This document shows positions 1 through 64,000 of a DNA stretch of 64,000 bases, piece by piece. This DNA comes from Amedibacterium intestinale. Lineage in GTDB: Bacteria > Bacillota_I > Bacilli_A > Erysipelotrichales > Erysipelotrichaceae. The stretch covers positions 2,356,001 to 2,420,000 of the forward strand of contig NZ_AP019711.1 in assembly GCF_010537335.1 (NCBI RefSeq). Direction: 5' to 3'. Position 1 is the first letter of the stretch. Each line of letters starts with the position of its first letter. The notes below the pieces were generated by a model that was not told the origin of the DNA, searched no databases, and saw only the letters and a list, made by a program, of their open reading frames with translations. Both the position numbers and the translations under genes were made by a program.

Positions 1-2
1 GT

Positions 3-1466
3 ATTACGGGAAGTATGAAACAATATAAAACCTTGTTGAATGATTTGTTTTTTATAAATAACGAAATAATTGAAGATGCTTTTAAAGAAATTATGGGAGA
101 CTTTTCTAATGTTCATAGTCTTTTGATAGAGCAAATTGAAAAAGAAAACTTAAATATTAATTATAATGAATTAAAAAATGTAATTGTTTGGTTAAGAGTA
201 ACCGTATATTACGCATATTTAACAAATGAAGCAAGAGTTGAAAATGTAGTAAAAACAAATAGTTGGAGCAATCGCATTGCATATGAAATGAAGATGCTTT
301 TAGAGGAAGAGTATTCAATAGGGATAAATGAGGAAAGTACTGCTTTGCTTGAGGAAAAGCTGATTAAAAATGTGCGTGCCAAAATAACAAAAACTTCATT
401 ATGTGATAGATTAAGCCAAGATATTGATGAATTTCTTACGGAGATTGATAAAAGCTACTGTACAGATTTTGCAAGTGATAAGGAATTTAAAAAATCTTTA
501 TTAATGCATGTTTCTCTATTGATTGATCGTTTACACCAGAAAATATCATATAAAAATACTTTAGTAAATGAGATATGTATTCAATATCCAATGATATTTA
601 ATATTGCATTTCGATTTAGTGATATGTTGAAAGAAAAGTATGGTGTTGATGTTACAAATGATGAGGCGGGATTTATAGCTACGCATTTTGCTGGGCATAT
701 GGAAAAAGAAAGAAAAGAAAAAATAATGCGTTTTAATCGAATAGGAGTTGTTTGTTCATCTGGAGGTGGAAGTGCTTATTTGATTAAAATGCAGTTAGAA
801 TCTTTATTTAGTAAAGCAAATATAAAAACATTTAGTTTTTTACAAATGCATGAATTGGAACAATTTCAACCGGATCTTATTTTCACAATAACACAGCTTG
901 ATAGAGAATTTCATGTACCAATTATCTACATAAAAGAATTATTGGACGATGATGATTTGATGCAGATAAGAAAATTCCTGCAATACGATAATTGTGATTC
1001 ATTCTCGCTAATAGATGTAAGTTCACCGATTTTGTCTTTGTTTTCACATGAGTTCTTTAAGGTGGCTTCTTATGATAGTTATATGGATGCGCTAAAAGAT
1101 ATGGCAAAGCAATTGGAAGAAAGTGGGTATGGAGGAAAAAATTATCAGAAATATGTGATGGAGAGAGAAGCCTATATGAGCACTATTTATATGAATGGTG
1201 TCTGTATTCCTCACCCTATTGAAATATGTGCTGATAAAAATATGATATCCGTCTGTATTTTAGAAAATCCAATATTCTATGATGGAAAATGTGTAAGAAT
1301 TATCTTTATGATTTCATTAATTAAGCAAGAATATGAACTTCATAAAGAAGTTACAAAGAAACTATATCTGTTGATGAAAGATGAAAAAGCGTTGAAAAAA
1401 GTTTTAAATGCCAGATCATTAGAGGAATTGCTCATTGTATTGAAAGAAATAGATGGAGGTGTATAG
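3..1466 (+). CDS. PRD-domain transcriptional regulator with EIIB- and EIIA-like domains (5' end missing)
   Basis: Regulator of the BglG/MtlR/LicR type, which senses PTS phosphorylation and controls the neighbouring PTS operon. The frame is open back to the first base, so the ATG at 15 is probably internal and the N-terminal DNA- or RNA-binding part lies outside the window. Counting from that Met, two PRD-like regions carry candidate phospho-histidines (H165 in LMHVSLLIDRLH and H224 in IATHFAGH). An EIIB-like segment has Cys247 in VVCSSGGGSA, and an EIIA-like domain ends the protein with His400 in GVCIPHP. The next gene starts 1 nt after the stop, so this regulator is likely cotranscribed with the peptidase and PTS genes, resembling the E. 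coli frv gene set (PRD regulator, M42 peptidase, PTS). Function from domain order is fairly sure; the inducer is unknown. Confidence 0.85.
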   Translation: MTGSMKQYKTLLNDLFFINNEIIEDAFKEIMGDFSNVHSLLIEQIEKENLNINYNELKNVIVWLRVTVYYAYLTNEARVENVVKTNSWSNRIAYEMKMLLEEEYSIGINEESTALLEEKLIKNVRAKITKTSLCDRLSQDIDEFLTEIDKSYCTDFASDKEFKKSLLMHVSLLIDRLHQKISYKNTLVNEICIQYPMIFNIAFRFSDMLKEKYGVDVTNDEAGFIATHFAGHMEKERKEKIMRFNRIGVVCSSGGGSAYLIKMQLESLFSKANIKTFSFLQMHELEQFQPDLIFTITQLDREFHVPIIYIKELLDDDDLMQIRKFLQYDNCDSFSLIDVSSPILSLFSHEFFKVASYDSYMDALKDMAKQLEESGYGGKNYQKYVMEREAYMSTIYMNGVCIPHPIEICADKNMISVCILENPIFYDGKCVRIIFMISLIKQEYELHKEVTKKLYLLMKDEKALKKVLNARSLEELLIVLKEIDGGV

Positions 1467-1467
1467 A

Positions 1468-2508
1468 ATGATGGACTTATTAAAGCGATTAAGTAATGCA
1501 GATGCTGTAGCGGCAAAAGAGAACGAAGTTCGAAACATTTTAAAAGAAGAATGTTCACCTTATTGTGATGAGGTATCATATGATCATTTAGGTAGTGTTA
1601 TTTTTCATAAAAAAGGGACTGATAGTGATCCATTGAAAATAATGTTTTCTGCACATATGGATGAAGTTGGTTTTCTGGTTCGACATATTTCGGATATTGG
1701 ATTTGTCTATCTAATTGCTCTTGGAGGAGTGCTGGATAAGAGTAAAGAGATGCAAAAAGTACGAATTACGACATGTACCGGAGAGAAAATTACAGGCATC
1801 TTAAATGTAACAAAAAATGAACATGGTGCTGTTAAAGATATGTATGTGGATTTAGGAGTGGACTCTAGGGAAGAAGTAGAAAATCTTGGAGTGGAAATTG
1901 GTAATATGGTTTGCTTTGCAAGTGAATGTATACAAATGAATAATGAAAAGGTGTATGCAGGTAAAGCGATGGATGATCGAAGCGGATGTTATGTTATAAG
2001 TGAAGCATTAAAAAGGTTGTCTAAAGAATCATTACGATCTGATGTATATATGTGTGGTTCCAGTAGTGAAGAAGTTGGAGTTCGTGGTGGAAAAACAGCC
2101 ACGTATCAAATAAATCCGGATATCGTATTTGCAATTGATGTAGCAAACAATCCTGAATTAGTAAAAAATTATACGAATCATCGATTAATTGGTAAAGGTT
2201 GCATGATTGTACATTATGATAAAACGATGGCTCCAAATGAAAAGCTTCTAAGTTTCGTTAAAGAAACAGCAAGGATTCATGGAATATCTTATCAATGCGA
2301 CATGTTTAGCGGTGGTGGGACTGATGCTGGTAATGCTCATCTTTCAAGAAATGGGAAGTTGGCATTAGTTATTGGAATTCCATTACGTTATTGTCATGGG
2401 GCATGGTCATTGGTTCATGAAGATGATTTGGAAAGTGCAATTGCACTGGTGTGTGAATTAGCGAAAACTTTGACAAAGGAGAAGTACAAAGAATTTATCA
2501 GTTTTTGA
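1468..2508 (+). CDS. M42-family metallo-aminopeptidase (FrvX/glutamyl aminopeptidase type)
   Basis: Cytoplasmic two-zinc aminopeptidase that trims N-terminal residues from peptides; members are often misnamed cellulase M. The chosen start is the ATG at 1468, preceded by GGAGGT at 1455-1460; an in-frame ATG at 1453 lies upstream of that site and is unlikely. Zinc-binding motifs of the family are visible: SAHMDEVGF near residue 61, KAMDDRSGCY, the SSSEEVGVRG acid pair, and a late GGGTDAG followed by CHG. About 346 residues is normal for M42. It sits between a PRD regulator and PTS genes, an arrangement also seen in E. coli frvX, so its job is probably tied to the PTS substrate rather than to housekeeping. 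There is no signal peptide. A second M42 gene lies at 19539-20564. Confidence 0.88.
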   Translation: MMDLLKRLSNADAVAAKENEVRNILKEECSPYCDEVSYDHLGSVIFHKKGTDSDPLKIMFSAHMDEVGFLVRHISDIGFVYLIALGGVLDKSKEMQKVRITTCTGEKITGILNVTKNEHGAVKDMYVDLGVDSREEVENLGVEIGNMVCFASECIQMNNEKVYAGKAMDDRSGCYVISEALKRLSKESLRSDVYMCGSSSEEVGVRGGKTATYQINPDIVFAIDVANNPELVKNYTNHRLIGKGCMIVHYDKTMAPNEKLLSFVKETARIHGISYQCDMFSGGGTDAGNAHLSRNGKLALVIGIPLRYCHGAWSLVHEDDLESAIALVCELAKTLTKEKYKEFISF

Positions 2509-2521
2509 GGAGGAAAAGTAA

Positions 2522-2842
2522 ATGACTGAAATTGAACAGAAAATTGTAGGAATGATCTCATCAGCTGGAGATAGTAAAGCAAAAGCATTTGAAGCATTAA
2601 AAATGGTTCGTGAGAGCCGATATGAAGATGCTAAAAAATTGTTAGCAGAAGCTCGTGAAATAGATCTTGCCGCTCATAAGATTCAGACAGAACTTATTAC
2701 AGCAGAAATGTCTGGAGGAGAGGACAAACCGGAAATTGGGTTATTAATGGTTCATGCACAGGATCATTATATGACATCTCAATTAGCTAGAGATCTAATT
2801 GAGGAATTGATTAATATTTTTGAAGAAAAGGAGGGGAAATAA
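2522..2842 (+). CDS. PTS lactose/cellobiose-family EIIA
   Basis: Soluble phosphocarrier of a lactose/cellobiose-type phosphotransferase system; it takes phosphate from HPr and passes it to EIIB. The 106-residue, all-helical protein has the usual family length, and its active-site histidine is most likely H78 in LLMVHAQDHYMT, the conserved HAQDH motif. GAGGAGG lies just upstream of the ATG. The IIB gene starts 1 nt after the stop and its ribosome site is inside the end of this gene, so the two are translationally close. The sugar cannot be told from sequence; lactose/cellobiose-class PTS enzymes take beta-glucosides, chitobiose, lactose and other disaccharides. Confidence 0.9.
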   Translation: MTEIEQKIVGMISSAGDSKAKAFEALKMVRESRYEDAKKLLAEAREIDLAAHKIQTELITAEMSGGEDKPEIGLLMVHAQDHYMTSQLARDLIEELINIFEEKEGK

Positions 2843-2843
2843 G

Positions 2844-3176
2844 ATGAAGATTGTATTATGTTGTGCTGGAGGTTTTTCAACAACCATGCTAATGGATAGC
2901 ATGAAAAGAACAGTTAAGGAATCTGCAAAGTTAAATGATGATGACTTTTCATTTGTAGCAGTGCCAGTAGATATCCTTAACAGTGAAGTTGAAAACTGTG
3001 ATGTATTGGTTATCGGACCACAGATTGCTCACAGATTAGATTACATTAAACCAATTATTGATCCATATCACATTCCATATGTTATTGTTGATAAAGATAC
3101 ATATGGAAAAATGGATGGAGCAACGGTTCTTAAAATGGCTTTAATCGCAAGAAAAAAAGCTGATATGAACAAATAA
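2844..3176 (+). CDS. PTS lactose/cellobiose-family EIIB
   Basis: Cytoplasmic EIIB domain protein that carries phosphate on a cysteine and phosphorylates the incoming sugar together with EIIC. The start is the ATG at 2844 (MKIVLCC) after GGAGGGG at 2830-2836; the longer reading frame begins inside the IIA gene and is not supported. The phospho-cysteine is most likely Cys7 in CAGGFSTT, matching the family pattern CxxGxST. At 110 residues it is of normal size. It follows EIIA and precedes EIIC as separate polypeptides, the standard cellobiose-PTS layout. Confidence 0.9.
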   Translation: MKIVLCCAGGFSTTMLMDSMKRTVKESAKLNDDDFSFVAVPVDILNSEVENCDVLVIGPQIAHRLDYIKPIIDPYHIPYVIVDKDTYGKMDGATVLKMALIARKKADMNK

Positions 3177-3212
3177 TGTTAGGGGAATTTAAGAAAAGGA
3201 GAGGAAAGAATT

Positions 3213-4544
3213 ATGATGAAAAAATTTGAGTCATTTATGGAAAAATATCTGACTCCAATTGCAAATAAGATGGATAATCAAGTGCACCTAAGTGCTGTTA
3301 AAAAAGCTATGGTTGCCATGACTCCATTACTATTAATTGGTAGTTTTTGTTTGATTCCAGAAGCAATTCCAAATATGATTGGAGAAAATAACCCTGTTTC
3401 ACAGTGGATTTTGGCAAATTTAGATACGATTTATATACCTTACAATGTAGGTATGGCATTAATGTCTATTTATGTATCTGCTATTATTGCATATCATTTG
3501 GCTAATTCATATAAAATTGATGTTCCAGGTTCTATTTCAATGGCGGTTATTGCATTCTTAATGATGGCAGTAGATTACACTGAAGATGGTGGAATCATGA
3601 CTACCTATTTGGGGCCAAAAGGTTTATTTGCGGCGATGTTTGCGTCATTGATTGCTGTTGAATTATATCGCTGGTGTAAAAAGCGTAAGTTTACAATTAA
3701 GATGCCTGAATCTGTTCCTGATTTTGTTTCTAGATCATTTGAAATGATTCCAGTATCTGTTATTACGATTGGTTTCTTTTTGATCGTTCGTGTGGTTTGT
3801 GTAAATGGATTACATACATTGCCACCAATGATTTTCACTAATTTGTTTGCACCTCTTGTTGGATCTATGGATAATCCATTATCATTTACTTTCTTGCAGA
3901 CACTTAGCTGTTTATTATTCTTCTTTGGTATTCATCCATCTGTATTAAGTCCAATTACAAGTCCAATTTCTACACAGTTCTTAGCAGAGAATGTTGCTGC
4001 ATTTAAAGCTCATGAAGTGATTCCTCATTTCTATACTGGTGGTTCAATTTCTGCATTTGCTAACTTTACTGGTACAGGAGTTACTTTCGGGCTTGTATTC
4101 TGGTGCTTGTTATCTAAATCTAAGGCACAAAAACAAGTTGGGCGTGTTGCTCTTATTCCAGCATTATTTGGAATCAATGAACCTATTCTGTTTGGTGCCC
4201 CAATTGTATTAAATCCAATCTTCTTCATTCCATATGTGTTGTGTGGGGGTATTATTGGTACGATTCCACATTGGATGATGGCTGCTGGATTGGTTGCGAA
4301 ACCTCTGTATACACCTCCATATGTTGGTGTTTTCTTGGAAGGTTTCCTAACAAATCTTGATTATATGTCAATTGTTGCAAATTTAATTCAGTTGGTATTA
4401 TCAATTGCTATTTACTATCCGTTCTTTAAAATTTATGAAAAACGAGAACTTGAAAATGAAAAGGCATATGAAGAACAGAAAACTGAATCTGCAATTTCAG
4501 CAGAAGATGAAGCGTTATTAAATGACTTAGATTTAGATTTCTAG
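3213..4544 (+). CDS. PTS lactose/cellobiose-family EIIC permease
   Basis: Membrane channel of the PTS that binds and translocates the sugar while EIIB phosphorylates it. The 443-residue protein is strongly hydrophobic with about ten membrane segments, begins with the family-typical MEKYLTPIANKM region, and carries the conserved GINEPILFGAPIVLNP loop near the sugar-binding site. The ATG follows a purine-rich GGAGAGGA site. A perfect 22-bp palindrome follows the stop, so this gene probably ends the PTS transcript. The acidic C-terminal tail is cytoplasmic. Substrate class is assigned by family only. Confidence 0.92.
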   Translation: MMKKFESFMEKYLTPIANKMDNQVHLSAVKKAMVAMTPLLLIGSFCLIPEAIPNMIGENNPVSQWILANLDTIYIPYNVGMALMSIYVSAIIAYHLANSYKIDVPGSISMAVIAFLMMAVDYTEDGGIMTTYLGPKGLFAAMFASLIAVELYRWCKKRKFTIKMPESVPDFVSRSFEMIPVSVITIGFFLIVRVVCVNGLHTLPPMIFTNLFAPLVGSMDNPLSFTFLQTLSCLLFFFGIHPSVLSPITSPISTQFLAENVAAFKAHEVIPHFYTGGSISAFANFTGTGVTFGLVFWCLLSKSKAQKQVGRVALIPALFGINEPILFGAPIVLNPIFFIPYVLCGGIIGTIPHWMMAAGLVAKPLYTPPYVGVFLEGFLTNLDYMSIVANLIQLVLSIAIYYPFFKIYEKRELENEKAYEEQKTESAISAEDEALLNDLDLDF

Positions 4545-4555
4545 TCTTAAGATAA

Positions 4556-4583
4556 AAGGCAAGCATATGCTTGCCTTATTCTG
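4556..4583 (+). terminator. Rho-independent terminator after EIIC
   Basis: A perfect palindrome (arms 4556-4566 and 4567-4577, AAGGCAAGCAT and its complement) is followed by a T-rich run. It lies 12 nt after the EIIC stop and separates the PTS genes from the M24 peptidase. Confidence 0.75.
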
Positions 4584-4633
4584 CTTTTTAATAAATTTGG
4601 AGTAAAATTCAATGAATATTGCGAGGTGAAATC

Positions 4634-5722
4634 ATGGCTAAGAGAATTGAAAAGATGCAGGAATTTTTGAAAAATCATAATTTAGATGCTCTTTTAATTA
4701 AAAGCAAAACGATGAAGAAGTATTTAGATACATTAACAGGAAGCGGAGTGCAAATACTTCTTATGCGTGATGCGGGGTATTTGATTCTAGATGGAAGATA
4801 TTTAACAGAAGCAAACGAGCGAGAACATGATTTGCAAATAGTATTACATGCTCCACATAAAACAGGGAGAAACTATTTGGGAACTGTAGAGGAATTACTG
4901 AAAAAACATAAATGTAGAAGCCTGGGGGTAGAAAGTTCTCAAATGTTAATTAAAGAATATCGCCAAGTGGAAGAGTTGGGAGTTAAAGTTTGCTTGCTTG
5001 ATGATGAACTTGCTATGGTACGTATTCAAAAAGATAAAGAAGAATTAAAGATTATGCAGGAAGCTGTTGGTCTTACTGATCAGATTTATGCGCAGGTAAT
5101 TCAAAATCTTCGTATAGGTATGAGTGAGTTTGAAATTAGTGCGTTAATTCATTATTTTTCTATAAAAGCAGGTGCTCAACAGATGTCTTTTGATACAATT
5201 GTAGCAAGCGGAGAAAGAAGTGCAATGCCTCATGGAAGACCAACTGGAAGAAAAATTAAAGCACATGAACCTATTATGATGGATTTTGGTATACAATATA
5301 AAAATTATCAATCGGATATGACTAGGATAGCCTTTTTTGGTAAGCCTAAACCAGAAATTGAAAAAATATATAATATTGTTCTAGAAGCGCAGCTTGCTGG
5401 TATCAAAGCTATGAAAACAGGAGCTTTGGCTAGTGATGTAGATAAAGCGGCACGTGATATTATTAGTGCTTATGGATATGGCGAGTATTTTGATCATGGA
5501 TTGGGACATGGATTAGGAATCGGTGATGGATGTGAATTTCCTATAATTAACCAAAAAGGAACAATTATTTTAGATGAAGGAATGATGATGTCATGTGAAC
5601 CAGGTATCTATGTACCAAACCTTGGGGGAATTCGTATTGAGGATGATGTCGTAATTTTAGATGGGACTGGTATACCATTAAATAAAACACCAAAAGAAAT
5701 ATTAATCTTGAAAGAGGAATAA
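4634..5722 (+). CDS. M24-family Xaa-Pro aminopeptidase / prolidase
   Basis: Cytoplasmic two-metal peptidase that cleaves Xaa-Pro bonds from the N-terminus of peptides or dipeptides. The start is the ATG at 4634 with GAGGTG at 4623-4628; the longer frame would begin with a poorly supported TTG. The N-terminal creatinase-like domain covers about 125 residues, followed by the pita-bread catalytic domain with the expected ligands: MMDFG and QSDMTR (Asp, Asp), DHGLGHGLG (His), CEPGIYV (Glu) and IRIEDD (Glu). At 362 residues it is normal for Firmicutes PepP/PepQ-like enzymes. The MalY-type lyase starts 3 nt after its stop, suggesting joint expression. Prolidase and Xaa-Pro aminopeptidase activities cannot be separated by eye. 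Confidence 0.88.
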   Translation: MAKRIEKMQEFLKNHNLDALLIKSKTMKKYLDTLTGSGVQILLMRDAGYLILDGRYLTEANEREHDLQIVLHAPHKTGRNYLGTVEELLKKHKCRSLGVESSQMLIKEYRQVEELGVKVCLLDDELAMVRIQKDKEELKIMQEAVGLTDQIYAQVIQNLRIGMSEFEISALIHYFSIKAGAQQMSFDTIVASGERSAMPHGRPTGRKIKAHEPIMMDFGIQYKNYQSDMTRIAFFGKPKPEIEKIYNIVLEAQLAGIKAMKTGALASDVDKAARDIISAYGYGEYFDHGLGHGLGIGDGCEFPIINQKGTIILDEGMMMSCEPGIYVPNLGGIRIEDDVVILDGTGIPLNKTPKEILILKEE

Positions 5723-5725
5723 AAT

Positions 5726-6913
5726 ATGAAGTATAATTTTGATGAAGTGAATAATCGTTTAGGAACATATTGTACACAATGGGATTACATTGAAGATAGA
5801 TTTGGTGAAAAAGATCTTTTACCATTTTCTATTTCGGATACAGACTTTAAGATTCCAAAACCAATTACAGAGAAAATTTTAGAAGTTGCAAAACATGAAA
5901 TATATGGATATACGCGCTGGAATCATCATGATTTTAAAAGTAGTATATGTGAGTTTTATAAGCGTAGACATAATTGTGATATGAAAGAGGACTGGGTCTT
6001 ATACAGTCCATCTGTCATGTACTCTGTTTCATTGCTTATTCGCTTATTATCTAAACCAAAAGATAAAGTTGTTACATTTAACCCTATGTATGATTCTTTT
6101 TTTACAGTTGTTGAAGATAATGATCGTATATTGGTAAGTCATTCTTTAAAACATGAAAATAATACATTTGTTATTGATTTTAATTTATTAGAAGAGCAGT
6201 TAAAAGATGCTTCTATTTTGCTTCTTTGTTCTCCACATAATCCAACTGGAAGAGTCTGGACAAAGGAAGAAATGGAACAAATGGTAGGGATTTGTAAAAA
6301 GTATGATGTGTCCATTATTTCTGATGAGATTCATATGGATATTTTAATAAAAGATAGATTGCATTTACCTTTGTTAAAATATTATGATGTTTATAAAAAT
6401 ATTTATACAGCATCTTCCTGTAGTAAAACGCTGAATGTTCCGGGTTTAATAGGTTCTTATGCAATTATTCCAGATGAGAAAATTAGAGATGCATTTTTAC
6501 ATCAAACGAGAAGAAAAGATTTTTTGAACTCTGTAAGCATTTTTGGAATGTATGCAACTATGGTAGGTTATACTTCTTGTGATGATTATATAGATCAAAT
6601 GATAGAATATTTAAAAGGAAATATGAAGTATGTAGAGGATTTTATTCGAGACAATCTTAAAGATTTTTCTTTTGAAATTCCAGATGCTACTTATTTAGCA
6701 TGGATTGATGCTAGAAAGGTACCATTTACTTCAGAAGAAATACAGGACGCCTTAGTCCATGTAGGAAAAGTTGCTATCATGAAAGGGGAAGTTTACGGAG
6801 ATAACGGAGCTAAATATCTTCGTATGAATTGTGGTTGCCCAAGATCAAAATTAGAAGAAGGAATGAAAAGGTTAAAAAAAGCAATGGATTGGCTTTATGA
6901 GCAAAAAAAGTAA
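5726..6913 (+). CDS. MalY/PatB-type PLP-dependent C-S lyase (aminotransferase fold)
   Basis: Fold-type I PLP enzyme of the MalY/PatB group, which usually cleaves cystathionine or other cysteine conjugates to a thiol, pyruvate and ammonia. Family marks are FSISDTDFKIP near the start, the LLLCSPHNPTGRVW loop, the ISDEIHMDI aspartate that contacts the PLP ring, and the PLP lysine in SSCSKTLNVPGL. The length, 395 residues, is typical. GAGG precedes the ATG and the gene follows the M24 peptidase by 3 nt. Together with the two peptidases it suggests breakdown of peptides and release of sulfur amino acids; this pathway link is inference. An aminotransferase role is possible but less likely. Confidence 0.85.
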   Translation: MKYNFDEVNNRLGTYCTQWDYIEDRFGEKDLLPFSISDTDFKIPKPITEKILEVAKHEIYGYTRWNHHDFKSSICEFYKRRHNCDMKEDWVLYSPSVMYSVSLLIRLLSKPKDKVVTFNPMYDSFFTVVEDNDRILVSHSLKHENNTFVIDFNLLEEQLKDASILLLCSPHNPTGRVWTKEEMEQMVGICKKYDVSIISDEIHMDILIKDRLHLPLLKYYDVYKNIYTASSCSKTLNVPGLIGSYAIIPDEKIRDAFLHQTRRKDFLNSVSIFGMYATMVGYTSCDDYIDQMIEYLKGNMKYVEDFIRDNLKDFSFEIPDATYLAWIDARKVPFTSEEIQDALVHVGKVAIMKGEVYGDNGAKYLRMNCGCPRSKLEEGMKRLKKAMDWLYEQKK

Positions 6914-6928
6914 GTGAGGTTTAAAAAT

Positions 6929-7672
6929 ATGGGAGTACTATATAAAGCATATACTTGGTATCAAGGAAAAATTGATCAAACCACTTGTGATGTGGAGTTT
7001 TCAAAGCGGTTTTTATCTTATGTTGTTGATTGGGGATTAGGTGGTATCTTTACCGGTTTGCCTGCTGTATTGACGTATGGAGCAGTTACTGGAAAATCTG
7101 ATATGTTTTCTGATTTATATGTTTTTCAAGCATTAGGTTTTGATAAATCATGGGCATATGTGGCTGGAATCGGAACAATCTTATTTGCATTGTTTTATTA
7201 TATATATATTCCATGGAAAGTATATCCAGGTCAAACATTGGGAAAGCGTTTGATGGGGTTTCGCATTCTTAAAACAGATGGGAATGCAGTTGATTTAAAG
7301 ACGCTGATTCTTCGTCAGTTTGTGGGATTAATGTTGTTAGAAAGTATTGCACTTGTGGTATCAAATTATCTTAGTCAATTAGTTACGTTAACTTTTATGG
7401 TTTATGTAGATGATGTATGGTCTGTTATAGGCTCAATATTATTTGTTCTTTCAACGATGCTAGTAGCTGGAACACCTTCTCATCGCGCAATACATGATTA
7501 TATCGCGAAAACAAAATTGGAATTATATGATAAAAATAAAGAAATAAAGAAAGAGGAAGAGGCATCTGTAAAGGAACAGGTTAATAGAGAAAAGAAACAT
7601 CGTCAGACAAAACAACAAGGGAAAAAGATGGCGAATCGATTACCAAAGAAAAAAAGTAGCTCTCATATATAA
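6929..7672 (+). CDS. RDD-family membrane protein
   Basis: Integral membrane protein of the RDD family, whose members are of mostly unknown function; some are ion or proton antiporters. The start is the ATG at 6929 with a GTGAGG site at 6914-6919; a GTG at 6914 overlaps that site. About four or five membrane segments are visible. The family signature is recognisable in FSKRFLSYVVDWGLG near residue 25, PGQTLGKRLMGFRIL in the middle, and SHRAIHDYIAKTKL at the end. The last 45 residues are highly charged and basic (many Lys, Glu and Gln), probably a cytoplasmic tail. It is the last gene before a terminator. Confidence 0.8.
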   Translation: MGVLYKAYTWYQGKIDQTTCDVEFSKRFLSYVVDWGLGGIFTGLPAVLTYGAVTGKSDMFSDLYVFQALGFDKSWAYVAGIGTILFALFYYIYIPWKVYPGQTLGKRLMGFRILKTDGNAVDLKTLILRQFVGLMLLESIALVVSNYLSQLVTLTFMVYVDDVWSVIGSILFVLSTMLVAGTPSHRAIHDYIAKTKLELYDKNKEIKKEEEASVKEQVNREKKHRQTKQQGKKMANRLPKKKSSSHI

Positions 7673-7699
7673 AAAGATAAATAATTATTAGTCTATTGG

Positions 7700-7737
7700 G
7701 CAAGGTATTCAGAATTCTTGAATTTCCTTGCTTTTTA
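7700..7737 (+). terminator. Rho-independent terminator after the RDD gene
   Basis: Arms GCAAGG (7700-7705) and CCTTGC (7726-7731), with an inner ATTCA/TGAAT stem, are followed by TTTTTAT. Placed 28 nt after the RDD stop. Confidence 0.7.
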
Positions 7738-7744
7738 TATTAAA

Positions 7745-7794
7745 AATCAGTGATTGTTTTGAATGTAAGGAAACATTCTCATCAATCACTGATT
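7745..7794 (-). terminator. Terminator-like long hairpin for the small minus-strand gene
   Basis: Outer arms AATCAGTGATTG (7745-7756) and CAATCACTGATT (7783-7794) match perfectly and enclose a second stem GAATGT/ACATTC (7761-7766, 7773-7778). Read on the minus strand the hairpin is followed by TTTTTA, and it starts 14 nt beyond the stop of the small gene. Confidence 0.7.
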
Positions 7795-7807
7795 ATATTA
7801 ATAGTTT

Positions 7808-8026
7808 TTAATAAGATGAAACATTATAGAAAACTCCGCCAAGCTCAGGTAATGATTTTAATGTATCTTTAACCTTTCGTACAATGACTTTTTCATCTCC
7901 ATCAGGACAACTAAATACCATATTCAATCCTTTTTTACCTTCGTAAACAAATGAAGGTTCATCTATAGAAAGTATAGTGTTTTTTATTAATTCTGTATGA
8001 GCAACAGAACCTACAAGTATTTTCAT
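7808..8026 (-). CDS. Small hypothetical protein, 72 residues
   Basis: I do not recognise this protein. The start is the ATG at 8026 with a clear AGGAGG at 8035-8040 on the minus strand; an upstream TTG is less likely. It starts MKILVGSVAHTEL and ends in GGVFYNVSSY, mixes charged and hydrophobic stretches, and has no membrane segment or signal peptide. The pattern strand, helix, strand, helix, strand would fit a small alpha/beta fold with a nucleotide- or ligand-binding loop, but that is speculation. It is a lone gene with its own ribosome site and terminator, flanked by genes on the other strand, so it is probably expressed by itself. Confidence 0.65.
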   Translation of the reverse strand: MKILVGSVAHTELIKNTILSIDEPSFVYEGKKGLNMVFSCPDGDEKVIVRKVKDTLKSLPELGGVFYNVSSY

Positions 8027-8224
8027 GAGCAAATCCTCCTTATTCTTTCTTTTTTTATTTTAACATTTTTTAACAGAAGAATTATGCTGATATTTGCATG
8101 GAAAAATGCAAGATCGATTCTAATCTTTGTAATAATAAATAGGAATTAGACCACGAATTCAAATATTGCTAAACTTGCTTGTTTAGTCTTACTGAATTTT
8201 CTGTATTATTTTTTAAATATCATA

Positions 8225-8252
8225 TTGAAATTTGTAGAAAAAACGATATAAT
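8225..8252 (+). promoter_or_regulatory. Sigma-A type promoter for the XRE-cupin/pot operon
   Basis: TTGAAA (8225-8230), a 16-bp spacer and a perfect TATAAT (8247-8252) lie 58 nt before the GTG start of the regulator gene. Confidence 0.6.
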
Positions 8253-8310
8253 TGTTTTGTTTGATTTTTAGAATTAAATGTTTAGTAAAAGAAAACAGGG
8301 AGGAGCATGC

Positions 8311-8844
8311 GTGGATATAGGTAGACGATTAAAAGATCTTAGGATTTTGAATGATCTTACTTTAGAGGAATTAGCTTCCAGAAGTGAGCTTACCAAGGGC
8401 TTTTTATCACAGGTTGAGCGTAATCTAACAAGCCCCAGCATCTCTACATTAGAGGATATTTTAGAGGCTCTTGGGACAAACCTTTCGGATTTTTTTCGTA
8501 AGGAAGAGGAAGAAAAAATTGTGTTTCAGACACAGGATTTTTTTGTGGATGAAAAGGAAGAATATACACTGGAATGGGTAATTCCCAATGCACAGAAAAA
8601 TGAAATGGAGCCGATACTTTTGACATTGCATCCACGACAGGAAAGCAAAGTTATGGAATGTCATAGCGGAGAAGAGTTTGGCTATGTGTTAAAAGGCAAT
8701 GTGATGCTTGTACGTGGAAATAAAAAGTATCGTTTAAAGGCAAAGGAAACGTTTTATCTTAATGGGAAAATAAGCCATTATCTTGTGAACATAGGGAATA
8801 GTGATGCGAAGATTTTATGGATTACTACCCCGCCAATGTTTTAG
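8311..8844 (+). CDS. XRE-family regulator with C-terminal cupin domain
   Basis: DNA-binding regulator whose cupin domain is expected to bind a small ligand; such XRE-cupin proteins commonly sit beside polyamine transport or catabolism genes (PuuR-like). The helix-turn-helix covers about residues 1-60 ([20 protein letters not shown], then [10 protein letters not shown]-like residues) and the cupin about 100-177, with the motif [12 protein letters not shown]. The start is taken as GTG at 8311, 6 nt after GGGAGGAG; the in-frame ATG at 8278 has no ribosome site and would add an unconserved tail. The stop overlaps the ribosome site of potA, so it is the first gene of the pot operon and probably controls it. 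At 177 residues it is of normal size. Confidence 0.85.
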
Positions 8845-8855
8845 GAGGATGTCGT

Positions 8856-10433
8856 ATGGAAAAGAAAAAACTGATTCAGTTTCGCAATATTGTGAAAGAC
8901 TTCGATGGACAGATTGTATTAAAAGGAATCAATCTAGATATTTATGAAAACGAATTTGTAACACTGTTAGGGCCTAGTGGATGTGGAAAAACTACCTTGT
9001 TAAGAATCCTTGGTGGTTTTTTAGAGGCAAATGAAGGTGCCGTTATTTTTGATGGGGAAGATATCAGCAATGTTCCTCCTTATAAAAGAGAGTTGAATAC
9101 GGTATTTCAAAAATATGCTTTATTTCCTCATATGACAATTTATCAAAATATTGCGTTTGGCTTAAAAATCAAGAAAATGAGCAAAGACGTAATTGAGCAG
9201 AAAGTCATGAAAATGTTGAAGCTGATTGGATTAGAAGGATATGAAAATAAGAATGTAACGCTTCTTTCCGGAGGGCAGCAGCAGCGTGTTGCGATTGCCA
9301 GAGCTTTGGTAAATGAGCCAAAAGTATTATTGCTGGATGAACCATTAGGGGCGTTGGATTTAAAACTGCGTAAAGAAATGCAGTATGAACTAAAACGTAT
9401 TCAGCAGGAAGTTGGAATCACTTTTATTTTTGTAACACATGATCAGGAAGAAGCATTGACAATGTCTGATAAGATCGTTGTTATGAAGGATGGAGAAATT
9501 CAGCAGGTAGGAACACCAGAAGATATTTACAATGAACCGCAAAATCGCTATGTCGCAAGTTTTATCGGGGAAAGCAATATTCTTCCTGCAGTAATGCTGG
9601 AGGATTACAAAGTGAAGTTTGATGACAAGGTGTTTGACTGTGTAGATTTTGGTTATAAACAGAATGAGCCGGTAGATGTTGTCATTCGTCCAGAAGATAT
9701 TGATATTGTAGATGTGAAAGATGGAAAGATGACAGGAGAAGTCTTAAGTGTATTATTTAAAGGAGTACATTATGAAGTTATGGTAGAAACAGTACCTGGA
9801 ACTTCTGTGAGCGTAAATATGCATGTCATTCGAAATCATGATGTCACATCAGAAAATGGAAAAGAAAAAATAAGTGCGAATGATTTCTATGTGGATATTG
9901 AAGACTTGAAAGAATTAGATGATAAAGAAATCGTTGCACGTGCGGATGCACAGGCATGGAATCCAGAAACGGATGAGTACATCTCCATTAGTAAGATTGA
10001 ATATGAATTAAAAGAAGAAATTGGAGAATATCCGGTAACTTTCTCTACATCCAATGGAACATCCATTCAAAGAACCATTTTTGTTGTTAATCAGCCATTT
10101 GTAAAAAATGAAAAAGCAAATGAAGCAGTTATGGCATTTAACTTCTTTAAAACAGTAGATGAAATCAAAGAATCTGTAGCACTTGATACGGATTTGAAAA
10201 CATGGGCAAATGCACAGGGATGGAAACTGTCTGATGAAAATGAAGCTGTGGATATCAGTGTAGATTATGATTTCGATGATGAAAATATCAGTGAAGGTGT
10301 ATACAAAATTACGTTCTGGACAACTGGTAGAGAATTTAAAATTCACACGACAGATTTTGTGGAGGAAGGAAAAGAGGTCGGTTTAACATTCTTCCCGCAA
10401 GATATCCATGTCATGGAAAAGATGGGATTCTAA
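8856..10433 (+). CDS. potA: Spermidine/putrescine ABC transporter ATPase PotA with internal insert
   Basis: ATPase subunit driving polyamine import. The start is the ATG at 8856 after AGGAGG at 8843-8848. ABC motifs are complete: Walker [10 protein letters not shown] (residues 39-47), signature LSGGQQQRV (about 137), Walker B VLLLDEP (about 157-163) and the switch His195. A TOBE domain starts near residue 272 and its last strand returns at about 493-525 (IHTTD through FPQDIHVM, a PotA-typical ending). Between them about 165 extra residues form two repeats sharing ADAQAW/ANAQGW, a Y-rich strand and G-Y-x-(V/I)-T-F-x-T, like extracellular Ig-type modules. Usual PotA is about 350-380 residues; this one is 525. 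No frameshift is visible. The potB ATG begins directly after the stop. Confidence 0.92.
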
Positions 10434-11276
10434 ATGAAACGTTTTTCACAGCTAGCATGGCCATATATGATCTGGTGTGCAATCATGCTGCTTCTTCCAA
10501 TGTTACTGATTTTCCTATATTCTGTAACAACGCAGGGGAACAGCGTTATTAGTTTTTCTTTTACACTGGATCATTTTAAACGTTTTTTTACCGACCCTGA
10601 CTTTCTCCTTATCTTATGGAGATCTCTTGTTATTGCGATTAAAACAACGATCATATGTGTACTTTTAGGCTATCCAATTGCTTACTTTATCGCAAGAAGT
10701 TCTGATCGTGTACGTAATATTTTAGTGCTGGTGATTACGCTTCCTATGTGGATCAATATGCTGGTACGTACGTATGCATGGATTGGAATTTTATCTGATG
10801 GAGGTATTGCACAGCAAATTTTAGGATGGTTTGGTCTTGGCGATACAAAGCTTCTATATACAGAAGGGGCTGTATTGCTGGGAATGGTATACAACTTTAT
10901 TCCCTTTATGATTTTGCAGGTCAATGCTTCTTTAAGTAAAATGGATACTTCCTTGCTGGAGGCAAGTAGTGATTTAGGTGCAAATCGTTTTCAGACATTT
11001 TGGAGAGTTACCTTTCCTTTGTCTTTGCCAGGAGTCATCAGTGGGATTACACTGGTATTTCTTCCTGCTGTGAGTTCCTTCTTTATACCAAAACTACTTG
11101 GTGGAGGACAGTATTTCCTAATTGGAAATGTGATTGAAAACCAGTTCATTACCGTTGGAGAATGGAACTTTGGTAGTGCAATTTCCATGGTCATGGCTGT
11201 CTTGATGATGGTTATGATGATGGGCGTAAGAAAGATGGAAGAAAGAAATAGAGGAGGGAAGAAAAAAGAATCATGA
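10434..11276 (+). CDS. potB: Polyamine ABC transporter permease PotB
   Basis: Inner permease subunit of the spermidine/putrescine importer. It has six hydrophobic segments and the ABC permease EAA loop (SLLEASSDLGANRFQTFWRV, about residues 175-195), with early PYMIWCAIMLLLPMLLI as the first membrane helix. Its length of 280 residues is normal. It begins immediately after the potA stop and its end overlaps the next start by 4 nt, so translation is coupled. It pairs with the PotC half of the following fused gene to form the channel. Confidence 0.9.
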   Translation: MKRFSQLAWPYMIWCAIMLLLPMLLIFLYSVTTQGNSVISFSFTLDHFKRFFTDPDFLLILWRSLVIAIKTTIICVLLGYPIAYFIARSSDRVRNILVLVITLPMWINMLVRTYAWIGILSDGGIAQQILGWFGLGDTKLLYTEGAVLLGMVYNFIPFMILQVNASLSKMDTSLLEASSDLGANRFQTFWRVTFPLSLPGVISGITLVFLPAVSSFFIPKLLGGGQYFLIGNVIENQFITVGEWNFGSAISMVMAVLMMVMMMGVRKMEERNRGGKKKES

Positions 11277-13174
11277 AAAAAGAGAGAAGACTGTTTGGAA
11301 AAGGACTCATGACTTTGATGATTCTGTTTTTCTACTTGCCAATCATCTTTATGATCGTCTTTTCCTTTAATGAAAGCAAATCACTTACAAACTTTACCGG
11401 ATTCTCTTTGAAATGGTATACACACATGTTAGAATCCAATGATATGGTTTCTTCCCTGTATACGACATTTAGTGTAGCTATTATCGCAACGATCGTATCC
11501 ACTATCATTGGTACGATTACCGCTATTGGATTATCCAAATCACGTAAGGTAGTACGTGAAATTGTTACACAGGTAAATGATCTTCCTTTGATGAATCCGG
11601 AAATTGTAACAGCGATTGGATTAATGTTGCTGTTTATTACGTTCCAGATTGAAAAAGGATATATTACGATGCTTTTGGCACATATTGCCTTTTGTATTCC
11701 TTATGTAATGTTATCGGTAATGCCAAAAATCAAATCACTGGATCCAAACTTAGCAGATGCAGCAATGGATCTTGGGGCAACGCCTTGGCAGGCACTAACA
11801 AAAGTTATGGTTCCACAAATTATGCCGGGAATCATATCTGGTGCGTTAATTGCCTTTACTATGTCTTTTGATGATTTTATCATTTCTTATTTTGTCACAG
11901 GCAGAGGGGTTAAAAACCTAAGTATCATGGTGTATACGATGAGCAAACGTGTGAATCCAAGTATCAATGCGATTTCTACTTTGGTAGTTGTACTCATTAC
12001 AATTGTATTGCTTATCGTTAATGTACTTCCAATGATAAGAAACAGTAAAAAAGAAAAAGCAGAAAAACAGCCAGTCCAAAAAAGCAGAAGAAAAGGAAGT
12101 TTGCTTGCACTGCTTCTTGTAGTTGTAGTTGCGGGAGCATCTTTCTTTGGATTACAGCATATGCAAAATGGTGCAGGGAAGTTTAAAGGACAAACACTGC
12201 ATGTATATAACTGGGGAGAATATACAGGGCAGGAAGTCATTCCTATGTTTGAAAAACAAACAGGTGCGAAAGTTGTTATGGAAAATTTTGAATCCAATGA
12301 ACAAATGTATATCAAGGTGGCAAATGGGGATTCTTATGATGTTATTGTGCCAAGTGATTATATGATTGAACGTTTAATCAGTGAAGACTTGTTGCAGAAA
12401 CTGGATAAGAGTAAATTAAACTGTATGGATTTATTATCAGATGGTGTAAAAGGTTTGCCATATGATCCAAACAATGATTATTCTGTTCCATATTTCTGGG
12501 GAACGGTTGGAATTGTTTATGACAAAACAAAAGTGGATATCAAAGATTTGGAAAAAGAAGGGTTCAATATCTTCCTTGATACAAAATACAAAGGGGATAT
12601 TTACTTATATGATTCTGAACGTGACAGTTTTATGATGGCTTTAAAAGCTCTTGGCTACTCTATGAATACAAAAAATGAAAATGAACTTCAAGAAGCATAT
12701 GAATGGCTTGTACAATGTGTAGAAACGATGGAGCCTGAAATTGTTACGGATGAGATCATTGATAACATGGCACAGGGAAGAAAAGCTTTAGGATTAATTT
12801 ATTCTGGAGATGCAGCTTATGTTATGAGTGAAAATGAAAATATGGGATTCTATATGCCAGAAACAGGTACAAACTTGTGGAGTGATGCAATGGTAATTCC
12901 TAAGAATGCAAAAAATCCAGAATTAGCTCATGAGTTTATTAACTTTGTTTCCAGCTATGAAGGAGCTATGAATAATTCCAGTGAGGTAGGATATACGTCT
13001 CCAAATAAACAAGTTATGGAAGAATTATCTAAGTCAGATTATGAAGGTATCAATGCGTACATTCCAAGAACTGGAAATAAAAATGATGAAGTATTCAAAT
13101 ATGATGGAGAAATCAAAAAAGTCATTTCTTCCTTATTCAGTAAAGTAAAAGTTATCGCATCAAATGCAGAATAA
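11273..13174 (+). CDS. potCD: Fused polyamine permease and substrate-binding protein PotC-PotD
   Basis: One polypeptide joins the second permease (about residues 1-262, with EAA loop LADAAMDLGATPWQALTKVM) to the polyamine-binding protein (about residues 300-633). The join is a basic linker (KKEKAEKQPVQKSRRKG) and one extra membrane helix (LLALLLVVVVAGASFFGL), which tethers the binding domain to the outer face in place of a lipoprotein anchor. The binding part starts LHVYNWGEYTG, a PotD hallmark, and contains the DVIVPSDYMIERL region. Both parts are full length and in frame through the join, so this is a true fusion rather than a sequencing artefact. Similar fusions are known in Firmicutes. 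A terminator follows. Confidence 0.9.
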   Translation: MKKERRLFGKGLMTLMILFFYLPIIFMIVFSFNESKSLTNFTGFSLKWYTHMLESNDMVSSLYTTFSVAIIATIVSTIIGTITAIGLSKSRKVVREIVTQVNDLPLMNPEIVTAIGLMLLFITFQIEKGYITMLLAHIAFCIPYVMLSVMPKIKSLDPNLADAAMDLGATPWQALTKVMVPQIMPGIISGALIAFTMSFDDFIISYFVTGRGVKNLSIMVYTMSKRVNPSINAISTLVVVLITIVLLIVNVLPMIRNSKKEKAEKQPVQKSRRKGSLLALLLVVVVAGASFFGLQHMQNGAGKFKGQTLHVYNWGEYTGQEVIPMFEKQTGAKVVMENFESNEQMYIKVANGDSYDVIVPSDYMIERLISEDLLQKLDKSKLNCMDLLSDGVKGLPYDPNNDYSVPYFWGTVGIVYDKTKVDIKDLEKEGFNIFLDTKYKGDIYLYDSERDSFMMALKALGYSMNTKNENELQEAYEWLVQCVETMEPEIVTDEIIDNMAQGRKALGLIYSGDAAYVMSENENMGFYMPETGTNLWSDAMVIPKNAKNPELAHEFINFVSSYEGAMNNSSEVGYTSPNKQVMEELSKSDYEGINAYIPRTGNKNDEVFKYDGEIKKVISSLFSKVKVIASNAE

Positions 13175-13180
13175 AATTGG

Positions 13181-13222
13181 AAAAGGCAGACAAGATTTAT
13201 CTCTTTGTACTGTCTTTTTCTT
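13181..13222 (+). terminator. Terminator of the pot operon
   Basis: Imperfect stem between AAAAGGCAGACAAGA and TCTTTGTACTGTCTTTTT (G-T pairs and one bulge) ending in a T run, directly after the potCD stop. Confidence 0.6.
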
Positions 13223-13450
13223 ACTATGGTTATGATTTTTTGTTAGATAAAAGTAAAGTTAAATATCTGTTTTCAGCATGCTGCTAGTAAAAGGAAACAA
13301 TACTTTTTCTTGTAATTTTTGTTTTGTTGCATGCAAGTATATTTGAATTGTAATATTTTTTGTCTTCTGTTCTTTCTTTGTTTTGCGTTTTTTTGTTATG
13401 TGTAGTATATTATGATAGTAGTTTTATTGATAAATGGGAGTGTAAGTAAA

Positions 13451-14422
13451 ATGGTAACAAAGATAGGTATTGATTTGGGTACAACAAATTTGTTAATGTG
13501 TTTAAACAACAGTGGAGTCATTGTAGATGAACCTTCGATTATTACAGTTGATGCATCTACAAAAAAATGTATTGCGGCAGGTATAGAAGCAAGAGAAATG
13601 ATTGGTAGAACGCCAAAAAGCATGATTTGTATCCGTCCATTAAAAGATGGAGTAGTTGCGGATTATGAAGCAACCGATATGATGTTAAATTATTTCTTAA
13701 AAAAATGTAATTTAAAAGGATGGTTCAAACGCAATGTGATTTTAATTTGTCATCCAACAAAAATTACATCGGTAGAGAAAAATGCAATTCGTGACTGTGC
13801 ATATCGTGCCGGTGCGAAAAAAGTATATTTGGAAGAAGAACCAAAAGTGGCCGCTGTTGGAGCAGGTCTTGAAATTGGAAAACCAAGTGGTAACATGGTA
13901 CTAGATATTGGGGGAGGAACCAGTGATATTGCGGTATTATCTTTAGGAGATATCGTTTGTTCTACATCTATAAAAGTGGCAGGAGATCGTCTTTCTCATG
14001 ACATTATAGAAGGGGTACGTTTACATAAAAAGATGTATATCGGTGAGCAGACTGGAGATGAAATCAAGCAGAAAATTGGTACAGCTATCAAAATGGAAAA
14101 TCCAGAAGTTATTACCGTAAGTGGAAGGGATGTAGAAACAGGACTTCCACATACAATTGAAATCAATTCAAACGAAGTAGAGTCTTATATCCATGACAGT
14201 TTACAGGAAATTATACATGCGACAAAAACAATCTTGGAAATTACTCCGCCAGAATTAGCAAGTGATATTGTGCAAAGAGGACTTGTTTGTACAGGTGGTG
14301 GATCTTTGCTGCATGGACTTGATGAACTTTTAAAACAAGAATTAAAAATTCCTGTGTATATTGCGGAAAATGCACTGCATTGTGTTGTTGATGGATGTAA
14401 TATCATGTTAAACAATTTATAA
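13451..14422 (+). CDS. mreB: Rod-shape actin homologue MreB/Mbl
   Basis: Bacterial actin that forms membrane-associated filaments guiding lateral cell-wall synthesis. The start is the ATG at 13451 (MVTKIGIDLGTTNLLM), preceded by GGGAGTG; the frame extends upstream to 13412 but that part is not MreB-like. Nucleotide-binding motifs are present: phosphate-1 GIDLGTTN, phosphate-2 VLDIGGGTSDIAVLSLG, and the adenosine motif CTGGGSLLHGLDELL. At 323 residues it is slightly shorter than B. subtilis MreB (337). No mreC or mreD follows and a terminator comes directly after it, so this is a stand-alone MreB/Mbl/MreBH-type paralogue. The exact paralogue cannot be decided by eye. Confidence 0.88.
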   Translation: MVTKIGIDLGTTNLLMCLNNSGVIVDEPSIITVDASTKKCIAAGIEAREMIGRTPKSMICIRPLKDGVVADYEATDMMLNYFLKKCNLKGWFKRNVILICHPTKITSVEKNAIRDCAYRAGAKKVYLEEEPKVAAVGAGLEIGKPSGNMVLDIGGGTSDIAVLSLGDIVCSTSIKVAGDRLSHDIIEGVRLHKKMYIGEQTGDEIKQKIGTAIKMENPEVITVSGRDVETGLPHTIEINSNEVESYIHDSLQEIIHATKTILEITPPELASDIVQRGLVCTGGGSLLHGLDELLKQELKIPVYIAENALHCVVDGCNIMLNNL

Positions 14423-14434
14423 AATAATGCTTTG

Positions 14435-14481
14435 AATTTCTTGATAGCAGAATGGTTTTTGTTATCAAGAAATTTTTCTTT
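14435..14481 (+). terminator. Terminator after mreB
   Basis: Arms AATTTCTTGATA (14435-14446) and TATCAAGAAATT (14463-14474), a perfect 12-bp stem with a T-rich tail. Confidence 0.75.
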
Positions 14482-14574
14482 TTAAAAATGTGAAACGAAT
14501 ATGTGAAAAGTGTTAGAAATCTTTACTTTTTATATTGGGTAAGGTATCATATGATTGATATAAAGTAAGGAATA

Positions 14575-15495
14575 ATGAGTGATTATATGAAGAAATTATA
14601 TAGATATTTTAAATTTCAATTAAAAATGACAGGAAAGAATTTAGCTCGTCATTTCGGTTTAGCAATGTCAGCTGCTTTTTCAGTTACAATTACTTTAGTA
14701 CTTATATCTTCCTTCCTGCTGTTAACAAGTAATCTTTCAAACTTTGGAGAGAATATTCAGGGTCAGGTTACAATACGTGCATCAATTGATCCAATTGTAA
14801 AACAGGAAGAAGAAGCTGCTTTGCAGGAAAAAATTGAGAAAATGGATAATGTAAAAAGTGTGCAGCTTTCTACTGGTGATGAAGAATTAGAAGCTTATAA
14901 AAAAGAATATGCAGATGAAAGCAGTTTATTCGATATGTATGAAGGAGAAACGAACCCTATTCGTGATACATTTGTTATAGAAGTAAAAAACAGCAGTAAA
15001 ATTGCGGATACAACAGCTTTGATTGAAAAAGAAAAAGGAATTGTAAAAGCGGATTATGGAGGAGAGGCAACCGCGTCCATGCTGGAAACTTTTTCTGCAG
15101 TACAAAAAGGAAGTATGATATTTATTGCATTTTTAATTTTAGTAGCATTGTTTTTAATATCTAATAAAATTAAAATGTCGATTTATACAAGAAAATCTGA
15201 AATTGCGATTATGCGTTTTGTTGGTGCCGGCAATTGGAATATTCGTTTTCCTATGATGCTGGAAGGGATGATTATCGGTCTTATAGGTGCAGTGATTCCG
15301 ATTGTATTAACAATCGTCATATATCAGTGGATATATGATTTAGGAAATGGCATTATGCTTAGCAGCATGTTTACTTTACAGCCGGTATATCCATTGACTT
15401 TACATATTTCTATACTGCTTGCAGGAATTGGTATTCTTGTGGGGCTTATTGGAAGTTTCTTTTCAACTAGTCGTTATCTTAGATGGAAACGGTAA
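14575..15495 (+). CDS. ftsX: Cell-division ABC permease-like protein FtsX
   Basis: Membrane partner of the FtsE ATPase that activates extracellular peptidoglycan hydrolases at the division site. One membrane helix near residues 35-55, an extracellular domain of about 120 residues (TIRASIDPIVKQEEE onward), then three C-terminal helices including the FtsX-typical EIAIMRFVGAGNWNIRFPMMLEG loop. At 306 residues it is normal size. The PcsB-like hydrolase gene follows with its start 17 nt after this stop, matching the FtsX-PcsB partnership known from streptococci. ftsE, which normally lies directly upstream, is absent; the preceding gene is mreB behind a terminator. Confidence 0.9.
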   Translation: MSDYMKKLYRYFKFQLKMTGKNLARHFGLAMSAAFSVTITLVLISSFLLLTSNLSNFGENIQGQVTIRASIDPIVKQEEEAALQEKIEKMDNVKSVQLSTGDEELEAYKKEYADESSLFDMYEGETNPIRDTFVIEVKNSSKIADTTALIEKEKGIVKADYGGEATASMLETFSAVQKGSMIFIAFLILVALFLISNKIKMSIYTRKSEIAIMRFVGAGNWNIRFPMMLEGMIIGLIGAVIPIVLTIVIYQWIYDLGNGIMLSSMFTLQPVYPLTLHISILLAGIGILVGLIGSFFSTSRYLRWKR

Positions 15496-15512
15496 GAAGG
15501 AGTGTGAATACG

Positions 15513-17015
15513 ATGAGAAAAAAATTACTTCTTTTAACATTAAGCAGTTCACTGTTTATAATGTGTGCTTATCCAGTGCAGGCAAAAAGTTTTGCGGGAA
15601 GAGAAGAAGAGATGAATCAGAAATGTTCTGCTATTTATGATGAAGAAACACAAAGAGAATGCGAAGAATATAAGGCATACATACAAGAACAGAATCAAAA
15701 TTTAAACAAGGATATTCAAAATATAAAATCACAGTTGAGTGCTGTTGGAAATGATATTAATAAATTAACGGAACAATTAAAGAAAAATAATGATACTATT
15801 AAAAATCTCGATTCTAAAATTCTTAATGTGCAAAATAGCATTGATGCGATTTCACGAAATATCGTTTCTTTAAATAAGAAAATTGATGAGAAGGCAAAAA
15901 ACATTGAAAAACGAGATAAGCAGATGAGAGAGAGACTTGTAGAGATGCAGGTTTATACAGGAAGTAACAATTTCGTTGATTTTTTGATGGGTTCAAGCAG
16001 TTTTGCGGATTTATTGCGCCGTTCAGAAATTCTAGGTGAATTGAATGCGTATGAATCAGAACAAATAAAAGCTTTAAATAAAGAAAAAGAAGAATTGTAT
16101 CAAGATAAAGAGAAAGTACAAAAACAAAAGGATATGCTTGAAACACAGAAAGCTTCTTTGAAAAATAATAAGGAAAAGGCTGTAGAACTAAAGGCAGTGA
16201 ATGATCAGCTGATGAGCAAATATCGAAAACAGGAAGATGAACTTCTAGATGCGAAGATTCGTAAGCAGTTAGCACAATCCAATCTTCCTACCATTGATAC
16301 ATCTATCATTCCTAAAGAAGAACCAGATAATGGAAATGATAATAATTCTAATGGAGGCGATTCCTCAAGTGGAGGAGATTCTTCAAATGGAGGTAATTCC
16401 TCAGGTGGTGGAGATTCCTCAAACGGAGGAGGCTCTTCTGGTGGTGGAGGATTTAAGCCAAGCAGCGGGTTAATTGTACCAATTCAGGGTAAATGGTATC
16501 GAAGTGCAGGAACATGGGCTTATCCAGATGGCGGTGTTCATAGAGGAATGGATTTCGGTACTTACAGTGCAACAGGACTTTCTGTAGTGGCCCCGGCAAA
16601 TGGAATTGTTATATGGACATATAATGGATGTGCCAATAATGGTTATCTTGGAAATCAATGTGGAATTCCAAATACGACAGGAAATAATATGACCATTGTT
16701 GTTCGCGCAAACAATACAACCTATGCAATTTCCTTCTATCATCTAACATCAACAGTTGCCCCAGTTGGAAGTATGATCAGTCAGGGACAGCTAATTGCCT
16801 ATACTGGAAATAGTGGAAGCTCAACAGGGCCACACTGTCACATAGAAGTTATTAATCTTGGAAATATTTCATTAGAGACAGCAGTACAAAGATATAATAC
16901 AGGATATTATAGTTATCCAAAAGACTTATCTTTTGGAGTAGGATGGGGAATAGATCCAAAAGCTTGTGGAAGTGCTCCTTGTCGAATGCGTCCAGAAACT
17001 TTCTGGGGATATTAA
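15513..17015 (+). CDS. PcsB/EnvC-like secreted coiled-coil M23 peptidoglycan hydrolase
   Basis: Secreted cell-separation hydrolase or hydrolase activator, probably driven by FtsX. The start is the ATG at 15513 with AAGGAG upstream. A signal peptide (MRKKLLLLTLSSSLFIMCAY, cleavage near VQA-KS) is followed by long coiled coil (about residues 30-260), a Ser-Gly-Asn repeat linker built from GGDSSSGGDSSNGG-like units (about 275-315), and a LytM/M23 domain (about 330-470). The zinc ligands look intact, HRGMD and GPHCHIEV, so catalysis is likely, unlike EnvC which is inactive. PcsB carries a CHAP domain instead, so the domain pairing here is of the clostridial type. A bidirectional terminator follows. 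Confidence 0.87.
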   Translation: MRKKLLLLTLSSSLFIMCAYPVQAKSFAGREEEMNQKCSAIYDEETQRECEEYKAYIQEQNQNLNKDIQNIKSQLSAVGNDINKLTEQLKKNNDTIKNLDSKILNVQNSIDAISRNIVSLNKKIDEKAKNIEKRDKQMRERLVEMQVYTGSNNFVDFLMGSSSFADLLRRSEILGELNAYESEQIKALNKEKEELYQDKEKVQKQKDMLETQKASLKNNKEKAVELKAVNDQLMSKYRKQEDELLDAKIRKQLAQSNLPTIDTSIIPKEEPDNGNDNNSNGGDSSSGGDSSNGGNSSGGGDSSNGGGSSGGGGFKPSSGLIVPIQGKWYRSAGTWAYPDGGVHRGMDFGTYSATGLSVVAPANGIVIWTYNGCANNGYLGNQCGIPNTTGNNMTIVVRANNTTYAISFYHLTSTVAPVGSMISQGQLIAYTGNSGSSTGPHCHIEVINLGNISLETAVQRYNTGYYSYPKDLSFGVGWGIDPKACGSAPCRMRPETFWGY

Positions 17016-17021
17016 AAGTAT

Positions 17022-17064
17022 AAAAGCAGTATCGAATCCTATTTATAGGAAAGATGCTGCTTTT
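17022..17064. terminator. Bidirectional terminator between the M23 gene and tRNA-Leu
   Basis: Arms AAAAGCAG (17022-17029) and CTGCTTTT (17057-17064) with inner AATCC/GGA pairing; both strands read into T-rich sequence, serving the hydrolase gene (+) and tRNA-Leu (-). Confidence 0.65.
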
Positions 17065-17112
17065 GGTATATATATAATAAAAAGGACCAGCAAGTAGTCC
17101 AGTAATTTTCAA

Positions 17113-17199
17113 TGGTGCAGAAGATGGGACTTGAACCCACACGAGCATACGCCCACTACCCCCTCAAGATAGCGTGTCTGCCATTCCACCACTTCTGCA
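17113..17199 (-). tRNA. tRNA-Leu (anticodon GAG)
   Basis: The minus strand reads TGCAGAAGTGGTGGAATGGC at the 5' end. The 7-bp acceptor stem (TGCAGAA with TTCTGCA), D loop, an anticodon stem CTATC/GGTAG around loop TTGAGGG (anticodon GAG), a long class II variable arm and the T arm GGGTTCAAGTCCC are all present. CCA is encoded at 17115-17113. The length, 87 nt, fits leucine tRNA. Confidence 0.95.
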
Positions 17200-17341
17200 T
17201 TTTACGTCCATAATCATACACTATTTCTGTTGAATTAGCTACTCTTTTGTCTAAAAAAGTTATTGAAATAATTTATATATCACATCTTATTCCCATAATA
17301 ATATATGATAATAGAATGCGTTATAGAAAGGTGATAAAAAG

Positions 17342-17647
17342 ATGAAAAAAGAGCTTAAAATCTCTGCAGCAAGCATTTTGTTTTATGTTGCGGCAGTCGT
17401 ATTTCTTGGTATTGCAGTATTTTATATTTGGCAGACATATGTGATGATATCGAATTATGCAGAGGCTGGACAAAGCATAAATATCACTGCAGCTTTAGAT
17501 AATTATTTTACTTATTGTGCTCCATATTTTGCATATGCTATTCTTTGTTATGGATTAGGCGTAGTTATGGGGAAACTTACAAATTTAACGCATGTGATGT
17601 CTTTATGTCTAGAAAGTACGCAAGAAGAAAAAGAAATTGAAAAATAA
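17342..17647 (+). CDS. Small two-helix membrane protein, unknown function
   Basis: A 101-residue protein I do not recognise. Two hydrophobic stretches are clear, about residues 8-32 (ILFYVAAVVFLGIAVFYIW) and 58-80 (YFAYAILCYGLGVVMG), joined by a short outer loop and followed by a charged C-terminal tail (STQEEKEIEK). A GAAAGGTG site precedes the ATG and a terminator follows the stop, so it is a single-gene unit. AT-rich sequence with TATAAT-like elements (about 17297-17315) lies upstream. The clean ribosome site and terminator argue for a real gene. Confidence 0.7.
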   Translation: MKKELKISAASILFYVAAVVFLGIAVFYIWQTYVMISNYAEAGQSINITAALDNYFTYCAPYFAYAILCYGLGVVMGKLTNLTHVMSLCLESTQEEKEIEK

Positions 17648-17651
17648 ATAC

Positions 17652-17688
17652 AAAAGCTGCAGCAGAATGAAATCTATGCAGCTTTTTT
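17652..17688. terminator. Bidirectional terminator between the small membrane gene and pepF
   Basis: Arms AAAAGCTGCA (17652-17661) and TGCAGCTTTT (17677-17686), a perfect 10-bp stem with T runs on both strands between convergent genes. Confidence 0.75.
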
Positions 17689-17691
17689 GTG

Positions 17692-19449
17692 TTATTTGTT
17701 TTCTGTTAGAGAAAGGAATGTTTCTATATCTTTTTTTGCGGTTTCTAAACTACTGATCCAGAAATCTTTTGATGTTAAATCAATATCTAAGATTTTAGCG
17801 ACATCTTCTACATCTGAAACTGTTGTGGCTTTCAACATTTCACGATATTTAGGTACAAAGTTTTCTTTCATCTCTTTATATTTTACAATTAAACCTCTGG
17901 CAAACAGACCTCCAAAAGCATATGGGAAGTTATAGAAACTTAACTGTGAGGAATAGTAGTGCCCTTTATTTACCCACATATAAGGATGCAAGTAATTTGG
18001 ATCTAATCCATCTCCATATGCAGTTTTTTGTGCGTTTAACATGATTTCTTCTAAATCTTTTGAAAACAGGAATTCATTTTTTCTGCGCTCAAATACTTCA
18101 CTTTCAAATAAGAAACGAGAATAGATATCGCACATAATCTGCGTAAGATCCTGTAACTGATTTTCCAGCAATACAAGTTTTTCTTCATCGCTTGCTTCTT
18201 CGATAACAGCATTCATAATGATATTTTCATTAAAAGTAGATGCAGTTTCTGCAACTGGCATGGAGTAGTCAGTGTTTAAGATACGATGATCTTCAATCAT
18301 CATACCATGATATGCATGTCCCAATTCATGTGCTAGAGTTACCACATCTCCAATATTTCCATCGAAATTCGTTAAAACACGGCTTTGTTTTACAAATGGA
18401 AGATTTGCACAGAAAGCTCCTCCTACTTTTCCTTTTTTAGGATAGAAATCAATCCATTCTTCTTCAAATGCCTGTTTCATCATATCTGCCATATCGCTGG
18501 CAAATGGAGAAAAGTGACTGATTAAATAGTCTTTCGCTGTTTCAATTGTAAATTTTGTATTTGTTTTTCCCATTGGTGCGAATAATTCATACCAGGGAAG
18601 TCCGTTCTTATATCCCATAACTTCTGCTTTACGACGTAAATATTTATGGAAAATAGGCATATAGTCTTTCATAGCACTTAACATAGCATCCAAAGTTTCT
18701 TTTTTCATTCTGGATTGATGCAGTGTCATAGCAAGAGGACTTTCATATCCTCGCAAATCGCATTCGCATAATACCTGCTGTTTAATGTTGTTTAAAGAAA
18801 AGCTAATTGCATCTTTGATTTTATCATATGCTTTTAATTCAGCTTCATAAGCCTCTTTTCTTACTTCCTGACTGTCATCGTAAGCAAGATTTCGTATAGC
18901 AGATAAGGTTGTTGTTTCTCCTTTATACTCTACTTCTAATGTACTTGTTAGATAGCTGTGCATCATTTCCCATGCATTTCCACCGGAAATATTCATTTTG
19001 GATAGTACATCTTCCACATCATTACTTAAAAGATACTTTCCATCTTCTTTTATCGTATGCAGTAAATAATGATAATCTTTTAAAAATTCATCTTGTTCAA
19101 TAAGAGTATCTAAATTATCTGTTTCAGAAATATAGCGATGAAATGCAGCAATTGCCTTACTGGAAGAAGATGCAATTCTTGTGATTTGACTGTCATAGGC
19201 AGCTGTTTGCGAATCGGTTGTATTTGTAGATTGTCGAAGAGCTGTATATTCACCTAAACGCATATGTAAAAGTGCCATTTCTTCCATTGTTTTTAAAATG
19301 TTTACTAAAGTTTCTTTTTCATTGTCATGTGATAAAGATGCTGCTAATTCATCACATTGTTTTACGCTTTTCTCAAAAGCTTTGATATCTTTTTGAAAAG
19401 TATCATCATATCCTTTATATAAGATATCTAATGACCATGTATCTTTCAT
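17692..19449 (-). CDS. pepF: Oligoendopeptidase F (M3 family)
   Basis: Cytoplasmic zinc endopeptidase that cuts short oligopeptides. The start is the ATG at 19449 with GGGAGG at 19457-19462 on the minus strand; the longer frame to 19485 lies upstream of that site. The zinc motif is LAHELGHAYHG and the downstream glutamate is in the SMPVAETASTFNENI region, as in all M3 enzymes. At 585 residues it is close to the lactococcal PepF length of about 600. It is monocistronic, ending at the shared terminator. A second M3 enzyme runs off the end of the window (62873 on), so the organism keeps at least two. Confidence 0.93.
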   Translation of the reverse strand: MKDTWSLDILYKGYDDTFQKDIKAFEKSVKQCDELAASLSHDNEKETLVNILKTMEEMALLHMRLGEYTALRQSTNTTDSQTAAYDSQITRIASSSSKAIAAFHRYISETDNLDTLIEQDEFLKDYHYLLHTIKEDGKYLLSNDVEDVLSKMNISGGNAWEMMHSYLTSTLEVEYKGETTTLSAIRNLAYDDSQEVRKEAYEAELKAYDKIKDAISFSLNNIKQQVLCECDLRGYESPLAMTLHQSRMKKETLDAMLSAMKDYMPIFHKYLRRKAEVMGYKNGLPWYELFAPMGKTNTKFTIETAKDYLISHFSPFASDMADMMKQAFEEEWIDFYPKKGKVGGAFCANLPFVKQSRVLTNFDGNIGDVVTLAHELGHAYHGMMIEDHRILNTDYSMPVAETASTFNENIIMNAVIEEASDEEKLVLLENQLQDLTQIMCDIYSRFLFESEVFERRKNEFLFSKDLEEIMLNAQKTAYGDGLDPNYLHPYMWVNKGHYYSSQLSFYNFPYAFGGLFARGLIVKYKEMKENFVPKYREMLKATTVSDVEDVAKILDIDLTSKDFWISSLETAKKDIETFLSLTENK

Positions 19450-19509
19450 ATATATACCTCCCTTGTTTTTTTTATTATATAACATAAATTTATTTTGGCA
19501 TAGAAAAAA

Positions 19510-19533
19510 GCTGCCATTCTAAAAAATGACAGC
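19510..19533 (-). terminator. Terminator of the pyrR-M42 unit
   Basis: Minus-strand arms GCTGTCATT and AATGGCAGC (19533-19525 and 19518-19510, one T-G pair) followed by TTTTTTC, 6 nt beyond the M42 stop. Confidence 0.7.
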
Positions 19534-19538
19534 AAACA

Positions 19539-20564
19539 TTATTCACAAATATAGGCAAGAATTAATTTCATGGTTTCCATAACACCATCAATATGCGTTC
19601 TTTCCATACCATGAGAAGCATGAACCCCAGGACCAATCAAAGCACCTTTAACATCATTGCCAGCACTTCTTGCGGCACTGACATCAGAACCATACATAGG
19701 ATAAATATCAACGGCAAAATTAATGTTATTTTCTTTAGCCAGTGTAATCAGATGTGTTGTAAAGTCATAATCATAAGGACCACTGGAATCTTTTGCACAT
19801 ATAGATACCTGCTGTTCAGTGCAGGCAAGATCTAAACCAATACATCCCATATCAACTGCCAAAAGTTCACTGATTTCAGAAGGAATATGCGCCATTCCAT
19901 GACCTACCTCTTCATATGTACTCATCATAAAAATTAGATTATAAGATGGTGTAATATTTTTCTGTTTTAATTCGTACAATACACCCATTAATGCAGAAGC
20001 AGAAATCTTGTCATCTAAGAAACGAGATTTAATAAAGCCGCTTTCTGTAATTTGTACTTTTGGGTCGATTGCGACAATATCTCCATTTTGAATACCTAAT
20101 TTTTCTGTATCTTCCTTTGCATATACGACTTCATCAATACGCACTTCTATATTATCGATATCACGTACTTTTGTAGAAGCATCTTTATATACATGAGTTG
20201 CAGGAGAAGTAGAAAGAATTGTACCTGTATACACATTTCCATCTCTTGTATAAATACGGCAATATTCACCATCAAGGGTAGGAATGATAGGTCCTCCTAA
20301 ATTGGTAAGAGCTAATTTCCCATCACTTTTGATAGAGCGCACCATTAATCCTAATGTATCACAATGTGCACATAAACCAATCGTTTTTTCATTGCTTTTT
20401 CCATTTACATAAATCCATAAATTGCCTTTGTTGTTGCGTTTTGTTTCATATCCTAAGCGTTTTGCTTCTTCTTCTACATAAGCAATTGCTTTTTTTGTAT
20501 ATCCTGTAGGAGAATCAATTTGAAGAAGTTTTTTCGCAAAATCACACACATATTCTTTATTCAT
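19539..20564 (-). CDS. M42-family metallo-aminopeptidase
   Basis: Second M42 enzyme of the window, about 341 residues. The start is the ATG at 20564 behind GAGGTG; a GTG at 20573 overlaps that site. Zinc motifs are LCAHCDTLGLMV (near residue 70), RFLDDKISAS, STYEEVGHG and DMGC, with a late PMYGSDVSAA and HASHGMERTH. Compared with the gene at 1468-2508 the motifs are variant (AHCDT instead of AHMDE), so they belong to different subgroups. It lies 11 nt after pyrR on the same strand and ends at a terminator, so the two are probably cotranscribed, although no functional link is obvious. There is no signal peptide. Confidence 0.85.
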   Translation of the reverse strand: MNKEYVCDFAKKLLQIDSPTGYTKKAIAYVEEEAKRLGYETKRNNKGNLWIYVNGKSNEKTIGLCAHCDTLGLMVRSIKSDGKLALTNLGGPIIPTLDGEYCRIYTRDGNVYTGTILSTSPATHVYKDASTKVRDIDNIEVRIDEVVYAKEDTEKLGIQNGDIVAIDPKVQITESGFIKSRFLDDKISASALMGVLYELKQKNITPSYNLIFMMSTYEEVGHGMAHIPSEISELLAVDMGCIGLDLACTEQQVSICAKDSSGPYDYDFTTHLITLAKENNINFAVDIYPMYGSDVSAARSAGNDVKGALIGPGVHASHGMERTHIDGVMETMKLILAYICE

Positions 20565-20575
20565 ATTTAACACCT

Positions 20576-21091
20576 CTATTTACTAATATAAACACCATCG
20601 CATCCATCAATGTCATTTACTTTTACACGTATCTGTTCCTGTAAAGAACTAGGAATATTTTTACCAATATAATCTGCACGAATAGGAAGTTCACGATGTC
20701 CTCGATCAACTAATACCGCAAGCTGAATTTCTTTTGCTCTTCCATAATGCATGATCGCATCCATTGCAGCACGTACCGTTCTTCCTTTAAACAATACATC
20801 ATCAACCAAAATAACCTTTTTGTTTTTTACAGGCATTTCTAGTTCAGGAATCGGATAGGCCTCTTCTCTGTCATCTCGCCAATGGGATACATCTAAAGCA
20901 TAACAGGGAACATCGACATGTTCTACTCTTGCGATACTATCCGCAAGATATCCAGCCAATACAGCACCTCTTGTTTTTATTCCAACTAGAATAATATTTT
21001 CTACACCCTTATTTCTTTCAATGATTTCATGTGTAATACGTGTAAGAGAACGTTTGATAGATATAGCATCCATAATTTCCTTTGTTTCCAT
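20576..21091 (-). CDS. pyrR: PyrR bifunctional pyrimidine regulator / uracil phosphoribosyltransferase
   Basis: PyrR binds UMP and pyr mRNA leaders to control pyrimidine genes and also converts uracil plus PRPP to UMP. The PRPP-binding motif KVILVDDVLFKGRTVRAA is intact (about residues 93-110), preceded by GIKTRGAVLAGYLA, and the C-terminal RADYIGKNIPSS region matches PyrR. It is 171 residues long, with GAGGAGG before the ATG. No pyr biosynthesis gene is in the window and no antiterminator-type leader is seen in front of it, so its regulatory targets must lie elsewhere. Confidence 0.92.
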   Translation of the reverse strand: METKEIMDAISIKRSLTRITHEIIERNKGVENIILVGIKTRGAVLAGYLADSIARVEHVDVPCYALDVSHWRDDREEAYPIPELEMPVKNKKVILVDDVLFKGRTVRAAMDAIMHYGRAKEIQLAVLVDRGHRELPIRADYIGKNIPSSLQEQIRVKVNDIDGCDGVYISK

Positions 21092-21159
21092 GTATATCCT
21101 CCTCTTGAAAACACTACCATTAGTATATCGTTTTAAGAAGAAAATCGCAATAAAAAGAA

Positions 21160-21185
21160 AACGCCTTTACGTAAGTAAAGACGTT
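21160..21185 (-). terminator. Terminator after tRNA-Trp
   Basis: Minus-strand stem AACGTCTTTAC / GTAAAGGCGTT with loop TTAC, then TTTCTTTTTAT; it sits 11 nt beyond the tRNA and separates it from pyrR. Confidence 0.75.
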
Positions 21186-21195
21186 ATTTACTAAC

Positions 21196-21269
21196 TGGCA
21201 GGGGTAGAGAGGATCGAACTCCCATCAGCGGTTTTGGAGACCGTTATACTACCATTGTACTATACCCCT
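21196..21269 (-). tRNA. tRNA-Trp (anticodon CCA)
   Basis: The minus strand begins AGGGGTATAGTACAATGG. The acceptor stem AGGGGTA/TACCCCT, anticodon loop CTCCAAA (anticodon CCA) on stem ACGGT/ACCGC, T arm GGAGTTCGATCCTC and an encoded CCA at 21198-21196 are all visible in 74 nt. Confidence 0.95.
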
Positions 21270-21397
21270 ATGCAACTTAGTGCCTTCTTATATTATCATA
21301 AACATTTCTTATTGGCAATAAAAAAATACAATTTTTTATAGAAACAGAAAGACTTCTATGTTATATTAGCTAGGGTAAAAGAGGAAGGAAACTATTT

Positions 21398-22081
21398 ATG
21401 AAAAAATATACAACGTTATTGTTTGATGCAGATAATACATTACTGGATTTTGATGCATGTGAAAAAGAAGCTTTAAAAAAGACTTTTGAAGCTTATAACT
21501 GTCCTCTTCGTGATGATATGAAAAAACGTTATATGGAAATTAACCATGCGTTATGGAAATCGTATGAAAAAGGGGAAATAAGCAGAGAGGAAGTCATTTA
21601 TACTCGCTTTGGAAAATTGTTTGAAGAATTTGGTATTCCTTTAGATGGGGTGGAATTTGAAGATACGTATCAAGATGAACTTGGAAAAAGTCATGAATTG
21701 GTGGAACATGCCATGGATGTAATTTTACAGCTGAAACAGTATCATGATTTATATATCGTAACAAATGGGGTAAGTGCGACACAGTACTCTCGTTTAAAAG
21801 ATTCTGGCTTGGATCAGCATTTTAAAGATATCTTTGTATCGGAAGAAGTAGGATATCGCAAACCTATGAAAGAATATTTTTCTTATTGTTTTGATAAAAT
21901 AGGGGATTTAGATAAAGAAAAAACATTGATTATTGGAGATTCTTTATCAAGTGATATCAAAGGTGGAAACAATGCTGGTATAGCGACATGCTGGTACAAT
22001 CCTAAAAAACAGAAAAAAACGGATGATTATCATGTTACGCATGAGATTGAGGATTTAAGAGAATTGCTGGAGTTGGTATAG
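21398..22081 (+). CDS. HAD-family phosphatase, YjjG/YfnB type
   Basis: Haloacid-dehalogenase hydrolase of the YjjG group, which removes phosphate from (deoxy)nucleoside monophosphates, often noncanonical ones. Motif I is LLFDADNTLLDF (residues 6-17, nucleophile Asp first, acid/base Asp third), motif II IVTNGV, motif III lysine in VGYRKPMKEYF, and motif IV IIGDSLSSDIKGG. The cap domain with its many helices and total length of 227 residues fit YjjG. AGGAAGG precedes the ATG. The 48-codon gene starts 9 nt after its stop and shares its terminator, so both form one transcript. Confidence 0.88.
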   Translation: MKKYTTLLFDADNTLLDFDACEKEALKKTFEAYNCPLRDDMKKRYMEINHALWKSYEKGEISREEVIYTRFGKLFEEFGIPLDGVEFEDTYQDELGKSHELVEHAMDVILQLKQYHDLYIVTNGVSATQYSRLKDSGLDQHFKDIFVSEEVGYRKPMKEYFSYCFDKIGDLDKEKTLIIGDSLSSDIKGGNNAGIATCWYNPKKQKKTDDYHVTHEIEDLRELLELV

Positions 22082-22090
22082 GAGGTTACT

Positions 22091-22237
22091 ATGAGTGAAA
22101 AGAAAAAACTAGATACGAAGGCCCTTTTGGAAAGAAGCCGTAAAGCAAAAAGCAAGACACAAAGCAAGGCTTTACAGAAAACTTTAGGAAAACAAAAAAA
22201 CAATGCAAAGTTTTCAAAAGTAAATTTTAATGGGTAA
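22091..22237 (+). CDS. Small basic hypothetical protein, 48 residues
   Basis: A short open frame with an excellent GGAGGT site at 22081-22086. It starts MSEKKKLDTKALLERSRKAK and ends in FSKVNFNG; roughly a third of its residues are Lys or Arg and there is no hydrophobic segment, so it is probably an RNA-, ribosome- or DNA-associated peptide or simply disordered. It overlaps the stem of its own terminator at the stop. Its family is unknown to me. The ribosome site, tight operon spacing and terminator support a real gene. Confidence 0.6.
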   Translation: MSEKKKLDTKALLERSRKAKSKTQSKALQKTLGKQKNNAKFSKVNFNG

Positions 22238-22263
22238 GATCAGGATTTTCTGATCTTTTTTTG
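22236..22263 (+). terminator. Terminator of the HAD gene unit
   Basis: Arms AAGATCAG (22236-22243) and CTGATCTT (22250-22257) followed by a long T run. Confidence 0.85.
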
Positions 22264-22310
22264 TCTAAATATGTCTAGTGTTTCATACGATATTTTATAG
22301 GAGGAACAAC

Positions 22311-23015
22311 ATGGAACACGGATATGTACATGTAGAAAAGAAAGGACATGGACCTGCTGTTGTATTGTTACATGGGTGGGGTCAAAATCTTTATATGATG
22401 AAGTTTTTGCAGGATCATTTACAAAATCAATTTACTGTATTTAATCTTGATCTTCCAGGCTTTGGAAAAAGTGAAGAACCGCTTTATTGCTGGTCGGTTG
22501 ATGAATATGCACAGTTTCTTTATTGTTTGCTGGAAGAAGAAGGTGTAAAGAATCCCATTCTTATTGCCCATTCTTTTGGCGCAAGAATTGCCATATGTTA
22601 TGCAGCACGCTATCCTTGTAAAAAGCTGATTCTTACAGGAGCAGCAGGTCTTTTACCAAAAAGAGGAATGACATATTATTTAAAAGTATCTATATATAAG
22701 CTTTGTAAGAAACTATCGATCAATCTAACAATGGGAAGTGAAGATTATCAAAAGGCATCTTCTGTTATGAGAGGTGTTTTAGTAAAGGCAGTAAATGAAA
22801 ATTTAGAATCTCTTTTGCCTCGAATTCGCTGTGACACATTATTAGTATGGGGAGAAAAAGATGAACAGACTCCCTTATGGATGGGGAAAAGAATGGAGCA
22901 GCTGCTTCCCCATGCATCACTTATTGTTTTCAAAAAAGAAGGACACTTTGCTTATTTTTATCAAAGCCTTCGTTTTCAAAGAATTGTTGATGCATTTTTG
23001 GAGGGAGAAGTATGA
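22311..23015 (+). CDS. Alpha/beta hydrolase
   Basis: Cytoplasmic alpha/beta-hydrolase-fold protein of unknown substrate. The start is the ATG at 22311 after AGGAGG. Fold marks: VVLLHGWGQNL (oxyanion region, residues 18-28), nucleophile elbow IAHSFGARIA (Ser, about residue 94), LLVWGEKDEQTP (acid) and a final His in KKEGHFAYF, so the triad looks intact. The 234-residue size is that of small esterase-like members. Its stop overlaps the start of the MurF-like gene (ATGA), so it belongs to a wall-precursor cluster; a role in D-Ala-D-Ala or lipid-precursor metabolism is inference from position. Confidence 0.8.
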   Translation: MEHGYVHVEKKGHGPAVVLLHGWGQNLYMMKFLQDHLQNQFTVFNLDLPGFGKSEEPLYCWSVDEYAQFLYCLLEEEGVKNPILIAHSFGARIAICYAARYPCKKLILTGAAGLLPKRGMTYYLKVSIYKLCKKLSINLTMGSEDYQKASSVMRGVLVKAVNENLESLLPRIRCDTLLVWGEKDEQTPLWMGKRMEQLLPHASLIVFKKEGHFAYFYQSLRFQRIVDAFLEGEV

Positions 23016-24568
23016 ATGCCATACTGTGGATATCTTATCTTTGTTTTTTGTTAGTGCCAATCAAACATTCGCTGCATATGTTTCAACAAAATCGCTATCG
23101 ATTTGATCGTTACAGTACATGGATAAAAAAGGATATAATGATCAAACAAAAAGAAATAGGAAGACAGTTTTTGTATTTGTGCGGAGTGTATTTTCTGCTT
23201 TTATATCCAGATGGGTATTTGTTAGCTACTCTTCTATTTATATATGCCTATTTGGATTTTAAAGTAGAAACTAGAAAATTATATCGCAAAGCACTTGTAT
23301 ATACACCAAGAGTTAAGCGAATCCTGGTAATGGAGCTTTTTCTAATAGGAGTTTTTTTTACAGGATATCTTTCTTTACCGATATTTTGGCAAATCTTTTT
23401 TATTCCTTTTGTTTATTTTTTACCTTGGATCTTTGTTTATTTTTCTTCCTGTCTTATGCAGCCAATAGAAAAAAAGATTGCCCAATATTATCAAAGACAG
23501 GCGAAATCTATGCTTTCCGCTCTTCCACATCTTTTGATTGTCGGAATTGGTGGAAGTTATGGGAAAACGAGCACCAAAAATATTTTATATCATTTAGTAA
23601 ACAATACCTTTATGACTTTAAAAACACCACACTCCTATAACAATCCTATGGGAATTACAAAAACAATACGAACGATGTTGCAGCCGATTCATGAAGTGTT
23701 TTTGTGTGAGATGGGGGCAGATCATGTACATGATATTGAAGAATTAATGGAGTTTGTACAACCTTCTATGAGTATTGTAACTTCTATTGGTTCTCAGCAT
23801 TTACAAACCTTTCACTCAATGGAAAATATTCAAAAAGAAAAGATGCAGATGATAGAAAAATTACCAAGAGATGGTATTGGCTTTTTAAATATAGATGAAC
23901 CATGGATTGTGGACTATGCGCTTAAGAATACATGCCGTATTATTTGGTATGGTACAAATGAAAAGGCTGATTATTATTTGCATAATATCTCTTATAATAA
24001 AACACATACAAGTTTTTCTATCTGTTATCAAAATCATAATATCTTGTTTACCACTCCTTTGTTAGGAAAACATAATTTGCAAAATATTTGCGGAGCTATT
24101 GCGATTGCCCATACACTGGGCATTTCCTGGGAAATATTGCAGAAAAAAGTAGAACTTTTACCTTTTGTGGAACATCGCTTAGAGAAAAAAGTATACAAAG
24201 ACTATATCCTGTTAGATGATGCATATAATTCTAATCCTATAGGGGCAAGATATGCTTTTGATGTTTTAAAACAAATGGATGGACAGCGTATTGTCATTAC
24301 ACCTGGATGCATTGATTTAGGGGATATGCAGGAGGAAGAAAATAGAAAACTGGGAGTCTATGTTACAGATTGTGCGGACGATATTATCCTTGTAGGAGCG
24401 AAACAGACAACATCGTATTATGAAGGAATAAAACAAACAGAATTCCCAAAAAGCCATGTGTATATCGCGAATGATTTTACGCAGGCATTAAATATCTTTA
24501 ACAAGATCAAAACAAAGGGATGTATCGTTTTGTTTGAAAATGATCTTCCCGATGCCTTTCATCATTAA
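23012..24568 (+). CDS. murF: Membrane-anchored MurF-type Mur ligase
   Basis: Mur ligase that probably adds D-Ala-D-Ala (made by the following gene) to the UDP-MurNAc tripeptide. The first 160 or so residues are not Mur-like: four hydrophobic segments suggest a membrane domain. The ligase then has the ATP loop VGIGGSYGKTSTKN, the GADHVHDIEEL and SIGSQHLQTF regions of the central domain, HRLEKK and the DDAYNSNP motif of MurF. The C-terminal domain is complete but short (518 residues in all). Start overlaps the previous stop by 4 nt. Membrane-fused MurF forms occur in several Firmicutes next to ddl; whether this is the main MurF or an accessory one cannot be settled here. Confidence 0.82.
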   Translation: MNAILWISYLCFLLVPIKHSLHMFQQNRYRFDRYSTWIKKDIMIKQKEIGRQFLYLCGVYFLLLYPDGYLLATLLFIYAYLDFKVETRKLYRKALVYTPRVKRILVMELFLIGVFFTGYLSLPIFWQIFFIPFVYFLPWIFVYFSSCLMQPIEKKIAQYYQRQAKSMLSALPHLLIVGIGGSYGKTSTKNILYHLVNNTFMTLKTPHSYNNPMGITKTIRTMLQPIHEVFLCEMGADHVHDIEELMEFVQPSMSIVTSIGSQHLQTFHSMENIQKEKMQMIEKLPRDGIGFLNIDEPWIVDYALKNTCRIIWYGTNEKADYYLHNISYNKTHTSFSICYQNHNILFTTPLLGKHNLQNICGAIAIAHTLGISWEILQKKVELLPFVEHRLEKKVYKDYILLDDAYNSNPIGARYAFDVLKQMDGQRIVITPGCIDLGDMQEEENRKLGVYVTDCADDIILVGAKQTTSYYEGIKQTEFPKSHVYIANDFTQALNIFNKIKTKGCIVLFENDLPDAFHH

Positions 24569-24576
24569 CAACTTTT

Positions 24577-24609
24577 CCCTTTCTGCATACTATGAGATAG
24601 CAGAAAGGG
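24577..24609 (+). promoter_or_regulatory. Strong hairpin in front of ddl
   Basis: Arms CCCTTTCTGC (24577-24586) and GCAGAAAGGG (24600-24609), a perfect 10-bp stem with a 13-nt loop, lie between the murF stop and the ddl ribosome site with no T run. The stem ends 1 nt before GGAAGG, so it could modulate translation or stability rather than terminate. Confidence 0.45.
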
Positions 24610-24617
24610 TGGAAGGT

Positions 24618-25763
24618 ATGAAGTTACGAGTTTTGGTCGTTTTTGGCGGAGTATCTGTTGAACATGAAGTTAGTATTATATCAGCTCTTCAGGCTATAGA
24701 AGTCTTGCAAGTTAAATATGATGTGATTCCTTTATATATTGCGAAAACTGGAGTGATGTATAGCGACCCTTCTTTTCTTGATATAGAAACATTTCAAAAT
24801 ATAGATGATGTACTTCAAAATAAAAAACCTGTGCATATAATAAAACATGAACAAAATGGTATGCTGGTTTATAAAAAGAAGTTTGCTTTACAAAAGATAC
24901 CATTTGATATCGTTTTTCCTATCCTGCATGGAACAAATGGAGAAGATGGAAGTTTTCAGGGATTTTTAAAAACACTGGATGTTCCTTTTGCAGGGTGTGA
25001 TGTTTTAGGTGGTGCATTAGGGCAGAATAAGGCAGTTATGAAAATGGTGCTGCAAGATCGAGGTCTTCCTATTGTTCCCTGGTTTTATTGGGAAGAACAT
25101 CAAACAATGGAGGAAGCTTTTGTTCAGAAAGTAAAACGTTTAGGGTATCCAGTTATCATTAAACCAGCGAATCTTGGAAGCAGTGTTGGAATTCACTGGG
25201 TAGAAGATGAGGAACAACTCTTAACGGCTATGAAAGATGCATTTTTATATGATTCCCTTGTTGTGATTGAAAAGGCAATCGTGCATCTAAAAGAAATAAA
25301 CTGTTCTGTATTAGGGGATAAAGCACAATGTAAAACGAGTGTTTTAGAAGAAGTCGTAAAAGAAGATGAAATTCTTTCTTTTAGGGATAAGTATGAAAGA
25401 GGAGAAAAAGGAAAGGGTATGGCATCTTTAAAGCGAAAGATTCCAGCAGATATTTCTTCCGATATGGAAGAAGAAATAAAACAGTATGCAGTAAATACAT
25501 TTCATGCTTTGCAATGTGAAGGGGTATGCCGTATAGATTTTTTGATTGATTGTGATGGTTCGATTTATGTGAATGAAATTAATACCATACCTGGTTCACT
25601 TTCTTGTTACCTTTGGGAAAAAAGTGGAGTGTCTTTTTCAAAACTGTTAGATGATGTATTACAGATGGGATTAAAGAAATATCGTATATCACATAATAAA
25701 ATACACAGCTGGAATACAAATTTACTTTCCATGTATGAGAAAGGGCAGGGAAAATTAAAATAA
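24618..25763 (+). CDS. ddl: D-alanine--D-alanine ligase
   Basis: ATP-grasp enzyme that joins two D-Ala for peptidoglycan. The start is taken as the ATG at 24618 (MKLRVLVVFGGVSVEHEVSI), the usual Ddl N-terminus; the open frame reaches upstream to 24534 but that part overlaps murF and a hairpin. Motifs: GGVSVEHEVS, PILHGTNGEDGSFQG, FAGCDVLGGALGQNK, the ATP-grasp IIKPANLGSSVG and metal-binding EINTIPG. The size, 381 residues, is typical of the longer Firmicutes Ddl. The ribosome site GGAAGG is only 1-2 nt from this ATG, which is unusually close, so weak or coupled translation is possible. A terminator follows. Confidence 0.92.
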   Translation: MKLRVLVVFGGVSVEHEVSIISALQAIEVLQVKYDVIPLYIAKTGVMYSDPSFLDIETFQNIDDVLQNKKPVHIIKHEQNGMLVYKKKFALQKIPFDIVFPILHGTNGEDGSFQGFLKTLDVPFAGCDVLGGALGQNKAVMKMVLQDRGLPIVPWFYWEEHQTMEEAFVQKVKRLGYPVIIKPANLGSSVGIHWVEDEEQLLTAMKDAFLYDSLVVIEKAIVHLKEINCSVLGDKAQCKTSVLEEVVKEDEILSFRDKYERGEKGKGMASLKRKIPADISSDMEEEIKQYAVNTFHALQCEGVCRIDFLIDCDGSIYVNEINTIPGSLSCYLWEKSGVSFSKLLDDVLQMGLKKYRISHNKIHSWNTNLLSMYEKGQGKLK

Positions 25764-25765
25764 AA

Positions 25766-26001
25766 AAACCGTCACTTTAAGACGGTTTCAGACCGTTGAC
25801 AAAGTCGCTCTTTGAGCAGACTTTGTCATTCGGTCTTTTTTTATCCCCACTTTTGTATAAAAAACAGGTGATTTTAAGCTATCATTTACCAAAAATCACC
25901 TAGTAAAAGGAATCTTTCTACCACTTTTTTTAAATTGGTTTTATATATTTTCAAAATATATAGTTTGTCAACAACCTGAAACCGTCACTTTAAGACGGTT
26001 T
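25766..26001. repeat. MITE-like palindromic repeat element (236 bp)
   Basis: The same 23-bp palindrome, AAACCGTC-ACTTTAA-GACGGTTT, occurs at 25766-25788 and 25979-26001. Inside each copy the flanks mirror one another: CAGACCGTTGACAAA on the left and TTTGTCAACAACCTG on the right, so the element has roughly 38-bp terminal inverted repeats. Between them are a terminator-like stem (25790-25836) and an AGGTGATTTT/AAAATCACCT hairpin (25866-25901). There is no open frame and no clear target duplication. Confidence 0.6.
25790..25843 (+). terminator. Strong terminator after ddl, inside the repeat
   Basis: Stem AGACCG-TT-GACAAAGTC / GACTTTGTC-ATT-CGGTCT followed by TTTTTTT. It ends the murF-ddl transcript and is part of the repeat element. 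Confidence 0.75.
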
Positions 26002-26008
26002 ACATAGA

Positions 26009-26872
26009 TTAGGACAATTGTATTTCTTTGCGATGAATATCTTTTGTTTTACGATAAGCATTTGGTGTCATACCGGTTTCTTTTTTAAAAGCCTGTGAAA
26101 AATAAGACTGAGAAGAAAAACCACTGGACTCACTAATTTGTGCAATCGAATAGTTTGTTGTTTCTAAAAGTTCTTTGGCTGCTTTGATTCTTAGATGAAT
26201 CAAATAGTTGATAGGAGACATTCCTTTGTATTGTTTAAACGCATGTACCAAATAAAATTTATTCATAAATGCTTTTTCACTTAACAGTTCCAAAGTAATA
26301 TCTTCCTGAAAGTGTGTGTTGATATACTGTTCCACAAATCTGCATTCTTTCGTGACTTTTTGAGCAGGGGCAACAATTAGATTAGCTTTTGTACGGCGAA
26401 TCATATTAATGATTAGGACTTCTAGTAAATTCTGACAGACGCTTTCATATCCTTCATCTTGATAATTTACTTCTTGCAGCAGGGTTTTCATATAAAATAA
26501 AACTTCATGCTTGTAGTTACAATAATTATGAACACTGTAATCATCCAGTTCCTCCTGTTTTGACAGGCTTGTAAACTGCAGACCTTCAATTCCTAATACA
26601 ATATATTGAAGAGGGTTTCCACCTTTACTCATTTCTGTATGCATAACATTAGGATTGACAATGATTAAATCGTCTTCTTTCACATCGAAAACATCTTCAT
26701 TAACAAGAAAGCTACCATTTCCTTTTATCACATAAAAGATTTCGGTACAGTGATGTGCATGTGGTGTAGAATGCCAGTCACTTTCATAAATAGAAGAGGA
26801 TATATAGAGAAGACGGAAATTTGCCTTTACAATGTTCTGTTTTTCTTTTAATTGGAATCGTTGAATTCCCAT
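26009..26872 (-). CDS. AraC-family transcriptional regulator
   Basis: Sugar-responsive regulator: an N-terminal AraC-type cupin (HAHHCTEIFYVIKGNGSFLV, about residues 45-65) and two C-terminal helix-turn-helix motifs (EDITLELLSEKAFMNKFYL and SIAQISESSGFSSQSYFSQA) ending in a typical FKKETGMTPNAYRK. The start is the ATG at 26872 behind GAGGTG; the frame extends to 26911 without a ribosome site. It is divergent from the first GH112 gene, 258 bp away, and is the natural candidate to control the galactosyl-hexosamine locus. It is 288 residues long. Confidence 0.9.
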   Translation of the reverse strand: MGIQRFQLKEKQNIVKANFRLLYISSSIYESDWHSTPHAHHCTEIFYVIKGNGSFLVNEDVFDVKEDDLIIVNPNVMHTEMSKGGNPLQYIVLGIEGLQFTSLSKQEELDDYSVHNYCNYKHEVLFYMKTLLQEVNYQDEGYESVCQNLLEVLIINMIRRTKANLIVAPAQKVTKECRFVEQYINTHFQEDITLELLSEKAFMNKFYLVHAFKQYKGMSPINYLIHLRIKAAKELLETTNYSIAQISESSGFSSQSYFSQAFKKETGMTPNAYRKTKDIHRKEIQLS

Positions 26873-27062
26873 AAGATCACCTCGGATAAATTCATTATAC
26901 GTGAGGAACAAAGCAATAACAAGTATTAGTTTTTTTGCGAAAGTTTAAAAGTTGACAATATTTATAAAAAAAGAGAAAAAAGCATTTGAAATGAGTGTGT
27001 ATTCATCATACTTTCCTTTTGTTTTTTTAGAAATCTTGGTGATTTAATGTATAGTACAATAA

Positions 27063-27078
27063 TTGAAAGCGTTTGACA
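27063..27078 (+). promoter_or_regulatory. cre-like (CcpA) box upstream of the first GH112 gene
   Basis: TTGAAAGCGTTTGACA resembles the catabolite-responsive element TGWAARCGYTWNCW with one mismatch near the right end. It lies just after a TACAAT -10-like hexamer (27055-27060), a roadblock position, 52 nt before the start codon. Confidence 0.45.
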
Positions 27079-27129
27079 ATCTTTTTTTCTCTAACTACAA
27101 TGAAGAAAAAAAAGACGAGGAGATTCTAC

Positions 27130-29274
27130 ATGAAAACAGAAAAAGGACGTGTAACCGTACCAACCGATGTGGATGTGGTACAGGATACAATAGAAATTAT
27201 TCGACGATGGAAAGCAGATGCGATTCGTGATTGTGATGGTACGGATATGCCGCAGGAACTAAGAAATATGGATATCAAACAGTATGCGACATACTATACA
27301 ACAAGAAAAGATAATGCCTGGGCAAAGGCACATCCAGAAGAAATTCAGCAAATGTATTTGATGAGTGAGTATTATACTGCAAAAGATACAACGTTACATA
27401 TTCCTATTATGAAACATTTTTATAAGGAACAGTTAAAGCCAAATACACTCGATGATATTCACAGATGGTGGGAAGTGATTGATCGAACAGAAGATAACGT
27501 AATTTCCACCTGGGAGTATGATGCAGAAAAACAAGAAGTCATCATTAATAATACGAAACCATATCATGCCTATACCGTAAGTTTTTTGGCATTTGTTATA
27601 TGGGATCCTGTACATATGTACAATGCGTTGACAAATGAATGGAAAAATGAAGAACACCAGATGACCTATGATGTGCGACAGCCGAAAACACAGGCATATG
27701 TATTAGAAAAAATGCGCAAGTTTGTGAAAGAAAGAGAAGATGTTGATGTTGTTCGCTTTACTACTTTTTTTCATCAGTTCACTTTGCAGTTTGATGAATA
27801 TGCCAGAGAAAAATTTGTAGACTGGTTTGGGTACAGTGGTTCTGTTTCCCCTTATATTTTGGAGAAGTTTGAAAAAGAAGTCGGTTATCCATTTCGTCCA
27901 GAATACATAATTAATAAGGGATTCAACAATTCTACTTTCTGTGTACCAACAAAAGAATATTTGGATTTTATGGACTTTCAGCAAAGGGAAGTTTGCGCAC
28001 TAGCAAAACAATTTGTGGATATTTGTCATGAAGGTGGTAAAGAAGCCATGATGTTTTTAGGAGATCACTGGATTGGAACAGAACCGTTTGGAAAATACTT
28101 TCAAAATATTGGATTGGATGCAGTTGTAGGAAGTGTGGGCAGTGGAGCTACTCTGCGTTTGATTTCAGATATTGAAGGTGTTCGCTATACAGAAGGAAGA
28201 TTTCTTCCATATTTCTTCCCCGATGTTTTCCATGAAGGAGGAGATCCTTTACAGGAAGCAAAAGTAAACTGGGTAACAGCACGTCGTGCAATCTTAAGAA
28301 AGCCGCTAGATCGTATTGGGTATGGCGGATATTTAAAACTCGCAATGAAATTTCCTGCATTCATTGATTATATTGAAAAGGTTTGTGAGGAATTTAGAGA
28401 GTTATATGATCATGTGAATCAACAAAAGCCTTATACGCATTTAAATGTTGCGGTATTAAATAGCTGGGGAGAACTTCGTAGATGGGGAACGCATATGGTG
28501 GCGCATGCGATTCCATATAAACAAACATACTCTTATAATGGAGTTATCGAAGCCTTAAGTGGATTCCCATTTGATGTTCGCTTTATCAGTTTTGATGATA
28601 TTCGCAACAATCCATCTGTTTTAGATGATATAGATGTAGTCATCAATGCAGGAGATGCTTATACCGCATACAGCGGTGGAAAAGAATTTGATGAAGGAAT
28701 CGTTACGACACTTAGAAAATATGTAGATAATGGAGGAGGATTCATCGGTGTAGGTGAGCCTAGCGCAAATGAAAATGGCGGTAAATTCTTCACTTTATAT
28801 GATGTGTTAGGAGTTGATAAAGAACTTGGTTTTACATTGTCCACAGATAAATACAATTGGGAATGTAAAGAACATTTTATTAGTGAACAGCTGACACAGG
28901 ATGATTTTGGAGAGGAAGTACGTAATATTTATGCATTGCGTGATACAACTGTGATTCGTCAAAAAGATCATAATGTAAATCTTGCGGCAAATTCTTATGG
29001 AAAAGGTCATAGTGTATATATTAATGGACTTCCATTCTCTTTTGAAAATGCACGATTACTTTATAGAAGTATTTACTATGCAGCTGGAAAAGAAGCAGAA
29101 ATGAAACAATGGTATAGTGAAAACTATAACGTAGAAGTGAATGTATATCCATCAACAAACAGTTACTGTGTGGTGAATAATACCTATGAACCACAAAAAA
29201 CCATAATCTATACAGATAAAGATAACTTTGAAGTAGAACTAGAAGCTAGTGAAATTCGCTGGTTTACGATGTAA
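27130..29274 (+). CDS. GH112 beta-1,3-galactosyl-N-acetylhexosamine phosphorylase (copy 1)
   Basis: Cytoplasmic phosphorylase of family GH112, which splits galacto-N-biose or lacto-N-biose (or, in one subgroup, galactosyl-rhamnose) with phosphate to galactose 1-phosphate and the hexosamine. The start is the ATG at 27130 with GAGGAG just before it. GRVTVPTDVD and RWKADAIRDCDGTD open the protein; the general acid is probably D312 in FLGDHWIGTEPF, equal to Asp313 of the bifidobacterial enzyme. At 714 residues it has normal length for a TIM barrel with C-terminal beta domains. A paralogue lies at 34339-36519. Exact substrate is unknown. Confidence 0.9.
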   Translation: MKTEKGRVTVPTDVDVVQDTIEIIRRWKADAIRDCDGTDMPQELRNMDIKQYATYYTTRKDNAWAKAHPEEIQQMYLMSEYYTAKDTTLHIPIMKHFYKEQLKPNTLDDIHRWWEVIDRTEDNVISTWEYDAEKQEVIINNTKPYHAYTVSFLAFVIWDPVHMYNALTNEWKNEEHQMTYDVRQPKTQAYVLEKMRKFVKEREDVDVVRFTTFFHQFTLQFDEYAREKFVDWFGYSGSVSPYILEKFEKEVGYPFRPEYIINKGFNNSTFCVPTKEYLDFMDFQQREVCALAKQFVDICHEGGKEAMMFLGDHWIGTEPFGKYFQNIGLDAVVGSVGSGATLRLISDIEGVRYTEGRFLPYFFPDVFHEGGDPLQEAKVNWVTARRAILRKPLDRIGYGGYLKLAMKFPAFIDYIEKVCEEFRELYDHVNQQKPYTHLNVAVLNSWGELRRWGTHMVAHAIPYKQTYSYNGVIEALSGFPFDVRFISFDDIRNNPSVLDDIDVVINAGDAYTAYSGGKEFDEGIVTTLRKYVDNGGGFIGVGEPSANENGGKFFTLYDVLGVDKELGFTLSTDKYNWECKEHFISEQLTQDDFGEEVRNIYALRDTTVIRQKDHNVNLAANSYGKGHSVYINGLPFSFENARLLYRSIYYAAGKEAEMKQWYSENYNVEVNVYPSTNSYCVVNNTYEPQKTIIYTDKDNFEVELEASEIRWFTM

Positions 29275-29293
29275 AAGAAAAATATACAAAAAT

Positions 29294-29343
29294 AAAAAGA
29301 ATCCCTGTTCTTTGTATGTATACAAGGAATAGGGATTCTTTTT
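29294..29343. terminator. Bidirectional terminator between GH112 copy 1 and the sulfatase
   Basis: Long stem from AAAAAGAATCCCT to AGGGATTCTTTTT with further inner pairing (TTGTAT/ATACAA); A/T runs on both strands between convergent genes. Confidence 0.8.
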
Positions 29344-29348
29344 GCTTA

Positions 29349-30818
29349 TTAATTTTCTTTTTTGGTAAATGGATGTTCCAGCATATTTTTTGGCTGTTTT
29401 CCAGCAATAAGCTGTATTCCATCACTGTAGCCTTCTTCTCGGTTTTTTAATTCCTGAATTAAGATTTGGCGCAGCTTTTGGATACGTGTTTGATATATAT
29501 CATCATGAATGGCATCATGTGTTTCTTTTGAATCTTTTTCTAAATCAAAGTATTGTTCTCTTCCTGTTTCACTATACCAGATATATTTATCCTTTTTGGT
29601 TACGATATAGTGATTGCTTAAGGAAGAATGAAAGCTATGTTCTCCATGCAGATATTCTCTTTCTACAGGTTTCTCTTGGTAAATGCTTTCTTTTAAAGAA
29701 ATTCCATCTACGGTATCGGGAATTGGTATATCGCATAGATCTAGTAAAGTAGGCATTACATCTCTTAGTTCAACGATACCATCTACTTTATGAGGAAGCA
29801 GGTGTGCGACATTTTTCCCTACATGCATTAAAAAGGGAATGTGTGTACTTCCTTCATATGGGAATACTTTTCTCCATAGACTATGATCAAACAACATTTC
29901 CCCATGATCACTTACAAATAAAATAATCGTATCATCATAAGTACCATCTTCTCTTAGGGCAGATAAAATTCTTCCTAACTGATGATCAACATGAGTAATG
30001 GATGCATAATATCCAGCTTTCGCATCATGGCGCATTTGTGCATCGTTGCAGCCATAAATAGAATCACTTGTATATCCAAATTCATTTGTTTTCTCTTCAT
30101 CATTCCAATCCCCTTTTGCACTTGGGGCTAAATCTTTATCTTTATACATATCATAATATGTTTGTGGGGGATCTAATGGCTGATGAGGGCGAACAAAAGA
30201 AGACATCAAAAAGAAGGGTTTGGTACGATCTCTTGTTTGTAGAAAACGAATGCTTTGCTCAGCTACCCAGTTGGTAGGATGCAATCGTTCTTCATAAATC
30301 CATGGATGGGTTACCCAGGAATTGCATTCCGCTCCGCTGGCATTGAAGTCTGCATGCATACCATAGGTATTTCGTAAATCAAACAGATAATCATCACATA
30401 CATCCTGATGCATCCAATGTGGAATATCCTGACTACGATAAGCCCCAAGATAACCATCATGCAGCTTTAACCCTTGAAATCCACATAGTAAACGTGGTGG
30501 ATGTACATGCATTTTTCCAATGCACTGCGTTTGATAGCCATGATTCGAAAACTCTTCTGCCATATAATGTTCATATTCCCATGGGATATTATCCTCATAT
30601 CCTACACGTCCATGTGCTTCCTGGCTTCTTCCTGTTAATAAAGCAGCCCTTGCAGGAATACAGCTTGGACAAGCCGAATAAGCTTTTTCAAATAAAACAC
30701 CATCATTTGCCAGAGAATCTAAATACGGTGTTTTTACATCAGGATGATTACAGATGGATAAGCAGTCACCTCGAAACTGATCACACATTAACAATAAAAC
30801 ATTTGCTTTTTTTTTCAT
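29349..30818 (-). CDS. Sulfatase (S1 type, cytoplasmic)
   Basis: Formylglycine-dependent sulfatase. The cysteine to be converted is C53 in the motif C-I-P-A-R within SACPSCIPARAALLTGR; metal ligands include D13 (MCDQFRGD) and the late SDHGEM pair. At 489 residues it is a full-length enzyme. There is no signal peptide or membrane segment, so it should act on imported substrates. The start is the ATG at 30818 after GAGGTG, with its own promoter (30849-30877). It lies inside the galactosyl-hexosamine locus, so a sulfated mucin-type saccharide is the plausible substrate (inference). Cys-type sulfatases need an activating enzyme, which is not in the window. Confidence 0.88.
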   Translation of the reverse strand: MKKKANVLLLMCDQFRGDCLSICNHPDVKTPYLDSLANDGVLFEKAYSACPSCIPARAALLTGRSQEAHGRVGYEDNIPWEYEHYMAEEFSNHGYQTQCIGKMHVHPPRLLCGFQGLKLHDGYLGAYRSQDIPHWMHQDVCDDYLFDLRNTYGMHADFNASGAECNSWVTHPWIYEERLHPTNWVAEQSIRFLQTRDRTKPFFLMSSFVRPHQPLDPPQTYYDMYKDKDLAPSAKGDWNDEEKTNEFGYTSDSIYGCNDAQMRHDAKAGYYASITHVDHQLGRILSALREDGTYDDTIILFVSDHGEMLFDHSLWRKVFPYEGSTHIPFLMHVGKNVAHLLPHKVDGIVELRDVMPTLLDLCDIPIPDTVDGISLKESIYQEKPVEREYLHGEHSFHSSLSNHYIVTKKDKYIWYSETGREQYFDLEKDSKETHDAIHDDIYQTRIQKLRQILIQELKNREEGYSDGIQLIAGKQPKNMLEHPFTKKEN

Positions 30819-30848
30819 AAATACACCTCTATGTTACTTTCTATGTTT

Positions 30849-30877
30849 ATTATAATGAAATGCAAAGCAGATTTGAA
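30849..30877 (-). promoter_or_regulatory. Sigma-A type promoter for the sulfatase gene
   Basis: On the minus strand TTCAAA (30877-30872), a 17-bp spacer and TATAAT (30854-30849), 31 nt before the start codon. Confidence 0.6.
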
Positions 30878-30903
30878 TATATAACAAAAAGAAAAACAAT
30901 ATA

Positions 30904-30930
30904 CTGACAAAATATCAGATGTGATATAAT
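30904..30930 (+). promoter_or_regulatory. Candidate upstream promoter of the sugar ABC operon
   Basis: CTGACA (30904-30909), a short 15-bp spacer and a perfect TATAAT (30925-30930). The small palindrome CTGACAAAATATCAG overlaps the -35. Confidence 0.4.
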
Positions 30931-31080
30931 GAGGGTGTTTCTATTATAAGAATCTTGATAAAGAATTATTTTATAGAGCAATATGTGTAAAAAATAGGTG
31001 ATTATAGGGGGAATTTGTTGAGAATTATTGATTTTTTATAACAAAAAGCAATATATCTAAAAAGTATGGCAAGATATAGA

Positions 31081-31109
31081 TTGCATAAAACGCTTACATT
31101 AAGTAGTAT
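31081..31109 (+). promoter_or_regulatory. Promoter of the sugar ABC operon with cre-like box in the spacer
   Basis: TTGCAT (31081-31086), 17-bp spacer, TAGTAT (31104-31109). The spacer contains AAAACGCTTACA, which matches the last 12 positions of a CcpA cre consensus, so repression by overlap with RNA polymerase is plausible. Confidence 0.55.
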
Positions 31110-31151
31110 AAAGACAGGAAAAATAAACCAATTAAGGAGGACATGAATAAT

Positions 31152-32483
31152 ATGAAAAAATTGGTAGCTTTAACTTGTGCCGGTTTAATGGCAGCAAGTG
31201 TTGTTACTGGATGTGCTAGCAACAACAAAGAAGAAGGGGGTTCTTCAGACAAACGTGTTTTGAAAGTTGATCTTTTCTCAGGAGGAAACGGAGAACAGGT
31301 ATTTAAAGATTTGGAAACTGCTTTTGAAGAAACACATAAAGATGTAGATGTACAGCTTCGTGTAGAAAAAGAATTAGATCAGGTATTAAATAAAGAAAAT
31401 GCGAAAGGTGAATATTCTGATGTTGTTTACTACAACTTGGGACAGCCTTCTCAGTATACAGAAACACAGTTAAATACAAAAGAAGTAATGGATATTTCTG
31501 ATGTAGTAAAAGAAATTAATATTGACCCAGCTTATGCAAACAGTTCTGTTGTTCAGTATTATGGTGATGGTAAATCTTATTTGTTGCCTTTAAAAACAAC
31601 ACCAGCTGGATTCTTCTATAACACAGAATTGGTTGGCCCAGGTAAAAAATACGAATTGCCAGAAACTTGGGATGATATGTGGGAATTAGGAAAACAATTA
31701 AATGAAGAAGGAAATGGTGTAAAACTATTCACTTATCCAGTAAAAGGATACTTTGACAACACATTAAATGCACTTCTTGGTCAATCTGGAGGAGAAGAAT
31801 TCCTAAAGAATGTATTAACATATAAAGAAGGTGTATGGGATACAAAAGAAGGACGTCAAGTTCTTGACACAATCGCTAAACTTGTTTCATCTGAAAACTT
31901 ATATCCAGATACAGTATCAAATGCTAATGCGAAAGATGGATTTACAATTAACCAGCAGGCTGTTATTGATGGAAAAGCATTGTTTATGCCAAATGGTGAC
32001 TGGATTGTAAATGAAATGGAAAAAACAACTCCTGAAAAAGGATTCCATTGGGGATTAATGCCTTTACCAGCTCTTAAAGAAGGTGGAGATCGTTATGTTG
32101 CATCTATGACAGAACAGGTATGGATTCCAAAACAAGCTAAAAATGCAGATGATGCAAAAGAATTCTTAAAATTTATCTACTCTGATAAAGGTGTAGAAAT
32201 CATGGCTAAATATGGTAATGTTGTTCCTACAAAAGGATTCCAGGATAAAGTAGATACAATGGAAGATGGTTATACAAAAGAATTCTTCAGTGTATATAAA
32301 GATGCTAAAACTGTAATTGGTGCATTCTCTGGATATGATACAAATACATTGGCTAACTTTGATTTGAAAGCAACAGTATTTGGACCAATTGATGAAATCG
32401 CAACAGGTAAAACAACTGTTGATGAATGGCAGAAATCACTTTCTAAAGCTTGGAAAGATTTAGCTGCAAACCCATTGAAATAA
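31152..32483 (+). CDS. Sugar ABC transporter substrate-binding lipoprotein (CUT1)
   Basis: Extracellular binding protein that captures an oligosaccharide for import. A lipoprotein signal (MKKLVALTCAGLMAASVVTG-C) ends at the acylated Cys. The start is taken as the ATG at 31152, 11 nt after AGGAGG; an ATG at 31143 is too near that site. The mature part is a family-1 extracellular solute-binding protein (PAGFFYNTEL, PETWDDMWELGKQL and VWIPKQAKNADDAKEFLKFI are typical). An intercistronic hairpin follows the stop. With two permeases and a GH112 enzyme downstream, the ligand is likely galacto-N-biose, lacto-N-biose or a sulfated form. Confidence 0.9.
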   Translation: MKKLVALTCAGLMAASVVTGCASNNKEEGGSSDKRVLKVDLFSGGNGEQVFKDLETAFEETHKDVDVQLRVEKELDQVLNKENAKGEYSDVVYYNLGQPSQYTETQLNTKEVMDISDVVKEINIDPAYANSSVVQYYGDGKSYLLPLKTTPAGFFYNTELVGPGKKYELPETWDDMWELGKQLNEEGNGVKLFTYPVKGYFDNTLNALLGQSGGEEFLKNVLTYKEGVWDTKEGRQVLDTIAKLVSSENLYPDTVSNANAKDGFTINQQAVIDGKALFMPNGDWIVNEMEKTTPEKGFHWGLMPLPALKEGGDRYVASMTEQVWIPKQAKNADDAKEFLKFIYSDKGVEIMAKYGNVVPTKGFQDKVDTMEDGYTKEFFSVYKDAKTVIGAFSGYDTNTLANFDLKATVFGPIDEIATGKTTVDEWQKSLSKAWKDLAANPLK

Positions 32484-32522
32484 ATTATTGTTCACGACTT
32501 TAAATGCAAAAATAAGATGATT

Positions 32523-32550
32523 AAGCGATGAGTGGCAATACTCATCGCTT
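32523..32550 (+). promoter_or_regulatory. Intercistronic stem-loop after the binding-protein gene
   Basis: Perfect 11-bp arms AAGCGATGAGT (32523-32533) and ACTCATCGCTT (32540-32550) with a 6-nt loop and no long T run; such stems usually protect upstream binding-protein mRNA. Confidence 0.6.
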
Positions 32551-32573
32551 TTCAAAAGAAGAGGAGGATGTAT

Positions 32574-33455
32574 ATGACAAAGAAGAAAGCAGAAAGAAGG
32601 TTTGTCTTTTGGTGTCTGGCACCAGCTGTATTGCTTGTAACATTATTTATTGCGATACCGACAATTGATGTCTTTCGAACAGCGTTTTATCAGAAAAGCA
32701 ACTTTGTAAGTGAAGAAACATTTGCTGGATTGTTTAACTTTAAACTTTTATTCCAAGATCCAAGATTCATAGAATCTATGCAAAACTCAATTTTATATGT
32801 AGTGCTTATCACTATTCTTACATTAATACTGGCAGTATTGTTTGCAACTTTACTGACAAGAGAAAATTTCAAAGGTAAAAATTTCTTCCGCGTTATTTTC
32901 TATATTCCAAATATTTTGAGTATTGTTGTTATTGCAGGTATTTTCTCAGCTATTTATGCACCTAGCAATGGTATTTTAAATTCATTTTTATCTGCTATTG
33001 GTTTAGGATTTTTGCAACAGCAATGGATGGGAAACCCAGATATTATCAACTATGCAATTATTGCAGCTCTAGTATGGCAGGCAATTGGATATTACATGGT
33101 TATGTATATGGCAAGTATGTCCAGCATTCCAGAAAACCTTTATGAAGCAGCAGCACTGGAAGGCGCTGGTAAGGTTAAACAATTCTTTATGATTACACTT
33201 CCTCTTATTTGGAATAACATTCGTACAACATTAACTTTCTTTGTTATTTCTACGATTAACTTAAGTTTTATGTTTGTTCAGTTGACTTCTGAAGGTAACC
33301 TTGGAAGTGAATCAGCACTTAACTATATGTATAACAATGCTTTTGCTGGAAAATATGGATTTGGTATGGCTGTTGGAGCTTGTATCTTCCTATTCTCCTT
33401 TGCCCTTTCTGCTATTTTGAATAAAGTAACGGAAAGAGATGTTTTAGAATATTAG
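32574..33455 (+). CDS. Sugar ABC transporter permease (MalF/LacF type)
   Basis: First permease of the CUT1 sugar importer: six membrane segments in 293 residues, with the EAA loop IPENLYEAAALEGAGKVKQF that contacts the ATPase. The start is the ATG at 32574 with GAGGAGG at 32561-32567; the longer frame starts within the intercistronic hairpin. Its stop is followed after 12 nt by the second permease. It forms the channel with the next gene product and is probably energised by the ATPase at 36695. Confidence 0.9.
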   Translation: MTKKKAERRFVFWCLAPAVLLVTLFIAIPTIDVFRTAFYQKSNFVSEETFAGLFNFKLLFQDPRFIESMQNSILYVVLITILTLILAVLFATLLTRENFKGKNFFRVIFYIPNILSIVVIAGIFSAIYAPSNGILNSFLSAIGLGFLQQQWMGNPDIINYAIIAALVWQAIGYYMVMYMASMSSIPENLYEAAALEGAGKVKQFFMITLPLIWNNIRTTLTFFVISTINLSFMFVQLTSEGNLGSESALNYMYNNAFAGKYGFGMAVGACIFLFSFALSAILNKVTERDVLEY

Positions 33456-33467
33456 GAGGAAAGAACA

Positions 33468-34328
33468 ATGAAAAAAGAGAAGTTTTCGATTTATAAAATA
33501 TTTGTTTATGTTGCTCTTTTTGCTTTGGCAATTTCTATCATCGTACCGATTGTATGGGTGTTCTTTGCAAGTTTAAAAAGTCAGCTAGAATTAGTTAGTG
33601 GAAATCCTTTTGCTTTACCTGCTGACTGGCTATGGTCCAATTTTGTAGATGCTTTCCAAAAAGCAAGAATGGGAGATTATTTATTAAATACAGTTGAAGT
33701 TACTGCTATGGCACTGGTTATGTTGCTGGTAATTGCACTTCCTGCATCTTATGTGCTGGCAAGATTTAATTTTATAGGAAAGAAATTTTTAAATGCCTTA
33801 TTTATGGCAGGATTGTTTGTTAATGTAAATTATATCGTTCTTCCTATCTTTTTGATGTTTTTTAAAGCAGATACATTGCTGGGATTTGATTTGTTTTTAA
33901 ATAATAAATTCTTTTTAGCATTAGTATATGCCGCAACATCACTTCCATTTACAATTTATCTTTTGACAGGATATTTTAAAACACTTCCAAAAGCATATGA
34001 GGAAGCTGCACGTATTGATGGATGTGGTTACTTTAAAACAATGACAAAAATTATGATTCCAATGGCTAGACCAAGTATCATTACCGTTATCTTATTCCAG
34101 TTTCTTTCTTTCTGGAATGAATATATCATTGCATTTACATTCATGGATAAAGAAAATGCAACGCTTGCAGTTGGGGTAAAATACTTAATGGCTGATTCTA
34201 AATCACAGGCAAACTTTGGTGTTATGTATGCAGGTTTAGTAATTGTAATGTTACCAACTTTAATACTTTATATTTTAGTACAGAAAAAATTAACACAAGG
34301 TATGAGCCTTGGTGGATTAAAAGATTAG
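33468..34328 (+). CDS. Sugar ABC transporter permease (MalG/LacG type)
   Basis: Second CUT1 permease, 286 residues and six membrane segments, with the EAA loop LPKAYEEAARIDGCGYFKTM and a C-terminal LTQGMSLGGLKD ending, typical of MalG homologues. AGGAGG lies 7-8 nt before the ATG. It is followed by GH112 copy 2 after 10 nt, which ties transport to phosphorolysis of the imported disaccharide. Confidence 0.9.
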   Translation: MKKEKFSIYKIFVYVALFALAISIIVPIVWVFFASLKSQLELVSGNPFALPADWLWSNFVDAFQKARMGDYLLNTVEVTAMALVMLLVIALPASYVLARFNFIGKKFLNALFMAGLFVNVNYIVLPIFLMFFKADTLLGFDLFLNNKFFLALVYAATSLPFTIYLLTGYFKTLPKAYEEAARIDGCGYFKTMTKIMIPMARPSIITVILFQFLSFWNEYIIAFTFMDKENATLAVGVKYLMADSKSQANFGVMYAGLVIVMLPTLILYILVQKKLTQGMSLGGLKD

Positions 34329-34338
34329 GAGAAAACTT

Positions 34339-36519
34339 ATGGGAAAAACAACAGGACGTGTTACATTGCCTAGTGAATCCAACTTTTTAAAGGAAACACA
34401 GGAGTTATTAGACAGATGGGGAGCCGATGCCATTCGTGATAGTGATGGTACAAAATTAGATGATGATATCAAATCCTTAGATGCGAAAATTTATACAACA
34501 TATTTCGTGGCTAGAGGGCACAATGAATTTGCGCAAAAGCATATGGATGAATGTCAGCAGATTTATCTGATGAGTGCCTATACACTATGTACAGGAAGTG
34601 AAGTAGAGATTGCGTTTAACGAAGAATACTTTGATCAGCAGGTAACTCCAGATTATGATCATGACCCAAAAGAGTGGTGGGAAGTGATTGATCGAACAAC
34701 AGGAGAAATTGTTGATCCTAAAAACTGGGAAGTTGACAGCAAGAAAAATGTCGTAGTCGTACATGATGCAAAAGCTTTCCATGAATATACGGTATCTTTC
34801 TTAGCTTATATTTTATGGGATCCAACACAGATGTATAATCATATTACAAATGATTGGAAAGATAAACCACATGAAATTCCATTTGATGTGAGAAAACCAA
34901 ACTCTCGTCAATTTGTTGTCGATTATTTAAAAGAATGGTTAGAAAAAGAAGAAAACAAACGTTGTGATGTAGTTCGTTTTACGACTTTCTTCTATCACTT
35001 TACATTGATTTTCAATAAACTGGCAAAAGAAAAATTTGTAGACTGGTGTGGATATGGAGCAAGTGTTTCAACAGAAGCGATTCTTGCATTTGAAAAGGAA
35101 TATGGATATCGTTTACGTCCAGAAGTATTTGTAGATAATGGGTATTATAATTCTACTTTCTGTGTTCCTTCAAAAGAATATAAAGAATATATTGATTTCC
35201 AGCAGCGCTTTGTCAGTGAAACTGCAAAAGAGTTAGTGGATCTGGTTCATGAAGCTGGAAAAGAAGCGATGATGTTTTTAGGGGATAACTGGATTGGTAC
35301 AGAACCTTATGGAAAATACTTTGAAAACATTGGCTTAGATGCAGTTGTAGGAAGTGTTGGTGGAGGAGCTACGCTTCGTTTGATTTCCGATATTCCAGGT
35401 GTGAAATATCATGAAGGACGTTTCCTTCCATATTTCTTCCCTGATACATTCTATGAAGGAAATGATCCAACCATTGAAGCAATTGATAACTGGTTAAGCG
35501 CAAGACGTGCTATCATGCGTAAACCAATTGATCGAATTGGTTATGGAGGATATCCAAGTCTAGCTTATAAATTCCCTAAATTTGTGGATTACATTGAAAA
35601 AGTTTGTGATGAATTCCGTGATATTTATGATCGTGTTCATGAGGCAAAACCATATTGCGGATTAAAAGTAGCTATCTTAAACAGCTGGGGAAAATTAAGA
35701 AGCTGGCATGCTTATATGGTAGCCCATGGATTGTATTGTAAACAGATTTATTCTTATAATGGAATGCTGGAATCTTTATCCGGTGCAAGTGTAGATGTTT
35801 CCTTTATCAGTTTTGATGATGTTTTAGAAAATGGTATACCAAGTGATATTGATGTTATTATCAATGCAGGGGATGCAATGACCGCATTCTCTGGTGGAGA
35901 AGTTTGGAAGAATGAAAAACTTGTTTCCATGTTACGTGAATGGGTGTACAATGGAGGAGGTTTTGTTGGTATCGGTGAGCCAACGGCATATGAAAATGGT
36001 GGACACTTCTTCCAGCTGGCAGATGTTCTTGGGGTAGATAAAGAATTAGGATTTACACTTCATACAGATAAATATTTTACAACACCTGTAGAAAAACATT
36101 TTATTACAGATGATGTTGTGGAAGATTTTGACTATGGAGAAGGTATGAAAAATATCTATGCTTTATATGAAGATACACAGATCATTGATTATGGCAATGG
36201 AGAAGTGCATATGGCATCACATGACTATGGAAAAGGTCGTGGGGTTTATATTGCAGGACTTCCATATAGTACACAAAATACAAGAATCTTGCTTCGTGCA
36301 TTATATCATGCCGCAAATAAAGAAGAAGATTTCAAAAAATGGTATGCAGATAATTTATACTGTGAAGTACACGCTTATCCAGAAAATAACATGTATGCAA
36401 TCTTAAACAATACCAATGAACCACAGGTTACTCGTATTTTTGACGGGGATGGAAACAGTGTCGAGGCAAAACTGGAACCTGGTGAAATCAGATGGATGGT
36501 GATAGAGAATGGAAAGTAA
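34339..36519 (+). CDS. GH112 beta-1,3-galactosyl-N-acetylhexosamine phosphorylase (copy 2)
   Basis: Paralogue of the gene at 27130-29274, 726 residues, with the same opening (GRVTLPSESN, RWGADAIRDSDGTK) and the predicted general acid D316 in FLGDNWIGTEPY. The two copies align along their whole length but differ in many positions, including around the active site (GDNWIGTEPYG against GDHWIGTEPFG, SVGGGATL against SVGSGATL), so they may prefer different acceptors such as GlcNAc, GalNAc or rhamnose. It is in the ABC transporter operon, while copy 1 has its own promoter. AGGAG precedes the ATG. Its 3' end overlaps the start of a tiny membrane-protein gene by 11 nt. Confidence 0.9.
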   Translation: MGKTTGRVTLPSESNFLKETQELLDRWGADAIRDSDGTKLDDDIKSLDAKIYTTYFVARGHNEFAQKHMDECQQIYLMSAYTLCTGSEVEIAFNEEYFDQQVTPDYDHDPKEWWEVIDRTTGEIVDPKNWEVDSKKNVVVVHDAKAFHEYTVSFLAYILWDPTQMYNHITNDWKDKPHEIPFDVRKPNSRQFVVDYLKEWLEKEENKRCDVVRFTTFFYHFTLIFNKLAKEKFVDWCGYGASVSTEAILAFEKEYGYRLRPEVFVDNGYYNSTFCVPSKEYKEYIDFQQRFVSETAKELVDLVHEAGKEAMMFLGDNWIGTEPYGKYFENIGLDAVVGSVGGGATLRLISDIPGVKYHEGRFLPYFFPDTFYEGNDPTIEAIDNWLSARRAIMRKPIDRIGYGGYPSLAYKFPKFVDYIEKVCDEFRDIYDRVHEAKPYCGLKVAILNSWGKLRSWHAYMVAHGLYCKQIYSYNGMLESLSGASVDVSFISFDDVLENGIPSDIDVIINAGDAMTAFSGGEVWKNEKLVSMLREWVYNGGGFVGIGEPTAYENGGHFFQLADVLGVDKELGFTLHTDKYFTTPVEKHFITDDVVEDFDYGEGMKNIYALYEDTQIIDYGNGEVHMASHDYGKGRGVYIAGLPYSTQNTRILLRALYHAANKEEDFKKWYADNLYCEVHAYPENNMYAILNNTNEPQVTRIFDGDGNSVEAKLEPGEIRWMVIENGK

Positions 36520-36679
36520 TGTAATTAAGAATATCATAATGGCAATCCTGTTCTTTGTGTTTTTAGGAATGATCATTGTTGCGCAAAGAACCGTTAGTTT
36601 AACAAATCTTGGAATTGAAATTGTTGGACTTGCGGGATTGCTGACGCTGTTGTATATCTACAACAGAAAATACAAATAA
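36509..36679 (+). CDS. 56-residue membrane protein in the GH112/ABC operon
   Basis: A short gene overlapping the end of GH112 copy 2 by 11 nt and ending 15 nt before the ATPase gene. It starts MESNVIKNIIMAILFFVFLG; two hydrophobic helices (about residues 6-26 and 33-50) flank a polar turn, and the C-terminus YIYNRKYK is basic. It resembles small uncharacterised Firmicutes membrane proteins (possibly the DUF6903 group; this is from memory and unverified). No strong ribosome site is seen, only GATGG, so translation may be coupled to the phosphorylase. It could be a transporter accessory subunit, by position only. Confidence 0.6.
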   Translation: MESNVIKNIIMAILFFVFLGMIIVAQRTVSLTNLGIEIVGLAGLLTLLYIYNRKYK

Positions 36680-36694
36680 CAGGAGGGCTTTAAA

Positions 36695-37786
36695 ATGGCA
36701 GAATTATCACTAAAACATATAGATAAAATTTATGACAATAATGTACAGGCAGTTTTTGATTTCAATCTGGAAATCAAAGATAAAGAATTTATTGTATTTG
36801 TTGGTCCATCTGGATGTGGAAAATCAACAACACTTCGTATGATTGCGGGATTGGAAGATATCAGTGCTGGGGAATTTTACATTGATGGAAAGCTAATGAA
36901 TGATGTAGAACCTAAAGATCGTGATATCGCAATGGTATTCCAGTCTTATGCATTGTATCCTCATATGAGTGTATATGATAATATGGCATTTGGATTACAG
37001 CTGAAAAAAGTACCAAAAGATGAAATTGATAAACGTGTTCATGAAGCTGCACGCATTTTGGAAATTGAAGATTATTTAGATCGTAAACCAAAAGCATTGT
37101 CTGGTGGACAAAGACAGCGTGTTGCTTTAGGTCGTGCAATCGTTCGTAATGCGAAAGTATTCTTAATGGATGAACCTTTAAGTAACCTGGATGCAAAACT
37201 TCGTGTACAAATGCGTAGTGAAATTATTAAATTGCATGAAAGAATTGGAGCCACTTCTATTTATGTAACGCATGATCAAACAGAAGCAATGACAATGGCA
37301 GATCGTATCGTTGTTATGAAGGGTGGATATATTCAGCAGATTGGTACACCAAGAGAAATCTACAACAATCCAGCCAATATGTTTGTTGCAGGATTCTTGG
37401 GAGCACCAGCTACAAACTTCTTAAATGGTAAAATTGATCGTGGATGCTTTGTCATTAATGATCAGTGGATTGAACTTCCTGAAATGTTCCATGATGCATT
37501 AAAAGAATATGAAGGAAAAAATATTGTAATGGGTATTCGTCCAGAAGATTTACATGGAAAAGGGATCGTAGCCGATACCTACCCAACTGCACACTTTAAA
37601 TATGAAGTAGAAGTAGTAGAATTGTTAGGACATGAATTTATCCTGCATGGTAAATTTGGTACACAGGATATTAAGGCAAAAGTTCCTGCACGTGTAGAAG
37701 CAAAAGCACATGAAACATTAGAACTTGCCATGGATTTAAGTAAAGTACACTTCTTTGATCCAGAAAGTGAAAATAAAATCGTTTAA
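36695..37786 (+). CDS. Sugar ABC transporter ATPase (MsmX/UgpC type)
   Basis: ATPase of the CUT1 family that energises the MalFG-like permeases. Walker A GPSGCGKST (residues 38-46), signature LSGGQRQRVALGRA, Walker B VFLMDEPLSNLD, the switch His in YVTHDQTEAMTMADR, and two TOBE-type C-terminal modules (GIRPEDL and KAKVPARVEAKAHE) are visible in 363 residues. MsmX-type ATPases often serve several sugar importers, so this one may be shared. GGAGGG precedes the ATG. It ends the operon at a strong terminator. Confidence 0.92.
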   Translation: MAELSLKHIDKIYDNNVQAVFDFNLEIKDKEFIVFVGPSGCGKSTTLRMIAGLEDISAGEFYIDGKLMNDVEPKDRDIAMVFQSYALYPHMSVYDNMAFGLQLKKVPKDEIDKRVHEAARILEIEDYLDRKPKALSGGQRQRVALGRAIVRNAKVFLMDEPLSNLDAKLRVQMRSEIIKLHERIGATSIYVTHDQTEAMTMADRIVVMKGGYIQQIGTPREIYNNPANMFVAGFLGAPATNFLNGKIDRGCFVINDQWIELPEMFHDALKEYEGKNIVMGIRPEDLHGKGIVADTYPTAHFKYEVEVVELLGHEFILHGKFGTQDIKAKVPARVEAKAHETLELAMDLSKVHFFDPESENKIV

Positions 37787-37797
37787 TCAAAAGAAAG

Positions 37798-37822
37798 CCA
37801 ATGCGATCGCATTGGTTTTTTT
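37798..37822 (+). terminator. Terminator of the sugar ABC operon
   Basis: Perfect palindrome CCAATGCGATCGCATTGG (37798-37815) followed by TTTTTTT. Confidence 0.85.
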
Positions 37823-37831
37823 GGTATCATT

Positions 37832-37874
37832 TTTACATGTTTTTAACAAAACTTTTTTGATTTTTCTGTATAGT
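37832..37874 (+). promoter_or_regulatory. Putative PHO-box promoter of the Ppx/GppA gene
   Basis: TTTACA (37832) and TTAACA (37843) are direct repeats with starts exactly 11 bp apart. The -10-like TATAGT begins at 37869, 26 bp after the start of the proximal repeat. No good -35 is present, as expected for an activated promoter. Confidence 0.5.
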
Positions 37875-37906
37875 ATAGCTGTATAGAAAAGAAGGTTGGA
37901 AGATAT

Positions 37907-38809
37907 ATGAATTTTGGTGTTATTGATGTAGGGGCAAATAGTGTTCGTATGAATGTGTATCAATATGAAAATAAAGGGTTTGATATTTTGTTTTCCAAGA
38001 AGAAAACATTAGGTATCGTATCTTATATTAACGATGGAAAAATGTCAGAAAAGGGGATTCAGATATTATGTCGCTGTCTGCATGACTTTCAGTTAACTTT
38101 ATCTCATTTGCATATTGCTTCTTTACATGTCTTTGCGACATTGCCTTTACGAAATATTAAGAATACTACTGTGGTATTACAAAAAATATTTGAACGAACA
38201 GGTATTCGTGTCCATGTGTTGTCGGGAGAAGACGAGGGACGATTAAGTTTTGAAGGTGCATCTATTTATTCAAAACTGCAAAAAGGACTTTTTTTGGATG
38301 TTGGTGGAGGAAGTACAGAAATCGTTTCTTTTCAAGACTGTCAAATGCATAATGTATATAGTATTTCCAGTGGTTCTTTAAGTTTGTTTCGTACATATGT
38401 AAGTGAAATTTTACCAAATGAAAAACAACAAAAAGAAATTATAGAAGCTATGCTTAGGGAATTAAGGGAAAAAGATCCAAACAAAGAATACGCATCAGAA
38501 ACAATGCTGGCAGCTGGAGGAAGTGCACGTGCATGTGCAGCGCTGTTAAAGGATTTGCATATGATTGAAAGTACAAAGGAAGAGATTCCCTGTGAAAAAC
38601 TGCAGGAATTGATTACTTACTTAAACAGGGAAGATGCGATTCGTATCATTTTACGATGTGAACCGGAACGTATTCATACGTTTTTTCCAGGACTTTTAAT
38701 TTTATATAGTACAGCGAACTATTATGGATGTAAAAAGATGCAAATTAGTAAATATGGAGTTCGTGAGGGGTATGTATTGAAGAAAATTCTTCCGAATGCT
38801 CGCTTTTGA
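37907..38809 (+). CDS. Ppx/GppA-family phosphatase
   Basis: ASKHA-fold phosphatase of the exopolyphosphatase/guanosine pentaphosphate phosphatase family. Phosphate-1 motif GVIDVGANSVRMNVY (residues 4-18), phosphate-2 motif LFLDVGGGSTEIVSF and a late AAGGSARACAAL are clear. At 300 residues it is the short, single-module form without the C-terminal HD-like domain. AAGAAGG lies before the ATG. Upstream are PHO-like repeats and downstream is a phosphonate island, so a role in polyphosphate breakdown under phosphate limitation fits, but hydrolysis of pppGpp cannot be excluded. Confidence 0.85.
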   Translation: MNFGVIDVGANSVRMNVYQYENKGFDILFSKKKTLGIVSYINDGKMSEKGIQILCRCLHDFQLTLSHLHIASLHVFATLPLRNIKNTTVVLQKIFERTGIRVHVLSGEDEGRLSFEGASIYSKLQKGLFLDVGGGSTEIVSFQDCQMHNVYSISSGSLSLFRTYVSEILPNEKQQKEIIEAMLRELREKDPNKEYASETMLAAGGSARACAALLKDLHMIESTKEEIPCEKLQELITYLNREDAIRIILRCEPERIHTFFPGLLILYSTANYYGCKKMQISKYGVREGYVLKKILPNARF

Positions 38810-38824
38810 TTATATTACTAACGT

Positions 38825-38853
38825 AAAAAAACCTCGTCGTTGAGGTTTTTTTT
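38825..38853. terminator. Bidirectional terminator between ppx/gppA and the response regulator
   Basis: AAAAAACCTC and GAGGTTTTTTTT with a 7-nt loop, between convergent genes. Confidence 0.8.
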
Positions 38854-38856
38854 AAT

Positions 38857-39546
38857 CTACTTTTTCTTTTCAAGAATATAGCCAATACCACGTCTGGAAC
38901 CAATTGTCGCATTCGCACAGTTGTTTTTTAGTTTTGTGCGAAGATTGTGTGTATGAACATCTACAATACGAGACTGTTTTGGATATTCATCTTTCCATAA
39001 GGATTCCTGAATGTATTCTCTGGATAAAACTCTGTTTCGGTTTTTTAAAAAGAAGTTTAAAAGTTCAAATTCTTTTTTTGTCAGTAAGAGTGGTTTGGAA
39101 TTGATTTTTACAGTTCGAGTTTTTTCATCTATATAAATATTTAGAAATACTTGGGAGTCTTTTGTGCTAACAGGGTCTTGTTGCTTTTCAATGCGTTTCA
39201 TCTGATTTCGAATACGAAGGGTTAGTTCTTTGGGGTGGTAGGGTTTTTCTATATAATCATCTGCACCGGCAGAAAATGCTTCTAGTTTTGCACATTCATC
39301 ACTTACATAGGATAATACAAAAAACAAACAGGTTTCACTTATTTTTTTAAAGGGGAGAAGTGTTTCTTTTTTTTGTAGATTTTGATCAGTTATATCCAAT
39401 ACAAAAGTAGAACTCTGTATGTTGTCTGCATGGGATAGAAATTCAGAAAGAGAACATAGTTCTGGTTCCATTCCTCCTTTTATCAAGTCATAACAAACCC
39501 CTTTTGACTGATGCAGGTCATCAGCAACGATTATGATTTTATTCAT
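38857..39546 (-). CDS. OmpR/PhoB-family response regulator (orphan)
   Basis: Two-domain regulator: receiver (residues 1-118) with acidic pair ADD (9-10), phospho-acceptor D51 in FVLDITD and the lysine of DDYIEKPY, then a winged helix (about 130-228) with TKKEFELLNFF, DVHTHNLRTKLK and RGIGYIL. The start is the ATG at 39546 behind AAGGGG. No histidine kinase gene lies in the window. It is transcribed away from the phn operon, and both divergent promoters carry 11-bp TTAAC repeats, so it may be a PhoP/PhoB-like regulator of the island and of itself (inference). Confidence 0.85.
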   Translation of the reverse strand: MNKIIIVADDLHQSKGVCYDLIKGGMEPELCSLSEFLSHADNIQSSTFVLDITDQNLQKKETLLPFKKISETCLFFVLSYVSDECAKLEAFSAGADDYIEKPYHPKELTLRIRNQMKRIEKQQDPVSTKDSQVFLNIYIDEKTRTVKINSKPLLLTKKEFELLNFFLKNRNRVLSREYIQESLWKDEYPKQSRIVDVHTHNLRTKLKNNCANATIGSRRGIGYILEKKK

Positions 39547-39562
39547 AAACAAAAGCCCCTTT

Positions 39563-39616
39563 CTTATACTCTTATTAAACTATGTATTTAAAAATAGAAA
39601 GTTAATAAATGGTTAA
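39563..39616 (-). promoter_or_regulatory. Putative PHO-box promoter of the response regulator gene
   Basis: On the minus strand TTAACC (39616), TTAACT (39605) and weaker TTTTTA (39594) start 11 bp apart; TATAAG (39568-39563) begins 26 bp after the last repeat start, the same geometry as at phnG and ppx/gppA. Confidence 0.45.
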
Positions 39617-39657
39617 AGATTGGACATATTTCTGATAAAAAATTTCTTGGCATTATT

Positions 39658-39711
39658 TTAACTTTTTATTTACTTTGACTTAACAAATGAAAAGAAACAG
39701 AAAGGTATACT
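39658..39711 (+). promoter_or_regulatory. Putative PHO-box promoter of the phnG operon
   Basis: Three direct repeats TTAACT (39658), TTTACT (39669) and TTAACA (39680) start exactly 11 bp apart. TATACT (39706-39711) begins 26 bp after the last repeat start. There is no good -35, which suits activation by a PhoP/PhoB-type regulator. Confidence 0.6.
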
Positions 39712-39736
39712 GAATCTGTCTCAAAAGGAGGAAGCT

Positions 39737-40159
39737 ATGAAAAGAAAAGAGCGAACAAAAATTCTGGTTCATTGTGAAAAAGAATTTTTACAGGCATGGG
39801 CAGATCGATTTGATAAAGAAGCACCCTATCAGGTATTAGAAAAACCATCCCAGTCTTTGACAATGGTAAAAATGAGAGAAAGTGCGCAGAAATCTTTATT
39901 TTATTTATGTGAAGTGTTGATTAGCGAGGCTCGTGTAGAATGCAATGGGGTTATTGGCATTGGAATGATACAGGGAATAGAGGAAGAAAAAGCATATGCA
40001 TTGGCAGTGATAGATGCCGCATTTCGTGCACAGCTTCCAGGTGTTAAAGAATTAGAAGAAGAATTAAGAAAGAAAGCAAAACAGCAGGAAGAAGAAATGC
40101 GTATTCGAAGAGAAGGAATTGAAAAGACAAAAGTAAACTTCGAGACGATGGATGTATAG
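39737..40159 (+). CDS. phnG: C-P lyase core subunit PhnG
   Basis: Small subunit of the PhnGHIJ core complex that, with PhnI, attaches the phosphonate to the ribose of ATP. The 140-residue protein begins MKRKERTKILVHCEKEFL and has the PhnG-typical GxVxIG-like core (FYLCEVLISEARVECNGVIG) and a helical LPGVKELEEELRKKAKQQEEEM C-terminal region. AGGAGG lies at 39726-39731. It is the first gene of the operon, with PhnH starting 11 nt after its stop. Confidence 0.9.
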   Translation: MKRKERTKILVHCEKEFLQAWADRFDKEAPYQVLEKPSQSLTMVKMRESAQKSLFYLCEVLISEARVECNGVIGIGMIQGIEEEKAYALAVIDAAFRAQLPGVKELEEELRKKAKQQEEEMRIRREGIEKTKVNFETMDV

Positions 40160-40170
40160 GAGGAATACTT

Positions 40171-40752
40171 ATGGAGTTGAATCAGGTACATGATATTCAA
40201 AAGGCATACAGGAAAGTGTTAAATACATTTTCTTATCCTGGGAAAATAGAATCTTTACAAGAAGAAATGAAACATTGTACGTATCAGATGGAATGTGGAA
40301 ATGCAATGCAGATCATGATGTATATGCTGCTGGATGCGGATACTTCTTTTTATATGGAAAGTACATCGATGAAGCTGGCACAGCGTTTTTCTAGATTAAC
40401 TTACAGTGTGCAAAAGGAAATAAAAGATGCATCCTTTGTATTTGTTACACTGGATAGTTTTGATAAGCTGGCAGGTGTTATTTCGAACAGTGCAATGGGT
40501 ACATTGGAAAATCCACAGCATGGGGCAACGATCATTGTAGAATGTGAGAAATTGCGAAAAGATGGGAATTTGTGTTTGAAAGGTCCTGGAATTCAGGGAC
40601 AAACGTATCTTGGGGTTGAGGGAAATGATGCATGGATATCTTCTCGACAGGAAAAAAATGCAGAGTTTCCATTAGGTGTGGATTTGCTTTTTGTGGATAA
40701 GGAAGGAAATTGTGTATCACTTCCAAGAACGACACAGATTGAAAGGAGATAA
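40171..40752 (+). CDS. phnH: C-P lyase core subunit PhnH
   Basis: Structural subunit of the C-P lyase core, PLP-transferase-like fold without PLP activity. The 193-residue protein contains the HDIQKAYRKVLNTFSYPGKI opening, a LMMYMLLDADTSFY-like segment and the GPGIQGQTYLGVEG region typical of PhnH. GGAGG precedes the ATG and phnI begins 3 nt after the stop. It is needed for stability of the PhnGHIJ assembly in E. coli. Confidence 0.92.
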   Translation: MELNQVHDIQKAYRKVLNTFSYPGKIESLQEEMKHCTYQMECGNAMQIMMYMLLDADTSFYMESTSMKLAQRFSRLTYSVQKEIKDASFVFVTLDSFDKLAGVISNSAMGTLENPQHGATIIVECEKLRKDGNLCLKGPGIQGQTYLGVEGNDAWISSRQEKNAEFPLGVDLLFVDKEGNCVSLPRTTQIERR

Positions 40753-40755
40753 TCT

Positions 40756-41853
40756 ATGGCATATGTAGCGGTAAAAGGTGGAAAAGAAGCGATTGAAGAA
40801 AGTATTGAGCGATTAAAATTAGAACGCTTAAAAGGTGGTCATGTTTTAGATGTAGAAGATATCCAAAGTGGAGAACGTCTTTTGGTAGATCAGGTCATGA
40901 GTGAAAGCTTTTTATACTCTCCTCAGCTTGCTTCTCTAGCCATCAAACAAGGGGAAGGCTCTTTAGAAGAAGCGGTATTCTTAATGCGTGCTTATCGTTC
41001 TACTTTGCCTAGAAATTATTATTCACTGACAGTGGAAAGTGATGATATGCGTATTGAAAGAAGGATATCTGCCGCTTTTAAAGATATTCCAGGAGGACAA
41101 ATCTTAGGTTCCTGTTTTGATTATAAGCATCGTCTGCTTGATTTTGATCTTCTTTTAGAAAAAGAAGAAGCGCTGGAAGAAATGCTGGCGCATTTTGAAG
41201 AAGCAGAAAAAAAACAGGGAAGCAGCGACTTGTTTCTTCCCAAAGTAAGTGATTATTTACGAAAAGAAGGTCTACTAGAGAAAGTAGAAAATAACGATAC
41301 TCCTCCAAAAGATGTGACAAAAGAAATTTTGACATTTCCTACTGTGCGAAGTGAACGCTTGCAGATATTAACACGTGGAATGACACAGACACTTATTTCT
41401 CTTGGGTATGCTTCTTTAAGAGGGTATGGAAGTGTACATCCAACCGTAGGAGAGCTTCGTGTAGGAAATCTAGGAATCTATGTGGCAGATCCTATGAATC
41501 CACAGGATGAGGAAGAAAGTTATTATATTGGGGATATTCGTGTAAGTGAAGTGGAAAGTTTAATACCACATACGATTACAAATCAAAATGGAGAATCGCA
41601 GCTGGAATTTCAAGTTGGCTATGGAATTGCATTGGGGCAAAATGAATCCAAGGCAATTGCGATGAGTATTTTGGATCGCTGTTTAGAAAGTGAAGATAAG
41701 AAATATGCGATAAATGATGAAGAGTTTGTTTTGTATCATATTGATTCGGTGGAGGCAACTGGCTTTATTTCTCATTTAAAACTTCCACATTATGTAACCT
41801 TCCAGTCAAAATTAAACAGTATTCGTAAAACGAAAGAGAGGAAAACGCAATGA
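40756..41853 (+). CDS. phnI: C-P lyase nucleosidase subunit PhnI
   Basis: PhnI displaces adenine from ATP with the phosphonate to give ribose-1-phosphonate 5-triphosphate, acting with PhnG, H and L. The 365-residue protein opens MAYVAVKGGKEAIEESIERL, a PhnI signature, and includes MRAYRSTLPRNYY, LQILTRGMTQTLISLGYASLRGYGSVHPTVGELR and a C-terminal HIDSVEATGFISHLKLPHYV stretch. A GGAGAT site overlaps the end of phnH, and its own end overlaps the phnJ start by 4 nt. Confidence 0.95.
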   Translation: MAYVAVKGGKEAIEESIERLKLERLKGGHVLDVEDIQSGERLLVDQVMSESFLYSPQLASLAIKQGEGSLEEAVFLMRAYRSTLPRNYYSLTVESDDMRIERRISAAFKDIPGGQILGSCFDYKHRLLDFDLLLEKEEALEEMLAHFEEAEKKQGSSDLFLPKVSDYLRKEGLLEKVENNDTPPKDVTKEILTFPTVRSERLQILTRGMTQTLISLGYASLRGYGSVHPTVGELRVGNLGIYVADPMNPQDEEESYYIGDIRVSEVESLIPHTITNQNGESQLEFQVGYGIALGQNESKAIAMSILDRCLESEDKKYAINDEEFVLYHIDSVEATGFISHLKLPHYVTFQSKLNSIRKTKERKTQ

Positions 41854-42701
41854 AACAGCACTATCATTATGCCTTTTTTGATGAAGGAAGCAAACGAGAA
41901 ATTCGAAGGGCAACACTAAAGGCAATCTGTATTCCCGGCTATCAAGTTCCTTTTGCGTCTAGAGAACTTCCTATCGCAAGAGGCTGGGGAACGGGAGGCT
42001 TACAGCTGACATTATCCTTATGTGGACATGGAGATCATGTAAAAGTGATTGATCAGGGAAGTGATGAAAGTGTGAATGCGGTTAGTATCAAAAACTTAAT
42101 TAGCGCTACAACCGATGTAAATATCGTAAGGAATACAGAGGAAGCTTCTTTAATTCAATCGCGGCATCGCATTCCTGAAGTTCCTCTTAGAGAGGATCAG
42201 ATTTTAGTACTGCAGGTACCAGAACCGGAACCTTTACGGGAATATGAACCAAGTGAAAGAAAAACAAAACAGTATCATGCGGAAAAAGAATATACAGGAG
42301 CATGGCTGCTGCTGTTTGAACAAATCATGAAATATGGATCGATGACAACAGGGGCAGATCATCCTGTAATGGTAAATGATCGCTATGTCATGGCACCTTC
42401 TCCAATTCCTAAATTTGATAATCCAAAAATGCATCAAAGCAAATCGCTCATTCTTTTAGGGGCCGGACGTGAAAAGAAAATTTATGCAGTTCCTCCTTAT
42501 ACTTCTATTGTATCTTTGGATTTTGAAGACTATCCATTTGAAGCAGAGCAGTTTCATGGAAAAACTTGTGCATTATGTGGTGCAGAACATGTATTTCTTG
42601 ATGAAATCATCCATGAGGAAGATGGCAGTGTCAGCTATCAGTGCAACGATACAAGCTATTGTTTAAAAAGAAGAAATGCACAGAGGGGAGAGTGTAAATA
42701 A
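41850..42701 (+). CDS. phnJ: C-P lyase radical-SAM subunit PhnJ
   Basis: Catalytic radical SAM enzyme that breaks the carbon-phosphorus bond of ribose-1-phosphonate 5-phosphate. The four [4Fe-4S] cysteines C240, C243, C265 and C271 follow the PhnJ spacing CX2CX21CX5C, one residue off the E. coli numbering, and the radical-forming glycine region IPGYQVPF (G30) is intact. The 283-residue length equals the family norm. It overlaps phnI by 4 nt and phnK by 1 nt. Oxygen sensitivity of the cluster suits an anaerobe. Confidence 0.96.
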   Translation: MKQHYHYAFFDEGSKREIRRATLKAICIPGYQVPFASRELPIARGWGTGGLQLTLSLCGHGDHVKVIDQGSDESVNAVSIKNLISATTDVNIVRNTEEASLIQSRHRIPEVPLREDQILVLQVPEPEPLREYEPSERKTKQYHAEKEYTGAWLLLFEQIMKYGSMTTGADHPVMVNDRYVMAPSPIPKFDNPKMHQSKSLILLGAGREKKIYAVPPYTSIVSLDFEDYPFEAEQFHGKTCALCGAEHVFLDEIIHEEDGSVSYQCNDTSYCLKRRNAQRGECK

Positions 42702-43540
42702 TGGAATTTGAAAAGCCGCTCATGCAGGTAAAAAACTTACGAAAACAGTTTGGAAATGGATGTATACACTGTATTGGAAAGGAAGAAGAACTGCAAGGGA
42801 ATTATTGTCCGCATTGTGGAACAGTGTATGCTTTGCGCGATATTAGTTTTGATGTATATGATGGTGAAATTCTAGGTGTTGTTGGGGAGAGTGGAAGTGG
42901 AAAATCAACCATGATGAAATGTTTGTATTTTGATCAGGATATTACTTCCGGGGCTGCTTATCTTTCCACCTATAAAGAGGGGAAAGTAAATATTTTTGAA
43001 GAAACATCACAGCAGAAGCGTTATATTCGAAATTATGTTATGGGGATGGTTTATCAAAATCCATACCTGGGATTGAAAATGGATTTTTCAAGTATTGGAA
43101 ACATTGCGGAAAAACTATTGGCAGCTGGTGAGCGAAATGTAGGAACCATGGAAGAAAGAGGAGTTCAGCTTTTGGATAAAGTAAAAATTCCATATCGAAG
43201 AAGAAAAGATGCACCATCTACTTTTTCTGGAGGGATGCAGCAGCGTGTACAGATTGCCAAGGCATTAAGCAATCGACCGCCTGTTTTATTGTTAGATGAA
43301 GTGACGACCGGACTGGATTTATCTGTACAGGCAAATGTATTGGATTTGATCAAGCAGATTCAGCGTGAACTAGGAGTGAGTATGATCGTGGTATCGCATG
43401 ATCTTGGTGTTATTCGCATGCTGGCAGATCGTACGATCGTTATGCTGGATGGAAAAATTATTGAACAGGGATTAACGGATCAAATTATGGAAGATCCGCA
43501 GCATCCATATACACAGCAGCTTGTATATTCATTGTTGTAA
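42701..43540 (+). CDS. phnK: C-P lyase ABC-type ATPase PhnK with cysteine-rich insert
   Basis: Non-transport ABC ATPase that binds the C-P lyase core. Walker A GESGSGKST, signature FSGGMQQRVQIAKA, Walker B VLLLDEVTTGLD and the switch His in VVSHDLGVIR are intact in 279 residues. Unlike E. coli PhnK, an insert near the N-terminus holds two CxxC pairs (C21, C24, C36, C39) like a zinc ribbon, just before the first beta strand after the ATP-binding A-loop. Start and phnJ stop overlap by 1 nt. Confidence 0.93.
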   Translation: MEFEKPLMQVKNLRKQFGNGCIHCIGKEEELQGNYCPHCGTVYALRDISFDVYDGEILGVVGESGSGKSTMMKCLYFDQDITSGAAYLSTYKEGKVNIFEETSQQKRYIRNYVMGMVYQNPYLGLKMDFSSIGNIAEKLLAAGERNVGTMEERGVQLLDKVKIPYRRRKDAPSTFSGGMQQRVQIAKALSNRPPVLLLDEVTTGLDLSVQANVLDLIKQIQRELGVSMIVVSHDLGVIRMLADRTIVMLDGKIIEQGLTDQIMEDPQHPYTQQLVYSLL

Positions 43541-43552
43541 AGGAGATGGGTT

Positions 43553-44728
43553 ATGAAACTTATTCGAAGAGGAAAAATTGTACTGGAACATGAAATTTTA
43601 GAAGGTTATGCATTAGTCATTGAACATGATCGTATCAAAGACATCATAAAGGAAGATGTGGCGGATGATTTGCATGTAGAGGAAGTCTTTGATGCTTGTG
43701 GAGGATATATAACACCGGGGTTTATTGATATTCATTCCGATTATATTGAAAAAATGGCTGCCCCTAGAAAAACAAGTGTGATGGATATGCAGCTGGCGGT
43801 GTATGAATTTGAAAAAGAATGCTGCAGTCATGGGATAACGACAATGTTTCATTCCGTAAGTATGCTGGATAATGAACTTGGAACTCCTATGCGCAATCCA
43901 GAAAATGTGAAAAAACTGGTCGAAATTATTGAAGAAAGTCATTCACAGCTTCACTTGATTCATAATCGTTTCCACATGCGTTTTGAAATTGATAATTTTA
44001 CACAGTTTCCTCTTATGATGGAATACTTAAAAAAAGGGTATGTGCATCTTCTTTCTTTTATGGATCATACCCCTGGACAGGGACAGTATCGAGATTTGGA
44101 AATATATAAGAAAACCTATCTTGTTGATGATAAGGGAACACGAAGTGAAGAAGAAATTGAAGAAATGCTGAAAGAGAAAATGAATACGCAGAAATTAACG
44201 ATGGATGCGATTCGATGTGCATCAGATTTAGCAAAAGAAAAGGAAATTGCGGTTGCTTCTCATGACGATGATACGATAGAAAAGTTAGATGTTGTACAGA
44301 GTTTTGGGGCAACGATTTCTGAATTTCCAATTACGTTAGAGGTAGCAAAAGAAGCAAAAAAACGTGGTATGTATACCGTTGTTGGTGCACCTAATATTCT
44401 TCTTGGCGGTTCTCATTCAGGAAATATGTCCGCAAGAGATGCCATCGAAGCAGGCTGTGCAGATATTTTATGTTCAGATTATTATCCGGCTTCCCTTTTG
44501 CATTCTGTGTTTAAAATGGAAGAATACGGACAAAAACTGGAAGATATGATTGCAAAGGTAACGATTCAGCCAGCACGTGCTGCACAAATCGATCATATTT
44601 GCGGTTCTATTGAAAAAAATAAAAAGGCAGATTTGCTGATTATCATGAAGCTGCCAAATGGACTTCCTGCCATTACCCATGTATTTGTAGATGGACAGTT
44701 GACCCAAAGAAATCATTATCGTATGTAG
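43553..44728 (+). CDS. phnM: PhnM triphosphate pyrophosphohydrolase
   Basis: Amidohydrolase-fold enzyme that removes pyrophosphate from ribose-1-phosphonate 5-triphosphate before bond cleavage. The metal motif FIDIHSDYIEKMAAPR (about residues 58-73) has the PhnM form HxDxxE, with later HTPGQGQYRD, ASHDDD and SDYYPASLL motifs. The length is 391 residues. AAGGAGAT precedes the ATG, 12 nt after phnK. Confidence 0.94.
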   Translation: MKLIRRGKIVLEHEILEGYALVIEHDRIKDIIKEDVADDLHVEEVFDACGGYITPGFIDIHSDYIEKMAAPRKTSVMDMQLAVYEFEKECCSHGITTMFHSVSMLDNELGTPMRNPENVKKLVEIIEESHSQLHLIHNRFHMRFEIDNFTQFPLMMEYLKKGYVHLLSFMDHTPGQGQYRDLEIYKKTYLVDDKGTRSEEEIEEMLKEKMNTQKLTMDAIRCASDLAKEKEIAVASHDDDTIEKLDVVQSFGATISEFPITLEVAKEAKKRGMYTVVGAPNILLGGSHSGNMSARDAIEAGCADILCSDYYPASLLHSVFKMEEYGQKLEDMIAKVTIQPARAAQIDHICGSIEKNKKADLLIIMKLPNGLPAITHVFVDGQLTQRNHYRM

Positions 44729-44740
44729 GAGGAGCAGGTT

Positions 44741-45361
44741 ATGGAATTAACACCGGAAGTTACGATTGAAGAAAGATGTGAAGTTAGCAATACCAGTTTT
44801 GGAAACTGGTGCAAAGTCGGGCATGATAGTGTGATTGAAAACTCTACTTTAGGAGATTATTCCTATTGTGAACCATATGGAATGATTCAAAATGCAAACA
44901 TCGGAAAGTTTTGTGATATTGCACGAAGTGCACGCATTGGCGCAACGCAGCATCCACTGCAAAGGCCGACAACGCATCATTTTACCTATCGCAGCAAAAT
45001 GTATCAGATGGCAGAGGAAAACGATACTTTGTTTTTTGAAGAACGCTGTGCAAAGATAACAAGCATTGGACATGATGTCTGGATTGGACATGGAGCGGTC
45101 ATACAGGCAGGTGTTCAGATTGGGAATGGCGCTGTTGTGGGAAGTAATGCAGTTGTGACCAAAGATGTACCACCCTATGCAATTGTAGCGGGAGTGCCTG
45201 CCAAAGTGCTACGCTTTCGTTTTCCACAGGAAATTATCGAACAATTAGAAACATTAAAATGGTGGGATTGGGAAGATGAAAAAATTCGTCAAAACTGGAT
45301 GGATTTTCGAATGGATATACATGCGTTTTTACGAAAATATGGAGGAAATAATGAAAAATAA
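44741..45361 (+). CDS. Hexapeptide-repeat acyltransferase of the phosphonate cluster
   Basis: Left-handed beta-helix acyltransferase found in many phn operons (chloramphenicol acetyltransferase/LpxA-like family). Hexapeptide repeats run from about residue 15 to 65 and again 108-160 (IGHDVWIGHGAVIQAGVQIG, then VVGSNAVVTKDVPPYAIVAG), and a C-terminal WWDWEDEKIRQ helix is typical. At 206 residues it has normal size. The substrate is unknown; acylation of an aminoalkylphosphonate to aid export or detoxification, as PhnO does, is one idea. It overlaps phnL by 11 nt. Confidence 0.85.
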   Translation: MELTPEVTIEERCEVSNTSFGNWCKVGHDSVIENSTLGDYSYCEPYGMIQNANIGKFCDIARSARIGATQHPLQRPTTHHFTYRSKMYQMAEENDTLFFEERCAKITSIGHDVWIGHGAVIQAGVQIGNGAVVGSNAVVTKDVPPYAIVAGVPAKVLRFRFPQEIIEQLETLKWWDWEDEKIRQNWMDFRMDIHAFLRKYGGNNEK

Positions 45362-46055
45362 AGAAAACCTGCTGGAAATTGAAGGATTATCAAAAAACTT
45401 TCAGATGCATTTAAATAAAAAAGAAATTCAAGCTTGTCAAAATATATCGCTAAATTTAAAAAAAGGAGAATTTATCGGTATTACGGGACGAAGCGGCAGT
45501 GGAAAATCTACGATCTTAAAGGGTATATATCGTACAAACCTTCCACAAAAAGGAACCATTTTATATCAAAGTGAGCGTTTTGGAGAAATTGATTTATGTA
45601 CGGCAAGTGAGCGTCAGATTCTTTGGATACGAAAACATGAGATTGGATATGTATCCCAGTTTCTGCATATCATGCCGCGAACAACCGCAAGAGAAGTCAT
45701 TGAAAATGCGGTTATGGAAATGGGAGAAGACAGAGAAAGTGCCCAGAAAAAAGCAATTCAAATGCTGGAGCACTTTGATTTGGATAAGGCGTTATGGGAT
45801 GTGTATCCAAATACGTTTTCCGGAGGAGAAAAACTGCGTTTGAACATTGCGGCGGCCATGGTAAAAAAACCACGTCTGTTATTATTAGATGAGCCAACGG
45901 CAAGTCTTGATAATGCAAGTAAGGAAAAAGTTCGAGATTTAATTGAACAGCTAAAAAAAGAAGGTACGACCATGCTTGGAATTTTTCATGATTTAGAATT
46001 TATGGAAGGACTATGTGATCGAGAATTTAATATGCAGAAAGGAATGCTTTCATGA
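45351..46055 (+). CDS. phnL: C-P lyase ABC-type ATPase PhnL
   Basis: Second non-transport ABC ATPase of C-P lyase, which assists PhnGHI. The start is the ATG at 45351 behind GGAGG; the long open frame upstream overlaps the previous gene. Walker A GRSGSGKST, signature FSGGEKLRLNIAAAMV, Walker B LLLLDEPTASLD and the switch His in GIFHDLEFM are present in 234 residues. It overlaps the PHP gene by 4 nt. Confidence 0.92.
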   Translation: MKNKENLLEIEGLSKNFQMHLNKKEIQACQNISLNLKKGEFIGITGRSGSGKSTILKGIYRTNLPQKGTILYQSERFGEIDLCTASERQILWIRKHEIGYVSQFLHIMPRTTAREVIENAVMEMGEDRESAQKKAIQMLEHFDLDKALWDVYPNTFSGGEKLRLNIAAAMVKKPRLLLLDEPTASLDNASKEKVRDLIEQLKKEGTTMLGIFHDLEFMEGLCDREFNMQKGMLS

Positions 46056-46888
46056 ATCAAATCGATTTACACATTCACAGTACGTATTCTGATGGAAGCT
46101 ATTCCGTTGAAGACATTATAAAAGAAGCACAAAGAAAACAGTTAACATGGTATTCTATTTGTGACCATGATACCTTTGCGGCATATGACAACTTGTCAAC
46201 ATGGCCCAAAGGACTTCTCATGGGAATTGAAATCAGTGCCCATGATGATCTTCATGGAAAAGATGTGCATATATTGGCATATGGGATGAAAGAAAGAGTG
46301 CATATTGAAAAACTTTGCGGATATACCTTAAAAAACATGGAAAAAATTGCGAAATGGCAGGTAAAACAGCTGATTGAAAATGGTTATGATATCACTTGGG
46401 AAGAAGTAAAAAGAAAAGCAGAACCTTCCACTTCTGTTTATAAACAGCATATTATGCAGGTGTTGATCGATCATGGCTATGCAACGGAAATTTATGGGGA
46501 GGAATACCATCAGCTGTTTAAAAATAAGGGAATCTGCATGCATAAAAAAGAATATCCAAAAGTAGAAGATGTGATAGAAGCCATTCATCAAGATCAGGGA
46601 GTTGCCATCCTTGCACATCCAAGATTAAGCCGTGTAGAAGCATTGATTAGTCATTTTATTCGACTGGGTGTGGATGGTATTGAAACATGGCATAGTTCTC
46701 AAAGTGAAGATGCGATTCGATACAGTCATTGTTTTGCATTGGCAAATCAATTGCTGGAGGTTGGAGGAAGTGATTGTCATGGGAAATATGGCAAGGAACC
46801 AGAAATTGGCAACAGCAATCCTTTGATGTGGGAAGGAGATGTAGAAGCATGTATTATGAAGTTTATGAACAGGCAAGAAAACTTGTAA
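46052..46888 (+). CDS. PHP-domain phosphodiesterase of the C-P lyase pathway (PhnPP type)
   Basis: PHP metal hydrolase, 278 residues. Metal ligands are LHIHSTYSDGS (H7, H9, D14), ICDHD, GIEIS, VHILAYG, AHPRL and GGSDCHGK. In other phn clusters without phnP, such an enzyme hydrolyses the cyclic ribose-1,2-phosphate 5-phosphate made by PhnJ to ribose 5-phosphate and phosphate; the assignment rests on that precedent and on position. The operon lacks phnP and phnN, which supports it. It overlaps phnL by 4 nt and the next gene by 40 nt. Confidence 0.82.
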   Translation: MNQIDLHIHSTYSDGSYSVEDIIKEAQRKQLTWYSICDHDTFAAYDNLSTWPKGLLMGIEISAHDDLHGKDVHILAYGMKERVHIEKLCGYTLKNMEKIAKWQVKQLIENGYDITWEEVKRKAEPSTSVYKQHIMQVLIDHGYATEIYGEEYHQLFKNKGICMHKKEYPKVEDVIEAIHQDQGVAILAHPRLSRVEALISHFIRLGVDGIETWHSSQSEDAIRYSHCFALANQLLEVGGSDCHGKYGKEPEIGNSNPLMWEGDVEACIMKFMNRQENL

Positions 46889-47607
46889 AGGAATGTGGAA
46901 ATATCTTAAAAACAAAAACGTATACCCATTTGGATTATAAAACTGGAAAACAGGATCTAGTTAGCGATATGGATACCTATATAGGAAATGTATTGAGTGT
47001 GTCGCTGATGAAACTGGTAGAAGGATCTATTGTGGTAAATGAGGAAGCCCAGCATCAGATGGGAGATTACATGTGGATATTAGATCCCATTGATGGAACG
47101 ACCAATTATGTATCCTTTCACGAAAATTTCGCAGTTTCACTTGCTTTTTATGTAAAGAAACAACCTGTTTTTGGCATTGTTTATGATGTGATGAAAGAAG
47201 AAATGTTTCATGCCTATACAGGAAAAGGAGCATTCTGCAACTCACAAAAACTTCTGCCTTTACCAGAGGTAACATTATCAGAAAGTGTATGGGATTGCAG
47301 TTATGGAAGTATTATAGATTTCACAAAGAAGCATGCAGATATGCTTTCTATACAAAAAGAAAGCAGGGGACATCGTGCGTTAGGATGTGCATCTTTGGCA
47401 ATTGCACATATAGCACAAGGAAAATTACAGGCATCACTTTCTTCTCATGTAAAATGCTGGGATTATGCAGCAGCCTGTATCTTGTTGAAAGAGGTAAATG
47501 GAACATGGCAGATACGAAATGATTTTTTCACAATGGAAAAAACAGAGGCAATCTTTTGCAGCTGCACTTCCTTGTTGAAGGAGATACAACGATATATACA
47601 AGAATAA
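46849..47607 (+). CDS. Inositol-monophosphatase-family phosphatase
   Basis: Mg-dependent phosphomonoesterase, 252 residues, of the IMPase/FBPase/CysQ superfamily. Motifs EEAQH (metal Glu pair), WILDPIDGTTNYV and CWDYAAACIL are intact. The start is the ATG at 46849 after GGAAGGAG; the longer frame runs inside the PHP gene. It is the last gene of the C-P lyase transcript and is followed by a terminator. A role in removing phosphate from a sugar or nucleotide by-product of phosphonate breakdown is likely, but the substrate cannot be told. Confidence 0.82.
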   Translation: MYYEVYEQARKLVKECGNILKTKTYTHLDYKTGKQDLVSDMDTYIGNVLSVSLMKLVEGSIVVNEEAQHQMGDYMWILDPIDGTTNYVSFHENFAVSLAFYVKKQPVFGIVYDVMKEEMFHAYTGKGAFCNSQKLLPLPEVTLSESVWDCSYGSIIDFTKKHADMLSIQKESRGHRALGCASLAIAHIAQGKLQASLSSHVKCWDYAAACILLKEVNGTWQIRNDFFTMEKTEAIFCSCTSLLKEIQRYIQE

Positions 47608-47608
47608 C

Positions 47609-47634
47609 GTTCCGGTTTTATCCGGAATTTTTTT
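47609..47634 (+). terminator. Terminator of the phnG operon
   Basis: TTCCGG (47610-47615) and CCGGAA (47622-47627) followed by TTTTTTT, just after the IMPase-like gene stop. Confidence 0.7.
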
Positions 47635-47649
47635 ACACAGGAGGCAGGA

Positions 47650-48054
47650 ATGAAAAAAATAATCGCAGTGTTTCTTCTGGTATTATGCTGTGGCTGTCAG
47701 AAAAATACATATCAAGGAGAAACCATCATGATGACATGGAAACAGGGATATGAAAAAATACAGCAGAAAGATGATTTTTTACTTTTGTTTACGCAAAGTG
47801 GATGTGATTCCTGTAAACAATTTCAAGCAATAAAAAGCAGCTATTTAAAAACACATAAAGAGACAATTTATGAAATAAATCTTGCACAGGAACATGATAC
47901 AAAACAAATACAGAGTTTTTTTCCACAATTAACACAAACACCGACACTGTACTATATAGAAGATGGAAATGTAGTATCTGTATTAGAAAAACCAGAAGAC
48001 AAAACGATGGAAGAACTAGCAAAATGGATACATACAAATGTTAAGAATCTATAG
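47650..48054 (+). CDS. Thioredoxin-like lipoprotein
   Basis: A 134-residue protein with a lipoprotein signal (MKKIIAVFLLVLCCG-C, Cys near 16) and a thioredoxin fold: the redox motif is QSGCDSCKQF, and the cis-proline loop is TQTPTLYYIEDG. It would face the outside of the membrane and act on disulfides there. A strong GGAGG site precedes the ATG, but a terminator separates it from the phn operon and its promoter is not obvious, so expression may rely on read-through. Its link to phosphonate use is only positional. Confidence 0.78.
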   Translation: MKKIIAVFLLVLCCGCQKNTYQGETIMMTWKQGYEKIQQKDDFLLLFTQSGCDSCKQFQAIKSSYLKTHKETIYEINLAQEHDTKQIQSFFPQLTQTPTLYYIEDGNVVSVLEKPEDKTMEELAKWIHTNVKNL

Positions 48055-48059
48055 TTTCC

Positions 48060-48124
48060 TTGTCATTTTGTTAACGTTTATTTTACAGCGTTAAAACAAA
48101 AGCATCAGTTTTATTTTCTATAAT
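48060..48124 (+). promoter_or_regulatory. Putative PHO-box promoter of phnDCEE
   Basis: TTGTCA (48060), TTAACG (48071), TTTACA (48082) and weak AAAACA (48093) start 11 bp apart. A perfect TATAAT (48119-48124) begins 26 bp after the last and 37 bp after the best repeat. No -35 hexamer is seen. Confidence 0.55.
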
Positions 48125-48160
48125 ATGCATGTAAACAAAGAAAGTTAAATGGAGGAAATT

Positions 48161-49126
48161 ATGAAAAAACTAATGCGTTTATGTATGGTAGCCATGTTAG
48201 GACTTGGGGTTATGACTGGCTGCAGTGAAGGGAAAGCAAAAGAAGAAATTACGATTGCATTTTTGCCTAATGAAACAGATTCACAGGCAAGTGAAGCTGC
48301 TTATGACATGTTGAAAGAGGAAGTGCAGGCAGCATTGGGAGATGGTGTCGAAGTAAAAGTAACACCACTAGATGATTACAATGCGGTTGCGGAAGCAATC
48401 TTAACAGGAACCGCAGATATCGCGTGGGAAAGTGGGGCAACATTTACTTCTGCGTATATGCAAAATGAAAATGTAGTGCCAATTTTATCTTATGGACCAC
48501 AAGGAGATCCAGAAAAATCAGGATACAATGCTTATATTGGTACAAATATCAAACATAAAGCCGATTTTGAAGGAAAAAGTGAAGAAGAAAAAATTGCACA
48601 GTTAAAAGGAAAATCCTTCTCTTTTGTATCTAGTACATCTACAAGTGGATGTGTCGTACCAACAACAACTTTCTGGAAGTTGTATGGACCAGATGGAACA
48701 AAAGAATTAACTAGCAAAGATCAGATTACAACAAAGACAAACAAAGAAGGCGGTTTCTTCTCTGAAGTGCAGTATGGAGGAGATCATCAGGGTTCTGTAG
48801 AACTGATTGCGAACGATAAAGTATATGCAGGTGCTTACTGCTGTACGTATGGGGATAAATACAAAGATGATTTATATGTAATTTCACAATCTTTTGTACC
48901 AAATGGACCAATGTGGGTAAATAAAGATTATATGGATCAGGAAACAATTGATAAACTGGTAGAACACTTTACAAATCTGACTTCAGAAAACGCAATCAAT
49001 AAAAACTTCTTTAATAAAGATGGCGGTTTCTTCTTTGAAGCAGAAGATGATCCATCAAACTACAAGTTCTTTAAGACAGATGTCGATCATTATAAATTCA
49101 TCATCGATATGTATAAAGATCAGTAA
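48161..49126 (+). CDS. phnD: Phosphonate/phosphate ABC transporter binding lipoprotein PhnD
   Basis: Extracellular binding protein that captures phosphonates, 321 residues. The start is the ATG at 48161 with GGAGG at 48152; an ATG at 48149 precedes that site. A lipobox GVMTG-C follows the signal peptide. The mature protein shows PhnD/type-2 periplasmic features: ITIAFLPNETD, GTADIAWESGATF and FVSSTSTSGCVVPTTTFWK. A palindromic stem follows the gene. The binding pocket specificity cannot be read from sequence, so phosphite or hypophosphite is possible. Confidence 0.92.
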   Translation: MKKLMRLCMVAMLGLGVMTGCSEGKAKEEITIAFLPNETDSQASEAAYDMLKEEVQAALGDGVEVKVTPLDDYNAVAEAILTGTADIAWESGATFTSAYMQNENVVPILSYGPQGDPEKSGYNAYIGTNIKHKADFEGKSEEEKIAQLKGKSFSFVSSTSTSGCVVPTTTFWKLYGPDGTKELTSKDQITTKTNKEGGFFSEVQYGGDHQGSVELIANDKVYAGAYCCTYGDKYKDDLYVISQSFVPNGPMWVNKDYMDQETIDKLVEHFTNLTSENAINKNFFNKDGGFFFEAEDDPSNYKFFKTDVDHYKFIIDMYKDQ

Positions 49127-49155
49127 GCAATAAAAAAGCAAATTTGATAAATGAT

Positions 49156-49174
49156 AGCTCTGCAATGCAGAGCT
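49156..49174 (+). promoter_or_regulatory. Intercistronic stem-loop after phnD
   Basis: AGCTCTGCA (49156-49164) and TGCAGAGCT (49166-49174) form a near-perfect palindrome followed by TCCTTTTAC. It is in the same position relative to the binding-protein gene as the stem at 32523. Confidence 0.55.
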
Positions 49175-49201
49175 TCCTTTTACAGGCAGGAGGAATTGCA
49201 A

Positions 49202-49999
49202 GTGGAAAAAGTTTTAGAGTTAAAACACGTAGCAAAGACATATGACAATGGTGTAAAGGCATTAAAAGATGCAAGTTTCTCTTTATATGAAGGAGAACTG
49301 ATTTCTATTATTGGACCTAGTGGAAGCGGAAAAAGTACCTTGCTTCGCTGTATCAATCGTATGATTGATACAACACAGGGAGAAATTCAATTTATGGGTA
49401 TGGATGTTACAAAAGCCGATAAAAAAGAAATTAAAGAAATACGAAAAAATATCGGAATGATTTTTCAACATTATAATCTGGTATATCGTTTAAATGTTTT
49501 GGAAAATGTTTTACATGGAAAGCTGGCATCTTACAGTACATGGAAAAGTGCATTAGGTATGTATAAGGAAGAAGATGTAGAAAAAGCAGTACAGCTTTTG
49601 GATATGCTTGGATTATCCGATCGCTTGTATACCAGATGTTCGGATTTATCTGGAGGACAGAAACAGCGTGTGGGAATCGCAAGAGCGCTTTTACAAGATC
49701 CAAAAGTTCTGCTTTGTGATGAACCGATTGCATCTTTAGACCCTCAATCAAGTAAAATTATTATGGAACATTTACATATGATTGCCAAAAAGATGAAGAT
49801 TCCATGTATCGTCAATCTTCATCAGGTGGATGTTGCGCTTCGATATTCGGATCGTATTATTGGAATGCATCAGGGAGAAATTGTATTTGAAGGTACACCT
49901 GCTGAGTTAAATGATGCAGTAATTGAGAAAATATATGGTGTTCCTGTACAGGAGCTGATTTCCAAGGTTGAACAGGTAACAGAAGGAGAATATGCATGA
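49202..49999 (+). CDS. phnC: Phosphonate ABC transporter ATPase PhnC
   Basis: ATPase of the phosphonate importer. The start is the GTG at 49202 (VEKVLELKHVAKTYDNG), 8 nt after AGGAGG; in-frame codons upstream lie within the stem-loop region. Walker A GPSGSGKST, signature LSGGQKQRVGIARA, Walker B VLLCDEPIASLD and the switch His in NLHQVDVALRY are typical of PhnC, the last being the PhnC-specific HQVD form. It is 265 residues long and overlaps phnE by 4 nt. Confidence 0.94.
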   Translation: MEKVLELKHVAKTYDNGVKALKDASFSLYEGELISIIGPSGSGKSTLLRCINRMIDTTQGEIQFMGMDVTKADKKEIKEIRKNIGMIFQHYNLVYRLNVLENVLHGKLASYSTWKSALGMYKEEDVEKAVQLLDMLGLSDRLYTRCSDLSGGQKQRVGIARALLQDPKVLLCDEPIASLDPQSSKIIMEHLHMIAKKMKIPCIVNLHQVDVALRYSDRIIGMHQGEIVFEGTPAELNDAVIEKIYGVPVQELISKVEQVTEGEYA

Positions 50000-50769
50000 A
50001 ATATTTAAAGAGGAAACGTATTCGCTATGCGATTATTCTAATAGGAACATTGCTGATTTTAGAAATATGCACGCTTCGTCTAGGGATTGAATGGTCTAGA
50101 ATTTTTACTGATTTTCATCGTTCTGTTTCTCGTTTTATGGACATATATCTTCCTATGGATTTTTCTGAATTATCTTCTCAGCTTTATCAGTTATGGGTAA
50201 CGATTATTATTTCTATCGCAGGTGCATTTGTCGGTATGATTTTTGCTTTTTTCTCTGCACTGTGTATTTCATCCAGTACCTCTAGCAATCTTGTTTTAAA
50301 ATATGTGGTACGTGCTTTAGCTTCTTTATCCAGAAACATACCGGAAGCTGTATGGGCAATCATTTTGATTCCTTGTTTATGGTATGGTGAATTTCTTGGC
50401 TTTCTTGTTATGTGTATCATCTCTTATGGATTTCTTACCAGAGCATTTGCCGATTCTATTGATGAAACGAATCGCAATGCGATGGAAGCATTGCAGTCCA
50501 CAGGTGCAAGTTACTGGCAGATCATCTTTCATGCAGTATTACCTGAAACGTTACCATCCTTACTTTCATGGAGCTTGTATGCAGCAGAGAATAATATACG
50601 TTCCGCAACCATTGTTGGTATGCTTGCTGGTGGCGGTATAGGATATTTGATTGGCATCTATAAAGGGTTTATGAAATATCAGCTGTTATGTACAAGTATT
50701 TTACTGGTGGTGATTGTGGTAATTGCTACCGATCAGATTTCAACACAAATTAGAAAGAGGATATTATAA
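49996..50769 (+). CDS. phnE: Phosphonate ABC transporter permease PhnE (copy 1)
   Basis: Permease of the phosphonate importer, 257 residues with about six membrane segments. The PhnE-typical ASLSRNIPEAVWAIILIP and the EAA loop NRNAMEALQSTGASYWQIIF are visible, with the C-terminal NNIRSATIVGMLAGGGIG motif. Start overlaps phnC by 4 nt; stop overlaps the second permease by 1 nt. Confidence 0.93.
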   Translation: MKYLKRKRIRYAIILIGTLLILEICTLRLGIEWSRIFTDFHRSVSRFMDIYLPMDFSELSSQLYQLWVTIIISIAGAFVGMIFAFFSALCISSSTSSNLVLKYVVRALASLSRNIPEAVWAIILIPCLWYGEFLGFLVMCIISYGFLTRAFADSIDETNRNAMEALQSTGASYWQIIFHAVLPETLPSLLSWSLYAAENNIRSATIVGMLAGGGIGYLIGIYKGFMKYQLLCTSILLVVIVVIATDQISTQIRKRIL

Positions 50770-51623
50770 TGGAAACAGTATTGGAAAAAACGCCCTCTAT
50801 TTCATTAGAAAGAGGCAAGAAGAAATATAAAATAAAGAAAAAAGATCATAGTCAGAAATATATTTGGGGAACCTTGTTTATATTTCTTGCGGCATTTGTC
50901 TATTTTGTATGCTTTATGTGTGAATATAAATGGGATCAGGTACGTCTTGACTTAGTACAAAAATTTGTTGGACAGTTTTTCGCAATTACAAGTGTGCCTT
51001 TAGAAAACTGGATAAAAATCTTTTCTACGTTACTTAATACACTTCTCTTATCGATTGTGACAACGATTGTATCGATTGTGATTGGTTTATTTTTAGGATT
51101 ATTTTCCGCAAGAAATTTATCGAATCCAATTCTTTGTACGATCATACGCGGGTTTGCCGGGTTTATCCGAGCAGTTCCTACGATTATCTGGGTATTGTTA
51201 TTTGTATCCGGTTTTGGATTAACAGCAACGACTGCACTTGTAGGTATGTGTTTTCACAGTGTGGCATATTTTATTAAATCGTATTCCGAAGCGTTTGAAG
51301 AAGTGAATGATGGGACATTGGAGGCATTGCGCGCAACTGGAGCAAGCTGGTGGCAGATCGTAATTAATGCGGTACTTCCATCTTCTTTTACAAGGTTGCT
51401 GTCATGGATTGCGATGCGAAGCGAAATGAACTTTGCGGCTGCAGTTGTCATCGGTCCAGCAGTTGGTGTGCCTGGTACCATTGGTTCATTAATCAATAAA
51501 TGTGGACGTGAAGGGAATTATGCATTCATGGGTGCTTGTATTTTAATGATTATACTTGCTGCACTAGCATTTGAACTTTTTATTACTCGATTTAAACAGA
51601 AATCAATCGTTAGTGAAGGATAA
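50769..51623 (+). CDS. phnE: Phosphonate ABC transporter permease PhnE (copy 2)
   Basis: Second permease of the same importer, 284 residues, with a longer, basic N-terminus (KKKYKIKKKDHSQKY) before the first membrane segment. RAVPTIIWVLLFVSGFG and the EAA loop VNDGTLEALRATGASWWQIV match PhnE. Two PhnE proteins per operon are common in Firmicutes and act as a heterodimer. It is the last gene of the unit; no standard terminator follows at once. Confidence 0.93.
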   Translation: METVLEKTPSISLERGKKKYKIKKKDHSQKYIWGTLFIFLAAFVYFVCFMCEYKWDQVRLDLVQKFVGQFFAITSVPLENWIKIFSTLLNTLLLSIVTTIVSIVIGLFLGLFSARNLSNPILCTIIRGFAGFIRAVPTIIWVLLFVSGFGLTATTALVGMCFHSVAYFIKSYSEAFEEVNDGTLEALRATGASWWQIVINAVLPSSFTRLLSWIAMRSEMNFAAAVVIGPAVGVPGTIGSLINKCGREGNYAFMGACILMIILAALAFELFITRFKQKSIVSEG

Positions 51624-51632
51624 AACAGATTT

Positions 51633-51684
51633 GTAACAAGAACATAACAGAATTGTAAAAAATATTTTATAAAAAAGGTATAAG
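51633..51684 (+). promoter_or_regulatory. Possible PHO-like repeat array with -10 element
   Basis: GTAACA (51633), ATAACA (51644) and GTAAAA (51655) start exactly 11 bp apart, differing from the TTAACA type at the first base or two. TATAAG (51679-51684) lies 24 bp after the last repeat start. Confidence 0.35.
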
Positions 51685-52034
51685 ATATAGACAGACAGGG
51701 AGATAAAACTCTGTCCTCCAATAAAAAGCAGTGATCTTTAAAAGAAAGAAACTGACTTTTTCCTTTTCCTAAAAAAAATTATGCTTTAAGAAGATGCATG
51801 TGATACTACATGCGACAAGCAAAAGATGTATTTCTTCAATGGTTAGAAGGAATACATCTTTTGCTGTTGTGGAAAGTTTGTTAAAGGATTTGCAGTAGGC
51901 ATTATCAACTTTAACAGGTAGTATCCATCGATGAAGAGGAATATAGTATTGGATAAGATAGATTTTTATTAGTTAGAATCAATGTATCAGAAAAATTATT
52001 TCATACGCAGGAGATATTATAACCCAAAACAAAA

Positions 52035-52058
52035 GAGGAAACTTAAGCAAATTTCCTC
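52035..52058 (-). terminator. Terminator of the toxin-antitoxin pair
   Basis: Minus-strand GAGGAAA and TTTCCTC arms (52058-52052 and 52041-52035) followed by TTTTGTTTT. Confidence 0.65.
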
Positions 52059-52090
52059 CTATCAATAAGTTTATACATGTAGAAATAACT

Positions 52091-52417
52091 CTATAAATCA
52101 TTCTTCTTGATACGTTTTTCTGCTATAGAATAAACTTCTTCATCTTCTCTAGCTCCAATAACCACAATTAACATTCTATCTTCTTGCTTAATGACTTTAT
52201 ATACCAACCTTAGTCCAGATGCTCTTAATTTGATTTTCAAGAACCCAGTTAAATCCGTATTTCCTTTTTTCCCAAGCAATTTTCCATAACCACCCTCTTG
52301 TTGTGATAATGGATTCTTTCTCACTTTTTCGATTGATTTTAATACTAATTTTCTTTGACTTCCATCAAGTTCATCCAAGTCATCAAGTGCTTCTGGTAAA
52401 TATTTAACATCCCACAT
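52091..52417 (-). CDS. RelE/ParE-superfamily toxin
   Basis: Toxin of a type II module, 108 residues, starting MWDVKYLPEALDDLDELDGS. The RelE/ParE fold is supported by RKLVLKSIEKVRKNPLSQ, GYGKLLGKKGNTDLTGFLKIKL, and SGLRLVYKVIKQEDRMLIVVIGARE, whose RLVYKV strand and arginines are typical of the mRNA-cleaving YoeB/RelE branch. Its start overlaps the antitoxin stop by 1 nt (TAATG), so it is made only if the antitoxin is translated. It is probably a ribosome-dependent mRNase; gyrase inhibition (ParE) is less likely. Confidence 0.85.
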   Translation of the reverse strand: MWDVKYLPEALDDLDELDGSQRKLVLKSIEKVRKNPLSQQEGGYGKLLGKKGNTDLTGFLKIKLRASGLRLVYKVIKQEDRMLIVVIGAREDEEVYSIAEKRIKKNDL

Positions 52418-52740
52418 TATTCGAACTCAATATCATCACAATCTTCTAAATCAGAAGCTGTAATTCCATATCTTTTCATAACATCTTCATGTGACACAAG
52501 TTTGTTTGCATCATATTTTTCCATTCTTTCATTAGCTAAAAGTAGAAGTTTTGCATCATTGACCTGATCAATTAAAGCAATATAATCTTCTGGTGACAAA
52601 AGAACACATTCAGGTTCATTATTTTTCATAACAATTTTAGCACCATGTTTTTTGACTTCATCAAAAATTTTACCAGCCATTCCGCGATTAAATTGTGAAA
52701 TTGGAACAGTACTTTCTAAAATTGTTCTAATCATATTCAT
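52417..52740 (-). CDS. Phd/YefM-family antitoxin
   Basis: Antitoxin that neutralises the following toxin and, with it, represses their promoter. It is 107 residues long, with the Phd/YefM DNA-binding N-terminus (ISQFNRGMAGKIFDEVKKHG and VLLSPEDYIALID) and an acidic C-terminal tail (DLEDCDDIEFE) that should cover the toxin. The start is taken as the ATG at 52740; GTG at 52749 overlaps the GAGGTG site. Confidence 0.85.
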   Translation of the reverse strand: MNMIRTILESTVPISQFNRGMAGKIFDEVKKHGAKIVMKNNEPECVLLSPEDYIALIDQVNDAKLLLLANERMEKYDANKLVSHEDVMKRYGITASDLEDCDDIEFE

Positions 52741-52761
52741 GGCATTCACCTCTTTATTTAT

Positions 52762-52790
52762 AATATATGATTTATCAATAAAAATGTCAA
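52762..52790 (-). promoter_or_regulatory. Promoter of the toxin-antitoxin operon
   Basis: On the minus strand TTGACA (52790-52785), a 17-bp spacer and TATATT (52767-52762). The GATAAATTTATTGAC and TTGATAAATC segments around it form inverted repeats that could be the operator. Confidence 0.65.
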
Positions 52791-52938
52791 TAAATTTATC
52801 GACTTATTTATATTTATCTATGTATATTCTTATTGTTTTTGTTTTATATAGAATTATACTTAATGGTTTTTTTTGAACATATTCTTTAAGGTATTGATAA
52901 TGGAAATGAAGTTGAAAAGGGTATTTTAGTGGCAAAAT

Positions 52939-52975
52939 AAGGCAGCTGATACAATAAGGGTTGTAAAGCTGTCTT
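52939..52975. terminator. Hairpin between the toxin-antitoxin unit and the LytTR gene
   Basis: AAGGCAGCT (52939-52947) and AGCTGTCTT (52967-52975) with inner TACAA/TTGTA pairing. It has a weak T tail on the plus strand. Confidence 0.4.
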
Positions 52976-53027
52976 TAATTTTATATAACATAGATAACAA
53001 AAGTACTTTTGTAGAAGGGGAGGTTAT

Positions 53028-53474
53028 ATGAAAATAGAGATAGATGAAAATGTAAGTTATACAGAAGAAATAGTAAAGATACAATGCAGACGTAAAACAT
53101 CACGAATCCATAAACTTGCTTCTATGATTCAACAATTTGGAATGCGAATCGAAGCACAAATAAAGGAAGGAATCGTACAGGTGGATGTAAATGATATTAT
53201 GTATGCAGAAACAGTCGATCGCAAAACGTTTTTATATAGTGAACAAGAAGTGTACTGTTATAAAGGAACATTGACGAAGTTAGAAGAAGAATTGAAAACA
53301 ACAAGTTTTCTGCGTATTTCAAAAACAACCTTATTGAATGTGCGTTATTTGAATTATGTAAAACCCTATGCGAATCATCGATTAAAAGCTACTTTGACAA
53401 ATGGAGAATCTTTACTTATTTCTAGAAATTATATTCAGGATTTAAAAGAGTATTTGAGGAACAGTGAGGTGTAA
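53028..53474 (+). CDS. LytTR-domain DNA-binding protein
   Basis: A 148-residue transcription factor with a C-terminal LytTR domain (about residues 45-145): GIVQVDVNDIMYAETVDRKTFLYSE, FLRISKTTLLNVRYLNYVKP and NGESLLISRNYIQDLKEYL. There is no receiver domain, so activity is not set by phosphorylation. GGGGAGG lies before the ATG. It pairs with the following membrane protein, whose start is 1 nt after its stop; LytTR-DUF3021 pairs are widespread in Firmicutes and often autoregulated, with the membrane protein thought to restrain the factor. Confidence 0.88.
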   Translation: MKIEIDENVSYTEEIVKIQCRRKTSRIHKLASMIQQFGMRIEAQIKEGIVQVDVNDIMYAETVDRKTFLYSEQEVYCYKGTLTKLEEELKTTSFLRISKTTLLNVRYLNYVKPYANHRLKATLTNGESLLISRNYIQDLKEYLRNSEV

Positions 53475-53475
53475 G

Positions 53476-53904
53476 ATGATGAAAAATACAATTTACAGAT
53501 ATATTTCTTCCACATGTGTCGTATTTACTTTAGTTATGCTTTTTACTTCTTTATTTAATTGTTTTCAAGCCGATTCAGGAAGTGAGAATAAAATGTTTTG
53601 GCAGATGATTTTGTTATTTTTACTGGTAGTATGCGTTGTACAATGTATAAATTTCTTTATCAGCAGATGGGATTTTAAATCCAACATGATGTATCATATC
53701 GTAAATTTTACAGCTACATTTATTTCAAGTTTTCTTGTTTTTTATCTTGCCAACATCATGTCTTTTTCGATTCATTCATTGGTAACGTATACGATTATTT
53801 ATACTTTTATATATGTGTTATTATATTATTATTTAACACAAAAAAACAAGTTACAGGCAGATGAAATCAATAAAATGCTTCAAACATATAAAGAACATTT
53901 GTAA
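53476..53904 (+). CDS. DUF3021-like membrane protein
   Basis: A four-helix membrane protein of 142 residues (segments near 7-27, 41-61, 72-92 and 103-122) with a charged C-terminal tail, matching the DUF3021 family that accompanies LytTR regulators. The start is the ATG at 53476 behind GAGGTG; a GTG at 53464 lies within the previous gene. It has no enzymatic motif and likely acts as an inhibitory or sensing partner of the regulator upstream. Confidence 0.82.
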   Translation: MMKNTIYRYISSTCVVFTLVMLFTSLFNCFQADSGSENKMFWQMILLFLLVVCVVQCINFFISRWDFKSNMMYHIVNFTATFISSFLVFYLANIMSFSIHSLVTYTIIYTFIYVLLYYYLTQKNKLQADEINKMLQTYKEHL

Positions 53905-53927
53905 TTTTAAAAGGGGAATAGAAATAA

Positions 53928-53960
53928 AAAAACTTGTACGTAAATTTGTACAAGTTTTTA
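53928..53960. terminator. Bidirectional terminator between the LytTR unit and punA
   Basis: Perfect 12-bp arms AAAAACTTGTAC and GTACAAGTTTTT, 8-nt loop, between convergent genes. Confidence 0.85.
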
Positions 53961-54776
53961 TAATTCCTCTATAATGTGAAGAAGCCATGTGGATAGTTTT
54001 TCACTGGATTGATTTGCTATCTGCAATACTTCTTCATGGGAGTGATTTCCTACACGTAAACCAGTTGCCATGTTTGTTAGACAGGCAATACCTAAAACCT
54101 TCATTCCCAAATAATTTGCAACAATGGTTTCTGGAACGGTAGACATACCTACAGCATCAGCTCCTAATGTACGGATTGCCCTGATTTCTGCTCTTGTCTC
54201 ATAATAAGGTCCCTGGAAAAAGGCATAAACACCTTCTCTAAAAGAAATGTTATTTGCATATGCACATTTTTTTGCTAGATCCATAAAGGAGAAAGAGAAA
54301 GGTTGTGACATGTCAGGGAAACGAGGTCCTAGTCGATCATCGTTTGCTCCAATTAGTGGGTTTACACTGACTAATGATACAAAATCTTCAATTAACATCA
54401 AATCTCCCACTTTAAAATTTGTATTGATACAGCCACAGGCATTTGTTACGATTAAGTTTTTAATACCTAGCTGTTTCATAACATAGATAGGATACGTAAT
54501 TTCTTTCATGCTTAATCCTTCAAAATAATGAAAACGTCCCTGCATGATACAAACTTGTTTTCCTTTTAATTTTCCAAAAAGGAAGTTTCCTTTGTGTCCT
54601 GCAACATTTCCTTTTGGAAAATGAGGAATGTCTGCATAATTTATAATTTGTTTTTCTTCTAGTAATTCACCAATATTTCCTAAACCGCTTCCTAAAATCA
54701 TACCTAATTCAGGGCGATAAGAAGTATGTTCTTCTAAATACGATTTAGATTCCATCAGCATTTCATAAAATTCCAT
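53958..54776 (-). CDS. punA: Purine nucleoside phosphorylase (trimeric type)
   Basis: Phosphorolyses inosine and guanosine (and deoxy forms) to base and (deoxy)ribose 1-phosphate. The 272-residue trimeric class is shown by GMILGSGLGNIGELL, the phosphate site GRFHYFEG, VTNACGCINTNFKVGDLMLI, GPYYETRAEIRAIRTLGADAVGMSTVPETIVANYLG and a final NHSHEEVL. The upstream HD-protein gene ends 3 nt before its start, so the two are cotranscribed. It is an ordinary salvage enzyme; dinucleotide-linked substrates are not indicated. Confidence 0.93.
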   Translation of the reverse strand: MEFYEMLMESKSYLEEHTSYRPELGMILGSGLGNIGELLEEKQIINYADIPHFPKGNVAGHKGNFLFGKLKGKQVCIMQGRFHYFEGLSMKEITYPIYVMKQLGIKNLIVTNACGCINTNFKVGDLMLIEDFVSLVSVNPLIGANDDRLGPRFPDMSQPFSFSFMDLAKKCAYANNISFREGVYAFFQGPYYETRAEIRAIRTLGADAVGMSTVPETIVANYLGMKVLGIACLTNMATGLRVGNHSHEEVLQIANQSSEKLSTWLLHIIEEL

Positions 54777-54779
54777 AGG

Positions 54780-55259
54780 TTATTCTCCTTTATTCAGTTT
54801 TAACTCTTTTAGTATCGAAACCACACGTAATTGATGATTTCTTTCTAAAGGAGTTGATGGATCATAAAGAAATCTCTGAAACACATCAGCATCTTTTAAC
54901 AGTTCACAAAGTGCTCCATCATTATGATTTTGTTTATTGCTGTGTACAGAAATGCAATGGCATATTTGCTGTATTTCTTCATCTGTAAAGAAAGATGACT
55001 CACTTAATAGTTTCTTAGCATAATTGCTGCTTTTATTCGCATGTTCTTTTCTTGCTGCATTTTCACTATACTGACTAATGTCATGCAGTAAAGCACAAAT
55101 GGAGGCAAGTTCTATATCTATGTGACGCATTTGTGCTAATAAAGCTGCCAGTTGAAAAACTCCATAGGTATGGATGTAAGCAAGTTTTTTTAGTTCACTG
55201 TTATGTAGTTTTTCGATTTCTCTATCAACGCATTGCTGTACAAAATGTATTCGATTCAT
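54780..55259 (-). CDS. HD-domain protein, probable phosphohydrolase
   Basis: A 159-residue HD-superfamily protein. The motif is SICALLHDISQY (HD pair near residues 62-63), with KEHANKSS and HCISVHS supplying further metal ligands. It belongs to the small, single-domain HD proteins whose substrates are often nucleotides or cyclic nucleotides. AAGGATG precedes the ATG. It is followed after 3 nt by punA, suggesting a nucleotide-salvage role such as dephosphorylation; the substrate is unknown. Confidence 0.75.
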   Translation of the reverse strand: MNRIHFVQQCVDREIEKLHNSELKKLAYIHTYGVFQLAALLAQMRHIDIELASICALLHDISQYSENAARKEHANKSSNYAKKLLSESSFFTDEEIQQICHCISVHSNKQNHNDGALCELLKDADVFQRFLYDPSTPLERNHQLRVVSILKELKLNKGE

Positions 55260-55302
55260 ATCTTTATCATCCTTTATCTTATTTTATCATATAGGATTTC
55301 AT

Positions 55303-55326
55303 AAAAAAAGAGACCGAAGTCTCTTA
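55303..55326 (-). terminator. Terminator of the cold-shock gene
   Basis: On the minus strand AAGAGAC, tetraloop TTCG, GTCTCTT then TTTTT, just after the stop. Confidence 0.8.
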
Positions 55327-55335
55327 TGTTTTGGT

Positions 55336-55542
55336 TTATTCTACAACAACTGTTACGTTGCTTGCCTGCTGACCACGATCACTTTCAACTACTTCATAAG
55401 TAACTTTCTGACCTTCTTCCAAAGTGCGGAATCCATCAGCCTGGATGCTTGAATAATGAACAAAGATATCTTTACCTTCATCTGAAGTAATGAATCCGTA
55501 TCCTTTTTCAGCATTAAACCATTTTACTTTACCTGTACACAT
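55336..55542 (-). CDS. csp: Cold-shock protein (CspA family)
   Basis: Single OB-fold RNA chaperone of 68 residues. RNP1 is KGYGFIT and RNP2 is DIFVHYSSI, both intact, with the [13 protein letters not shown] start. AGGAGG lies before the ATG on the minus strand. A long leader of about 147 nt, expected for a temperature-sensitive structure, precedes it. Confidence 0.95.
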
Positions 55543-55724
55543 ACTAACGGTACCTCCTATAATGCTAATAAGAAGCTCTCAGATATGTAGAAATTCTCAC
55601 GTTCGGGATATGTTACATATTGAGTTAATAATTATTACATTCCAGAATGTGTGAATTTTGAAATACTCATAATTATTGCTTTTTATTATGTCTTTACAGT
55701 ATCATGATTTGATTTGGAAGTCAA
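55543..55724 (-). promoter_or_regulatory. Promoter and long leader of the cold-shock gene
   Basis: Minus-strand TTGACT (55724-55719), 17-bp spacer, TACTGT (55701-55696). Transcription should start near 55689, leaving a leader of about 147 nt, as in cspA genes where the leader refolds at low temperature. No separate riboswitch motif was noticed. Confidence 0.6.
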
Positions 55725-55838
55725 TGAGAAGATAATAAATAAGCAATATTTTTTAAAACAATAAATAAAATATGAAAGCGGTTTTGTAAATAGTATTTTT
55801 GCGGTATAATAGCTATAGTAATAAGGGAGGTATGTCTT

Positions 55839-57284
55839 ATGCTTATAAAAGATGAAAAATTAAGAGAAGCAGTCGCAAGAAGCTTGCATATAAAGGAAGA
55901 AGAAATTACAAAAGAAGCTATGTCTCAGCTAACAAGTTTATCTGCACGCTATGCAGATATCGTATCTTTGAAAGGATTAGAACATGCTGTAAATTTAAAT
56001 TATTTAGATTTATGTGGAAATCATATAGAAGACTTGGAGCCGATTAAAGATTTAAAAGAAGTAGAATATTTAAACTTATCTAAAAATATGCTTCGTGATA
56101 TTCAGGCGTTGAGAGAATATCGTCAATTAAAACGTTTAGACTTATCAAGAAATAATTTATATACGATGGATATCAGTGCCCTGGCTGGTACCATCAATTT
56201 GGAAGAATTAAATCTAGAACGCTGCAAAGTAGATAATTTAGTATACTTAGAGAGTGTAAAGAAACTGGAAAAACTATATGTAGGAATTGAAAATGGACCT
56301 TTTCCATTAAGTATATTAGGTACTTTACCAAACCTTAAAGAACTACATATGAATAAAATGTGGTTATACGATATTGCGGATTTAAATTATTTGAAACATA
56401 TAGAAGTATTGGATTTATCTACAAATTTATTTTCAGATTTGTCACCATTGCTGTATATGAAAAAAACATTGCGTAGTTTAAATTTATCAAATAATCAGTA
56501 TATAACGGATTGTTCTTTACTGGAAGAGTTTGAAAACCTTGAAGTATTGGATCTTTCTTTTGATAATATTAAAGATTTTTCTTTCTTGTTGAAATTAAAA
56601 AAATTACGTGATTTACGTGTAGTACAGGGAGGTTTAAAAGATCTTCGCTGTTTAAAAGGGTTAACAAATCTAGAAAAACTTGATGTATCTGAAAATCGTT
56701 TGGAACATGTAGAGATATTAAAAGATATGAAACATTTACGTTACTTTAAGGCAAGTGGATGTTATTTAAAAAATATTGATTTCTTAAAAAATGCAAAGAA
56801 TTTAGAGGAATTAAATGTATACAACAATGTTATAAAAAATATTGATATATTAAAGGGATGCGAACATATGAATACGATGGATATTGGGAAAAATGATGTA
56901 AAAGATATTTCCGTATTAAAAGATATGAAGAATTTAGAATGTCTAGGTTTAGCATACAACAATATTTCGAATTTAGATCCTTTAAAAGGTTTGGTAAATC
57001 TTTCCACGGTTGATTTATATGATAATGTGATTACAGATATTACACCTTTAAAAGAATTAACAAAAGTCAGTTCCCTTCGTTTAGATCATAATGGGGTAAT
57101 GGATTTAGAACCATTATCAAATATGGAATATTTAAGTTCTTTAACATTAAAAGGAAATTATGTAACAGATATTACACCTTTAAAAAAATTAAAACATTTA
57201 TATGAACTTCGTTTGGATGATAATCCAATTGAAGATATTACGCCATTAGAAGATATGGAGTATTATGAAATGTTCTCTTATTAA
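55839..57284 (+). CDS. Leaderless leucine-rich-repeat protein
   Basis: Nearly the whole 481-residue protein is made of about 19 leucine-rich repeats of 22 residues with the pattern LxxLxxLDLSxNxIxDIxPLK (about residues 30-475), the internalin/SDS22-like type. Unlike internalins it has no signal peptide, wall anchor or Ig-like cap, so it probably works in the cytoplasm as a protein-binding scaffold. The N-terminal 25 residues (MLIKDEKLREAVARSLHI) resemble the alpha-helical cap of such proteins. It stands alone, with GGGAGG before the ATG and a terminator behind it. The binding partner is unknown. Confidence 0.85.
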   Translation: MLIKDEKLREAVARSLHIKEEEITKEAMSQLTSLSARYADIVSLKGLEHAVNLNYLDLCGNHIEDLEPIKDLKEVEYLNLSKNMLRDIQALREYRQLKRLDLSRNNLYTMDISALAGTINLEELNLERCKVDNLVYLESVKKLEKLYVGIENGPFPLSILGTLPNLKELHMNKMWLYDIADLNYLKHIEVLDLSTNLFSDLSPLLYMKKTLRSLNLSNNQYITDCSLLEEFENLEVLDLSFDNIKDFSFLLKLKKLRDLRVVQGGLKDLRCLKGLTNLEKLDVSENRLEHVEILKDMKHLRYFKASGCYLKNIDFLKNAKNLEELNVYNNVIKNIDILKGCEHMNTMDIGKNDVKDISVLKDMKNLECLGLAYNNISNLDPLKGLVNLSTVDLYDNVITDITPLKELTKVSSLRLDHNGVMDLEPLSNMEYLSSLTLKGNYVTDITPLKKLKHLYELRLDDNPIEDITPLEDMEYYEMFSY

Positions 57285-57309
57285 ACTTGCATTTTGCAAG
57301 TTTTTTTTG
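57283..57309 (+). terminator. Terminator of the LRR gene
   Basis: AAACTTGC (57283-57290) and GCAAGTTT (57296-57303) followed by a T run. Confidence 0.85.
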
Positions 57310-57825
57310 AAAGCAGAGGATATTTTCCTTCTTTATGATTGCAGATGTATTTATGAATTGTTTATAGTTAATTTGTATTTTGGATTTGTAATGAAAACAT
57401 AGTATGAAAAGAATAATGATAATCTCATTTTTTTATATATGATTGAGTTTCCCAGTAAGTGATTTCCAATGTAGGGATTATTTTTATCTAAAAGATGTTT
57501 GGTGAAAGATAAGATGAACAACAAAAGTATGAAAATTTAGTCTTTATAGAATGTCTGTTTTGATTTTAATAAAGATTGGTTCCATAAAATATCAAAGCTT
57601 TTCTACTTTTTTATGTTTTTTTTCTATGTTTTTTTGTATTTTTACCTATTGGTTTCGTATATGTATAGTGAAAAGGATAAAGTGTATCCAATCATGCTTT
57701 CCATATATCACGATATCGGTATAGACAAACAATATTCTTATTTTATAATGAAGATGGATATCTCTTATCTTTCCTTCATCAATATTATATCCGATCAAGA
57801 AGTATCAAAAGAGGAGCTGATGAAT
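57310..57825. other. Long AT-rich region upstream of the Rpn-type gene
   Basis: I see no gene, tRNA or repeat here. An open frame from 57613 continues into the Rpn gene, but its first 71 residues are hydrophobic and low-complexity and lack a ribosome site, so the region is more likely a leader, decayed coding sequence or the 5' flank of a mobile gene. Confidence 0.4.
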
Positions 57826-58824
57826 ATGGGAAAACAGGATATCGGACTAAAATCTTATTTCAAAAATAATGATCGCTTTGCGGATTTAATTAACACAGGC
57901 ATATACAATGGTATACAGGTTGTTAAACCTGATGATTTGGAAGAACTGGATACGGATTCATCGCTGTATATCCATACGCAGGGGATGAAGATTCCCCTTG
58001 CAAGAGTAAGAGATGTCATTCGAAAATCTGCAGGAGACTGTGAATATGTGATTTATGGGGTTGAAAATCAATCCAGTATCCACTATGCAATGCCTTTGCG
58101 TGTGATGATGTATGATACTTTGACCTATGAAGCAGAATGCAGACAGTTTGTAAATGCGAGAAGAAACAGGAAAGACAGTGAATATCTTTCTAAAATGCGA
58201 AAAAAGGATCGTATTCATCCAGTATTCACACTAGTCATATATTATGGAGAAGCACCATGGGATGGGGCAAGAAGTCTGAAAGACATGATGGTGGATATGC
58301 CGAAATGGATGGAAAAAAGATTCAATGACTATCCTATGAAGCTGCTGGAAATAGGAACCTGCACAAATACATTTCAAAATCAGGATATCTTCAATTTCAT
58401 AAAGATCATACAGCTTTTATACAGTGATAAAGTAGAAGAACTGCAAAGGTATTATGCGAATGTAAAAGTAGGAAGAGATACAGCAGAACTGGTAGGAACA
58501 ATAACGGAAAATGAAGAAATATTAAACTATGTAAAAGAACATAAAGATGAGGAGGAAATCAACATGTGTGAAGCAACGAAGAGATGGGAACAAAGATGGA
58601 CACGAAAAATTACAGATGGATTCATCAATATGATGGGAGTAAGAAAAGAAGGAGAAGAAAATCTTGCACCTGAAGAAGCAATTGAAAGATTAAAACTAAA
58701 AGAAAAAATAGAAGGTGAAGCAAATGGAGAACAAAACAAATCAATGGAAATAGCAGAAAAAATGAAGGAAAAAGGATATTCTACAAAAGAAATAGAAGAA
58801 CTAACAGGAATCCTTCTACATTAG
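57826..58824 (+). CDS. Rpn-family PD-(D/E)XK nuclease / transposase-like protein
   Basis: Protein of the Rpn (recombination-promoting nuclease) group. The start is the ATG at 57826 (MGKQDIGLKSYFKNNDRFAD), 9 nt after GAGGAG; the family start FADLINTGIYNG is intact. Nuclease residues are in the DCEYVIYGVENQSSI segment (E and Q of ExQ) and the PVFTLVIYYGEAPWDG stretch is typical. The C-terminal region (EAIERLKLKEKIEGEANGEQ through KGYSTKEIEELTGI) is helical and repeats in the copies downstream. These genes are numerous in gut Firmicutes. The length is 332 residues. Confidence 0.75.
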   Translation: MGKQDIGLKSYFKNNDRFADLINTGIYNGIQVVKPDDLEELDTDSSLYIHTQGMKIPLARVRDVIRKSAGDCEYVIYGVENQSSIHYAMPLRVMMYDTLTYEAECRQFVNARRNRKDSEYLSKMRKKDRIHPVFTLVIYYGEAPWDGARSLKDMMVDMPKWMEKRFNDYPMKLLEIGTCTNTFQNQDIFNFIKIIQLLYSDKVEELQRYYANVKVGRDTAELVGTITENEEILNYVKEHKDEEEINMCEATKRWEQRWTRKITDGFINMMGVRKEGEENLAPEEAIERLKLKEKIEGEANGEQNKSMEIAEKMKEKGYSTKEIEELTGILLH

Positions 58825-58836
58825 AATTACATACGA

Positions 58837-58870
58837 AAACCTCTTTGTATGCTTATATACGAAGAGGTTT
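58837..58870 (+). terminator. Terminator of the Rpn-type gene
   Basis: AAACCTCTT (58837-58845) and AAGAGGTTT (58862-58870) with inner GTAT/ATAC pairing. A similar CCTCTT/AAGAGG stem follows the next fragment (about 59241-59268). Confidence 0.6.
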
Positions 58871-58903
58871 CAATTACAATTTTATAGAATAAGTAGAGTA
58901 ATA

Positions 58904-59223
58904 ATGAAAAACAAAGAAATCATAAGGTATGCGGAAAAACATAAAGAAGAGGAGGCACTTAATATGTGTGAAGCAACGAAACAGTGGGAAGAAAAAATAA
59001 GAAATGATGTTATCAACATGATGGGAGTAAGAAAAGAAGGAGAAGAAAACCTTGCACCAGAAGAAGCAATTGAAAGATTAAAAACAGAAGGAGAAGCAAA
59101 AGGAAAGGCTGAAGGTATTCTTGAAGGAAGAGAAAATGAAAAAATAGAAATAGCAGAAAAATGAAGGCAGAAGGATTTGACAATGCTTTGATTGAAAAAC
59201 TAACAGGAATTCTTTTACATTAG
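58904..59223 (+). pseudogene. Truncated, frameshifted copy of the Rpn 3' end
   Basis: It repeats the last 110 or so residues of the preceding gene (CEATKQWEEKIRNDVINMMG, then VRKEGEENLAPEEAIERLK, ending LTGILLH). One A is missing from a homopolymer: six A's before the TGAAGG of the parent (58757 area) are five here (59157-59161), which creates a stop at 59162 and puts the last 20 codons out of frame. The N-terminal nuclease region is absent. It is a dead fragment, apparently from tandem duplication or recombination. Confidence 0.8.
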
Positions 59224-59617
59224 AATTACATACAGAAGCCTCTTTGTGTATATTCAGATGAAGAGGTTTCATTTTTAGTACGTTATAGAAGAAGTAGAAT
59301 AAAAATGCATATACAGGAAATGTTTGATTGAGAAACTAACTGAAACCCTTCTGTATTAGACTTTACATACAAAACGTATCTTTATGCGGTTTTAATATTC
59401 AAAATAGTTGAGATAAACTTAATTGAAATTTTGAAAAAATTGAATTGGAAATAGGTAGATTTGTCTGACCACTTGGCTTGGCTCATTTTTGTTGCTTTTA
59501 TAACTTTTTGATATACATTTTATTAAAATTTTATGATATTCGAATCATTTTTCTTGTGCCTATGATTAAGATTATAGAAAGTGTGCTATAATCAAGTTCT
59601 ATGAAATAGGGGATTGT
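59224..59617. other. Gene-free region with a further decayed Rpn remnant
   Basis: The segment around 59329-59375 again resembles the Rpn 3' end and its flank (GAAACTAACTGAAACCCTTC, then a TACATAC stretch), a third, more decayed copy. The remainder is AT-rich with no gene seen; a TATAAT at 59587-59592 lies before the MATE gene. Confidence 0.5.
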
Positions 59618-60967
59618 ATGAAACAAGTATTAACAGAAGGAAATATTGGAAAAGGTTTGATTTTATTTAGTTTGCCTATGATAGCTGGAAATTTACTTCA
59701 GCAGCTGTATAATGTTGTAGATACGTTAATTGTAGGACAAACAATAGGAGCACAGGCACTTTCTGCTGTAGGCTCCTCTTATGCACTGATGGTTTTATTG
59801 ACATCTGTAATCTTAGGACTGTGTATGGGAAGTGGCGTTGTATTTTCACAGTTATATGGTGCTAATAGGGAAGAGGAAGTAAAAGTTAGTATTGTAAATG
59901 CATTTGTATTGATTTTTCTTGTATCTGCTGTTGTTATGGCATTATCGTATTTGTTATTAAATTCTATCGTAGTATGGATGCAGATTCCAAAAGAAGCCAT
60001 CGTCTATGCGAAAGAATATTTAACAATCATATTTTCAGGCATACTATTTGTGTTTTTGTATAATTTTTTTTCGGCAATCTTACGTAGTGTTGGAAATACT
60101 TTTATACCTCTTGTATTTCTTGGTGTTTCTGCATTTCTAAATATTGTTTTAGATCTTGTTTTTATTCTTGTTTTTCATATGGGAGTAAAAGGAGCAGCAT
60201 GGGCTACCGTAAGTGCACAAGTGGTTTCTGCAGTTGGTGTTATGGTATATTTTTTCTTAAAAGGAAAAGAACTTTGTCCTGCAAGAAAGCATCTGTTTTA
60301 TGATCAAAATCTATTGCATATGGTAATTGTGAATTCAACTTTGACTGCGATTCAGCAGTCAATTATGAACTTTGGTATATTGATGGTACAAGGTCTAGTG
60401 AATAGTTTTGGATTTGCGGTAAGTGCTGCTTTTGCAGTAGTAGTAAAAATTGATGCTTTTGCATATATGCCTGCACAAGATTTTGGAAATGCATTTTCTA
60501 CATATGCAGCACAAAATTATGGTGCTGAAAAACCAGAAAGAATCCTAAAGGGGATAAGAATTGCTTTTATAACTTCTATACTGTTCTGTTGTTTGGCATC
60601 TATTGTTGTATGTCTATTTGCGAAAGAACTTATGTTGCTGTTTGTAAAACCAGAAGAAATAGAGATTATATCAATTGGTATAACTTATTTACATATAGAA
60701 GGGGCTTTTTATGCAGGAATTGGAATTTTGTTTTTGTTATATGGACTGTATCGTGGATTAGGACGTTCCATGATGTCTATCGTATTAACAATTCTTTCTT
60801 TAGGAAGTCGTGTTGTGCTTGCTTATACACTCTCTGCTTTCCCTATGCTTGGTGTAAATGGAATTTGGGTTTCTGTCCCAATTGGATGGGCTTTGGCAGA
60901 TGTTGTAGGAATATGGTGTTTTCAAAAACATAGAAAAAGATTGCTTTCTTCTATAGCAGTTTTATAA
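59618..60967 (+). CDS. MATE-family efflux transporter
   Basis: Multidrug and toxic compound extrusion protein of the DinF/NorM-like class, 449 residues with twelve membrane helices. The N-terminus IGKGLILFSLPMIAGNLLQQLYNVVDTLIVGQTIGAQALSAVG is a strong family signature. It exports cationic drugs or metabolites by Na+ or H+ antiport. AGGGG precedes the ATG. No regulator is nearby. An IS1182 element begins 16 bp after its stop, so its natural terminator may now lie on the far side of the element. Confidence 0.92.
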   Translation: MKQVLTEGNIGKGLILFSLPMIAGNLLQQLYNVVDTLIVGQTIGAQALSAVGSSYALMVLLTSVILGLCMGSGVVFSQLYGANREEEVKVSIVNAFVLIFLVSAVVMALSYLLLNSIVVWMQIPKEAIVYAKEYLTIIFSGILFVFLYNFFSAILRSVGNTFIPLVFLGVSAFLNIVLDLVFILVFHMGVKGAAWATVSAQVVSAVGVMVYFFLKGKELCPARKHLFYDQNLLHMVIVNSTLTAIQQSIMNFGILMVQGLVNSFGFAVSAAFAVVVKIDAFAYMPAQDFGNAFSTYAAQNYGAEKPERILKGIRIAFITSILFCCLASIVVCLFAKELMLLFVKPEEIEIISIGITYLHIEGAFYAGIGILFLLYGLYRGLGRSMMSIVLTILSLGSRVVLAYTLSAFPMLGVNGIWVSVPIGWALADVVGIWCFQKHRKRLLSSIAVL

Positions 60968-61020
60968 AATATCCGATAAAAAAGGGGCTGTGACAGATAA
61001 ATCAAAGCTCTAAGGTAAAA

Positions 61021-61060
61021 AAATACACCCAATCCTATAAGGAAAAAGGTGTATTTTTTT
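61021..61060 (+). terminator. Hairpin at the left end of the IS
   Basis: AAATACACC (61021-61029) and GGTGTATTT (61048-61056) followed by a T run. It probably blocks outside transcription from entering the transposase gene. Confidence 0.65.
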
Positions 61061-61074
61061 GGTATAATTTATGT

Positions 61075-62649
61075 ATGACAATTACTCAAATTAACCAACC
61101 AAATTATACAGCATATCAGCCATATATGCTACTGGATTTTGAATTTTCTTTTCAAAACGATGTCCTTAAGGATGATTTGAGTATCACGATCCTGGAAGTC
61201 TTGAGGAGGATTGATCTGAGTAAGTTCATAGATTTCCATCATCTTGATTCTCGTTCTTATGATCCTGTCATGATGCTGACCGTCATTCTTATGGCCTTCG
61301 CTGAAGACGGCTACGCTTCTTTACGCAAGCTGGAAAAACTTTGCCGCTATGATGTCCGTTATCGCAGTATCACAAACGGCTTCATTCCCAGCTACAAGAG
61401 CTTTGAACGCTTCATCAATAACACACTGAAAGAATCGATAGAAACCATTGCGAAAGAAATCTATCTGTATGTACAAGATGAAAAGGCATTGGAAGAACAG
61501 ATTCTTTATATTGACGGGACGAAATTTGAGGCCAATGCCAATAAGATGACTTTCTGCTGGAGAGGCTGGAGCAAGCGTTATCTTCCAAGACACTGGCAGA
61601 AATGCATGGAACTGTTGAGACAGGTAAACCGATACTTTAAGAAACATGAAATCGATATACATTATTCGATTCTGAAATATCCAAATATCGAATATATGAT
61701 AAAAATAGATGAAGCACTTGAAAACTGGCTGAAGGAAAAAGAACATATCCGAAAAGGCAGAGGAAAACACGAGATCGCAAAATTGTGCGATGAACTGAAG
61801 AAAAGTGCAGTCAAGATGTGGCAGTATGCCATACAGGAAGATATACTTGGAGAAAGAAACAGTTTCTCCAAGACGGATCCGGATGCCACATTCATGCATA
61901 TGAAATATGATTATTATAATCATACGAATGTGTTCAAGCCTGGATATAATGTACAGATAGGAGTAAACAATGGGTACATCGCTTATCAGTATATCAGCAG
62001 TGATGCCAACGACATGAGAACCCTGCAGCCATTTACAGAAGGATACAAAGAACTGTATGGGCAGTATCCAAAGATGGAAGTAACGGATGCAGGATATGGG
62101 AGCTATGAAAACTACAGCTACTGTAAAAGCAAGGGGATCAAAGGCATATTGAAATATAGCGGATATGAAAAGAAGAAAGAAAAAGTAACTGACAAGAACC
62201 GTTATCAGCTGCGGCATATGGAACGCATGGAGGATGGAACACCAGTTTGTCCTGCAGGACATGTGTTTGAAAAAGAGCGAATCGGAGTAAATCTCCAGGG
62301 ACAGTATCCAAAAATGACAGTGTATTATAGAAATAAAAACTGTTGTGGGTGTGCACAAAGAAATAAATGCACGACTTCAAAAAATGGAAGAAGTGCAAGG
62401 ATCGTACCGGCATTAGAGAAGATGCATACAGAAATAGATGAATATCTAAAGAGCGAAGAAGGAAAGATGTTGATGAGGAAACGCAGCGCACAGGCAGAGG
62501 GGGCATTTGCGGATATCAAGCAGGACTTTGAATATGTGCGACTTCATCGACGAGGGGAAAGCGGAGTAAAAGTAGAATTGATTCTGGTATGTATAGGATA
62601 TAACCTAAGAAAGTACCATAATCGAAAAAAGGTGAAAAATATGAATTAG
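61075..62649 (+). CDS. IS1182-family transposase
   Basis: DDE transposase of 524 residues. The N-terminal domain (DYxxxDxDPVMMLTVILMAFAEDGYASLRKLE-like) and the catalytic acids in LYIDGTKFEANANK, MEVTDAGYGSYEN and AEGAFADIKQDFEYVRLHRRG place it in IS1182. A zinc-like cluster CPAGH...CCGCAQRNKC lies near residue 415. The ATG at 61075 has no ribosome site, and a TATAAT (61063-61068) ends 6 nt before it, so any message would be leaderless or start very close to the ATG. The reading frame is intact, so the element may be active. Confidence 0.92.
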   Translation: MTITQINQPNYTAYQPYMLLDFEFSFQNDVLKDDLSITILEVLRRIDLSKFIDFHHLDSRSYDPVMMLTVILMAFAEDGYASLRKLEKLCRYDVRYRSITNGFIPSYKSFERFINNTLKESIETIAKEIYLYVQDEKALEEQILYIDGTKFEANANKMTFCWRGWSKRYLPRHWQKCMELLRQVNRYFKKHEIDIHYSILKYPNIEYMIKIDEALENWLKEKEHIRKGRGKHEIAKLCDELKKSAVKMWQYAIQEDILGERNSFSKTDPDATFMHMKYDYYNHTNVFKPGYNVQIGVNNGYIAYQYISSDANDMRTLQPFTEGYKELYGQYPKMEVTDAGYGSYENYSYCKSKGIKGILKYSGYEKKKEKVTDKNRYQLRHMERMEDGTPVCPAGHVFEKERIGVNLQGQYPKMTVYYRNKNCCGCAQRNKCTTSKNGRSARIVPALEKMHTEIDEYLKSEEGKMLMRKRSAQAEGAFADIKQDFEYVRLHRRGESGVKVELILVCIGYNLRKYHNRKKVKNMN

Positions 62650-62830
62650 TTTTCCACAATGAGCAGGGGGAAGATTGAAAAGCAAAGGTAGAAAATAGCT
62701 ATTTTAAGGATAGTTGTTTTTAAAATACCCAAAAGCAGGAAGAATTATTAAAAAAAGCTGTGATTTTCGGAGAAACTATAATTTCTCTTACTCGTCACAG
62801 CCCCATAGTTTAAGCATACTATATACATAT

Positions 62831-62854
62831 AAGCAGGATGTATTCCTGCTTTTC
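62831..62854. terminator. Hairpin between the IS and the second pepF
   Basis: AAGCAGGA (62831-62838) and TCCTGCTT (62844-62851) with TTTTC on the plus strand. On that strand it would suit the MATE gene if the IS were absent; on the minus strand its T tail is poor. Confidence 0.5.
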
Positions 62855-62872
62855 TAGTACTCTATGCGAATC

Positions 62873-64000
62873 TTATTTCATAAGTCTTTTAAATTTATCA
62901 AGAATTTCTTTAAAGTAAGTAAAGGCATCGTTGTATACATCATCACTTCTTGGGTCGACACCTGCATGAACAAGTTCATCGATTGGTGCTTCGCTTCCTC
63001 CTTTTGTTAGGAAGCTACGATATTCTTCTACATTTCCATTTAAGATTTGTTTTACAAAACTAATCGCAACGGCCATTCCAAGTGTATATTTATATACATA
63101 GAAATTATAGTAGAAATGAGGAATGTGATAACATGCATAGCGATACAACTCATCTACTTCAACGCTTTCTCCAAAGTAATCATGATTAATATCAAGGAAA
63201 TATTGTGTTAAGTCTTTGGAAGAAACTGGTTTTCCTTCTTCAATCCATGCATGCAGTTTTGTTTCTAGTAATGCATACATTGGCTGACGATATAATGTTC
63301 CTATTAATTGTGTTAAAAGACTGTCTAGTAAATATGCCTGATATTGCTTATCATCGTTTGTTTTTAATAAATATTCATTTAACAATAATTCATTAACAGT
63401 CGAAGCTACCTCTGCCACAAAAATACGATAGCTGCTTAAAATCGGACGATTGTGCTTATGCGAATAGTAGGAATGCATAGAATGTCCCAGTTCATGCGCA
63501 AGCGTACTTAAGGAGTCATAAGAACCAGTAAAATTAGTTAAGATAAATGGTTTGGAGTCATGTGTTCCACTGGAATAAGCGCCGCTTCTTTTTCCTGGAT
63601 GAGGCAAAAAATCAATCCATCGTTCTTTACGTGCAGTTTCTAGCATTTCGACATAGTCTTCCCCAAGAGGAGCCAATGCTTTTTTTAGAATAGAAAAACT
63701 TTCGTCAATACTGTAAGTGATATCAATATCCTTTACCATAGGTAAAAAGGTATCATAATAATGCTGGGTGTCTAAATGAAGTAGTTCTTTATGCAAAGCG
63801 AAATATTCATGCAGGTAAGAATGATATTTTTCGTTTGCCATATATAAAACTTTATCATAAAGCTTTTTATCTGCCCCATCTTCAAATAGGCTCGCTTCTA
63901 ATGCAGAAGGGAAGTTTCTTAATTTCGCATTTACAACCTGTGTTTTCGCATGCCCGCCTAATAAATTAATAAATAAATTTTGGTAACGTTTATATTCTTG
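62873..64000 (-). CDS. pepF: Oligoendopeptidase F, second copy (5' end beyond the window)
   Basis: Second M3-family oligoendopeptidase. The zinc motif LAHELGHSMHS and the downstream VAEVASTVNELLLNEYLL glutamate are present. The frame is open from 62873 to the window end: residues before the apparent ATG at 63841 (LLGGHAKTQVVNAKLRNFPS) are typical PepF, so that ATG is internal and the gene continues. At least 375 residues are visible of about 600. It is distinct from the gene at 17692-19449, so two paralogues are kept. Confidence 0.92.
   Translation of the reverse strand, partial: QEYKRYQNLFINLLGGHAKTQVVNAKLRNFPSALEASLFEDGADKKLYDKVLYMANEKYHSYLHEYFALHKELLHLDTQHYYDTFLPMVKDIDITYSIDESFSILKKALAPLGEDYVEMLETARKERWIDFLPHPGKRSGAYSSGTHDSKPFILTNFTGSYDSLSTLAHELGHSMHSYYSHKHNRPILSSYRIFVAEVASTVNELLLNEYLLKTNDDKQYQAYLLDSLLTQLIGTLYRQPMYALLETKLHAWIEEGKPVSSKDLTQYFLDINHDYFGESVEVDELYRYACYHIPHFYYNFYVYKYTLGMAVAISFVKQILNGNVEEYRSFLTKGGSEAPIDELVHAGVDPRSDDVYNDAFTYFKEILDKFKRLMK

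Follow-up and report, generated by a model that had tools for sequence, protein, structure and literature searches.

The phn operon of Amedibacterium intestinale analysed here lies on the plus strand of the window, by which we mean the whole stretch of 64,000 nucleotides under study, and closes with a phnE-type permease gene whose stop codon is at 51621-51623. It is followed by 467 nt without a recognisable gene (51624-52090), up to a ParE/Phd-like toxin-antitoxin pair on the opposite strand, which bears out the roughly 400 gene-free nucleotides reported in an earlier reading of the letters (hereafter, the sequence-only reading). The antitoxin match of this pair is slightly below the Pfam cut-off, and the pair, which separates the phn operon from the plus-strand genes that follow, is possibly a recent arrival. 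The interval is framed by the following features:

39737-51623, plus strand: phn operon, with PhnG (PF06754) at 39737
50769-51623, plus strand: phnE-type permease, last gene of the phn operon (PF00528, E 3.1e-19)
52033-52060: terminator-like hairpin of the toxin-antitoxin pair itself, from a consensus terminator scan
52091-52749, minus strand: ParE/Phd-like toxin-antitoxin pair, next to the right of the operon (Pfam)

The three plus-strand frames of the interval, translated with stops masked, matched no Pfam family at E values up to 1, a test whose power is limited by the shortness of the frames. Similarly, a search of the whole window with Rfam at the gathering threshold returned two tRNAs only and no family at this interval.

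The Pho-type array at the phnE stop codon

An array of 11-bp direct repeats begins at the very end of phnE and is followed by sequences resembling a -10 element. These features, together with a second array of the window used for comparison, are:

51619-51662, plus strand: Pho-type operator of four 11-bp units, GATAAAACAGA TTTGTAACAAG AACATAACAGA ATTGTAAAAAA, recognised with genome-trained matrices
51679-51684 and 51681-51686, plus strand: overlapping -10 candidates TATAAG and TAAGAT
37807-37874, plus strand: Pho-type array before the exopolyphosphatase-like gene at 37907, fourth-best three-unit site in the window

By direct reading, the units follow each other in 11-bp steps at 51622, 51633, 51644 and 51655, with the cores TAAAACA, GTAACA, ATAACA and GTAAAA, respectively, the first overlapping the phnE stop codon. 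The three repeats of the sequence-only reading (51633, 51644 and 51655) are thus confirmed and a fourth is added at 51622; with an earlier matrix, the register starting at 51633 scored 8.8, versus 13.2 for that starting at 51622.

Arrays of similar type are found in the same genome upstream of phnG, phnD, ppx, pstS and a Na/Pi cotransporter gene, the ppx label being taken from the look of the protein rather than from a family search. Two of them match the three-unit pattern perfectly, namely the phnG promoter in the window and the start of the Na/Pi cotransporter gene (L031, named from a reading of its protein), whereas weaker arrays precede phnD and the exopolyphosphatase-like gene in the window and pstS elsewhere. 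With a matrix built from the phnG, phnD and two Na/Pi sites, the three-unit array after phnE scored 14.8, compared to 17.2, 11.1, 21.2 and 21.9 for the training sites when left out, and it ranked third among the three-unit sites of the window, after phnG and phnD and before ppx. In Markov sequences matched in length and local composition, the three-unit score was reached in 8 of 3000 cases and the four-unit score in a single one of 3000. A second matrix, derived from five promoters, gave 46 null positions out of 3,999,935 at or above the score of the array, i.e., about 0.005 per region. When array and -10 sequence are taken jointly, about 0.15 sites are expected across the intergenic sequence of the window. 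The 11-bp direct repeats of the stretch thus follow the unit consensus of this genome more closely than chance would give, as expected of a member of the Pho regulon, and the operator is probably real, though not beyond doubt at the scale of the window.

These scores come from hand-picked training sites, and one of them, the second Na/Pi site (L034), belonged to the training set of the first matrices and was left out of the second. With the second matrix, two true sites fell below the post-phnE array when left out (ppx 7.0, pstS 1.5), so that the matrix is poor at discriminating weak sites. The call of a promoter is also blurred by the A/T-richness of the sequence, since a minus-strand site on the same bases, pointing into phnE, obtained a slightly higher total than the plus-strand array (14.2 vs 13.6). 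The simpler pattern of three TTWAC repeats with up to two mismatches was rejected as a detector: it is unspecific (135 matches in the genome vs 232 for the reversed control) and shows four mismatches, by manual count, at the post-phnE site in the register of the sequence-only reading. Matrices were used instead for these reasons.

Two further arrays were observed in passing. A minus-strand array at 39574-39641 (array 17.0, total 19.3), with a TATAAG near the expected place, faces a response-regulator gene (38857-39552, minus strand) and is divergent from the phnG promoter. This regulator, which may itself be Pho-controlled, has a good DNA-binding domain and a receiver domain at 24.7 bits vs a Pfam cut-off of 30.2; no sensor kinase gene was seen adjoining it. 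The other is the strong four-unit array of L034 (1501-1540), located between genes that look, from their proteins, like a Na/Pi cotransporter and ybeY, and oriented away from the former.

As for the core promoter, the TATAAG announced downstream of the repeats is present (51679-51684) and lies 16 nt from the last unit, the overlapping TAAGAT lying at 18 nt. In five aligned Pho promoters a TATNNT stands 18 nt past the last unit, in registers chosen by eye; since these registers were set so as to have a TATNNT at that distance, the rule is in part circular, most of all for ppx, pstS and the Na/Pi gene. TAAGAT, which is in register, scores -1.5 with the -10 matrix of the other promoters and is thus weak, whereas the better-looking TATAAG comes 2 bp early. 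Transcription would start at 51691 or 51693, and it is at the promoter that the small-RNA reading is weakest.

Hairpins and the end of the phn mRNA

Downstream of the -10 candidates, the interval contains a succession of predicted structures:

51694-51715, plus strand: 5' stem-loop GACAGGG-AGATAAAA-CTCTGTC, seven pairs (-9.0 kcal/mol for 51693-51725)
51715-51722, plus strand: linker CCTCCAAT with CCTCC, complementary to the Shine-Dalgarno sequence, unpaired from 51716 in the ensemble
51723-51770, plus strand: terminator-like hairpin 1, AAAAAGCAGT...ACTGACTTTTT then CCTTTTCC, weak
51796-51813, plus strand: small hairpin GCATGTGATACTACATGC (-8.3 kcal/mol, z -4.0 for 51785-51815)
51818-51872, plus strand: 20-bp hairpin AGCAAAAGATGTATTTCTTC/GAAGGAATACATCTTTTGCT (51818-51865) with its tail

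The several hairpins noticed earlier hold up, as the region 51624-51900 is more structured than its shuffles (z -7.95). Most of this signal comes from the 20-bp hairpin; without it, 51624-51815 still reaches z -3.7, and 51691-51785 reaches z -2.8. The 20-bp hairpin has an 8-nt loop and folds at -28.3 kcal/mol for 51816-51868 (z -9.5, with none of 200 shuffles as low). Its 3' side reads CTTTTGCTGTTGT, with four T close to where the 3' arm ends, and the U tract past this arm is interrupted (CUUUUGCUGUUGU); a run of at least five T in eight bases is absent after the full stem (GTTGTGGA) but present if the stem ends before TTTTGCTG. Since A/T-flanked hairpins of 19, 24 and 15 bp end other genes of the window (at 14434, 29293 and 58837, respectively), the 20-bp hairpin is probably a second, imperfect terminator rather than a special element. 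The sequence-only reading was therefore correct on the stem itself, only partly right on its lack of a poly-T tail, and probably mistaken in setting it apart from ordinary terminators.

Hairpin 1, which that reading did not mention, is nearer to the array. It folds at -8.9 kcal/mol for 51724-51765 and at -6.0 for the core (51729-51760), and A and U tracts end its arms, followed by CCUUUUCC; as a terminator, it combines a U tract with a weak core. Neither hairpin 1 nor the 20-bp hairpin was listed by the consensus terminator scan of the plus strand.

Two observations concern hairpins in their own right. The 20-bp hairpin was considered as a genomic repeat or mobile-element end and rejected as such, its only match in its own genome, at the limits used, being at this place. 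Further along the plus strand, part of the end of a gene (57613-58824) recurs in the short frame after it (58904-59164), and similar hairpins follow both of them (58837-58870 and 59235-59270), so that 57613-59270 looks like a partial duplication.

Among 60 genomes, and in a separate search of two genomes of the genus, a full-length match to the region was found in its own genome only, and the same held for an 83-nt core among 315 genomes of the order and for the hairpin part among 145 genomes of the family. Genomes with any match, its own included, numbered 8 of 60, 21 of 315 and 4 of 145, the other matches covering about 20-60 nt, and the contexts of three short matches (L098-L100) were unlike the region. 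Plasmid records gave no match, and phage records a single one of 48 nt, in a Bacillus phage (E 3e-3). The phnE gene itself was found in eight of the 145 genomes of the family, including its own, with at most 49% identity elsewhere. The stretches after phnE in the seven other genomes showed, by eye, no comparable arrangement: a plain terminator in L017, L019 and L023, a leader-like stretch before a leucyl-tRNA-synthetase-like gene in L018, further phn genes in L020 and a phosphatase-like gene in L021 and L022. Scans of genome contigs yielded 273 pattern stretches for phnE, with no relative among them, and 13 stretches for the stem-linker pattern, all inspected by eye and none with this arrangement; three of the 13, from Lachnospiraceae, share one palindrome and four, from two Opitutales genomes, are other palindromes, and all 13 were treated as chance. 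Conservation of the stems in relatives, proposed earlier as a check, therefore finds no support, no relative of the region being present in the collections searched, and covariation is not countable because the region is known from one sequence only.

What is observed at this locus is thus an array, a set of predicted folds and the absence of a recognisable gene. An ordinary operon end could well account for them, and we give this explanation substantial weight, short of an even chance: phnE would be followed by tandem terminators and by 3' structures that stabilise the phn mRNA, and the array overlapping its stop codon would be there by chance or be transcriptionally inert. The long A/T-flanked hairpins closing other genes of the window, the off-register core promoter and the lack of conservation in the genomes searched all agree with it, as does the report, in the available part of a study of E. 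coli, that inert PhoB sites are frequent outside promoters (PMC10294691). However, it leaves aside that the array has about the strength of true promoters and that it sits upstream of a -10-like sequence, pointing into a gene-free, structured stretch.

A relic promoter appears rather unlikely. The array would have once driven a Pho-regulated gene, lost or replaced on arrival of the toxin-antitoxin pair (52091-52749), an idea suggested by the phosphatase-like gene found after phnE in two relatives (L021 and L022) and by the worn look of the core promoter. On the contrary, the phosphatase-like proteins of these relatives gave chance-level tblastn hits only (E 3.3 and 8.9), and the masked frames are devoid of Pfam matches; a remnant of a lost gene in the 467 nt was accordingly dismissed, as neither tblastn nor Pfam left a trace of one. 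A small protein is very improbable, as the 34-codon frame opened by the ATG at 51794, though open and on the right strand, has no well-spaced ribosome-binding site by eye, crosses a hairpin and, like the three masked plus-strand frames, all of them short, matches no Pfam family, so that no coding function is apparent, as expected of a small RNA.

A candidate phosphate-responsive RNA and its likenesses

We tentatively favour a Pho-activated small RNA as the best single explanation, with an ordinary operon end close behind and its own probability somewhat under one half. The predicted molecule is:

51693-51770, plus strand: predicted short RNA of about 75 nt, with a 5' stem-loop, an open CCUCC linker and a terminator-like hairpin (-19.2 kcal/mol; both ends predicted)

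Phosphate starvation would switch on a PhoP-type promoter at the end of the phn operon, and a short non-coding transcript, some 75 nt long, would run from 51691 or 51693 to around 51770. The 5' stem-loop lies one to three bases past the predicted start, beginning at nucleotide 2 if this start is 51693; it would be followed by the unpaired CCUCC linker and by the A/U-flanked terminator hairpin. A stem-loop, an open linker and a terminator form a common small-RNA layout. Readthrough past hairpin 1 would be stopped at the 20-bp hairpin, giving an RNA of about 180 nt. No terminator lies ahead of this sequence, so that the phn mRNA would also have it as its 3' end, and the molecule would belong to the 3'-UTR-type small RNAs while having a promoter to itself. 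The Pho-controlled regulatory RNA of the sequence-only reading is thereby retained in part: a Pho-type operator does precede a structured non-coding stretch, but the most probable RNA is a shorter one, ending ahead of the 20-bp stem. The activity of the promoter, both ends of the RNA and any target or effect are put forward here on the basis of the sequence.

The likely action would be for the CCUCC linker to cover the ribosome-binding sites of target mRNAs. Pairing was computed against the start regions of the genes of the window, of pstS and of the two Na/Pi genes, and the best was with the start of a solute-binding-protein-like gene at 31143 (-16.4 kcal/mol); this value was equalled by 26 of 200 shuffled linkers, so that no target signal emerges from this set. 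The median pairing is better than that of the shuffles (reached by none of 200), which reflects CCUCC against ribosome-binding sites and nothing more. A more speculative proposal, by analogy with iron-sparing RNAs, is that a lineage-specific PhoP-induced RNA, encoded where the phn operon ends, covers ribosome-binding sites with its CCUCC linker and so shuts down dispensable translation, sparing phosphate in a bacterium that is Firmicute-like by its gene content; we regard it as improbable.

If real, this would be a small RNA of the Pho regulon, placing phosphonate uptake and RNA control under one signal. Known so far from one genome and as a prediction, it is a modest lead rather than a discovery. 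The literature searched, in its available parts, lists little RNA work for this lineage, and the genome's set of Pho arrays offers a direct route to testing the small-RNA reading.

Among known systems, FsrA and RsaE/RoxS are Gram-positive small RNAs with C-rich target-binding stretches that respond to iron or redox signals. The predicted RNA resembles them by its terminator hairpin and by an open, C-rich stretch whose sequence is the complement of ribosome-binding sites, but its signal would be phosphate instead of iron or redox, and it has no Rfam match. Promoters with Pho boxes, bound by PhoB or PhoP, are made of 11-nt direct repeats that differ in sequence and affinity within one bacterium, according to the available part of one source (PMC4415409). 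Like them, the post-phnE site has a -10-like sequence preceded by four 11-bp units whose core is TAAC-like, and arrays of the same type stand ahead of phn, pst and Na/Pi genes in this genome; it is unlike them in that its -10 is either 2 bp out of register or weak and that no coding gene follows. In E. coli, EsrL is termed a phosphate-induced small RNA and was proposed to be PhoB-controlled (cited in PMC10294691), although PhoB was not detected upstream of it in that study, as far as its available part goes. Both EsrL and the predicted RNA are thus small RNAs proposed to be under Pho-type control, EsrL coming from an unrelated bacterium and being likened by description only. Finally, intergenic small RNA candidates of Sinorhizobium meliloti are up on phosphate starvation, and those induced had no evident conserved PhoB site upstream, in the available part of the report (PMC2573895). 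There, transcripts were found with no evident PhoB site, whereas here a Pho-type site is present and the RNA is predicted from sequence alone.
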